Source: Elusimicrobia bacterium RIFOXYD2_FULL_34_15 (GTDB lineage Bacteria; Elusimicrobiota; UBA8919). Taken from it: 35,468 bases of DNA. The position numbers and the translations under genes were made by a program. The stretch covers positions 1-35,468 of the forward strand of contig MGVS01000061.1 in the NCBI GenBank assembly GCA_001800605.1. Reading direction: 5' to 3'. The notes below the pieces were generated by a model that saw nothing but the letters and a program-made list of their open reading frames with translations, was not told the origin of the DNA and made no database searches. This document shows positions 1 through 35,468 of this stretch, in pieces. The stretch's first letter is position 1. The number at the start of each line of letters is the position of its first letter.

Positions 1-45
1 AATATTTTAGCCCATAAATTCTCCGACGGAAAAATAGTTTCGTGA
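1..45 (+). CDS. C-terminal tail of an upstream gene (partial)
   Basis: The frame starting at base 1 stays open for 14 codons and stops at TGA 43-45. The tail reads NILAHKFSDGKIVS, a composition plausible for a protein C-terminus. It ends 32 nt before the next gene's preferred start. It is too short to assign a family. The alternative is that this is plain intergenic sequence. Confidence 0.3.
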   Translation, partial: NILAHKFSDGKIVS

Positions 46-77
46 CAGGCTCAATGTTAATTATATCAGGAGGAATT

Positions 78-911
78 ATGTCTGAGCAAGAAATGGATTT
101 AAGGGATTATTTAATTGTAGTTAAGAAAAAAAAGAAAATGATTGTAAAAATAATGGTTATTGGTTTTTTGATTTCGGTTGCGATAGCTTTTATACAGCCA
201 ACGGTATACCAAACCACAGCAATAATTGAGCAGGCAAAAATTGAAAGAACGACAGTGGAAAGTGCTGAGAATTTGGAAACACTGTTTAAACAAACATTAA
301 ATCCTTTTTTAAAAATACTTGTTGAAAAGATGGCTATCCCTGAAGACAAAGCATTTAGTTTAACTCAAAGTTTTAGTATAACTGAAATAAGAGAACCTAA
401 CGCAATGAAGATATCTTCAGGTTATTTATTGATAATGGGCATGGGTAAAACACCTGAAAAGGCAAAAGAATTAGTTGATAACATATGTTCTATGATATTA
501 AAAAGGGAAAACGATATGGTTCAAGAAGCACTTTCTATAGTAAACAAAGATCTAGATGATTTAAGAGAACAAATTTTAAATATTAAAAAAGATGTAGGTG
601 AGATTGACCAAAAAATAGCTGCAAAAGAAAAGACGAATATTTTAGCACAATCATATGTATTTCAAACTATGGTTGAAGCCAAAGAAAATGCATTAAAGAG
701 GCAATTTGATTTGCAAAATAGATTAGCGTCAAAAGAAATGGAAATAAAATATTATACTAAATCAGCGATTATAGCATCATCTGCGTCACTTCCTAAAATG
801 AGGATGGCACAGAATAAATTGAAATTTGTATTAATAATAACTATCGTTTCTTATTTGGTTGCTATATTTTTAGCATTTATAGTAGATTATTTTGAAAAAA
901 ATCCATTATAA
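78..911 (+). CDS. Wzz-like chain-length determinant protein
   Basis: This is a 277-residue inner-membrane protein of the Wzz (polysaccharide co-polymerase) type, which sets chain length in Wzy-dependent polymer synthesis. A short basic cytoplasmic N-terminus (KKKKK at 16-20) precedes membrane segment 1 (about 21-40). A periplasmic region follows, charged and helical and probably coiled-coil from about 145 to 220, and then a second membrane segment near 249-267. This two-helix layout is the family hallmark, and the length is ordinary. The start at 78 is chosen because AGGAGG lies at 68-73; an in-frame GTG at 42 that overlaps an upstream stop is possible but has no such site. A second, unrelated-looking Wzz-like gene starts at 34491. 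Confidence 0.8.
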   Translation: MSEQEMDLRDYLIVVKKKKKMIVKIMVIGFLISVAIAFIQPTVYQTTAIIEQAKIERTTVESAENLETLFKQTLNPFLKILVEKMAIPEDKAFSLTQSFSITEIREPNAMKISSGYLLIMGMGKTPEKAKELVDNICSMILKRENDMVQEALSIVNKDLDDLREQILNIKKDVGEIDQKIAAKEKTNILAQSYVFQTMVEAKENALKRQFDLQNRLASKEMEIKYYTKSAIIASSASLPKMRMAQNKLKFVLIITIVSYLVAIFLAFIVDYFEKNPL

Positions 912-920
912 TAAAAACAA

Positions 921-955
921 GTAATGGGTAATGGGTAATGAGTAATGAGTAAGTA
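921..955 (+). repeat. Tandem heptamer array GTAATGR (about 5 units)
   Basis: Five consecutive 7-mers lie downstream of the wzz-like gene: GTAATGG twice, GTAATGA twice, then GTAAGTA. A second array of the same family lies at 2938-2979. Because the unit is 7 nt and contains TAA, the array puts stop codons in all three forward frames. The rest of the 912-1011 gap is A/T-rich and ends in AAGGAG (1000-1005), the ribosome site of rfbF. Confidence 0.8.
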
Positions 956-1011
956 AAGCAAATAAAACAATAACATAAAAAACATAAATTTTTAATTTTA
1001 AGGAGTAAATC

Positions 1012-1794
1012 ATGAAAGTAGTGATTCTTGCAGGAGGAAAAGGGACCAGGATTAGCGAAGAGACGCAAAATACACCTAAACCAATGATTGAAATTGGCGG
1101 TAAACCAATACTTTGGCATATAATGAAAATTTACTCTCATTATGGTTTTCATGATTTTGTAATTTGCCTTGGATATCTTGGTTATGTGGTAAAAGAGTAT
1201 TTTTCTCATTATTTTTTGCATATGAGCGATATGACATTAGATATGAGTAAAAATAAAACAATTATACATAACACTGTTTCTGAGCCCTGGAAAATAACGC
1301 TTGTCGATACAGGTCCTGAGACAATGACAGGGGGAAGATTAAAGAGGATTGAAAAATATATTGGTAATGAACCTTTTATGATGACATATGGAGACGGTGT
1401 CGCAGATGTAAATATAAAAGAACTGATTAGCGTACATAAGAAAAGTAAAAAATTAGCTACTCTTACTGCAATTCAGACTGCAGGAAGATTCGGAGTATTA
1501 GATATAGAAAAAAATAACAATGTTAAAACTTTTTTGGAAAAACCAAAAGGGGAAGGTAGCTGGATAAATTCAGGTTTCTTTGTTTTAGAACCGGAAGTTT
1601 TCGATTTTATCAAACAAGGTGATTCTACAATATGGGAAAGAGAACCTCTTGAGAATATTGCGAAGAAGAATCAGCTAAATTCGTATAAACATCCGGGTTT
1701 TTGGAAGTGTATGGATACTCTAAGAGATAAAATAGAGTTAGAAAAATTATGGGACAATGGCGAAGCACCATGGAAATCATGGAAGACATCCTAA
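1012..1794 (+). CDS. rfbF: Glucose-1-phosphate cytidylyltransferase
   Basis: This cytoplasmic enzyme joins CTP and alpha-D-glucose 1-phosphate to give CDP-glucose, the first committed step to CDP-3,6-dideoxyhexoses. The N-terminus carries the nucleotidyltransferase signature LAGGKGTR (6-13) followed by TPKPM. YGDGVADV sits near residues 126-133 and an SGFFVLEPEVF segment lies further on, all as in RfbF/DdhA. The 260-residue length matches the family. AAGGAG at 1000-1005 supports the ATG. It is followed by rfbG and, further on, rfbH, the usual partners. The stop codon TAA (1792-1794) falls inside the copy of the interspersed repeat that starts at 1784. Confidence 0.95.
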   Translation: MKVVILAGGKGTRISEETQNTPKPMIEIGGKPILWHIMKIYSHYGFHDFVICLGYLGYVVKEYFSHYFLHMSDMTLDMSKNKTIIHNTVSEPWKITLVDTGPETMTGGRLKRIEKYIGNEPFMMTYGDGVADVNIKELISVHKKSKKLATLTAIQTAGRFGVLDIEKNNNVKTFLEKPKGEGSWINSGFFVLEPEVFDFIKQGDSTIWEREPLENIAKKNQLNSYKHPGFWKCMDTLRDKIELEKLWDNGEAPWKSWKTS

Positions 1795-1925
1795 AAGAAG
1801 GCTGTCTCTGATTACACAGATTAAAAGACAGATTACACAGATTATATTAAGGATTAGGTCCTAATCGGTGCCCGCCACTGAAACGTTGGTGGGTAAATAA
1901 TCGATGTTAGAAATCTGTGAAATCG
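1784..1925 (+). repeat. Interspersed inverted repeat, copy A (GATTACACAGATT family)
   Basis: A head stem AGACATCC / GGCTGTCT (1784-1791 and 1800-1807, one mismatch) is followed by two direct arms GATTACACAGATT (1810-1822, 1831-1843). Next comes a perfect 7-1-7 palindrome GATTAGG-T-CCTAATC (1852-1866), then a GC-rich mini-palindrome (1871-1893), and an inverted arm AATCTGTGAAATC (1912-1924). The layout aligns along its length with the copy at 12539-12655. It overlaps the last codons and stop of rfbF. The function is unknown. Confidence 0.75.
1871..1893 (+). repeat. GC-rich mini-palindrome nested in copy A
   Basis: CCCGCCA (1871-1877) pairs with TGGTGGG (1887-1893) with one G-T wobble and a 9-nt loop. 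It is strikingly GC-rich against its surroundings. The homologous repeat copy at 12539-12655 lacks a counterpart, so it looks like a secondary insertion in the loop of copy A. Confidence 0.55.
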
Positions 1926-1944
1926 TATTTATTATGAGGGGAAT

Positions 1945-2919
1945 ATGAATAGAAAATTTTGGAAAAACAAAAATGTTTTGATAACCGGAAATGAAGGATT
2001 TCTTGGCAGTAATCTTACGAAAATATTGATTTCTGCTGATGCTAATATCGTGGGTTTAGATATTGAAGTTAAAAGAAAAAATACTCTTTTCAATAAAGAA
2101 GATTATAAAAAAATAGTTACTGTAAAAGGCAGTGTTGCTGATTATAATTTGGTGAAAAATATAATTTCTAAATATAAAATTGAAGTAGTTCTTCATCTTG
2201 GGGCAGAAGCAATCGTAGGTAAATGTATCAAAAATCCGCTTTTAACATTTTCTTCTAATATTGAAGGTACTTGGAATATTCTGGAAGTATGCAGAAATTC
2301 AAAAACAGTTAAGTCAATAGTTACAGCTTCAAGTGATAAAGCATATGGAAGCCATAAGATACTTCCTTATAAAGAAGATGCACCATTGCACGGTGATCAT
2401 CCATACGATGTTTCAAAAAGCTGTGCCGATTTAATTGCATATACATATTTTCACACCTATGGTTTACCTGTTGCAACAACCAGATGCGGTAATATCTATG
2501 GTCCGGGGGATTTTAACTTTTCAAGGATAGTTCCGGATACTGTAAGATGCATGATAGCGAATAAACCTATTGAGATAAGAAGTGACGGTAAATTTACGCG
2601 CGATTATGTTTTTGTTGAAGATATTGCTAATGGATATATTTTATTAGCAGAAAAGCTTCAACAGCTGAAATTAGGCGGCGAAGCTTTTAATTTTAGTGAT
2701 GAAAATCCTATTACTGTTATTGAACTGGTTAAAAGGATTTATCAAATAGCCGGTAAAAAACCTGATTACAAAATATTAAATCAAGCAAAATATGAGATTA
2801 AACATCAATACTTAGCTTCGCAAAAAGCAAGAAGAATACTTAAATGGAAACCGGAATTTACTTTAAATACCGGATTAAAGAAAGCAGTTGATTGGTATAC
2901 CAATTATTTTAATAAATAG
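1945..2919 (+). CDS. rfbG: CDP-glucose 4,6-dehydratase
   Basis: This NAD-dependent extended SDR converts CDP-glucose to CDP-4-keto-6-deoxyglucose, the branch point for dideoxy and branched sugars. The start FWKNKNVLITG with GNEGFLGS (about 15-22) is the RfbG-type Rossmann motif. SDK lies at 130-132 and the catalytic pair Y154/K158 sits in YDVSK. The segment RCGNIYGPGDFNFSRIVPD and the later RDYVFVEDIANGY are typical of the family. At 324 residues it is somewhat shorter than common RfbG proteins (about 350). AGGGGA just upstream supports the ATG. It takes its substrate from rfbF and feeds rfbH, and possibly the C-methyltransferase at 18168. Confidence 0.9.
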   Translation: MNRKFWKNKNVLITGNEGFLGSNLTKILISADANIVGLDIEVKRKNTLFNKEDYKKIVTVKGSVADYNLVKNIISKYKIEVVLHLGAEAIVGKCIKNPLLTFSSNIEGTWNILEVCRNSKTVKSIVTASSDKAYGSHKILPYKEDAPLHGDHPYDVSKSCADLIAYTYFHTYGLPVATTRCGNIYGPGDFNFSRIVPDTVRCMIANKPIEIRSDGKFTRDYVFVEDIANGYILLAEKLQQLKLGGEAFNFSDENPITVIELVKRIYQIAGKKPDYKILNQAKYEIKHQYLASQKARRILKWKPEFTLNTGLKKAVDWYTNYFNK

Positions 2920-2937
2920 TACGAAAGATTAAAATAA

Positions 2938-2979
2938 GTAACGGGTAATAGGTAACGAGTAACGAGTAAAAGGTAAATG
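2938..2979 (+). repeat. Tandem heptamer array GTAAYRR (6 units)
   Basis: Six contiguous 7-mers: GTAACGG, GTAATAG, GTAACGA, GTAACGA, GTAAAAG, GTAAATG. This is the same family as 921-955, more diverged at the 3' end. Both arrays lie just after a stop codon and are followed by a similar TAAATTTTTAAT tract. Confidence 0.8.
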
Positions 2980-3006
2980 GTTTGGAGTTTATAGATAAAA
3001 CACTAA

Positions 3007-3046
3007 ATTTTTAATCCCGCGACAAGCTCGGGACAAGATTTTTAAT
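3007..3046 (+). repeat. 22-bp GC-rich element flanked by 9-bp direct repeats
   Basis: Two related 11-mers, CCCGCGACAAG (3016-3026) and CTCGGGACAAG (3027-3037), form a GC-rich island. It is flanked on both sides by ATTTTTAAT (3007-3015 and 3038-3046). The corresponding tract after the first heptamer array (988-996) has the same 9-mer with no insert. This looks like a small insertion with a target duplication. The flanks are low-complexity, so chance is a real alternative. Confidence 0.5.
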
Positions 3047-3065
3047 TTTTAATTGGTTTTAATAC

Positions 3066-3806
3066 ATGAAAGTTATATTTTTAGGGACAAACGGCTGGTA
3101 CGATACTGAGACAGGTAATACTACCTGTATACTTATAGAGACAGATAAAGAGTTTATAATACTTGATGCAGGAAATGGATTTTACAAGATAGATAAATAT
3201 ATAAAATCTAAGAAACCAATATATCTTTTCTTAAGTCATTATCACTTAGACCACATATCTGGGTTACATATTTTAAATAAATTTAATTTCTCTCAGGGAA
3301 TTAAAATATACGGTCCACCCAATTTAAAAAAAGCAATAAATACAATAATTAAACAGCCATATTCTATGCCGTTGAAGCAGTTGAAAACTGATATAACACT
3401 TTACAATATTGACAAGAAAATAAAGTTTCCGGTAAATGTTGAATATAAGGAATTATCCCATACAGCTCTTTGCTACGGATATAGATTTTATTTAGAAAAT
3501 AAAGTAATTTCGTATTGCCCGGATACGGCAATGTGTGATAACTTGTTTTTACTTGCAAAGAATGCCGGTTTATTGATAACTGAATGTTCATATAAAGTAA
3601 ATAAAGATGTTAAAAGCTGGCCGCATTTAAATCCTCAGAAAGCAGCATATTTAGCAAAAAAATCTAACGCTAAAAAATTACTATTAGTTCATTTTGATCC
3701 TAATATTTACAAAACTCTAAAGGAAAGAAAAGAAGCACAGATAATAGCAAGTAAAGTTTTTAAAAATACAGTTGCTGCATCAGATAATTTGAGTGTAAAA
3801 ATTTAA
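3066..3806 (+). CDS. Metallo-beta-lactamase-fold hydrolase (RNase Z-like group)
   Basis: This is a 246-residue cytoplasmic metal-dependent hydrolase; its substrate is not known. The metal motif HxHxDH is present as H58-Y-H60-L-D62-H63 after a hydrophobic strand. Further candidate ligands are a His in LSHTAL (about 133), an Asp in the CPDTA segment (about 156) and a His in LLVHFDP near 210. The pattern resembles the RNase Z/arylsulfatase-like subgroup, but the length is too short and the setting wrong for a tRNA-processing enzyme. Its stop is only 3 nt before mhpF, so it is probably co-translated with the aldolase pair and may act on an acyl or lactone intermediate. That last point is inference. 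No strong ribosome site precedes the ATG. Confidence 0.8.
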   Translation: MKVIFLGTNGWYDTETGNTTCILIETDKEFIILDAGNGFYKIDKYIKSKKPIYLFLSHYHLDHISGLHILNKFNFSQGIKIYGPPNLKKAINTIIKQPYSMPLKQLKTDITLYNIDKKIKFPVNVEYKELSHTALCYGYRFYLENKVISYCPDTAMCDNLFLLAKNAGLLITECSYKVNKDVKSWPHLNPQKAAYLAKKSNAKKLLLVHFDPNIYKTLKERKEAQIIASKVFKNTVAASDNLSVKI

Positions 3807-3809
3807 ATA

Positions 3810-4679
3810 ATGAAAAAAGTTAAAGTTGGAATTATCGGAACAGGGAATATCGGCACCGATTTGCTAGTTAAAATACAAAGATCGGAAATACTTGAATGCG
3901 GGATTTTTGCAGGCAGGAGCAAGGATTCGAACGGAATCAGAAAAGCAGAGCAAATGGGAGTTAAGACTTCAAGTGAATCTATAAAATATATTCAAGATAA
4001 TCCTGATTGCTGCGAGATTGTATTTGACGCTACATCCGCAAAAATACATTTATATAATGCGCCGATTTTGAAAAGTTTAAAAAAGTATGCAATTGACTTA
4101 ACTCCTTCCCAAGTCGGCAAGATGTGTGTTCCTGCAATAAATATGGCAGAGTGTCTTAACTCGGATAATATCAATCTTATAACTTGCGGCGGCCAGGCGA
4201 CAATTCCAATTGCATACGCAATAATGAAAGTCCATCCTGAAATAGAATATATTGAAATCGCTGCTAGTATTTCGTCCAAATCAGCAGGTCCGGGTACCAG
4301 GGCAAATATTGATGAGTTTACTCAGACGACCAGAGATGCGATAACAGAATTTACCGGTGTAAAGAGCGCTAAAGCAATTATCGTACTAAATCCTGCCGAA
4401 CCGCCTGTTTTAATGCACAACACAATTTATGCAAAAATAGAAAATCCAAATATTGAAAAACTTCATATTGAAATCACGGCAATGGCTAAGAAAATTCAAA
4501 AATATGTTCCCGGTTTTAAAATAACGCTCGGGCCGGTAGCAGAAAATAACAGGGTAACTACAATGGTTGAGGTTGTCGGTTTGGGGGATTTTTTGCCAAA
4601 ATATTCCGGAAATCTTGATATAATAACGTGTGCAGCAGTAAATATGGCAGAAGAATACGCAAAAAAGAAGATACTATAA
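3810..4679 (+). CDS. mhpF: Acetaldehyde dehydrogenase (acylating), MhpF/DmpF family
   Basis: This enzyme interconverts acetaldehyde + CoA + NAD and acetyl-CoA + NADH, normally as the tight partner of the aldolase encoded next. The N-terminal Rossmann motif is VGIIGTGNIGTD (about 6-17). The catalytic cysteine is C126 in LITCGGQATIP, the family signature. The segment SSKSAGPGTRANIDEFTQTT also matches. At 289 residues it is slightly shorter than most MhpF proteins (about 310). The mhpE-like gene follows after 15 nt, as in catabolic operons, but no upstream catabolic genes (hydratase, meta-cleavage enzymes) are present and the neighbours are sugar genes. Working in the reductive direction to supply acetaldehyde is an inference. 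Confidence 0.9.
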   Translation: MKKVKVGIIGTGNIGTDLLVKIQRSEILECGIFAGRSKDSNGIRKAEQMGVKTSSESIKYIQDNPDCCEIVFDATSAKIHLYNAPILKSLKKYAIDLTPSQVGKMCVPAINMAECLNSDNINLITCGGQATIPIAYAIMKVHPEIEYIEIAASISSKSAGPGTRANIDEFTQTTRDAITEFTGVKSAKAIIVLNPAEPPVLMHNTIYAKIENPNIEKLHIEITAMAKKIQKYVPGFKITLGPVAENNRVTTMVEVVGLGDFLPKYSGNLDIITCAAVNMAEEYAKKKIL

Positions 4680-4694
4680 GAAGAGGCATAATCT

Positions 4695-5741
4695 ATGGAT
4701 AATAAACTCATTTTTTTTGATTCAACTTTGCGTGACGGTTCTCACGCTGTAAGCCATAAGCTTGAAGCTGAAAATATAAAAAATTATTGCAGGGAAATAG
4801 ATGAGGCGGGTTTATATACCGTAATTGTCGGCCATGGCAATGGTCTTGGCGCTTCTTCTTTGCAGGTTGGGCTATCCGCACTTACAGATAATGAAATGCT
4901 TGAAACCGCTCACCGGGAACTTAAAAAAACTAAATTGGGAGCATTTTTAATACCCGGTTTTGGTACGATAAAAGAAAACTTAAATCCGGCTATTGATAGA
5001 GGAGTTGAATTATTTTGCGTTGCAGTTCATTGTACAGAGGCAGATGTTACCAAGCAGCATATAGAATACATAAGATCTAAGGGAAAGGAAGCATATGGTA
5101 TATTGATGATGTATCATATGGCTACTAAAGAACGGCTTTTGGAAGAAGCGTTAAAAATGCAGAGTTACGGAGCACAAGGTGTAATTCTAATGGATTCTGC
5201 AGGAGCTTCGGTTCCAAAATTAGTATCAGATACAGTCAGATATTTTGTTGATCATTTAAAAGTTAGAGTAGGTTTTCATGCTCATAATAATCTTGGTCTT
5301 GCAATTTCAAATTCGTTGATAGCAATAGAGTCAGGTGCTGCTATTATTGATGGTACTGTTCGAGGTTTTGGGGCAGGAGCGGGTAATTGCCAGCTTGAAG
5401 TTTTATCAGGACTTCTCTCGAAATTGGAAATTGAAACAGGTCTTGATTTATATAAATTGATGGATGCAAGCGATCATGTTGTTGCAAAAATGATGAAAAC
5501 ACCGCAGGAAATAACATCAATGAGCTTAATCAGCGGTCTTGCCGGTGTTTTTTCCGGTTTTGCAAATAATGTAAAAAAGGCAGCTATAAGATTTAAGGTT
5601 GATCCAAGAGATATTTTTATGGAATTGGGACGCAGAAAGATAGTAGCAGGACAGGAAGATTTCATTGTTGATGTTGCTATGTATTTGGCAAGTAAAAAAG
5701 GTTCTGAAGAAGAAAGTTACGATATTGAATCATTATTATGA
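4695..5741 (+). CDS. mhpE: 4-hydroxy-2-oxovalerate aldolase, MhpE/DmpG family
   Basis: This class II pyruvate aldolase reversibly joins pyruvate and acetaldehyde to 4-hydroxy-2-oxovalerate, channelling the aldehyde to or from MhpF. The HMGL-like TIM barrel begins with STLRDGSHAVSH, which holds the expected R13, metal-binding D14 and base H17. The other metal ligands H195 and H197 lie in GFHAHNN. GTVRGFGAGAGNCQLEV and a C-terminal helical domain complete the family pattern. The length (348) is normal. AAGAGG (4681-4686) precedes the ATG by 8 nt. All catalytic residues I can place are intact, so activity is expected; whether the aldehyde is acetaldehyde cannot be read from the sequence. The stop TGA (5739-5741) overlaps the first bases of the next repeat. 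Confidence 0.9.
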   Translation: MDNKLIFFDSTLRDGSHAVSHKLEAENIKNYCREIDEAGLYTVIVGHGNGLGASSLQVGLSALTDNEMLETAHRELKKTKLGAFLIPGFGTIKENLNPAIDRGVELFCVAVHCTEADVTKQHIEYIRSKGKEAYGILMMYHMATKERLLEEALKMQSYGAQGVILMDSAGASVPKLVSDTVRYFVDHLKVRVGFHAHNNLGLAISNSLIAIESGAAIIDGTVRGFGAGAGNCQLEVLSGLLSKLEIETGLDLYKLMDASDHVVAKMMKTPQEITSMSLISGLAGVFSGFANNVKKAAIRFKVDPRDIFMELGRRKIVAGQEDFIVDVAMYLASKKGSEEESYDIESLL

Positions 5742-5871
5742 TATTGTTGGAAAACCCAACAATATCTGATTACACTGATTAAAGCAAGATTACACAGACC
5801 TGCCTGACGGTAGGCAGGTTAAGGCACGATTGTAGTATCTGTGTAATCGTTTTTTAAAATCTGTGTAATCG
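5740..5871 (+). repeat. Interspersed inverted repeat, copy C
   Basis: A perfect 11-bp head stem GATATTGTTGG / CCAACAATATC (5740-5750, 5756-5766, loop AAAAC) starts at the aldolase stop codon. Arms GATTACACTGATT (5768-5780) and GATTACACAGA (5789-5799) follow. A GC-rich palindrome (5798-5819) forms the centre, and two inverted arms ATCTGTGTAATCG lie at 5837-5849 and 5859-5871. The whole can fold into one large hairpin. No T-tract follows the head stem, so it is not a canonical intrinsic terminator. Confidence 0.75.
5798..5819 (+). repeat. GC-rich mini-palindrome nested in copy C
   Basis: ACCTGCCT (5798-5805) pairs perfectly with AGGCAGGT (5812-5819) around a 6-nt loop GACGGT. It sits at the centre of copy C, where copy B (12539-12655) has only AT-rich sequence. 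It differs in sequence from the palindrome in copy A. Confidence 0.65.
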
Positions 5872-5896
5872 TCTTTTAAAAGTGAGGTATTGAAAA

Positions 5897-7681
5897 ATGA
5901 GAGTTGCAGATTTTATCTTCAAATATTTAACTGACAGAGGTACTGATACTGTTTTTATGGTTTCAGGCGGACAAGCGATGTTTCTTGTTGATGCAATTTA
6001 TCAAAATAAAAAACTAAAGCCGATTTGTACACATCATGAACAGACCGCCGGAATGTCGGCTGATGCATACGGAAGAATAACCGGTAAGTTAGGTGTTGTG
6101 TTGGTTACCGCAGGGCCTGGTTCTGTGAATGTCATGAATGGTCTTGTCGGAGGTTGGACTGATTCGTCGCCAATGATAATTATATCGGGACAGTCTGCGT
6201 TATCTCACGTTAAATATCAGCAAGAGCATCCGGTAAGACAATACGGTATTCAGGGCATAAATATAAAACCTCTTGTTGAGAAAGCTACAAAATATTTTAT
6301 AACAGTTGATGATCCCGCTAAAATATTGTATTACATCGGCAAGGCATATTATCTTGCTTTAAGCGGCCGTCCGGGACCTGTATGGATTGATGTACCTTTG
6401 GATATACAAAAGATGGAAGTACCGGTTCATTTATTAGAAGAGTTTATGCCGCCAATTGAAAATACTAATAATAGTCTATTAAAAGAACAAGTTTTTAGTA
6501 CATTGAAACTTTTGAATAATTCGAAAAGGCCTGTTTTCGTAGTCGGGCAGGGTGTACGTTTGGCAAATGCTGTTAGCGAATTTTCAGAAATATGTGAAAA
6601 GTTAAATATACCGGTAATCACATCCAGGCTGGGAATTGACCTTATAAATAGCGATAATGAATTATATGTCGGCCGTCCGGGTAACTACGGAGAAAGGTCT
6701 GCAAACTTTGCAATCCAGAATTCAGACTTAATAATTTCTGCCGGTTGCAGGCTCGCTTCTGCGCTTGTCGGGCATGATCCTAAAAATTTCGGTAAATTTG
6801 CTAAAAAAATAGTTGTTGATATTGACAAGGAAGAACTGGATAAACCAGGTGTAAATATCGACTTGAAAATTCACAACGATGTTAAACGTTTTTTTACTGA
6901 GATATTAAAACAAATTAAAGCATCCGAAGTTCCTGATTTTACCGGATGGATTAAACAATGTAATCATTGGAAAAAAACATATCCTGTAGTTTTGCCTTCC
7001 TACAAAAAAGAAAAACCTATTAATTCATATTATTTTACTGATAGATTATCGGAAATATCTAAGAAAGAGGATATGATAATCGTTGATACTGGTACTTGTT
7101 TCCATGTTGCATGCCAGGCATGGAAAATAAAAAAAGGTCAGAGATTTTTAACTACAGGCGGTCTTTCTTCAATGGGCTGGTGGGTAGCCGGAATAGGTGC
7201 TTGCATTGCAAACGATAGGAAACGAACCATAGTTATTACCGGTGACGGAAGTTTGCAGATGAATATTCAGGAATTTGCAACTATTAAACATAATAAATTA
7301 CCGATAAAGGTTTTTATTTTTAATAATAACGGATATTTGCTTATAAGACACACGCAAAAAAACTTTATGGAAGGAAGATTATTGGGCGAAGGACCGGATA
7401 CGGGAGTTTGGTGTCCGGATTCATTAAAGATTGCACAGGCATACGGAATAAAAGGTGTAAGAATAAATTCAGTAAAAGAAGTTGATTCAAAAATTAAGGA
7501 AGTTATGGATTCGTCAGGGCCTGTAATTTGTGATGTTATGACACCGGAATGGCAGTTGATTATCCCGAGAATATCTTCGGAAAAAAGACCAGATGGTACT
7601 TTGGTTTCAAAACCTTACGAAGACATGTTTCCGTTTCTGGATAGAAAAATTTTGAAGAAAGAAATGGTTGCTGAATCATAA
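5897..7681 (+). CDS. Thiamine-diphosphate enzyme, acetolactate synthase/YerE-like
   Basis: This is a 594-residue ThDP-dependent enzyme of the pyruvate oxidase/acetolactate synthase superfamily. It has an N-terminal pyrimidine-binding domain with catalytic E48 (HHEQTAG), a middle domain (about 200-330), and a C-terminal PP-binding domain with GDGS at 449-452 and NNNG at 476-479. In Yersinia the related YerE decarboxylates pyruvate and adds the two-carbon acyl group to C-4 of CDP-4-keto-3,6-dideoxyglucose, giving the branched sugar yersiniose. Its place between the aldolase pair and rfbH fits that class better than branched-chain amino acid synthesis; no small regulatory subunit (IlvN) is present. 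The donor may be pyruvate or 4-hydroxy-2-oxovalerate. GTGAGG precedes the ATG. Confidence 0.85.
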   Translation: MRVADFIFKYLTDRGTDTVFMVSGGQAMFLVDAIYQNKKLKPICTHHEQTAGMSADAYGRITGKLGVVLVTAGPGSVNVMNGLVGGWTDSSPMIIISGQSALSHVKYQQEHPVRQYGIQGINIKPLVEKATKYFITVDDPAKILYYIGKAYYLALSGRPGPVWIDVPLDIQKMEVPVHLLEEFMPPIENTNNSLLKEQVFSTLKLLNNSKRPVFVVGQGVRLANAVSEFSEICEKLNIPVITSRLGIDLINSDNELYVGRPGNYGERSANFAIQNSDLIISAGCRLASALVGHDPKNFGKFAKKIVVDIDKEELDKPGVNIDLKIHNDVKRFFTEILKQIKASEVPDFTGWIKQCNHWKKTYPVVLPSYKKEKPINSYYFTDRLSEISKKEDMIIVDTGTCFHVACQAWKIKKGQRFLTTGGLSSMGWWVAGIGACIANDRKRTIVITGDGSLQMNIQEFATIKHNKLPIKVFIFNNNGYLLIRHTQKNFMEGRLLGEGPDTGVWCPDSLKIAQAYGIKGVRINSVKEVDSKIKEVMDSSGPVICDVMTPEWQLIIPRISSEKRPDGTLVSKPYEDMFPFLDRKILKKEMVAES

Positions 7682-7690
7682 TAGAAGTTT

Positions 7691-8614
7691 ATGAAAAAGA
7701 AAATAGCGGTACTTGGAGCAACAGGTCATATATCTAAAAGTTTGATTTATAATTTAAGTAGGCAAAAAAGATATGATCTTTTTTTATTTGCGCGAAATTT
7801 ACAAAAATTAAAAAAATTCTTGAAAGAAATTAATTGTGAGAATGAACATAATGTAAATACTTTTAATAAATTTGACAGCGGTAAATATGATGCAATAATA
7901 AATTGTGTCGGAGTCGGAATTCCATCCAAGGTTAAGGAATTGGGTAGTGAAATTTTTAACCTTACCGAAAGTTTTGACAACATGGTAATTGAATATCTTA
8001 ACAAACATTCTAAATCAATTTATATTTATTTAAGTAGCGGGGCTGTTTATGGGTCTGATTTTAAGATGCCCGTTTGTGATTCGACTTGTTCGAAATGGAA
8101 TATTAAAAATATCGGTGAAGGCGATTATTACGGCATATCTAAACTTAATTGTGAGGCAAAACATAGATCTTTAAAAAAATTGAACATAGTTGATTTAAGA
8201 ATATTTAATTATTTTAGTAGATTTATTGAGCTTGATTCTAAATATTTATTAACTGAAATAATAACATGTATTAAGAATGAAAAAGAATTTATAACTAACA
8301 GAGAAAACATAATAAGAGACTTTATACATCCTGAGGATTTAGTTGCATTGATTCAAAATTTCATAAATAAAAAAAATATTAATGATGCTTTCGATGTATA
8401 TAGTAAAAAACCTATCAAGAAGTTTGAAATTTTAAATTTTTTCAAAAAGGAATATGATTTAAAATATCATGTAAGTAATGATATTAGCATTTCGTCAATA
8501 ACCGGAAATAAAAATAGTTATTATTCGAAAAGCAGAAAAGCAGAAAGCATAGGATATATTCCCAAATATTCTTCTTTGGATTGTATTAAATATGAAACAA
8601 AAGAATTGATGTGA
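7691..8614 (+). CDS. SDR-family NAD(P)-dependent reductase
   Basis: This 307-residue extended short-chain dehydrogenase/reductase has a slightly atypical nucleotide motif, GATGHIS (9-15), in place of GxxGxxG. The active site is recognisable: serines in YLSSGAVYG (about 114-122) and Y147/K151 in YYGISK. RDFIHPEDLVALI (about 213-225) is typical of sugar-nucleotide reductases. It begins 9 nt after the ThDP enzyme and ends 16 nt before rfbH. By position it could be the ketoreductase that finishes the branched sugar, a role like YerF, but similarity to YerF cannot be judged here. It is more AT-rich and lysine/asparagine-rich than its neighbours. Confidence 0.75.
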   Translation: MKKKIAVLGATGHISKSLIYNLSRQKRYDLFLFARNLQKLKKFLKEINCENEHNVNTFNKFDSGKYDAIINCVGVGIPSKVKELGSEIFNLTESFDNMVIEYLNKHSKSIYIYLSSGAVYGSDFKMPVCDSTCSKWNIKNIGEGDYYGISKLNCEAKHRSLKKLNIVDLRIFNYFSRFIELDSKYLLTEIITCIKNEKEFITNRENIIRDFIHPEDLVALIQNFINKKNINDAFDVYSKKPIKKFEILNFFKKEYDLKYHVSNDISISSITGNKNSYYSKSRKAESIGYIPKYSSLDCIKYETKELM

Positions 8615-8630
8615 AATATTGGAGAGTAAT

Positions 8631-9944
8631 ATGAAAAATGAATTAAAAATAAAAAAAGAAATTTTAAATAAGGTTAAGGAGTTTTATTTTGCACAGCAGA
8701 AGAAAAAGTTTATTCCGGGCAGCACACTTGTAAATTACGCAGGACGGGTTTATGATTATAAAGAACTAGTAAATCTAGTTGATTCTTCGCTTGACTTTTG
8801 GTTAACTGCCGGAAGATATGCACAGGAGTTTGAGGAAAAATTTGCAGAGTTTTTAGGAATGAAATATTGTTCTTTGGTTAATTCCGGCTCTTCCGCAAAT
8901 CTTATTGCTTTAACAACATTAACTTCTAGGGCTTTAAAAAATAGACAGTTAAAGCCAGGGGATGAAGTAATTACGACCGCATGCGGTTTTCCGACAACAT
9001 TAAATCCAATTATTCAAAATAACCTGAAACCGGTATTTATTGATGTTGAGCTTGGAACATATGACATTCAAGCCGATAAAATTGAAAAAGCAATTTCAAA
9101 AAAGACAAAAGCAATATTTGTTCCTCATACTTTGGGTAATCCGTCAAATATAGATAAAATATTAAAATTGGTAAAAAAATACAACCTTTGGTTTATTGAA
9201 GATAATTGCGATGCTCTTGGATCAAGATATAACGGTAAATATACCGGAACATTCGGCCATATTTCAACATTCAGTTTTTATCCGGCTCATCATATCACAA
9301 TGGGCGAAGGCGGTGCGGTTGCAACAAATGATCCATTGTTGAGAAGAATAATATTATCATTTCGTGATTGGGGAAGAGATTGTTGGTGTGAACCCGGACA
9401 CGATAATACCTGTAAAATGCGGTTTAATCAGCAGTTCGGTGAATTGCCATTCGGTTATGATCATAAATATGTTTACTCTCATATAGGGTACAATCTAAAA
9501 GTAACGGATATGCAGGCATCCGTAGGAGTAGCTCAGTTAGAAAAACTTCCAAGATTTATAGATGTACGTAAAAATAATTTCGAATATCTGTTTACTAAAT
9601 TAAAAAGATACGAAAAATATTTTATTTTGCCTATTGCGACAAAAAATTCTTCACCGAGCTGGTTTGGATTCCCGATTATAGTAAAAGAAACGGCATCATT
9701 CAATAGATCAGATATTGTAAGTTTTCTTGAAACAAATAAAATTGCAACACGTATGCTTTTTGGCGGTAATTTGATAAAACAGCCTGCCTATCAAAATATA
9801 AAATACAGAGTGCATGGTGACTTGAAAAACACTGATTTAGTTATGAATAATCTGTTCTGGATTGGAGTATATCCAGGAATAAATAAAGAAAAACTCAAAT
9901 ATATAATTCATATTTTTGATGTGTTTTTAAAAAAAAATAGATGA
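8631..9944 (+). CDS. rfbH: CDP-4-keto-6-deoxyglucose 3-dehydrase (E1)
   Basis: This pyridoxamine-phosphate and [2Fe-2S] enzyme removes the C-3 hydroxyl of CDP-4-keto-6-deoxyglucose. It has the aminotransferase fold with the lysine replaced by histidine: H220 in YPAHHITMGEGG. The iron-sulfur spacing C-X57-C-X1-C-X7-C is intact as C193, C251, C253 and C261, the positions known for the Yersinia E1. One non-ligand cysteine often seen in this loop is His257 here. The start at ATG 8631 is preferred because GGAGAG lies at 8621-8626; an in-frame TTG at 8619 has no such site. It gives 437 residues, the usual length. Its reductase partner (RfbI/AscD) is not in the window. It overlaps the next gene by ATGA (9941-9944). 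Confidence 0.95.
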   Translation: MKNELKIKKEILNKVKEFYFAQQKKKFIPGSTLVNYAGRVYDYKELVNLVDSSLDFWLTAGRYAQEFEEKFAEFLGMKYCSLVNSGSSANLIALTTLTSRALKNRQLKPGDEVITTACGFPTTLNPIIQNNLKPVFIDVELGTYDIQADKIEKAISKKTKAIFVPHTLGNPSNIDKILKLVKKYNLWFIEDNCDALGSRYNGKYTGTFGHISTFSFYPAHHITMGEGGAVATNDPLLRRIILSFRDWGRDCWCEPGHDNTCKMRFNQQFGELPFGYDHKYVYSHIGYNLKVTDMQASVGVAQLEKLPRFIDVRKNNFEYLFTKLKRYEKYFILPIATKNSSPSWFGFPIIVKETASFNRSDIVSFLETNKIATRMLFGGNLIKQPAYQNIKYRVHGDLKNTDLVMNNLFWIGVYPGINKEKLKYIIHIFDVFLKKNR

Positions 9945-11593
9945 AAATATTAATTGTTGTTCCGCGTACAATTGTATCTGATAAAGTAAATTATAAATAT
10001 CTTTTTCCGCTGGGACTAGCGTACATATCTTCGGCATTGAAATTAGCGGGACATGATATTGATTGTCTAAACCTGAATCATTATTCGGGTACAACTGAAA
10101 ATTTAATAAATAATTACTTATTTTCGCAAAAGTATAATGTTATCTGTACCGGCGGTTTATCTACTTCATATAAACAGATAAAGATGGTCACAGATGCTGT
10201 TCATAAATCAGGTACCGATGCCAAACTTATTTTAGGCGGTGGAGCAATTTCAAGCGAACCAGAACTTATGTTTAATGCTCTGAAACCGGATTATATTGTA
10301 ATTGGCGAAGGCGAGAAAACAATTGTAGAGCTTGTTAATAGTATTAAAAATGGTGATAATGTTAAATATGTTGATGGTATAGGTTATTTGGATAACAATG
10401 CCAAATTTATCTGTACAAAACCTCAAGTACCTATAGAAAATCTGGATACTATTCCTTTACCGGATTTTGAAGGGTTTGAGTTTGAAAAATATCTTGACAA
10501 CATGCAGCCTTCAGATATGTATTTCTACGATTTATATGACTTTCCAAGGGTATATCCCATTGTCTGCAGCCGTTCATGTCCTTTTTTATGTACTTTTTGT
10601 TTTCACCCGGTAGGTAATAGATATCGGCAAAGGAGTGTTGATTCTATAATCCATGAGCTTTCAGTTATGATAAAGCGTTATCGTATAAATACAATTGCTA
10701 TTTATGACGAATTATTTTCCAATAACCGTGAATGGCTTTTTGAATTCTGCAAACGCATAAAAATGCTTTTTTCGGAGATTTCATGGGAGTGCAAGTGGAG
10801 TTGCCAGATGCGGGTTGATAAATTAGATGACGAAATGTTAAGAGTAATGAAAGATTCCGGATGTTATATGATAAGTTATGGTTTTGAAAGCTATAGTCCT
10901 GTTGTTTTAAAAAGTATGAAAAAACATATAACTCCGGAACAAATAAAAAATGCTGTGGATACGACAATGAAACATAATATAAGTATCCAGGCTAATTTTA
11001 TATTTGGCGACTCCGCTGAAACCATGCAAACAGCTAGTGAGACGCTCGATTATTGGAAGAAAAATAATTCTGCAGGTATTATGCTATCTTATATTAATCC
11101 TTATCCCGGCAGTGAGCTTTATGAGCATTGTATTGAAAAGGGGATAATCAAAGATAAACTGGATTTCATAGAAAATCATATTTATGATATATTGAATATG
11201 AGTGGTACTATGACAGATAGAGAGCTTGAAAAATTGAAATATGATATTTATGAAGCGGAACTTAGATATAGGTTTTATGCAGTACCGAAGTCATTAAAAA
11301 AAACCGAAGATAATACGTATAATATTAAAGTTAAATGTCCTCATTGCAAAGAAATTATAGAATATAAAAATTATTCGATTACTTATAAATTATATTTTCT
11401 TTATTTGATGTATTGCCGTAATTGCCGTAAACGTTTCTTTGTTGTTTCCGGAGCTTATATGGTTATTTCAAAAATTATGTTATTATTTTATTTAATGATG
11501 CCTAAAGAATTAAAAGTTGCAACTTATAAAGTATTTCAAGGATTAACAAAAATTAAACCAGCTTTAAAAAAATACATTTTAAAATTTTCGTAA
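9941..11593 (+). CDS. B12-binding-domain radical SAM protein with C-terminal zinc ribbon
   Basis: This is a 550-residue protein. Residues 1-140 look like a cobalamin-binding Rossmann domain (PLGLAYISSALKLAGHDI, then LGGGAISSEPE and IGEGEKTIVEL). The radical SAM core carries CxxxCxxC as C213, C217 and C220, preceded by an extra C209. After the barrel, a ribbon-like module has C466-x2-C469 and C492-x2-C495, with hydrophobic helices after it. Members of this broad family do C-methylation, oxidation or other radical changes; the substrate here is unknown. Start-stop overlap with rfbH suggests coupled translation and a role in modifying the same sugar or a lipid carrier. A membrane association of the tail is possible. 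Confidence 0.85.
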   Translation: MKILIVVPRTIVSDKVNYKYLFPLGLAYISSALKLAGHDIDCLNLNHYSGTTENLINNYLFSQKYNVICTGGLSTSYKQIKMVTDAVHKSGTDAKLILGGGAISSEPELMFNALKPDYIVIGEGEKTIVELVNSIKNGDNVKYVDGIGYLDNNAKFICTKPQVPIENLDTIPLPDFEGFEFEKYLDNMQPSDMYFYDLYDFPRVYPIVCSRSCPFLCTFCFHPVGNRYRQRSVDSIIHELSVMIKRYRINTIAIYDELFSNNREWLFEFCKRIKMLFSEISWECKWSCQMRVDKLDDEMLRVMKDSGCYMISYGFESYSPVVLKSMKKHITPEQIKNAVDTTMKHNISIQANFIFGDSAETMQTASETLDYWKKNNSAGIMLSYINPYPGSELYEHCIEKGIIKDKLDFIENHIYDILNMSGTMTDRELEKLKYDIYEAELRYRFYAVPKSLKKTEDNTYNIKVKCPHCKEIIEYKNYSITYKLYFLYLMYCRNCRKRFFVVSGAYMVISKIMLLFYLMMPKELKVATYKVFQGLTKIKPALKKYILKFS

Positions 11594-11604
11594 ATGGAGA
11601 TACA

Positions 11605-12540
11605 ATGAAAAAAATATCCGTAGTCACATGTATCTACAATGAAGAAGCAACAATAAATGAAGTTTATGAAGTAATTAAGAAAACTTTTTTCGGGTTATCC
11701 GAAAAATATGATTACGAACATATTTTTATGGATAATTGCAGTACCGACAATACTATAAATATTTTAAGAGATATTGCTGCTAAAGATAAAAGGGTTAAAG
11801 TAGTAACCTATTCAAAAAATTTTGGACCTATTAAAAACGAATTTTTTGGCTATACTTTTGCTACGGGTGATGCTGTAGTAGGTTTTGAAGGCAACCTAAA
11901 AGATCCTGCAGAATTGATACCGGCCTTTATAACAAAATGGGAAGAAGGTTACGAAGTTGTTTATGGGGTTAGAAACAAAACGAGAGATAATTTTCTTATG
12001 TCCTTTATGCGAAAGACATTTTATAAATTATGTTCATCATTATCGGAAGAGCCATTACCTTTAAATGCTGGTGTTTTCCGGCTAACGGATAAAAAAGTGG
12101 TGGATGAGCTTATAAAAATAGATGATTATAAACCATATGTTAGAGGTTTAATTACTACAATAGGTTTTAAACAAATAGGCATTAATTATGAAAGAAATGC
12201 CCGCCCGCGCGGAAAATCAAAAAGTAATTTAACTTATCTGATAGATTTTGCTATTAATGCATTTATAAGCTATTCTATAATACCTATTAGAATATGTACT
12301 TATATAGGTGTGATACTTTCTGTGATAAGCTTTTTGATTGCGCTGATTTATGCAGTAATAAAAATATTTTTTTGGAATATACAAGCACCCGGTATTGCAA
12401 CGGTTATTGTATTAGTATTGTTCTTTTCAGGCATACAGATGTTTTTTTTAGGTGTAATAGGGGAATATATTGGGGCTATACATTCACAAGTTAGAAAGAA
12501 ACCTTTTGTTGTGATTAAAGAAAAAATAAATGTTAATTAG
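11605..12540 (+). CDS. GtrB/dolichol-phosphate-mannosyltransferase-like GT2 with membrane anchor
   Basis: This 311-residue family 2 glycosyltransferase probably moves a sugar from its nucleotide to undecaprenyl phosphate on the cytoplasmic face. The GT-A start SVVTCIYNEE (5-14) and MDNCSTDNT are typical, as are two C-terminal membrane helices (about 220-255 and 268-292) followed by a basic tail. Where relatives have a D-x-D motif before the LQDPPEL segment, this protein has E95-G96-N97 before LKDPAEL, so metal binding may differ. Lipid-linked sugars made by such enzymes feed GT-C proteins, and two large candidates follow directly. TGGAG upstream supports the ATG. The stop TAG (12538-12540) touches repeat copy B. 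Confidence 0.85.
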   Translation: MKKISVVTCIYNEEATINEVYEVIKKTFFGLSEKYDYEHIFMDNCSTDNTINILRDIAAKDKRVKVVTYSKNFGPIKNEFFGYTFATGDAVVGFEGNLKDPAELIPAFITKWEEGYEVVYGVRNKTRDNFLMSFMRKTFYKLCSSLSEEPLPLNAGVFRLTDKKVVDELIKIDDYKPYVRGLITTIGFKQIGINYERNARPRGKSKSNLTYLIDFAINAFISYSIIPIRICTYIGVILSVISFLIALIYAVIKIFFWNIQAPGIATVIVLVLFFSGIQMFFLGVIGEYIGAIHSQVRKKPFVVIKEKINVN

Positions 12541-12655
12541 ACATCCTAAAAAGAGAGGGATGTCTGATTACATTGATTAAAAGGCAGATTACACAGATTA
12601 TTTTAAAGGTTTAGGTTCTAATCAGTGTAATTGGTGTTAAAAAATCTGTGTAATC
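12539..12655 (+). repeat. Interspersed inverted repeat, copy B
   Basis: Head stem AGACATCC / GGATGTCT (12539-12546 and 12558-12565, perfect). Arms GATTACATTGATT (12566-12578) and GATTACACAGATT (12587-12599), a TTTAGGTTCTAATC centre, then inverted arm AATCTGTGTAATC (12643-12655). It aligns with copy A but lacks A's GC-rich central palindrome. A further 7-4-7 palindrome (ATATAAT-GTTG-ATTATAT, 12658-12675) follows and contains a TATAAT box; no convincing -35 accompanies it. Confidence 0.75.
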
Positions 12656-12688
12656 AGATATAATGTTGATTATATTAGAGGGGGATTG

Positions 12689-15600
12689 GTGAAAAAATAT
12701 TTTAAAATAATTATCATTATTTTAATTTTATTATTAACGGTTGTGGAATATTTGTGGTATAAAAAAGAAAGTAATGTTGATATATTAAAAAAGTATCCGC
12801 TTTATAGTATAGTAGGTAAAGCTTATCCGGACAAACAGATAAAAACCGTAAATCCTATAGATGGATGGCTTGTGTATGGTCCATATACACCGATGAGAAA
12901 AGGAGAATATGAAATAACATATGAGTTGTTTCTGAATAATATTAAACCAAATGAGAATCCTTCAAAAGTAGTTGGTTATGTAAATATTGATGTTGAAAAT
13001 CATCCAACATTAATATATCAGCAGAATTTTACTATTAATGATTTTAAAAAAACAAATCCTTATAAGATAACCTTGAAGTTTACTATCCCGGAAGGGCTTC
13101 CGAAAATACAGTATAGAGTTTTTCAATATGGCGGAAACGAAATTACACTAAAGGGCTTAAAGTTATCTCCAAAGAGCTTTTGGAGTAAGTATGGTATTCT
13201 AAAAAGTAATTTTATTCTTTATAATTTTGTTTTGATTATAGCTTTATTTTTAATTTTAATACCTGAATATTATTGGTTTAGAAACAAAGAAGTTAAAAAA
13301 AATAGATTATTAGAAGGCAGTGTTTTGGTATTGATATTGACACTTGGTTTTCTTAATCTCAACAAGAGCTGGTTATTTAAAGAAGATACTAATATAAATG
13401 TTTTGAAATCGTATCCTTCATTTACCCATGTCGGTACAATAGATAATGTAAGTAAACAGGTTAATGGTGATGGTTCTAAAGAAGGTTTTTTGCTTTTCGG
13501 ACAAAATGTGCCATTAGCAAAAGGAAAATATAGAGTTAAATTTAAAATAAATTTAAGCAATTTAAATAAAAATGACGATATGGAGAAAAAAATTGCTTAT
13601 TGTGATGTGTATATTGACGGGCACGAATCTATATCAGGAATAAAAATGCTGACTAATAGAGATTTTATAAAGCGAAATCCGAATACCGTATCCTTTAAAT
13701 TCAGGGTAATAGAGGATTTGGCTAATGTTCAATTCCGCGTTTATCAATACAAATTGAATATTCTTTCAGTTGAATCAATAAAGCTGCAATCGGTAATCGG
13801 AAAAAGCATAGCTACAGTAAAGACAGGTATTATAAGAAAGCTTATTGTTTTAATCCTTACAATAATAATGATATCTTGTTTAATATTTATATTTAAAATT
13901 TATTTTAACTTATTAACTTCAAACAGAACAAAAGTCGTCAGTGAATACGTACTGGTTATTATTTTATGTCTGCTAACTTTTTTATGGATTACTAAATTAT
14001 GGAAAACTAGTTTAAGAGTTCCGATTGATTACGGCGGAGATGCATTATTCTCAGCCATGACTATTAAATCAACTATTGATAATAATTGGTATTGGAATAA
14101 TAAATATTCCGGAGCACCAACAGGCCTTTTAATGCACGATTATCCAATGTCAGAAAATGTTCATTTTTTAATAATAAAGATAATATCAATATTTTCTTCC
14201 GATTGGGCGTTAGTAATGAATATTTTTTTCATACTTACTTTTTTATTGGCGGCAATTTCGGCGTTGTTTGTATTCAGGCAATTTAAAATCTCATATGCAC
14301 CTGCAGCAGCAGCAAGCTTGCTTTATGCTTTTTTGCCAACCCATTTTTTCAGGAATGTTAGCCACCTATTTGTTGTATCATACTATGCTGTTCCACTGAT
14401 TATAATGGTAATATTATGGATATATTCCGACAATCCGCCCTTTTTTATTAAAGAAAAAAATTCTGAAAATAGTAAATTTAGCTTTCGAGATTACAAATCG
14501 ATAGTTAGCTTGATAATAGGCCTTATAATTTCATCAACAGGGATATATTATGCCTTCTTTGCTTGCTTATTTATTATTGTTGCCGGTTTTTCTTCTTATT
14601 TGTCACATAAGAAAATATCCAATCTTGTAGCTGCTTTGATATTATTAGCGGTAGTAAATATAGGATTTATAGTTAACTTATCACCTTCGATAGTTTACAA
14701 GTTAAAGCATGGAAAGAATATGGCAACATATCATTATGACCCTAATGGCGCAGAAATTCACGGCTTGAAAATTATACAAATGCTGCTTCCGATTTCAGAT
14801 CATAGAATACCGGCATTTGCAAAATTGAATAAAAAATATTATGCAATAGCACTATTAGTCAACGAAAATGGGGCCGCAGTTTTGGGTTTAGTCGGTAGTA
14901 TAGGTTTTATTATTTTAATTGGATGGCTATTTTATAGAAAATCAAGTTGTTCAAATGAAGATTTAACCGGTAATTTGAGTGAATTAAATGTTGCTGCTGT
15001 ATTATTTGCAACAATAGGCGGATTTTCTTCTCTTTTTGCATTTTTAATTTCTCCGCAATTGAGGGCGTACAACAGAATAAGTGTTTTTATTTCTTTCTTT
15101 TCTTTGTTTGCTGTTGTATTGCTTTTGGATAAAATTTATCATAAGTTTATTAAAACAGAATTAACCAAATTTATATACTATGTACTTATTATGTTTATAT
15201 TTGTGTTCGGCATATTGGATGAGACCAATAAAACATTTGTCTTTCCCGCCACTTGGGTGCAATCTGAATATAATGAGACTGCCGGTTATATCAAAAAAAT
15301 TGAAAGTTCCGTACCAAAAAACTCAATGATATTCCAGCTGCCGTATCTGGCTTTTCCTGAAAGTCCTACAATGTATTGGATGGGTGCTTATGAATTGTTT
15401 AAAGGATATTTGCATTCACATACTTTACGTTGGAGTTTTGGTTCAATGAAAGGCAGGGAATGTGATTTATGGCAAAAGGAAGTTACTGCAAAACCATTGA
15501 ACGAATTCTTAGAAGAAATATCTTTAGTGGGATTTAATGGAATATATGTAGATAAATACGGTTTTGCGGATGCTTTTGCTCCTGCCGGGCCGGATATTGT

Positions 15601-15769
15601 ATCAAAACTTTCGGATACTTTAAAAATAAAACCTGTTACAAATTATAATAATAGATTTTTCTTTTTTAATCTTGAAGAATATAACAAAAAACTGCAAAAG
15701 AAGTATTCTGCAGTAGAAATAAAAACAAAACGAGATGCCATATTTTCTAAATATAAATTAAATATATAA
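12689..15769 (+). CDS. Large membrane protein, GT-C-like, with two copies of an N-terminal YGPY domain
   Basis: This is a 1026-residue polytopic membrane protein. After a signal-anchor helix (about 4-23) comes a roughly 135-residue soluble domain (about 30-165) with the pattern GWLVYGPY-P, GEYE, GYVNIDVENHP, FTIxDF, NPY, PEGLPKxQYRVFQYGGN. A helical pair follows, then a second diverged copy (about 236-375), and then about ten or more hydrophobic helices and a C-terminal soluble part of about 170 residues. The membrane half, with an Asp-rich first loop (VPIDYGGDALFSA), resembles GT-C glycosyltransferases. It may add a lipid-linked sugar on the outer face or act in polymerisation; neither is proven. 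GTG 12689 with AGGGGG at 12679-12684 is a better-spaced start than TTG 12686. Confidence 0.7.
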   Translation: MKKYFKIIIIILILLLTVVEYLWYKKESNVDILKKYPLYSIVGKAYPDKQIKTVNPIDGWLVYGPYTPMRKGEYEITYELFLNNIKPNENPSKVVGYVNIDVENHPTLIYQQNFTINDFKKTNPYKITLKFTIPEGLPKIQYRVFQYGGNEITLKGLKLSPKSFWSKYGILKSNFILYNFVLIIALFLILIPEYYWFRNKEVKKNRLLEGSVLVLILTLGFLNLNKSWLFKEDTNINVLKSYPSFTHVGTIDNVSKQVNGDGSKEGFLLFGQNVPLAKGKYRVKFKINLSNLNKNDDMEKKIAYCDVYIDGHESISGIKMLTNRDFIKRNPNTVSFKFRVIEDLANVQFRVYQYKLNILSVESIKLQSVIGKSIATVKTGIIRKLIVLILTIIMISCLIFIFKIYFNLLTSNRTKVVSEYVLVIILCLLTFLWITKLWKTSLRVPIDYGGDALFSAMTIKSTIDNNWYWNNKYSGAPTGLLMHDYPMSENVHFLIIKIISIFSSDWALVMNIFFILTFLLAAISALFVFRQFKISYAPAAAASLLYAFLPTHFFRNVSHLFVVSYYAVPLIIMVILWIYSDNPPFFIKEKNSENSKFSFRDYKSIVSLIIGLIISSTGIYYAFFACLFIIVAGFSSYLSHKKISNLVAALILLAVVNIGFIVNLSPSIVYKLKHGKNMATYHYDPNGAEIHGLKIIQMLLPISDHRIPAFAKLNKKYYAIALLVNENGAAVLGLVGSIGFIILIGWLFYRKSSCSNEDLTGNLSELNVAAVLFATIGGFSSLFAFLISPQLRAYNRISVFISFFSLFAVVLLLDKIYHKFIKTELTKFIYYVLIMFIFVFGILDETNKTFVFPATWVQSEYNETAGYIKKIESSVPKNSMIFQLPYLAFPESPTMYWMGAYELFKGYLHSHTLRWSFGSMKGRECDLWQKEVTAKPLNEFLEEISLVGFNGIYVDKYGFADAFAPAGPDIVSKLSDTLKIKPVTNYNNRFFFFNLEEYNKKLQKKYSAVEIKTKRDAIFSKYKLNI

Positions 15770-15782
15770 TCGGAGATAATTA

Positions 15783-18125
15783 ATGAAAAAATTCTATATT
15801 CTAATCGTAATTGTATCAATCTTGGCTCTTTTAGTTGATGTTGAGTCTAAATGGTATAAGAACGGAAGAAGTATAAACATACTTAAAAAATATGCCATGT
15901 TTAGCATGGTAGGGAAAAATTATCCATCTGGCCAGATAAAAACCGAGAATCTAGTTGATGGATGGTTAGCATTTGGCCCATATTTACCTTTAAAAAAAGG
16001 AGAATATGAAGTTGCAATAAAGCTTTTTTTGAATAATTTGAAATCAGATGATAATCCTTCAAGGATAGCGGGTTATTGCGATGTAGATATAGAAGGCCAT
16101 CCTGAATTGGGTCAACATATCGATTTAGCAATAAAAAGTTTTCAGAATAAAAATCCATATACGGTATATTTAAAACTTAATGTCCCTGATGGTTTACCAA
16201 AAACACAATTTAGGACTTTTCAGTATGGAGGGAACGAATTTATAATAACAGGGATAAAATTATATGCAAAAACTTTTAGGCTTAGATATGATTTCCTTAA
16301 GAGTAATTTTTTACTTTATAATCTTATTTTATTATTAGTTTCTATTTTTATTTTGAGTCCCGGTTATTTTTGGTTAAAAAATAAAAATGGAAAAAAACAG
16401 AAGATAATCGAATCTGATTTTTCTATAACTGAAGAAAAGGATAATTCTGTTTCTTTTAATTATTTAATTCAATTTTCAATCGTTGCTTTATTTTCATTGT
16501 TAATCCTGAATGCTTATTGGTTTAATAAATTTCATATACCAATTGTTCCCATAGCAGAGATAATAACAATAGGTATAGAATTATTGTTGTTTTACATGAT
16601 AATGAAAAGATTTAATTTGAAAATTAATATAAAATTTAATTTGGTTGATACAATATTGTTTGCCTCAGTATTTGGTTTTATAGGATATTCTTTGATAAGA
16701 CCGGCACTTCCTACATTTATGCCGATTAATTATAGCAATGATTGTGTTTTACATTATAACTGGCTTGAATATCTATATAATAACAAAAAACTTACCGGTT
16801 CAATATTAGAATCTTATCCGTTTGGATATCATTTAATAACCGTTATGTTATCTAAATTCACAGGTATTCCGGCTGTTAAAATGATGCATATTGTTTTAGT
16901 GTTTGCCGTAACTTTATCAGCAACCATTGCATATTCTATAATTGTAAGTATTTTTAATCTTAAAAAAGATGCAAAACTTATGGCAATATTACCTGTATTT
17001 ACGCTATTTTGGGTAAGAGGGTATTACGAATTAGGTTTTAATGAATTGTTCCATGCCCCTATGTATTTTAGTTATATGTTTATGATATCGTTTTTATGGG
17101 CATTAGTTGAATATGATAAACATGAAAAATGGTTTAGTTATACTGCTCTTATCGTTTCAGGAATAGCTACCTTGTATACTTATATTTTTCATTTACCTAT
17201 ATTAATGTTGTCTTTCTTTATAATGGTTGTGTTAAGGAATAAATTAAGTTATTCTTCAATTAAAACAATCATTAAAGATTTATCAATTGTGTTGTTGCCG
17301 ATAGTTTTCTTAGCCCTTATGCATGCTTTTACCGGTTCAACAACAAAGATGGGAATGGATGTTTTGAGTTCAAATGGCTGGTGCGTACCTTTCAGGTTTT
17401 TAGATTTCGGAGATTTTGGTGGGAATAAGATCGGCGGTAAATTTTTAATTTTATCTTTGATAGGGATTCCGATATTAATGACTTCTTTCCGTAAGAAATT
17501 AGGATTGAATAGTTTTATCATTGGATTTTTGTTTTATCTCAGTGTTTTTATTGTTTTGGTAAAATTTGTAGGAAAGCTTTCTCCGTATCCGATTTCTAAA
17601 TTATTATATTTTTCTCCGTATCTTGGTGTTATATGCATAGCCGGAGTTTTATACCTTGTGCGAAAATTATATATTACTGCCCTAAGTGATATTATTGGCG
17701 ATAAGATTTATAAGGTTTTGTTTGTACTATGGGTTGTATTGATAGCATGGTTTGGAAAGTATATATACAATTTAGAAAGTTATAAACCTTTTCATGTAGA
17801 ACTATTTAAAGAACCGGTATTTTTAACCACAGATTGGGCAAGAAAAAACATAAAAGAAAAGTTTGATTTTATTTATCATCATCCTAATATTGGCAACTGG
17901 ATGCATCAGGGTTTTATGGGTGAAGCGTTTAATGATGCTTATTATTATAAAGTTTTTGTAAAGCCGATGGTTACGTTAAGCGATTGGCTAAACAGCGCAA
18001 AGAAAGGAAGCATCGCCGTTGTAGATGATTTAAATACGCCTCCGTTAACAGATAGGCAAAAAAAGCAATTTGAAATAATTTATCAAAAAGAAAATAGTGC
18101 TGTTATTAAGAAAATTAGAAAATAA
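15783..18125 (+). CDS. Large membrane protein, GT-C-like, with one N-terminal YGPY domain
   Basis: This 780-residue relative of the preceding gene starts 13 nt after it. A membrane anchor (about 4-20) leads into one copy of the shared domain (about 30-165): GWLAFGPYLPL, KKGEYEV, GYCDVDIEGHP, NPYTVYLKL, PDGLPKTQFR, FQYGGNE. The remainder is membrane helices, beginning near 175, with a possible catalytic loop SNDCVLHYNW (about 319-328), and a short soluble C-terminus (about 670-780). The first 165 residues are visibly homologous to residues 1-165 of the upstream protein, which points to tandem duplication followed by divergence of the membrane part. The role is probably transfer of a sugar from a lipid carrier in the periplasm. 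Confidence in the family is moderate. Confidence 0.7.
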   Translation: MKKFYILIVIVSILALLVDVESKWYKNGRSINILKKYAMFSMVGKNYPSGQIKTENLVDGWLAFGPYLPLKKGEYEVAIKLFLNNLKSDDNPSRIAGYCDVDIEGHPELGQHIDLAIKSFQNKNPYTVYLKLNVPDGLPKTQFRTFQYGGNEFIITGIKLYAKTFRLRYDFLKSNFLLYNLILLLVSIFILSPGYFWLKNKNGKKQKIIESDFSITEEKDNSVSFNYLIQFSIVALFSLLILNAYWFNKFHIPIVPIAEIITIGIELLLFYMIMKRFNLKINIKFNLVDTILFASVFGFIGYSLIRPALPTFMPINYSNDCVLHYNWLEYLYNNKKLTGSILESYPFGYHLITVMLSKFTGIPAVKMMHIVLVFAVTLSATIAYSIIVSIFNLKKDAKLMAILPVFTLFWVRGYYELGFNELFHAPMYFSYMFMISFLWALVEYDKHEKWFSYTALIVSGIATLYTYIFHLPILMLSFFIMVVLRNKLSYSSIKTIIKDLSIVLLPIVFLALMHAFTGSTTKMGMDVLSSNGWCVPFRFLDFGDFGGNKIGGKFLILSLIGIPILMTSFRKKLGLNSFIIGFLFYLSVFIVLVKFVGKLSPYPISKLLYFSPYLGVICIAGVLYLVRKLYITALSDIIGDKIYKVLFVLWVVLIAWFGKYIYNLESYKPFHVELFKEPVFLTTDWARKNIKEKFDFIYHHPNIGNWMHQGFMGEAFNDAYYYKVFVKPMVTLSDWLNSAKKGSIAVVDDLNTPPLTDRQKKQFEIIYQKENSAVIKKIRK

Positions 18126-18126
18126 A

Positions 18127-18143
18127 GTTTCTTATAAAGAAAC
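18127..18143 (+). other. Small perfect hairpin after the stop codon
   Basis: GTTTCTT (18127-18133) and AAGAAAC (18137-18143) form a 7-bp stem with an ATA loop, starting one base after the stop of the gene above. It lacks a following T-run, so it may be an mRNA 3'-end stabiliser or attenuator and not a terminator. It could also be chance in AT-rich DNA. Confidence 0.35.
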
Positions 18144-18167
18144 AAATTATTTAAAGAGGTAAAAGTT

Positions 18168-19400
18168 ATGGATAAATGTAGAGTGTGCGGCAGTAAATTA
18201 ACAAAACCTTTTTTATCACTTGGCAACTCGCCTGTTTCAAATGCGTATCTTACAAAGGATGATTTAAATAGAATGGAGCCATTCTATCCGTTAGATGTGT
18301 ACATTTGCAATGGTTGTTTGTTGGTGCAAATAGATGAATTTGAAACTGCGAAAAATATTTTTACGGTTGACTATGCTTATTTTTCTTCCTATTCGGAAAG
18401 CTGGTTAAAGCATTGTAGCGATTATACTGAAATGATGATTGAACGGTTCGGTTTTGATAAAAAATCTTTTGTTGTTGAAATTGGAAGTAATGACGGATAT
18501 TTGTTGCAATATTTCAAACAACATGATATTCCTGTCCTGGGTGTTGAGCCTTCGGCCGGTACTGCAAAGGTTGCAATAAAGAAGGGTATCCCGACTGACA
18601 TTTCGTTTTTTAGCGCTTTGTATGCAAAAAAAATCGGAAAGAATGGTAAGCTGGCTGATTTAATAATAGGCAATAACGTTTTAGCGCACAATCCGAATCT
18701 TAATGATTTTGTTGAAGGTTTAAAAATTGCTTTAAACTCCAGGGGGATTATAACAATAGAAGTCCCGCACATGCTTAGAATTATTCAAGATAACCAGTTT
18801 GATACAATATATCATGAACATTTTTCATATTTCTCTTTTTATTCGCTGAAAAATTTATTTGCTTTGCATGGTTTGGAAGTATTTGATGTTGAAGAGCTTT
18901 ACACTCATGGCGGTTCTCTGCGGATATTTGCCAAGCATAAAAATGATAAAACAAAAAAAGTTTCAAAACGCGTATCAGATTTATTAAAAAAAGAAAAATC
19001 AGCCGGTTTGTATGACTTAAAGACATATTTTAAATTTGGGAACAAAGTGGAAATAACGAAAAGAAAATTGTTAAAATTTTTAATTCAGGCAAAAAATGAA
19101 GGAAAAAAAATAGTAGGATATGGAGCTCCTGCGAAAGGTAATACCCTTCTAAATTATTGCGGGATAAGAACCGATTTTATTGATTATACGGTAGACCGTA
19201 ATCCTTTTAAGCAAAATAAATATCTTCCGGGTACGCATATTCCAATAAAACATCCTGACAAAATAAAGCAGGATAAACCTGATTATGTTTTAATCCTTCC
19301 GTGGAATATAAGAGAAGAAATTATGAAACAGATGGCTTATATCAGAAAATGGGGCGGAAAGTTTATAGAACCCATTCCGGAAGTAGTGGTTTTTAGATGA
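18168..19400 (+). CDS. Sugar C-methyltransferase (TylC3/NovU/TcaB9 type)
   Basis: This 410-residue SAM-dependent enzyme has the three-part layout of nucleotide-sugar C-methyltransferases. An N-terminal zinc site is formed by C4, C7, C47 and C50. A Rossmann domain carries VEIGSNDG (103-110) and GVEPS. The Y215-H-E-H218 segment corresponds to the catalytic YHEH motif of this family, and the C-terminal domain holds GYGAPAKGNTLLNY. Characterised members put a methyl branch on a keto-sugar nucleotide, commonly at C-3. It overlaps the RmlC-like gene by 4 nt and is followed by a reductase, the expected next steps. Because rfbFG make a CDP-4-keto sugar here, the substrate may be that sugar; virenose-type 3-C-methyl sugars are a precedent. 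No 2,3-dehydratase is present. Confidence 0.88.
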   Translation: MDKCRVCGSKLTKPFLSLGNSPVSNAYLTKDDLNRMEPFYPLDVYICNGCLLVQIDEFETAKNIFTVDYAYFSSYSESWLKHCSDYTEMMIERFGFDKKSFVVEIGSNDGYLLQYFKQHDIPVLGVEPSAGTAKVAIKKGIPTDISFFSALYAKKIGKNGKLADLIIGNNVLAHNPNLNDFVEGLKIALNSRGIITIEVPHMLRIIQDNQFDTIYHEHFSYFSFYSLKNLFALHGLEVFDVEELYTHGGSLRIFAKHKNDKTKKVSKRVSDLLKKEKSAGLYDLKTYFKFGNKVEITKRKLLKFLIQAKNEGKKIVGYGAPAKGNTLLNYCGIRTDFIDYTVDRNPFKQNKYLPGTHIPIKHPDKIKQDKPDYVLILPWNIREEIMKQMAYIRKWGGKFIEPIPEVVVFR

Positions 19401-19927
19401 AGTTTATAGAAACTAAATTAAAAGGTGCATATATTATTGAAATAGAGCGTTTAGAAGATGAACGCGGTTTTTTTGGGCGCACATTTTGTCAGAAAGAGTT
19501 CAATGCTCACGGCCTTAATTCCCGAATTGTACAATGCAATATTTCGTTTAACAAAGAAAAGGGAAGCTTGCGCGGTATGCATTATCAAGTTGCTCCTTAT
19601 GAGGAAGTTAAATTGTTACGCTGCATCAGGGGAGCTATCTATGATGTCATTATAGATTTAAGGACGGATTCCACTACCTATTGTAAATGGGTATCTGTGG
19701 AGTTAAATGATAAGAATAATAGGATGTTTTATATACCGGCAGGTTTTGCTCACGGATTTCAGACGCTAGAAGGTAATACCGAGCTTTTTTACCAGATGTC
19801 AGAATTTTATCATCCTGAAAGTGCAAGAGGCGTCAGGTGGGATGATCAAGCTTTCAATATAAAATGGCCTTTACCTAATCCAATAATGTCTGAAAAAGAT
19901 TCAAAATACCAAAATTTTAAAAAATGA
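19397..19927 (+). CDS. rfbC: dTDP-4-dehydrorhamnose 3,5-epimerase-like sugar epimerase
   Basis: This 176-residue cupin-fold epimerase acts on 4-keto-6-deoxy sugar nucleotides. RGFFGR (23-28) and RGMHYQ (59-64, with base H62) match RmlC, as do K72 and Y132 at the expected active-site positions. The C-terminal WDDQAFNIKWP is also characteristic. The length is normal. No RmlA, RmlB or RmlD is present, so it is not part of a rhamnose operon here. Between a C-methyltransferase and a reductase (4-nt overlap on both sides) it more likely does a single or double epimerisation of the methyl-branched sugar, as in the mycarose-type pathways. The exact position epimerised cannot be told. Confidence 0.88.
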   Translation: MKFIETKLKGAYIIEIERLEDERGFFGRTFCQKEFNAHGLNSRIVQCNISFNKEKGSLRGMHYQVAPYEEVKLLRCIRGAIYDVIIDLRTDSTTYCKWVSVELNDKNNRMFYIPAGFAHGFQTLEGNTELFYQMSEFYHPESARGVRWDDQAFNIKWPLPNPIMSEKDSKYQNFKK

Positions 19928-20856
19928 AAAAAATTCTTGTAACAGGCGCCAATGGTTTTCTAGGACGGCATGTGATTCCGCTGTTATTAAAACATAACTA
20001 TCATGTTTACGCAGTGGATAATAATATAACAATGGGTTCTGAGAAAAAAGAAAATCTTAGCTGGCATGAATGTAATTTGTTTGATCCGGAAGATAAAAAG
20101 AGTTTATTCTCTAAAATAAAACCGACTCATTTATTGCACTTAGCATGGTATACGGTTCCGAAAAAATACTGGACTGCACCTGAAAATGTTTTATGGGTTA
20201 AGGCAAGTATCGAGCTATTCTTTAATTTTTTAGAGAACGGCGGACGCCGTGCCGTGTTTGCAGGCACCTGTGCTGAATATAATTGGGATTACGAATTGTT
20301 AAGTGAAGATAAAACACCTCTTTTACCAAAGACTTTATATGGAAAGTGTAAAAATTCTTTAAATACTATGTTAGGTGCTTTAGCCGAGCAAAAAGATATA
20401 AGTTATGCATGGGGACGGATTTTCTTTTTATACGGTTCCGGCGAAAATAAAGAACGTTTGATTCCAGAAGTAATAAATTCGTTGCTTAAAGGAAAAGAGG
20501 TTAATTGTTCTCACGGGAGGCAGGTAAGAGATTTTCTTCATGTCGAAGATGTTGCTGATGCTTTTGTTACACTTGTAGAAAGTAATTTACGCGGTTCGGT
20601 AAATATTGCTTCCGGGCAGCCTGCGACACTGAAACAAATAATTTATAAAATTGCAGAGAAACTTGATAGAAAAGATTTAATTCGTTTAAATGCTGTTCCA
20701 TCATCTAAAAGTGAACCTCTGCGTTTGATTGCTGATAATAAACGCCTGAAAAATGAACTAAAATGGAAACCTAAATATAATTTAGATTCCGGTTTGGAAA
20801 AAACTATAAAGTGGTGGAAAAAAGAAATTTCTGGCTATAAAAAGGAGAAAATGTGA
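19924..20856 (+). CDS. NAD(P)-dependent sugar-nucleotide reductase/epimerase (extended SDR)
   Basis: This 310-residue SDR carries GANGFLGR (8-15), an active-site threonine in FAGTCAEYNW, and Y139/K143 in YGKCK. RDFLHVEDVADAF (about 202-214) and a C-terminal WKPKYNLDSGLEKTIKWW are typical of extended SDRs acting on nucleotide sugars. Following a C-methyltransferase and a cupin epimerase, it is most likely the 4-ketoreductase completing a branched deoxysugar. The start overlaps rfbC by ATGA, and the stop TGA overlaps the GTG start of the next gene. A C-4 epimerase role remains possible. Confidence 0.8.
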   Translation: MKKILVTGANGFLGRHVIPLLLKHNYHVYAVDNNITMGSEKKENLSWHECNLFDPEDKKSLFSKIKPTHLLHLAWYTVPKKYWTAPENVLWVKASIELFFNFLENGGRRAVFAGTCAEYNWDYELLSEDKTPLLPKTLYGKCKNSLNTMLGALAEQKDISYAWGRIFFLYGSGENKERLIPEVINSLLKGKEVNCSHGRQVRDFLHVEDVADAFVTLVESNLRGSVNIASGQPATLKQIIYKIAEKLDRKDLIRLNAVPSSKSEPLRLIADNKRLKNELKWKPKYNLDSGLEKTIKWWKKEISGYKKEKM

Positions 20857-21617
20857 AATTAATAATTGACACAAAAGAAAAGAAACTAACGGAAGTAATA
20901 GACGGGAAAGAACGTTCTATAGAATTGTATTCTAAAGAAGCATTTGAGCTAATTTCACGCCAGTGGTTAAAAGTAGGCTGGAACCAGAAATATCCGTATA
21001 CATTCAGCTGGATGGGACGTCCGGTTATTCAATTACCTGAAGATATGATTCGTATGCAGGAAGTAATTTACAAGGTAAAACCAGATGTAATTATCGAAAC
21101 AGGTATAGCACACGGCGGGTCACTTATTTATTACGCAAGTTTATGCAAAGCTATGGAAAAAGGCAGGATTATTGGTGTCGATATAGAAATCCGGGCACAT
21201 AACCGTAAAGCGATAGAAAAACATGAATTAAAACCGCTTATAACTCTGATTGAAGGAAGTTCTACGGATGTTAAAATTGTTAATCAAGTGAAATCGCTTA
21301 TAAAACCCAATGAAACCGTATTAGTTATTCTTGATTCAAATCATACGAAAAAACACGTATTAAGCGAATTGGAAGCATATTATTCAGTTGTAACAAAAAA
21401 TTCCTACATAGTTGCAACAGACGGCAGCATGAAATATCTTTACGATGTTCCTCGCGGTAAACAAGAATGGATAACCGATAATCCAGTTGAGGCAGCAAAA
21501 GAATTTGCTTCAAAACATTCCGATTTTGTAATTGAACAACCTATGTGGATTTTCAATGAAAGTGAACTCTCGGAAAATATAACCCATTGGCCATCCTCAT
21601 TCTTGAGAAAAATCTGA
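20853..21617 (+). CDS. CmcI-like (cephalosporin hydroxylase family) methyltransferase
   Basis: This 254-residue SAM-dependent enzyme belongs to the CmcI/rhamnosyl O-methyltransferase group. GRPVIQLPEDM (55-65), the SAM-binding IIETGIAHGGS (80-90), GVDIEIR and the LVILDSNHTKKHVLSEL segment fit that group, which in polysaccharide loci usually O-methylates a sugar. The start is GTG 20853, dictated by AAAGGAG at 20841-20847 and by overlap with the stop of the gene before. The in-frame ATG choice at 20851 fails because it reads directly into TGA. It ends 1 nt before the flippase gene. Confidence 0.8.
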   Translation: MKLIIDTKEKKLTEVIDGKERSIELYSKEAFELISRQWLKVGWNQKYPYTFSWMGRPVIQLPEDMIRMQEVIYKVKPDVIIETGIAHGGSLIYYASLCKAMEKGRIIGVDIEIRAHNRKAIEKHELKPLITLIEGSSTDVKIVNQVKSLIKPNETVLVILDSNHTKKHVLSELEAYYSVVTKNSYIVATDGSMKYLYDVPRGKQEWITDNPVEAAKEFASKHSDFVIEQPMWIFNESELSENITHWPSSFLRKI

Positions 21618-21618
21618 A

Positions 21619-23136
21619 ATGTCTAAACTTTCCAAAAATATTGTTTATAATATCGGCGGACAGGGATTGCTTTTAATTCTAAGTCTTGTCGCTGTTAAAT
21701 ATGTTTTTAATCGCCTGGGTGGTGAAGCCCTTGGTATAATATATTTTACATTTACATTAAATGCCATTATATGTGCAGTTATGGAGATGGGAATCTCAAG
21801 CACCGTAGTCCGTGAAGTATCTGCACATGTGAAAGATGAACCCGATTATATACATAAGCTTATACAAACGGTATCTTTATTTCATTGGGCTATTTATATT
21901 TTGTTTGCTGTAATCATATATTTCGGAGCTCCGTTTATCATAGAGAAATGGATTAATCTCAAATCTATGGATACGGCTACTGCAAAACGTGTGTTACAGA
22001 TCCTCGGTATTGCTGCTTTAACAGCATTGCCTAAATCGCTTTATGCAAGTATATTTCGCGGTTTGCAGAGGATGGAATTCAATAATATTATTGATGTTTT
22101 TATTACCGGACTTCAACAGTTTGGTATTATTGTAATTCTTGCTATTGGCGGCGGGCTTATGGCTGTTGTTAGTTGGATGGCTATTTCTTTTTTGCTCGGG
22201 ATGATATGTTATTTGTTTTCTGCATTTTATTTTTTTTCATGGAAATCTTTTATACCGGCTTATCATGATAGTGTTATAAAAAAGAATTTGGGATATACTT
22301 CAAACATGATGCTGATTTCCGTCTTGTCTATGATACATATGCAATTCGATAAGGTGATAGCAAGTAAATTTTTATCGATTGCTGTATTTGGATACTACAA
22401 CTTTGCATATGGCGCAGTTTCTAAAGCAACGCTAATGACAAGCGCTATTGCACAGGCTGCCTTTCCTTCTTTTTCTGCGCTTTTTAAAGAAGGTGGCAGG
22501 GATTGTATGATGCCTCAGTACAGAAAGCTGCAGGATATGCTTTGTTTTAGTACAGTTCCTATTTTTGCTGCGGTTCCATTTGCTGCAATACCTATCTTTA
22601 GACTTGTATTTAATAATGAGGTAGCAAAAAGTTTATTATTGCCGATTACATTTCTTGCAATAGGTTTTTATATGCACGGAACTTTAAATGTCCCGTATTT
22701 CTTTTCTTTATCAGTAGGAAAACCGGAGATTTCTGTTAAATCCAATTTTTATGCTTTATTTATCGTTCTTCCGGTTACGGCGTTATTAATATATTTTTTT
22801 GGATTAAACGGAGCAGGTTTTTCATGGATATTTTATCAGTTATTTGCCTATTCTTATGCAATTCCAAGGATTTGTTCCGAATGTCTTATAATTCCCGTAT
22901 CTGAATGGTACGGGCATATTCTTAGAATCTTCATTCTTATAAGTTTGAGTTATGGTTTAGCATGGTTAGTTTTATATTTAAATAACAACTACTCTATTTT
23001 TGCGTTAATATTAGCTTATATAAGCGCTTCCATTGTTTTTCTTATAGGCAGCTATTTTTTAATCAGTGAAGATTTTAAAAAAGTGATTTTTAGCAGGCTT
23101 AACATACTTAAAGTAAAATTTGTGCCACAACAATAA
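21619..23136 (+). CDS. wzx: Oligosaccharide flippase (Wzx-like), first copy
   Basis: This 505-residue polytopic membrane protein of the MOP/MATE superfamily has roughly 12-14 hydrophobic helices. The N-terminus NIGGQGLLLILSLVAVKYVFNRLG and the conserved MEMGISSTVVREVSAH segment are typical of polysaccharide flippases. Its role is to move undecaprenyl-linked repeat units across the inner membrane. It lies 1 nt after the CmcI-like gene and 33 nt before a GT2. The second Wzx-like gene (25380) is a different sequence, so this is not a simple duplicate. Confidence 0.85.
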   Translation: MSKLSKNIVYNIGGQGLLLILSLVAVKYVFNRLGGEALGIIYFTFTLNAIICAVMEMGISSTVVREVSAHVKDEPDYIHKLIQTVSLFHWAIYILFAVIIYFGAPFIIEKWINLKSMDTATAKRVLQILGIAALTALPKSLYASIFRGLQRMEFNNIIDVFITGLQQFGIIVILAIGGGLMAVVSWMAISFLLGMICYLFSAFYFFSWKSFIPAYHDSVIKKNLGYTSNMMLISVLSMIHMQFDKVIASKFLSIAVFGYYNFAYGAVSKATLMTSAIAQAAFPSFSALFKEGGRDCMMPQYRKLQDMLCFSTVPIFAAVPFAAIPIFRLVFNNEVAKSLLLPITFLAIGFYMHGTLNVPYFFSLSVGKPEISVKSNFYALFIVLPVTALLIYFFGLNGAGFSWIFYQLFAYSYAIPRICSECLIIPVSEWYGHILRIFILISLSYGLAWLVLYLNNNYSIFALILAYISASIVFLIGSYFLISEDFKKVIFSRLNILKVKFVPQQ

Positions 23137-23169
23137 AATAAAAAAAGCACAGATTAAAATGGGGTAAAA

Positions 23170-24348
23170 ATGCCTAAAGTATCAATAGTAATGCCGACTC
23201 GCAATAGAGCGCATCTTTTAAAAACCGCACTTAAGAGTGCATTGTTACAGACATATGAAGATCTAGAAATTATTGTAAGTGACAACTATTCTACCGAAGA
23301 TACTAAAAAAGTTGTTGAATCTTTCAGTAGTCCGAAAATCAGATATGTAAGGACTGCGAAGGCATTAGATATGCCTGAAAGCTGGAATTTTGCTCTTTCA
23401 AACGCTCGCGGAGAATATATTACTTATCTTACCGATGATTCGTATTTACTTTCCGATGCTATTGAAAAAACACTGTCAATATTGAATAATTTCGGAAAGA
23501 AGGTCATAGCATGGCATCTGTGTGAATATCTTTCGCACGAGTGGTCAGATAAACGTTTAAGAAATAGTATGTTGATACCGAGATTTAATTCACAACCTTA
23601 TGTGGTAGAAAGTGTTGAAAGCCTGGAAAAAGTTGTCGACCAGGGTATTTGGTATGGTATTCCGACACCTAAATTTCTTAATTCCATGTGCCATAGACAG
23701 ATAGTGGAAAAAGCAATAAGTACTCAAAAAAAGATGTTTTTACCGCCATGTCCGGATTATTCCTGTGTTGTTGCTATTCTTAAGCATGTAGAAAATTATG
23801 TTGTTATGGAACGTCCGATGGCTATAGGCGGAGTATTCAAGGAAAGCATAGGTGCAAGCCAAACGTTTGATCTAGGTCCTGCTTCAAAGAAATTTTTGGA
23901 AGAGTTTGAAGATAAAAGTTTTATTAAAATATTAGAACCAAACTTACCGACAGTATCCATGCTGGTAGCACAGACTTTTGAGATTACACGTAAGTGTTAT
24001 AAGGATCTTCCGCAGCTTAATAAGAAGAGTTTGATAGACGGGAGTATTTCTTCTTTGGTACTACTTGAAAATAATAAGGTTAATGTCAATGAAGCATGGC
24101 GCATTTTAGATGAATATCTTTTAAAGGAATCCGAAGAATTTCGTAATAATGCGAACAAACTAAGGAAATATTTAAGAACTAAATTAAAATTAAAATCAAA
24201 GATAGAAAAATTTATTCCTATGCTATTTTTGGAACATTTGAATCGCTGGCGTAATGGTTCGATAAGATATTGGGGCAAAAACAGCGGATTTTTAAATTTA
24301 GAGGAGTGCGGAAAAATAGCTTTGCAATTAGTAAAAAAGAGGATGTGA
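23170..24348 (+). CDS. Family 2 glycosyltransferase
   Basis: This 392-residue GT-A enzyme starts with VSIVMPTRNRAHLL and has SDNYSTEDT (37-45) and the metal-binding DDS at 89-91 in YLTDDSYL. The C-terminal 150 residues are helical, basic and lack membrane segments, so the enzyme is cytoplasmic or peripheral. It probably adds one sugar of the repeat unit; donor and linkage are unknown. It is followed after 1 nt by another GT2. GGGG at 23161-23164 is the likely ribosome site. The preceding 33-nt gap holds a decayed piece (GCACAGATTA) resembling the GATTACACAGATT repeat. Confidence 0.85.
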   Translation: MPKVSIVMPTRNRAHLLKTALKSALLQTYEDLEIIVSDNYSTEDTKKVVESFSSPKIRYVRTAKALDMPESWNFALSNARGEYITYLTDDSYLLSDAIEKTLSILNNFGKKVIAWHLCEYLSHEWSDKRLRNSMLIPRFNSQPYVVESVESLEKVVDQGIWYGIPTPKFLNSMCHRQIVEKAISTQKKMFLPPCPDYSCVVAILKHVENYVVMERPMAIGGVFKESIGASQTFDLGPASKKFLEEFEDKSFIKILEPNLPTVSMLVAQTFEITRKCYKDLPQLNKKSLIDGSISSLVLLENNKVNVNEAWRILDEYLLKESEEFRNNANKLRKYLRTKLKLKSKIEKFIPMLFLEHLNRWRNGSIRYWGKNSGFLNLEECGKIALQLVKKRM

Positions 24349-24349
24349 A

Positions 24350-25396
24350 ATGCAATATCCTAAAATAAGTATTTTAATACCAACATATAACAGATCCGGA
24401 TATTTATCATGCTGTATTGAATCAGTTTTAGTCCAGGACTATCCTAATTTTGAGGTTATTGTTTCTGATAATGCTTCAACCGATAATACCAAACAAATAA
24501 TGGAGAAGTATTTATCTAATAAAAAAGTGCGATATTATAGAAATGATACAAACATTGGAATTATAAATAATTGGAAGAAGCTTTTATATGATTATGCCGA
24601 AGGTGAATACGGAAAACTTCTTTGTGATGACGATTATCTTTTGGATAAGGAACATTTGAAAAAAGGAATGGATTTGATTACTTCGGAAAATATTGATTTG
24701 GTAGTATCCGGATGTCTTCAAATATTAATTGGGAAATCAGAAAAAAAAATAGAAGAAGTTAGCTATGATTTTAATATTCCAAAAATAACAGATACAAACT
24801 GGTGGCTTGATAATGGCGGTAAAAAATCAACAGGGCATCGTTTGTTTATAAATTTTAATAGCGGTGCAATATTTAAAATAAAGAAAGCTAAGGAATTAGA
24901 AGCATTTATACCCGATGCTTTTGGTTTGGATTATGAAATATTAATTAGATTTCTTTTATCCGGGAAAACGGGGTATTTGGATGGACATCATTTTGCTGCA
25001 AGACTTCACCCTGAAAACGATGGCGGTGCTCAGGATTTTAAATTAGCTTTAAGCGGCACTGAAATGTTCGATCGTTTATACAATTATGGAATTGTAAAGG
25101 ATTTGCCGCAAGAAAAATGTTTAAAATTTAAGAAACGAAACCTTATTGTTTTCACTTCTATATTTTTGGTGAACAAATGGTTTAGGGAAAATAGCGTTAA
25201 CGTTAAATCTATATATGGATTTTATAAAACAATAAGCAGGGTTGAAAAGAATATATTTTTTGAAATAATGACAGAATACTCTACAATCTGCTGGCTTATT
25301 AGAATTAAAAATGAAAAAATGTTTAATTTTTTACAAAAAGTTTTAAGAAAATTAAAAGGGACAAAAAAACAATATAAATATGATACAATTTTTTAA
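24350..25396 (+). CDS. Family 2 glycosyltransferase, paralogue 1
   Basis: This 348-residue GT-A enzyme has ISILIPTYNRSGYL at the start, VSDNASTDNT (38-47), and the metal motif DDD at 93-95. It is a clear paralogue of the gene at 28522: about two thirds of the first 100 residues are identical by eye, the DDD is at the same position, and the similarity runs to the C-terminus. The two are separated by a flippase, a methyltransferase and an SDR. They may add related sugars or the same sugar at two positions. The 3' end overlaps the next gene by 17 nt. Confidence 0.88.
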   Translation: MQYPKISILIPTYNRSGYLSCCIESVLVQDYPNFEVIVSDNASTDNTKQIMEKYLSNKKVRYYRNDTNIGIINNWKKLLYDYAEGEYGKLLCDDDYLLDKEHLKKGMDLITSENIDLVVSGCLQILIGKSEKKIEEVSYDFNIPKITDTNWWLDNGGKKSTGHRLFINFNSGAIFKIKKAKELEAFIPDAFGLDYEILIRFLLSGKTGYLDGHHFAARLHPENDGGAQDFKLALSGTEMFDRLYNYGIVKDLPQEKCLKFKKRNLIVFTSIFLVNKWFRENSVNVKSIYGFYKTISRVEKNIFFEIMTEYSTICWLIRIKNEKMFNFLQKVLRKLKGTKKQYKYDTIF

Positions 25397-26711
25397 GAGT
25401 AAAAGTATTAGAACTAAAAATCTTATTTTTGGATCTAGCTCTTTGGTTGTATCTCGGATAGGATGTGCTTTGCTTGCTTTTGTAACTACAGGGATTCTGG
25501 CTAGATATTTTACGAGTGAGGAATTTGGCCTGTGGGCGCTCTTAATTACTATGCCTGGACTTTTTAGCGGATTTGATTTAGGGTTTTCAAATTCGCTAAA
25601 GAATAAACTTTCGCAACTTTTCGCTCACAAAAACGATAAGGAAGATAAAATATATTTTTTCTCAGTATTTTACGGACTTATTTTTTTTATAATAATTTTA
25701 CTTCCGCTTATTCTTATTTTTAAACAATTTATACCGTGGCCATTACTTTTTAATACGACGCAACAGAATATTAATAGCATGGGAACTCTGTTGTTCAATA
25801 CAAATTTATTTATTATAGTAATTAGTATTCCTTTTTCTATTGCTTTATCAGCCGGTTATTTTAGTTATCAGGAAAGTTATCTTAATTCTTTGTTTTCTTT
25901 TCTGGTTCCTCTATTAACTCTATCTTTGGTATATATATTAATCCATTATAGAAGTTCTTTTGTAAGTATCGCACTGCTATTTGTATTCATTGGTTTGTTT
26001 ATTTATATTTTGTCTTTTTTTATTTTTTTAATAAAAAGAAAATGGACTTTCATTAAAATTTCTTTTAATAGCTTAATTGAAAAGATAAGGGAATTACTTG
26101 GTTCCAGCGTTCAGTTTGTTTTACTGCAGATTTTCGCGGGAATATTTTTTTCAGTTGATACTTTTGTTGTAAGTAAAATATCCGGCATAGGTTTTGCGGG
26201 TGATTATTTTTTGGTAAAGAAAATATGTCTTTTGGTTATAGGGATGCATATGTCTGCACTTATAGCTGTTTGGCCTAGTTACACTGAAGCACTTGAGAAA
26301 AAAGATATAGTTTGGATAAAGAAAATATTAAACTATTTCTTTATTATTACTTTTATTGCATTTCTAATATTTATAATATTATTGTATTTCTTCGGTGCAA
26401 AATTTATTTTTTTATGGACTGGAAAGGAAATTAATTTAAAGGTTTTATTTTTATTGCTTGGGGTTTGGTCTTTACTCTTCGGAATTGGTAATTGTTTCTC
26501 GGTGTTTTTAAATTCTTTTAACAATTTAAAATTACAATTATTATGGAATGGTTTGGCATGCATTGCAGTAATACCGTTGTCAATATTATTGGGGACAAAA
26601 TATGGCATAACAGGAATTTGCTGGGCTCAGGTTGTTTTAGTATTTCCAATTGCCATATCAGATACTATTCAGTCGTTTATAGTATTAAAAAGATTTTCTC
26701 AAAGGACATAA
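25380..26711 (+). CDS. wzx: Oligosaccharide flippase (Wzx-like), second copy
   Basis: This 443-residue membrane protein has about 12 hydrophobic helices. SSLVVSRIGCALLAFVTTGILARYFTSEEFG and the GFDLGFSNSLKNKLS region are typical of polysaccharide-export flippases. It is shorter than the first flippase and diverged from it. Its ATG lies 17 nt inside the upstream gene with no clear Shine-Dalgarno nearby, so translation probably depends on coupling. Two flippases in one locus suggest either two different repeat units or one decayed or repurposed copy; the frame is open and intact. Confidence 0.82.
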   Translation: MIQFFKSKSIRTKNLIFGSSSLVVSRIGCALLAFVTTGILARYFTSEEFGLWALLITMPGLFSGFDLGFSNSLKNKLSQLFAHKNDKEDKIYFFSVFYGLIFFIIILLPLILIFKQFIPWPLLFNTTQQNINSMGTLLFNTNLFIIVISIPFSIALSAGYFSYQESYLNSLFSFLVPLLTLSLVYILIHYRSSFVSIALLFVFIGLFIYILSFFIFLIKRKWTFIKISFNSLIEKIRELLGSSVQFVLLQIFAGIFFSVDTFVVSKISGIGFAGDYFLVKKICLLVIGMHMSALIAVWPSYTEALEKKDIVWIKKILNYFFIITFIAFLIFIILLYFFGAKFIFLWTGKEINLKVLFLLLGVWSLLFGIGNCFSVFLNSFNNLKLQLLWNGLACIAVIPLSILLGTKYGITGICWAQVVLVFPIAISDTIQSFIVLKRFSQRT

Positions 26712-26712
26712 T

Positions 26713-27441
26713 ATGGATATAAAATTAAAAGGCAGTATTTACGATAATTATAACAAACATCTTTCTAATTATGAAGATGTTTCTATAAAAGGTCTGGAAC
26801 GTTGGAAGAATTATTATCATATTAATTATAATAGGTTTTTACCTTCTGACAAAAATGCAAAAATACTTGATATCGGATGCGGTCATGGAAGATTGCTTTA
26901 TTATTTAAAAAGCAGGGGTTACCATAATATTCATGGAATTGATATAAGTTCTCAACAGATAAAAGCAGCAATTCAAAATGGATTCGACTCTGTAGAATGT
27001 GCTTCTGCATTTGATTTCCTTAATAACAAAAGAGAAGAGTACGATGCTATAATAATGATTGATATTTTAGAGCATATCGAAAAATCGGAAGAGCTGCAAC
27101 TTCTTAATAAAGTTCATAATGCTTTAAAAATTAACGGCCGTGTGATATTACAATTACCAAACGCGTTATCTTTATTTAATGAATTTTTATATCAAGATAT
27201 TACACACGAAACCGCATTCACGAGCGGAAGCGCCCGCCAAATATTGGATATTGCAGGTTTTAAAAATATAAATATTTATTCGGTAATGCCGCCAAGCCAT
27301 GGTTTAAAAAGATTGGTTGCAAGTTTAATGTGGTGGCTGTTTTGGCAGAATCTAATTAGATTTTATATGTTGAGCGTTAACGGTAATCTTATGGGTGATG
27401 TTTACACGGGCAATTTAATGGCAATTGCAGAAAAGAGATAA
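26713..27441 (+). CDS. Class I SAM-dependent methyltransferase
   Basis: This 242-residue enzyme has the class I motif ILDIGCGHGR (51-60), followed by GIDISSQQIKAA and an IIMIDILEHIEKSEEL segment (post-motif II). PNALSLFNEFLYQDITHETAFT is the region found in the UbiG-like/Methyltransf_23 proteins common in polysaccharide loci. The C-terminus has a hydrophobic stretch around 208-222 (LMWWLFW). It starts 1 nt after the flippase. The likely role is methylating a sugar of the repeat unit or capping the chain end; the target is unknown. Confidence 0.8.
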   Translation: MDIKLKGSIYDNYNKHLSNYEDVSIKGLERWKNYYHINYNRFLPSDKNAKILDIGCGHGRLLYYLKSRGYHNIHGIDISSQQIKAAIQNGFDSVECASAFDFLNNKREEYDAIIMIDILEHIEKSEELQLLNKVHNALKINGRVILQLPNALSLFNEFLYQDITHETAFTSGSARQILDIAGFKNINIYSVMPPSHGLKRLVASLMWWLFWQNLIRFYMLSVNGNLMGDVYTGNLMAIAEKR

Positions 27442-27504
27442 TAAGTTATTTAAAGCTTGTTAACAAATACATAATAATATTATAGACATTGTGAGGGGAA
27501 AATT

Positions 27505-28455
27505 ATGAAAGTATTGATAACCGGTATCACCGGGTTTGCGGGAAATTTTATGTATGATTTACTAACAAATACGAAAGATATTGATATTTACGGGATGTAT
27601 TGGAATTCTAATAGAAAAAACAGTTTTAAAGAAAAATTTAACAAAGCAAAACTTTGGGAATGCGACATGATAAATGATACTAAATCAGTAGATACGATAT
27701 TGGATGAAGTTAAGCCGGATGTGGTTTTTCATTTTGCTGCGTACGTTACTGTTATAGGTTCTTTTAAAAATCCCGCACCTATTTTTCAAACTAATGTTAT
27801 AGGAACGATAAATTTATTTGAATCTATTAAAAAAATAATCCCGGAATCAAAAGTTCTAATGACGGGTTCTGCAGAAGAGTATGGTGAAGTTCCACAAAGT
27901 AAAATGCCGATAAAGGAAGAATATCCGTTAAATCCGGTAAGTCCGTACGCGCTTAGCAAAAAATTCCAAGAACAAGTAGGGCAATATTATTTCGATAATT
28001 ACAAAACAAAAGTTTTTTTTACTAGAACATTTCACTGCATGGGTCAGAAACAATCGCTGGGTTATGTGTGTTCTGACATTGCTAAGCAGGTTGTAGATTG
28101 TGAAAATGGAAAAATAAAAAGTATAAAGATAGGTAATCTCGAAGCTAAGAGAGATTTTTCGGATATAAGAGATGTCGTAAACGCATATTGGAGAATCATT
28201 AATTACGGAGTACCGGGTAATGTGTATAATGTTTGTAGCGGAATATCTATTCCAGTTAAAGAAATACTAAATAAACTAATAAAACTTTCTGGAAAAGAAA
28301 TCAAGGTTGAGGTAGATAAAGATAGGCTAAGACCGTCAGATGTTCCTGATTTTTTAGGTGACAATACAAAATTAAAGAGTATAGGCTGGGTGCCTGAATA
28401 CAAGCTGGAAGACACGCTAACGTCAGTTTTGGAATGGTGGCGAGCCAACAAATGA
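27505..28455 (+). CDS. SDR, GDP-4-dehydro-6-deoxymannose reductase (Rmd)-like
   Basis: This 316-residue extended SDR has GITGFAG at 7-13, an active-site serine/glutamate in LMTGSAEEYG, and Y148/K152 in SPYALSK. RDFSDIRDVVNAYWRII and the late RPSDVPDFLGDNTKL segment are typical of Rmd-type reductases, which make GDP-D-rhamnose from GDP-4-keto-6-deoxymannose. The partner Gmd dehydratase is not in the window, so Gmd must be elsewhere or the substrate is a different 4-keto sugar such as the CDP sugar of rfbG. GTGAGGGG precedes the ATG. The TGA stop (28453-28455) is formed by the first bases of repeat copy D. Confidence 0.8.
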   Translation: MKVLITGITGFAGNFMYDLLTNTKDIDIYGMYWNSNRKNSFKEKFNKAKLWECDMINDTKSVDTILDEVKPDVVFHFAAYVTVIGSFKNPAPIFQTNVIGTINLFESIKKIIPESKVLMTGSAEEYGEVPQSKMPIKEEYPLNPVSPYALSKKFQEQVGQYYFDNYKTKVFFTRTFHCMGQKQSLGYVCSDIAKQVVDCENGKIKSIKIGNLEAKRDFSDIRDVVNAYWRIINYGVPGNVYNVCSGISIPVKEILNKLIKLSGKEIKVEVDKDRLRPSDVPDFLGDNTKLKSIGWVPEYKLEDTLTSVLEWWRANK

Positions 28456-28497
28456 TTACACAGATTAGAAAGCAGATTACACAGATACTGCGTAATC
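28454..28497 (+). repeat. Interspersed repeat, copy D (short)
   Basis: Two direct arms GATTACACAGATT (28454-28466) and GATTACACAGATA (28475-28487) are followed at once by an inverted arm CTGCGTAATC (28488-28497). The second arm and the inverted arm pair as a tight hairpin with one mismatch. The head stem and central part seen in copies A-C are missing. The upstream gene's stop TGA overlaps the first bases of the repeat. Confidence 0.7.
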
Positions 28498-28521
28498 AAG
28501 ACCAAATGGTTTTTTAATAAA

Positions 28522-29523
28522 ATGAATTATCCAAAAATTAGCGTAATGGTACCTACATTCAATAGATCGAAATATCTGAAAGAATGTCTTGATAGCATCC
28601 TAATTCAGAATTATCCAAATTTTGAAGTTATTGTATCTGACAATTGTTCTAACGATAGTACAAAAGTATTGATGGAAAACTACTTATCGGATAATAGGGT
28701 TAGATATTACCGTAATGAAGTTAATATTGGACCTATCCCGAATTGGAAGAATCTTTTGTACAAATATGCAACAGGTGAATACGGAAAGCTTATTTGTGAT
28801 GATGATTATCTTATAGACAATGAACATCTTAAAAAAAGTATTGACCTTATTTTGAAAGAAAATTTAGAAATAGTCATATCCGGTTCTTTGGGAAGAATTG
28901 AGGATGAAAAAGGTTTAATAAAAGAGTTCGCTATTGATCCGGATATTCCTGAGATAACAGACGTTGATTGGTGGCTTGAAAACGGCGGGAAGAAAGTTAA
29001 AGGTATCTATTTATTTTTAAATTTCAACGATGGCGCAGTTTTTAGTATTAAAAGAGCGAAAGAATTGAATGCTTTTATGCCGGATGCGTTTGGTCTTGAT
29101 TACGAAATATTATCTAGATTTGTTTTAAGCGGAAGAGTCGGGTATCTTAGAGGACATCATTTTGTTGCAAGGGCACATCCCAATAACGACGGTTCTTCAG
29201 AAAATTTCGAAAAAGCATTTAGCGGTTTAGAAATGTTTAATCGTATATATGAATTCGGTTTAAAACTTGATTTACCTGAAAGTAAATTATTAAAATATAA
29301 AAGACGTAACATTGTGGTTTTTTCAGTTATATTTTTAATGGATAAATGGTTTTTATCTAAAGGGATTTCCGTAAAATCAATTTTTGATTTTAAGAAATTA
29401 CTAAGTAAATATGATAAACATGTATTTTTGAGCGTTATGACTAGTTCTTCGACAATATCTTCAATTATACGAAATAAAAACATGAAACTTTATAAATTTT
29501 TAAAAAGTGCATTAAAAAAATGA
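28522..29523 (+). CDS. Family 2 glycosyltransferase, paralogue 2
   Basis: This 333-residue GT-A enzyme closely resembles the protein at 24350. It starts ISVMVPTFNRSKYL, has VSDNCSNDST (38-47) and DDD at 93-95, and shares GHHFVARAHPNNDG with the paralogue's GHHFAARLHPENDG. No membrane segments are present. It probably adds one residue of the repeat unit. No strong ribosome site is seen before the ATG; repeat copy D and a T-rich stretch lie between it and the upstream gene. It overlaps the next gene by ATGA (29520-29523). Confidence 0.88.
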   Translation: MNYPKISVMVPTFNRSKYLKECLDSILIQNYPNFEVIVSDNCSNDSTKVLMENYLSDNRVRYYRNEVNIGPIPNWKNLLYKYATGEYGKLICDDDYLIDNEHLKKSIDLILKENLEIVISGSLGRIEDEKGLIKEFAIDPDIPEITDVDWWLENGGKKVKGIYLFLNFNDGAVFSIKRAKELNAFMPDAFGLDYEILSRFVLSGRVGYLRGHHFVARAHPNNDGSSENFEKAFSGLEMFNRIYEFGLKLDLPESKLLKYKRRNIVVFSVIFLMDKWFLSKGISVKSIFDFKKLLSKYDKHVFLSVMTSSSTISSIIRNKNMKLYKFLKSALKK

Positions 29524-30734
29524 AAATAGCTATTGTACATACGGATTTTAGTGTGAAAGGCGGAGCAGAAAATGTAATCTTCTGGCTTTGTGAAGATTTG
29601 GCAGAAAAAAGAAACCATAAGGTTACACTTTTTTGCACTGATTTTAAAGATTGGAAAGAAAAGTTTGAAAAAATAAAAGGATTAAAGCTAAAGGTTATTC
29701 AGATACCTAAATATTTAATTGATAGTAAATTTTTTAAAATGATATTTGCCGGTATTTACCTGAAGAATGAACTAAGAAATTTTGATGTAATTAATATCCA
29801 CAATTTTCCTGCATCTTTATGGGTTGGAATAGCAAATATTATTAGCGGTAAAAAGTTGCCTAAAATAATATGGTCGTGTAATGAGCCACCTCGTTTTTTA
29901 TATAAAAAACATTGTAATTTAAATACACCGTCTAATTTAGAGGTATTACATGAAGATTTAAATGAAAATTTGGAAATAAAATATTCCAGCAAGATAAAAT
30001 ATGTTTTTAAGGAATTATATAAACCTTTACTTAAATATATTGATAGAAAGTCTGTGAGAAAATTTTATAAAATACTGACTTTAAGTAATTTTGTTAAAAA
30101 TCAAGTAGAACATATTTACGAAAATAATAAAGTTGTTACCTGCTATACCGGCGTAAAGGATATTGATACAGGTAATATATCAAACCATAAGACTGGGCAA
30201 GAATATTTTTTAACAATAAGCAGGTTGGAAACATGTAAAAATATTCAAAATATAGTTGAATCGTTTTCAAGAATTAAGGAAAATAAACAATTTGATAAAA
30301 TAAAATATAATATTATCGGAAAAGGCCCTCTTGAAAACTATTTAAGAAATATGATATTGAAAAATAATTTAAATGATACAGTTTTTCTATTGGGTTATGT
30401 AAGCAGAGAAGAACTGTTATCTTATTACAAAAATTGTTTAGCGGTAATATATTTACCTTATGATGAACCGTTCGGACTTCCATATTTGGAAGCAGCTTAT
30501 TTTTCTAAACCTTCAATTGCAAGTAATCATGGCGGCCCTGCTGAACTGGTAATTAATGGAAAAACAGGTTTGCTGGTAAGCCCTTCGGATATTAATGAGA
30601 TTTCTAATGCAATAAAAACAATTAGCAAAGATAAAGACGCTGCTGAAATCATGGGGAACAATGCTAATAAATTTCTGAAAGAAAAATTTCTATGGGAAAT
30701 GTACATTAATAGATTTTTAACACAAATACAATAA
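29520..30734 (+). CDS. Family 4 glycosyltransferase
   Basis: This 404-residue GT-B enzyme has the N-terminal IVHTDFSVKGGAENVI glycine-rich loop. The GT4 nucleotide-sugar site lies in the C-terminal half: LTISRLETCKNIQNIVESF, then YDEPFGLPYLEAAYFSKPSIAS with the E-x7-E arrangement, then GGPAELVINGKTGLLV. It probably uses a GDP- or UDP-sugar with a retaining mechanism; the donor cannot be told. Its start overlaps the upstream GT2 stop, and 13 nt separate it from the following methyltransferase. Confidence 0.9.
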   Translation: MKIAIVHTDFSVKGGAENVIFWLCEDLAEKRNHKVTLFCTDFKDWKEKFEKIKGLKLKVIQIPKYLIDSKFFKMIFAGIYLKNELRNFDVINIHNFPASLWVGIANIISGKKLPKIIWSCNEPPRFLYKKHCNLNTPSNLEVLHEDLNENLEIKYSSKIKYVFKELYKPLLKYIDRKSVRKFYKILTLSNFVKNQVEHIYENNKVVTCYTGVKDIDTGNISNHKTGQEYFLTISRLETCKNIQNIVESFSRIKENKQFDKIKYNIIGKGPLENYLRNMILKNNLNDTVFLLGYVSREELLSYYKNCLAVIYLPYDEPFGLPYLEAAYFSKPSIASNHGGPAELVINGKTGLLVSPSDINEISNAIKTISKDKDAAEIMGNNANKFLKEKFLWEMYINRFLTQIQ

Positions 30735-30747
30735 ACGGAGAATATTG

Positions 30748-31488
30748 ATGCCTAAACAAGGTGAAAAAGACTATTTAAAAAACATCGGACAAGCTGGGAT
30801 TGAACATGCAATAAACAAACCTTTTTCTGATGAAAAATGCGGTTATTATTTAATGGAACTTGGAGCCATAATGGAATTGTTACCTAAACCGCCTGCTACA
30901 CTTTTGGATTTAGGATGCGGGACAGGATGGACAAGCTGTTTCTTTGCTAAAAGAGGGTATGAAGTTACAGGTCAGGATATAGCAGAAGACATGATTGTTT
31001 GCGCTAATAAAAATAAAGACAAAGAAGGTTTAAAGAATATTAACTTTATTGAATGTGATTATGAAAACATGAATTTAGATAACAAATTTGATTGTGCGGT
31101 ATTTTATGATTCACTTCATCATTCAGAAGATGAGAAAGAAGCTATAAAATGTGTTTATAAATCATTAAAAGATGGCGGTGTTTTAATAGTATGTGAACCC
31201 GGAAAGGGACATGGCAGTAATCTTGAGTCACTTGATGCGGCAAATAAATACAAGGTTACCGAGAAAGACATGCCTCCTGATTTGATTATAAAAATCGGTA
31301 AAGAAGCCGGATTTAGAGAATATAAGATATATCCGAGAATGATTCAATTGTACAAAGCAATTTATCTTCATCCTGAGAGAAGCATTTTAAAAAAAATGTT
31401 TAAATTTAATGTAGTAAGAATAATGGTTGCAATTTACCTGATGGTATTTTATAAAAACAGAATGGGTATTGTGGTGTTAAAGAAATGA
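30748..31488 (+). CDS. Class I SAM-dependent methyltransferase
   Basis: This 246-residue enzyme has LLDLGCGTGWTS (about 51-62), GQDIAEDMI, an acidic FIECDYENMN segment and FYDSLHHSEDEKEA, the usual class I order. The C-terminal part has a hydrophobic stretch (NVVRIMVAIYLMVFY) that may contact the membrane. ATG 30748 is chosen over an in-frame TTG at 30745 because ACGGAG at 30735-30740 is well spaced from it. It overlaps the next large membrane protein by ATGA (31485-31488). It may methylate a sugar or chain terminus; the substrate is unknown. Confidence 0.82.
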   Translation: MPKQGEKDYLKNIGQAGIEHAINKPFSDEKCGYYLMELGAIMELLPKPPATLLDLGCGTGWTSCFFAKRGYEVTGQDIAEDMIVCANKNKDKEGLKNINFIECDYENMNLDNKFDCAVFYDSLHHSEDEKEAIKCVYKSLKDGGVLIVCEPGKGHGSNLESLDAANKYKVTEKDMPPDLIIKIGKEAGFREYKIYPRMIQLYKAIYLHPERSILKKMFKFNVVRIMVAIYLMVFYKNRMGIVVLKK

Positions 31489-34451
31489 ATAGTCTAGTTA
31501 AAAAAATACTGTTTCTAGTTGCTATTATATTAGTGTCTTTTCTTTCAATTAGATATGAATATATTATATTCAAGAAATCATTGACAGTTGATATATTTAA
31601 AAGCAAATTACCGATGTACAGCGTTGTCGGTATGGTTGAGAAAAATAGTCAAATTAAAACGGATAATAGCAATGAAGGTTATTTGGCATACGGTCCGTAT
31701 GTGTCGTTAAAAGAAGGGAAGTATTCAGTTAGATACAAGTTGTTATTAAATAGTTTTAATAATAATAACCAAAGTATAGGTTATTGTGATATAGATATAG
31801 AAAACCATCCCAAGATTGCTTTCCGTAAGAATTTAACTATATCTGATTTTAAAAATCAAAATCCTCAGGAAATACAAATTGATTTTTATATTCCGGGCGG
31901 TTTGCCAAAAGTTCAATTCAGGGTTTATCAATATTCCGGAAATAACATTTCTCTCACCGATTTATTATTTACTCAAAATTCCTATAAAATAAAGGATTTT
32001 ATTTTAGATAACTATGGTACTTTGCGTATTAAAACATTTTATATTTTTGGAATATTAATATTATTTTTCTTATATATAAAGCTAATATTTAAAAGTGGAA
32101 ACAATAGTTTAATAAAACATTCTGTGTTTACAACAATTATTATAATTATTTCAGGATTAGTAATGTCAGCTATATGGCAAAATAAGAATTTTTCTAACTT
32201 TGTGCGGAAAGATTATTATGATATGTGGAAAGTTTTTTATGCACCTTTATGGGTTTCTCTTGTCTTTATATTCTTTAATTTCCTTTATTTAATAAACAAC
32301 CGTTTTGGGTTTAGTGAAAAAATAGAAAAATACCTTAAATATGATAAATTTTCCTTATTAATAATTCCAATATTTATTTTAACAGAACTATTTTACAAAA
32401 ACTTTAATACACAATTTGTATTAGGTAACTTTTATCTAAGCACTTTGATAATCAAAGGGCTTATATATTTCTCTTTCCTATGGCAGAATATAAAAGATGA
32501 GGAAAATGTTGAAGTAAGTAAAGGTATAAAATGGTCAATATTCCTGAGTATTTTTACTATATATTTATTAATAACGCCATGGGTAAACGCATGCTTTTAC
32601 GCTGATGGTGATGAACCGAGAAATTTAATAATAACGCAAAGTTTAATAAAAGATGGTGATAGGGATATTAGTAATAATTTAGAGAGCGAAGATAATTTAT
32701 CGTATCACAGCAGTTTAAAATCGTATGGTCAAAATTGGAAAAGCTTTATTTCAGGCATATCTCCTTCGTTTACAATTATACTAATTCCGGGATTTGTCTT
32801 GGGTGGTCGTTTTGCTATTAGTTTACTGATGAATATTTTTGGTGCATTACTATTATTAAATATATTTCAAATTATATTTCATTTAACAAAATCAAATAGT
32901 TCAAGTTTTTTAGCAATGATTATAGGTGCTTTTTCTTTGCCGATAGGTATATATTCATTTTTAGCATATCCGGAAATTATAGCCGCTTTAATCGTGACAT
33001 ATATAATAAGAAAATTACTTTTACAAGAATATAATTTAATCGATATAATAACAATGTTTTTATTGGCAATATTATTAACAATTATTAAAGAAAGATATCT
33101 TATTTTGACTTTGTCATTATTTATTTCGATAATTATTTCGATTAAAAAGAATAAAAAAGTGTTATTAAATTTCGTTTTATTATTTATAATTTTCGGAGTT
33201 TTACTTTTTTTTTATGATAAATATTTAATTGGTTTTGATATTATTTCAAAAATATCAAATTATTATAAACCAATACTGCAAAAATTTAAATATATAATTA
33301 CAGTAGGCGATTTTGGTCTTATGTTGGATCAGGAAAGGGGATTGCTCATGCATGCTCCTGTATATATATTTAGCTTTCTCGGCATTATAAGCTTGTTGAA
33401 AACCAATAAAAAAATTGTTTTACTATTGTTACTGCTATTTTTGCCATATTACAATTTAATTTCAAAGGGACCGGATTGGTCATCTTTGGGAGGTTCCCCT
33501 GCGACAAGATATATAGTTACAATAATTCCAATTTTGATAATATTTTATGGCGTGTTTTTAAATCATTGTAGGAGATTATGGCTGAAATTAGTAAATTATT
33601 TTGCTATAGCATGGTCTTTTGTAATGTACTATATTCTTATTTTATTCCCTCAATATAGAACCCATAGTCCTTCTGATTTAACGGGAAGAAATGAAATATT
33701 AGATAGATTGTATTCCGTAAGATTATTTCCTGATTTAACTCCTTTATTTCCGTCTTTTTTGAAAATATTTGACACAACGTATCATTTAACTATTCTATTT
33801 ATTATAATATTTATAGTTCTATTGATTTATTATAAAAAGCAAGAGAATGTTATTGAAGAAAAATATGACAAAAAAAAAGTATTAAAAATCACTGCGGTTA
33901 TTATCAGTATTTTTATTTCTTTTTTAGTTTTAGGTAAATTTTCATATTATAAATATCAGGTATTTGAAGTGGAAAATTACTATACAGGTGGCGGAATGCT
34001 ATGGCAAGAAGGTTTGTTACTTAAAGGTAAAGGATATTTTTCGTTAATTAAGGTTGCGCTAAGAAAAAGTGAAGAAATTAAAATAAAGTTAATTGTAAAG
34101 GGTGATATCCCGAAGGATTTGCCTGAAATAAGTATTGAAATCGGTAACAACAAATATAAAGAGAAAATTGGAAAGATTAAAATTGAAAGTAGGAATTGGA
34201 AAGAATATAGTATTTTATATAAAACAGAAGAAGGTGGGTTAAAACCTTTTTGGTTTATTTATGATAATTATACTGAAGGTAAAGATGTTCTTATAGATAA
34301 AATTATATTTTCATCGATAGAAAAAAAGTCTTGGTTAGGATTTATAAATTATCAATTAGGTAGAATAGATAGACGTTTGGGTTTGATTGACTATGCATAT
34401 ATTAGATTTGAAAAAGCTGCAAAATTAGGATATAAAATTGAAAAAAAATAA
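31485..34451 (+). CDS. Large membrane protein, GT-C-like, with N-terminal YGPY domain and C-terminal beta domain
   Basis: This 988-residue protein is the third member of the family at 12689 and 15783. An anchor helix (about 6-22) precedes one shared domain (about 35-167: GYLAYGPYVSL, GYCDIDIENHP, LTISDF, NPQEI, PGGLPKVQFRVYQYSGN). Many membrane helices follow. The first large outer loop after them contains FYADGDEPRNLI (about 371-382), whose acidic D-x-E resembles the catalytic loop of ArnT/GT39-like GT-C enzymes. Residues from about 825 form a second soluble region (YTGGGMLWQEGLLLKGKGY onwards) that looks like a beta-rich, carbohydrate-binding-type module. A lipid-linked sugar transferase acting outside the cytoplasmic membrane is the best guess. 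Confidence 0.72.
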   Translation: MNSLVKKILFLVAIILVSFLSIRYEYIIFKKSLTVDIFKSKLPMYSVVGMVEKNSQIKTDNSNEGYLAYGPYVSLKEGKYSVRYKLLLNSFNNNNQSIGYCDIDIENHPKIAFRKNLTISDFKNQNPQEIQIDFYIPGGLPKVQFRVYQYSGNNISLTDLLFTQNSYKIKDFILDNYGTLRIKTFYIFGILILFFLYIKLIFKSGNNSLIKHSVFTTIIIIISGLVMSAIWQNKNFSNFVRKDYYDMWKVFYAPLWVSLVFIFFNFLYLINNRFGFSEKIEKYLKYDKFSLLIIPIFILTELFYKNFNTQFVLGNFYLSTLIIKGLIYFSFLWQNIKDEENVEVSKGIKWSIFLSIFTIYLLITPWVNACFYADGDEPRNLIITQSLIKDGDRDISNNLESEDNLSYHSSLKSYGQNWKSFISGISPSFTIILIPGFVLGGRFAISLLMNIFGALLLLNIFQIIFHLTKSNSSSFLAMIIGAFSLPIGIYSFLAYPEIIAALIVTYIIRKLLLQEYNLIDIITMFLLAILLTIIKERYLILTLSLFISIIISIKKNKKVLLNFVLLFIIFGVLLFFYDKYLIGFDIISKISNYYKPILQKFKYIITVGDFGLMLDQERGLLMHAPVYIFSFLGIISLLKTNKKIVLLLLLLFLPYYNLISKGPDWSSLGGSPATRYIVTIIPILIIFYGVFLNHCRRLWLKLVNYFAIAWSFVMYYILILFPQYRTHSPSDLTGRNEILDRLYSVRLFPDLTPLFPSFLKIFDTTYHLTILFIIIFIVLLIYYKKQENVIEEKYDKKKVLKITAVIISIFISFLVLGKFSYYKYQVFEVENYYTGGGMLWQEGLLLKGKGYFSLIKVALRKSEEIKIKLIVKGDIPKDLPEISIEIGNNKYKEKIGKIKIESRNWKEYSILYKTEEGGLKPFWFIYDNYTEGKDVLIDKIIFSSIEKKSWLGFINYQLGRIDRRLGLIDYAYIRFEKAAKLGYKIEKK

Positions 34452-34466
34452 TTTTTATGATATAAT
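34438..34466 (+). promoter_or_regulatory. Candidate sigma-70 promoter
   Basis: TTGAAA (34438-34443) and TATAAT (34461-34466) are separated by exactly 17 nt, a near-consensus pair. Transcription would begin around 34473, just before AGGAGG at 34478-34483 and the ATG at 34491. The -35 lies in the last codons of the upstream gene. The AT-rich background makes chance matches likely, so this is a candidate only. Confidence 0.4.
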
Positions 34467-34490
34467 ATGTTTTTTATAGGAGGATGGATT

Positions 34491-35468
34491 ATGGAAGAAA
34501 CACAGATTGAAAAAGAAATAGGTTTGATAGGTTTAGCAAAATTGATGATAAAAAGAAGGCATATACTATTATTCAGTGTAGTATCGTTTATTTCAATAGC
34601 ATGTGTTGTGGTACTAGTACCGCCAAAAATCTATGAATTATCTATGCTGGTAGACACTGAAGGTACATTATATAATTTAGATGATTTTATTACTAAAATA
34701 AAAGAAGGTAGTTTTAACGATAGGGTATTAAGAGAAATTAAATTAGATCCGTTCAAGGAAAAAATTAGTTTTACTGCTCTGTATCCTAAAGGATTTAAGA
34801 TTGTAAAAATAACTACAAAAAAGTTAAGAAAAGACAGGGATTTGGGTTTAAATGAGTTACAGAGTTTGTATGAAGAAATATACAAAGAAAACGAAAAAAA
34901 TATTGATTTAAAATTATCTACAATGGACAGGAAGGATTCACCTTTTATCGGAAGTTATAACAATATGATTATGTTTAATAAGAATGAAATAAAAGCAAAG
35001 GAAGAAAGATTGCTAATTATTGATAAAGAAATTAAAGAAACCGAGGAGAGGTTACCGGTCTTGGAAGGTGATTACAAAAAGGTTTCAAAACAAAATGAAG
35101 ACTATATAATGAAAAAAGTTGATGCCGATAAAGGATTAAGCGACAAACTTTCAAATTTGATACAAAGAAATACTGAACTACTTAACAGGAATTATGATTT
35201 AATGGAAAAGATTAGAAGTAATATAACAAGTTTAAAAACTGAAAAAGATAGTATCATGTCCAGTATAAGGAGCATGAATTTAGAAAATGAAAAATTAATG
35301 ATTGAAATTAGTAAAATAAATTTGCCGAAAGATAGGGCAGACTATAAAAGTACCGTTTTATTAAGAGCACCTTATGTGGCAAATGTTCAGACAACTTTGA
35401 AAAAAAGCATTAAAATAGCTGTTTCAGCTGCTATTGGTTTTTTACTCGGAATATTTTTTATTCTAATT
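34491..35468 (+). CDS. Wzz-like chain-length/tyrosine-kinase-adaptor protein (partial, runs off the window)
   Basis: The frame is open for 326 codons to the window edge. It begins MEETQIEKEIGLIGLAKLMI with a strong AGGAGG (34478-34483, 7 nt spacer). A first membrane helix lies at about 25-43. A long charged region of heptad-like character follows (about 165-285, coiled coil), then LLRAPYVANVQTTLKK and a second membrane helix at about 308-326. This is the Wzz/polysaccharide co-polymerase layout, longer than the copy at 78-911. It is truncated by the window, so a C-terminal kinase domain cannot be excluded, although the second helix is close to where most Wzz proteins end. Confidence 0.8.
   Translation, partial: MEETQIEKEIGLIGLAKLMIKRRHILLFSVVSFISIACVVVLVPPKIYELSMLVDTEGTLYNLDDFITKIKEGSFNDRVLREIKLDPFKEKISFTALYPKGFKIVKITTKKLRKDRDLGLNELQSLYEEIYKENEKNIDLKLSTMDRKDSPFIGSYNNMIMFNKNEIKAKEERLLIIDKEIKETEERLPVLEGDYKKVSKQNEDYIMKKVDADKGLSDKLSNLIQRNTELLNRNYDLMEKIRSNITSLKTEKDSIMSSIRSMNLENEKLMIEISKINLPKDRADYKSTVLLRAPYVANVQTTLKKSIKIAVSAAIGFLLGIFFILI

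Follow-up and report, generated by a model that had tools for sequence, protein, structure and literature searches.

A predicted erwiniose-type pathway with a 4-hydroxy-2-oxo acid donor in a surface polysaccharide locus of Elusimicrobiota

Organization of the locus

The window, by which we mean the whole stretch of 35,468 nucleotides analysed here, contains a surface polysaccharide locus and comes from a genome of 2.47 Mb in 119 contigs. Its initial nine genes, counting a Wzz-like gene, all face the same direction (Table 1). The region from 1012 to 9944 is a single co-directional run of rfbF, an rfbG-like gene, an MBL-fold gene, mhpF, mhpE, a gene for a thiamine diphosphate (ThDP) dependent ligase, a short-chain dehydrogenase/reductase (SDR) gene and rfbH. 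A preliminary description of this DNA had placed mhpF to rfbH in one run after rfbFG. The reading frames lie where it put them and are co-directional, with the MBL-fold gene between rfbG and mhpF as an addition to that picture. An MBL-fold gene is found at the equivalent position in locus L010 and in the sibling locus L118.

Table 1. Genes and features in the first part of the window
Feature	Position	Strand	Evidence
Wzz-like gene	42-911		Co-directional with the rfbF-rfbH run
rfbF, glucose-1-phosphate cytidylyltransferase	1012..1794	+	TIGR02623, 415.7 bits (cut-off 300)
rfbG-like, CDP-glucose 4,6-dehydratase-like (extended SDR)	1945..2919	+	TIGR02622, 225 bits (below cut-off of 278); YDVSK at 154
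MBL-fold hydrolase (RNase Z-like)	3066..3806	+	PF12706
mhpF, acylating acetaldehyde dehydrogenase	3810..4679	+	TIGR03215, 392 bits (cut-off 282); C126
mhpE, 4-hydroxy-2-oxovalerate aldolase with DmpG communication domain	4695..5741	+	TIGR03217, 386.5 bits (cut-off 286); PF07836
Interspersed-repeat cluster, intergenic	5768..5870	none	ATCTGTGTAATC copies and CCTGCCTGACGGTAGGCAGG hairpin
YerE-like ThDP-dependent branch ligase	5897..7681	+	E48, GDGS 449-452; JanthE nearest PDB entry
SDR, probable exocyclic-ketone reductase	7691..8614	+	YGISK at 147; fold match 8v4g
rfbH, CDP-4-keto-6-deoxyglucose 3-dehydratase (PLP, 2Fe-2S)	8631..9944	+	PRK15407, 722 bits (cut-off 423)
B12-binding radical SAM protein	9941..11593	+	PF02310 and PF04055; overlaps rfbH stop

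The start of rfbH is probably the ATG listed in Table 1, which has GGAG upstream, rather than a TTG at 8619. The radical SAM protein encoded next possibly performs a further modification step outside the core set; its gene is missing from the corresponding place in L118. The repeat cluster lies at the junction where the sibling species has its additional aldolase gene.

Predicted supply of the CDP-sugar acceptor

RfbF, MhpF, MhpE and RfbH all score above the cut-offs of their curated models. The RfbG-like protein scores below its own, so we describe it as resembling a CDP-glucose 4,6-dehydratase and not as a certified member of the family. RfbH retains the His-for-Lys PLP motif SFYPAHHITMGEGG and the CxC...C cysteines of the iron-sulphur cluster. 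A DdhD/RfbI-type reductase, the expected electron donor for RfbH, was not found in the window, and a search of the genome gave weak matches only (30.8 bits).

The SDR carries GATGHIS and Y147xxxK151. The top fold match of its predicted model (mean pLDDT 89) is 8v4g, an NADP reductase of CDP-glucitol synthesis (TM-score 0.81), which is weak evidence since extended SDRs are all alike and the two share 17% identity. The match is consistent with a reductase acting on a CDP-sugar ketone.

The ThDP-dependent ligase

The ThDP gene sits inside a CDP-deoxyketosugar cluster, in the same run as rfbF, the rfbG-like gene and rfbH. Its product has the ThDP fold, the catalytic Glu and the GDG motif, and its nearest relatives are YerE-like enzymes. 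The nearest solved structure by sequence is the YerE-like JanthE, with 423 bits versus 248 for the best acetolactate synthase. JanthE is also the best PDB fold match of the predicted model (mean pLDDT 93), with a TM-score of 0.95, the comparison value being at most 0.88. Among the plasmid records listed there were only acetolactate-synthase-like proteins, at most 32.5% identical.

JanthE residues V121, Y297 and K567 align with I118, H293 and R558 of the window protein, and the clade to which this protein belongs has residues of its own close to the cofactor, Q26 and C401-F402-H403. The alignment with JanthE alone gives no prediction of donor choice from the pocket residues.

The MhpF-MhpE pair

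MhpF exceeds the TIGR03215 cut-off and has the catalytic Cys; MhpE exceeds that of TIGR03217 and has the PF07836 communication domain and the catalytic Arg/Asp/His set. All the catalytic residues named in the preliminary description for these two proteins and the ThDP enzyme are present. C126 of MhpF and R13, D14, H17, H195 and H197 of MhpE are invariant among ten ThDP-linked homologues. MhpE is 50-74% identical to ThDP-linked homologues outside its own genus and 41.5% identical to the catabolic DmpG.

The usual role of the MhpE/MhpF family is in aromatic degradation. The catabolic pair DmpG-DmpF has the families, the catalytic residues and the communication domain in common with the window pair. 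In contrast to it, the window pair has no recognised catabolic neighbours: as had been claimed before, the window proteins that were scanned include no recognisable hydratase or meta-cleavage enzyme. The pair presumably runs in the synthetic direction.

Conservation of mhpF-mhpE-ThDP across genomes

We searched 84,980 species genomes with an alignment of ThDP proteins as query and obtained 80 YerE-like loci. These and two variant contigs of the window's own genome, the window being counted with them, make a set of 82 loci. MhpE is present in 10 of the 82, where it always sits immediately ahead of the ThDP gene or is separated from it by a single gene, and in these ten MhpF precedes MhpE wherever the contig extends that far. 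The carriers in the scan are Omnitrophota, Roizmanbacteria, Magasanikbacteria, Lachnospiraceae, Mariprofundaceae, Thiomicrorhabdus arctica and one further bacterium; the trio also occurs outside Elusimicrobiota, Patescibacteria lineages included. Among the carriers, Thiomicrorhabdus arctica DSM 13458 (L019) is a cultured organism. The Omnitrophota locus has the gene order of the window, including the MBL gene.

Within Elusimicrobiota, the MhpE communication domain scores above its cut-off in only 8 of 341 genomes. MhpE adjoins a YerE-like gene in all eight and none was found elsewhere; rfbF/rfbH are present at these loci where the contig is long enough. The window is assigned to this phylum by way of G018, a genome of the same phylum whose ThDP locus is identical to the one in Candidatus Ruminimicrobiellum ovillum.

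The observed gene orders are MhpF-MhpE-ThDP, MhpF-MhpE-SDR-ThDP, MhpF-MhpE-HpcH-ThDP (L118) and ThDP-MhpF-MhpE-SDR (L119, L148 and L149). Since the order varies, the adjacency of MhpEF and ThDP has been kept through rearrangement, and because the gene set recurs in many genomes the linkage goes beyond chance. The refuting outcome named in the preliminary description, a gene set not conserved together, was put to the test and did not occur: the trio turns up with rfbF/rfbH across several phyla and in several arrangements.

Phylogeny of the ThDP proteins

A tree of 88 ThDP proteins places every one of the 17 mhpEF-linked proteins in a single clade of 24 rows (SH-aLRT 98; quick-tree supports only, no bootstrap). 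The window's subclade has 14 rows. Its testable members are mhpEF-linked without exception (13 of 13), and the 14th, L011, begins at a contig edge. Mapped on the tree, the mhpEF-linkage label changes 5 times versus 15.8 times in shuffles. The tree left out JanthE and the long-branch/outgroup rows L050, L120 and L121. In an earlier tree that included these four the clade was unchanged, and L120, which has no adjacent mhpEF, was placed in the window's subclade.

Possible exchange of donor modules

The sibling species (G001) has the same flanks as the window, at 76-87% nucleotide identity. The part that follows mhpE differs: an HpcH/HpaI-family aldolase is added, and the ThDP enzyme shares only 44% identity with that of the window. 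In L148, from another family, an HpcH gene lies directly before the ThDP gene within the mhpEF cluster. Other YerE-like genes lie beside HpcH/HpaI aldolases, a PLP aminotransferase-like gene or a NeuB-family synthase, the last in some cases accompanied by a HAD phosphatase. The swapped ThDP gene and aldolase of the sibling suggest that donor modules are exchangeable, and these neighbourhoods fit a neighbour gene that supplies the ligase with its 2-oxo acid donor.

We also considered three paralogous operons in one genome and did not adopt this as the likely case. The other contigs of the genome that bear MhpE, C26 and C32, are short. C26 matches G001 at 99.99% identity over 7,420 bases and mhpF is single copy, so we take C26, and C32 by analogy, to be probable variants of one locus that were binned together as alleles; they do not prove that one cell has several operons.

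Proposed pathway

Based on these observations, we suggest that the window encodes an erwiniose-type pathway with a 4-hydroxy-2-oxo acid donor, to which we give a probability of roughly 80%. In brief, RfbF, the RfbG-like protein and RfbH would, judging from their families, produce CDP-4-keto-3,6-dideoxyglucose; the score of the RfbG-like protein and the failure to find a DdhD/RfbI-type reductase in the window count against the proposal. MhpF would reduce acetyl-CoA to acetaldehyde, and MhpE would join acetaldehyde and pyruvate to 4-hydroxy-2-oxopentanoate; for both enzymes the family is established and the direction is the predicted part. By analogy with ErwE, 4-hydroxy-2-oxopentanoate would be decarboxylated by the ThDP enzyme, which would then attach the C4 acyl anion so formed at the C4 ketone of the CDP-sugar; the SDR would afterwards reduce the new exocyclic ketone. 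The pathway would end in a C10 sugar built on the erwiniose skeleton, or in a stereoisomer. That skeleton is a 3,6-dideoxyhexose with a 1,3-dihydroxybutyl branch at C4.

This chemistry has a described counterpart in plant-rot bacteria. In Pectobacterium atrosepticum, according to a 2025 review, ErwE forms the C10 sugar erwiniose from CDP-4-keto-3,6-dideoxyglucose and a hydroxy-2-oxo acid (PMC12247030). Erwiniose is a branched sugar of 10 carbons (PMC8657720). In assays in vitro whose acceptor was a substrate analogue, ErwE did not use pyruvate and preferred 4-hydroxy-2-oxobutanoate, -pentanoate or -hexanoate (PMC12247030). MMAR_2332, a YerE-like enzyme of the caryophyllose pathway of Mycobacterium marinum, has an ErwE-like donor preference (PMC12247030). 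The mycobacterial YerE-like loci L035, L036 and L047 differ from the window in having a NeuB-type synthase in place of MhpEF. The window shares with the erwiniose system a YerE-like ThDP ligase and, as far as can be predicted, the acceptor, the 4-hydroxy-2-oxo acid donor and the C10 product; it differs in a host of another phylum. It should be noted that the likeness to ErwE is drawn from the published chemistry, as the ThDP tree was built without the ErwE sequence. Pectobacterium erwE is not among the loci of the 84,980-genome scan, and neither a draw of 369 gammaproteobacterial genomes nor a search with the Lpp marker turned up an enterobacterial genome.

The exact length of the branch is less certain than the route through a 4-hydroxy-2-oxo acid, and could be C3, C4 or C5 because MhpE may take other aldehydes. 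With formaldehyde, propanal or a hydroxyaldehyde as starting material, MhpE and MhpF might yield another 4-hydroxy-2-oxo acid and so a C3 or C5 branch. The three preferred donors of ErwE offer no single answer here, and some linked loci have an added HpcH/HpaI aldolase. We nevertheless regard this as unlikely: MhpF is above the cut-off of the acetaldehyde dehydrogenase equivalog and is kept with MhpE, and the simplest precursor is acetyl-CoA.

The ThDP enzyme could also use pyruvate and make plain yersiniose, with MhpE and MhpF as bystanders or serving another purpose. Pyruvate is the donor of YerE on the same acceptor (PMC12247030) and is among the donors taken by JanthE, and the yersiniose system of Yersinia pseudotuberculosis resembles the window in its RfbFGH-type supply, a ThDP ligase of the same subclass and a reductase downstream. 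However, YerE moves a C2 unit from pyruvate, at most C3 from 2-oxobutyrate, whereas the window operon has a dedicated aldolase/dehydrogenase pair. This donor-making pair lies directly upstream here and in every testable member of the subclade, which argues against pyruvate as donor. In addition, the MhpEF adjacency holds across several phyla with varying gene order, always within one ThDP clade, and in Elusimicrobiota MhpE occurs only at these loci. We consider a pyruvate donor quite improbable. That the pair splits 4-hydroxy-2-oxovalerate into pyruvate and acetyl-CoA for the cell would agree with the customary task of its family and is hardly credible for a window with no recognised hydratase or meta-cleavage protein among those scanned, in a phylum where MhpE is confined to sugar clusters.

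Significance

The C10 branched sugar put forward in the preliminary description is therefore not a new idea, since ErwE and erwiniose provide a known counterpart of it (PMC12247030), and the conserved gene set together with this reported chemistry supports it as the predicted product. What may be new is the evidence of genomic linkage. A literature search found no earlier statement of a link between MhpEF and lipopolysaccharide; such a statement may exist.

A wider scheme can be offered tentatively, with the odds against it. YerE-like ligases may be modular, such that a neighbouring enzyme that makes a 2-oxo acid (MhpEF, HpcH/HpaI, a NeuB-type synthase or an aminotransferase) determines the branch and is swapped along with its ligase. 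In L118 and L148, which have both HpcH and MhpEF, the two aldolases might then work one after the other and build an even longer, undescribed branched sugar.

The linkage gives a rare class of C10 branched sugars a recognisable genomic signature of three genes, mhpF-mhpE-ThDP, which occurs here in uncultured phyla of obscure surface chemistry. The neighbour of a YerE-like ligase may likewise be a guide to the branch, so that glycan structures could be guessed from genomes.

Repeats and other genes around the sugar operon

A repeat, ATCTGTGTAATC, is interspersed through the window in both orientations, with 11 sites observed against 0.14 expected. The genome holds 200 exact copies of AATCTGTGTAATC and the sibling species has 105, against 0 for the reversed control. 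One repeat cluster lies at the mhpE/ThDP junction, the site at which the sibling carries an extra gene.

The B12-binding radical SAM protein encoded beside the operon could carry out sugar methylation or rearrangement; the sibling has no such gene at the corresponding position. The consecutive genes from the C-methyltransferase to the CmcI-type methyltransferase possibly serve a second, SAM-branched sugar within the same locus. None of the three large window proteins matched a family in NCBIfam, and the 1027 and 780 aa proteins had no match in Pfam.

Features of the window and of related loci (L-numbers, loci with a YerE-like ThDP gene in other genomes; L118, sibling species)
Feature	Position	Remark
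Repeat ATCTGTGTAATC	1810-1924, 5768-5870, 12587-12655, 28454-28486	at gene boundaries
MBL-fold (RNase Z-like) gene	3066-3806	
B12-binding radical SAM gene	9941-11593	overlaps rfbH stop
Large protein	12686-15769	1027 aa
Large protein	15783-18125	780 aa
C-methyltransferase, RmlC-type 3,5-epimerase, SDR, CmcI-type methyltransferase	18168-21617	consecutive
Large protein	31485-34451	988 aa
HpcH/HpaI aldolase	L118:9701-10560; L148:5052-5831; L005:688-1461	adjoins ThDP gene; cluster also has mhpEF
dTDP-glucose-dehydratase-like SDR	L019:7950-8999; L018:4410-5459; L119:2184-3239; L148:9498-10559; L149:8452-9516	~350 aa; after MhpE

Neighbours of YerE-like ThDP genes

The MBL-fold gene recurs within YerE-like clusters (L010, L016, L017 and L118). 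The dehydratase-like SDR occurs in one type of mhpEF cluster and is absent from the window's type.

At L023, L028, L031, L051 and L077 the ThDP gene is directly preceded by an aspartate-aminotransferase/GntC-like PLP gene; at such loci the donor could derive from an amino acid.

In L017, L022, L027, L029, L033, L035, L036, L047, L056, L073 and others, a NeuB-family synthase, often accompanied by a HAD phosphatase, is followed closely downstream by the YerE-like ThDP gene. The pairing is spread over many phyla and includes Mycobacterium. This close upstream position of the synthase suggests that 2-keto-3-deoxy sugar acids are the donors at the NeuB-linked loci.

Follow-up and report, generated by a model that had tools for sequence, protein, structure and literature searches.

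A repeated YGPY domain in three large membrane proteins of an Elusimicrobiota polysaccharide cluster: a candidate glycan-binding module of putative GT-C glycosyltransferases

Among GT-C enzymes, the mycobacterial arabinosyltransferases offer the best-known cases of accessory glycan-binding domains, which there affect acceptor use. In EmbB, a periplasmic jelly-roll domain is located between TMH1 and TMH2 (PMC7305291), and in EmbC, a C-terminal carbohydrate-binding module (CBM) binds acceptor analogues, with mutants of its tryptophans losing both binding and activity (PMC3044687). A C-terminal CBM is also found in the O-antigen ABC transporter Wzt of the E. coli O9a type, where it reads the polysaccharide within the biosynthetic machine, and O-antigen modification follows a three-component scheme that includes a synthase, a flippase, and a GT-C enzyme (PMC11127046). 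The domain described here, which we call the YGPY module, is predicted to share with the periplasmic N-terminal domain (PDN) of EmbA, EmbB, and EmbC (Arabino_trans_N, PF17689) the arrangement of a periplasmic jelly roll placed right behind the first transmembrane (TM) helix of a polyprenyl-phosphate-sugar-dependent GT-C enzyme (PMC7305291). Unlike the Emb PDN, it is bracketed by TM helices ahead of the putative core, can be doubled, can stand without the core, and shows no sequence match to PF17689 (this profile has no match in the genome at E 0.001, whereas the control, Corynebacterium glutamicum, matches). Wzt offers a further parallel, a putative CBM within a biosynthetic machine, although the protein context differs.

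The window, that is, the whole stretch of DNA analyzed here, is a complete contig (C61) of 35,468 bp from a 2.47-Mb genome in 119 contigs. Sugar-nucleotide, flippase, glycosyltransferase, and Wzz-like genes are spread all over the window, as judged from ORF translations and Pfam searches, and the three proteins that carry the module (ORFs A, B, and C; Table 1) are probably membrane enzymes that make the surface sugars of this Elusimicrobiota bacterium. The translation of the GT2 gene next to ORF A reads as a likely synthase of the polyprenyl-phosphate-sugar type and a likely source of the lipid-linked donor. Acetaldehyde dehydrogenase and hydroxyoxovalerate aldolase usually form a catabolic pair. 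Here, genes for an acylating acetaldehyde dehydrogenase (PF09290) and a protein of the 4-hydroxy-2-oxovalerate-aldolase type (HMGL-like and DmpG_comm) adjoin the gene of a ThDP-dependent enzyme (3810-7681) within a cluster of the CDP-dideoxysugar type (1012-2919 and 8619-9944), and possibly serve to supply a carbon branch or to attach it to a sugar; an aldolase gene and a ThDP gene also lie near each other in the congener UBA9627 (locus L023, 86-3873). Directly upstream of the GT2 gene, a B12-binding radical SAM protein is encoded (9941-11593), with methylation of a sugar or a lipid as a possible role, and a protein of the CmcI/rhamnosyl O-methyltransferase family (PF04989) is encoded amid the sugar genes (20853-21617).

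Table 1 Features of the window that carry or adjoin the YGPY module
Feature	Coordinates	Strand	Remarks
GT2 with two C-terminal TM helices	11605..12540	+	PF00535; immediately upstream of ORF A
ORF A, 1027 aa	12686..15769	+	TM1 - A1 - TM2/TM3 - A2 - TM4/TM5 - putative GT-C half
TM1 of A, residues 6-24	12701..12757	+	Anchor ahead of A1; hydropathy
YGPY domain copy A1	12773..13180	+	BLASTP, alignment; tree sister of B1
TM2 and TM3 of A, residues 174-192 and 208-226	13205..13363	+	Basic loop RNKEVKKNR between
YGPY-family copy A2	13391..13792	+	Internal in ORF A; degenerate motif (FGQN)
Membrane half of A, putative GT-C core	14003..15766	+	Hydropathy
ORF B, 780 aa	15783..18125	+	TM1 - B1 - TM2 to TM5 - Asp320 - putative GT-C core
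YGPY domain copy B1	15870..16277	+	Copy used for the model
ORF C, 988 aa	31485..34451	+	TM1 - C1 - six further TM - Asp374 (DGDE) - putative GT-C core - soluble C-terminal domain
YGPY domain copy C1	31584..31985	+	BLASTP, profile, alignment
Second soluble region of C, residues 823-988	33951..34448	+	Profile comparison

The first-pass annotation, made from the sequence of the window, had reported four copies of a domain of about 135 residues in three giant membrane proteins, each next to an N-terminal membrane anchor. BLASTP and the genome profile recover the same four copies, with coordinates no more than a few bases apart from those first given: each of the six pairwise comparisons is significant (30-52% identity, E-values from 2.6e-57 to 8.8e-23), and across the 2.47-Mb genome the profile picks out these four sites and no others even at E 10. 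The N-terminal anchor holds for A1, B1, and C1, which follow TM1, but not for A2, which comes after the third TM helix of ORF A, although here, too, a TM helix immediately precedes the domain. The sequence motifs first quoted are well kept in B1 and C1 and partly in A1, where the GYCD(V/I)DIE-HP block reads GYVNIDVENHP, but poorly in A2, in which FGQN replaces YGPY and DLANVQFRVYQYKLN replaces GLPKxQFRVxQYxGN. When the copies of the congener are included, the GPY-type motif together with L-x-x-G-x-Y is present in seven of the nine Elusimicrobiota copies, with small changes in the members from outside the phylum; in the A2 type, GPY is gone and L-x-x-G-x-Y retained. No more than 11 positions stay the same throughout an alignment of eight copies (G15, G31, L33, G36, G44, Y46, L54, Y69, F91, Q118, and N122). 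On another contig of the same genome (C92), the contig end cuts a second C-like gene (locus L047, 15867-16403; 60% identity over the C-terminal 175 residues), behind which come genes for a Wzz-like and a sulfotransferase-like protein; the absent front part of the C-like gene may hold a fifth domain copy in this genome.

In line with the initial impression that the domain belongs to no named family, searches of Pfam, NCBIfam, PHROGs, and PDB sequences with the copies produced no significant match, and no CBM family appeared among the Pfam matches of any of the nine copies up to E 10. The best weak matches, to CopC (0.0096) and multicystatin (0.037), were below the cut-off and not common to the copies. 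The domain was not found in virus contigs and phages. The AlphaFold2 model of B1, built from an eight-copy input, is a compact beta-sandwich with short helices (mean pLDDT 81.5, pTM 0.76; weak chiefly at residues 1-30), as the proposal of a compact carbohydrate-binding-type sandwich had anticipated. Neither of the two outcomes that would have spoken against that proposal, a match to a well-described domain or the lack of a compact fold, turned up. The top Foldseek match in the PDB was the CBM6 structure 5fui (E 1.8e-4, TMq 0.53), with CBM35 (2w3j) at rank 3; the other matches included more CBM6 and CBM35 structures along with CBM51, PA14, adhesin lectin, and Eph ligand-binding domains. A jelly-roll beta-sandwich of the CBM6/CBM35-like class is therefore present in the model and its matches, at modest TM-scores of only about 0.5 and with the Eph-receptor ligand-binding domains nearly equal to the CBMs. 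Searching with a full-length model of B returned Eph domains, CBM51, a hyaluronan-binding module, and xylan-binding modules, all at E above 1e-3. The joint presence of CBMs, lectins, and Eph domains among the matches implies that the predicted fold is galactose-binding-like in the broad sense, and by itself such a fold does not decide between a sugar and a protein ligand. CBM6 and CBM35 modules are typically parts of secreted hydrolases; the YGPY module resembles these galactose-binding-like jelly rolls in its predicted fold but is below sequence detection, at a TM-score of about 0.5, and is found on putative membrane glycosyltransferases.

The architecture of the host proteins was read from hydropathy only. 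In each of six full-length proteins, namely A, B, C, and a further three that are related to them, an Asp resembling the catalytic Asp of GT-C enzymes comes after five or seven TM helices; for A, B, C, B', and C', 13 to 19 helices are predicted, with the Asp, picked by eye, after five or seven of them. In ORF A, this is Asp452 (14039-14041), which follows five TM helices, and the protein ends in a tail of 183 aa. Five or seven helices ahead of the Asp put the module and the Asp on the same side of the membrane, probably the outer one to judge from the N-termini, which are short and mostly basic, in agreement with the outer-face placement made at first pass. The C-terminal soluble region of C (EVENYYTGGG...) is conserved in the relatives of C and has no Pfam match; homology of this region to the YGPY domain was ruled out (hhalign probability 0.4%).

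The GT-C-like halves that had been proposed for the three proteins are upheld in part. In the congener, a protein headed by the module passes the PMT_2 (GT-C) cut-off (PF13231, 33.1 against 26.1 bits), but no Pfam GT-C match was obtained for A, B, and C even at E 10, nor did the B and C orthologues give one, and there was no NCBIfam GT-C match for A, B, and C, so that the GT-C identity of these three is putative and drawn from topology and architecture only. When B was modelled over its full length, the domain came out with good confidence once more, whereas the membrane half mostly falls below pLDDT 50 and is not interpretable. A search of 336 genomes from the phylum at E 1e-8 brought up no homologues of the three enzyme halves that lack the module, and for the membrane half of A, no homologue of any kind in other genomes of the phylum at this threshold. 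The window also encodes two flippase-type proteins (21619-23136 and 25380-26711) and Wzz-like chain regulators, and among its ORFs, there is no other polytopic polymerase candidate besides A, B, and C; together with the missing Pfam support, this raises the possibility that A, B, or C is a polymerase. Under this alternative, not all three proteins would be GT-C enzymes, at least one being a Wzy-type O-unit polymerase in which the module holds the growing polymer, a role compatible with glycan binding. We consider it rather improbable because the polymerase may be encoded off this contig, an Asp behind the first helix of the core and soluble tails at the C-terminus fit GT-C enzymes, and the fourth module-bearing protein of the congener belongs to PMT_2.

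As the congener, a genome of the same genus, we used Elusimicrobia bacterium UBA9627 (record DMMW01000002.1). In the profile search of 341 Elusimicrobiota genomes, the domain was present in two, the genome analyzed here and UBA9627; weak matches in other members of the phylum, to PheT, an integrase, and an NAD-dependent epimerase, were taken as chance, as was a match in one further genome (G298; E 0.013 over 40 columns). Of the five copies in UBA9627, a domain-only protein has two, while the B orthologue, the C orthologue, and the PMT_2 protein have a single copy each. The B orthologue is 50% identical over the full length, and the membrane half of C is 62% identical to that of its orthologue. 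The domain-only protein (locus L023, 9305-10468) consists of 388 residues, with two YGPY-family domains, four TM helices, and no enzyme half. Its gene lies between a GT2 gene and that of the B orthologue, which is the position of ORF A in the window. The fifth copy, on contig C49, is in a separate neighborhood and adjoins a ComM-type gene.

In a tree of the nine copies (four from the window and five from UBA9627), two groupings stand out, with the other forks left without resolution: A2 joins copy 1 of the domain-only protein (98/96), and A1 joins B1 (97/96). These groupings suggest that two domain types are older than the divergence of the two species and that a later duplication gave rise to A1 and B1. 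The domain could, in principle, be a relic or a spacer that was duplicated within the genus and keeps its structure with no binding role, as might fit its restriction to one genus within the phylum and the loss of YGPY in A2 and in copy 1 of the domain-only protein. However, all nine copies are of full length and keep many invariant positions, each species retains the orthologous copies, and other phyla have the same motif core, which makes this explanation highly improbable.

The spread outside Elusimicrobiota was assessed from plasmid records only. A tblastn search with the copy consensus gave two matches with E-values of 3 and 6, not significant alone, both with the YGPY core. One is an Azospirillum protein whose gene adjoins that of a glycosyltransferase; the other is the C-terminal part of a GtrA+DUF2079 protein of Halomarina, whose gene adjoins a GT4 gene. 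A profile that included both matches retrieved three new proteins, a second Azospirillum protein (26.6 bits) and two GT4 proteins of Ensifer adhaerens encoded by adjacent genes (19.1 and 12.9 bits, the latter weak); the Ensifer record had earlier surfaced as a weak tblastn match of the Halomarina domain. On this barely annotated Ensifer plasmid (NZ_CP084487.1; locus L041, 2495-6900), the YGPY-family domains are C-terminal in both GT4 proteins, and the first also contains TPR repeats. The second Azospirillum domain, used as a query, detected two further Azospirillum plasmids (E 8e-5 and 7e-4). The Azospirillum proteins are large. In none of these outside proteins does the stretch that forms the domain match Pfam or NCBIfam.

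Profile-profile comparison of the nine Elusimicrobiota copies with the seven outside sequences gave a probability of 97.8% (E 6.8e-13, 105 columns), and 97.1% (E 4.9e-11) after removal of the two bridging sequences, when the outside sequences that remained were ones found with other queries; in the controls, the best of 50 column-shuffled profiles reached 0.4% and the reversed profile 5.2%. These figures overstate independence somewhat, some of the outside sequences having been found by their likeness to that profile. By this match, the domain is most likely not genus-specific but a divergent branch of a wider unnamed family that is present on glycosyltransferases in other phyla. The Ensifer, Halomarina, and Azospirillum domains share with it the core [YFWHR]-G-P-x-x-x-[LM]-x-x-G-x-[YF] and a late E-[FV]-R strand; unlike the Elusimicrobiota copies, they are C-terminal, single, and mostly located on proteins without a membrane half, and the two that were compared with B1 are 16-18% identical to it.

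GT4 enzymes generally work on cytoplasmic glycans. That they, too, carry the domain favors a glycan ligand over a periplasm-specific partner and implies that the module is not strictly an outer-face device. We regard as the strongest rival, given the enzyme-free protein and the nearness of Eph domains among the fold matches, a docking or assembly role, in which modules would bind one another or different proteins and so draw the cluster's enzymes into a complex, with no sugar involved. The module is indeed common to three proteins of one cluster, the two-module, four-TM protein of UBA9627 occupies the place of ORF A without an enzyme half, and the Eph domains among the best fold matches bind proteins. 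Nevertheless, most of the other top fold matches bind carbohydrate, and in other phyla the domain occurs singly, on GT4 enzymes and an archaeal membrane protein, with no evident shared partner; we therefore regard docking as unlikely.

The reading that we favor, with a probability of about 0.58, is that the YGPY module is a periplasmic accessory domain of the carbohydrate-binding type that holds the acceptor glycan for polyprenyl-phosphate-sugar-dependent GT-C enzymes. Under this scenario, the jelly-roll module would sit, anchored by TM helices, in the periplasm ahead of the GT-C glycosyltransferase. At the inner face, the neighboring GT2 would produce a sugar linked to polyprenyl phosphate; this would then be flipped, and each GT-C enzyme would move the flipped sugar onto the growing surface polysaccharide. 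By binding the lipid-linked or polymeric acceptor glycan next to the active site, the module could increase specificity or processivity. The acceptor-holding role is drawn by analogy with the Emb arabinosyltransferases; from fold and company, we infer three features, namely glycan binding, recognition of the acceptor rather than the donor, and GT-C catalysis by A, B, and C. The TM-scores of about 0.5, the parity with Eph domains, the lack of Pfam GT-C support, the low confidence of the membrane half in the model of B, and the loss of YGPY in two copies count against this reading.

The YGPY module is a real, CBM-like accessory domain on membrane glycosyltransferases that is repeated across several enzymes and merits a family entry; the original functional guess, a substrate-presenting or glycan-binding module, is, by analogy, plausible. 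More tentatively, the domain might represent an unrecognized CBM family that acts as a general acceptor-holder for polysaccharide glycosyltransferases on both membrane faces, in Bacteria and Archaea, and that, in this genus, has become a self-contained membrane unit shuffled among GT-C enzymes and even employed alone, as a helper subunit. The naturally enzyme-free protein of UBA9627 provides a small target for the question of the ligand of the module. If an unnamed glycan-binding module is indeed present on glycosyltransferases in several phyla, many "hypothetical" proteins of polysaccharide loci would become annotatable.
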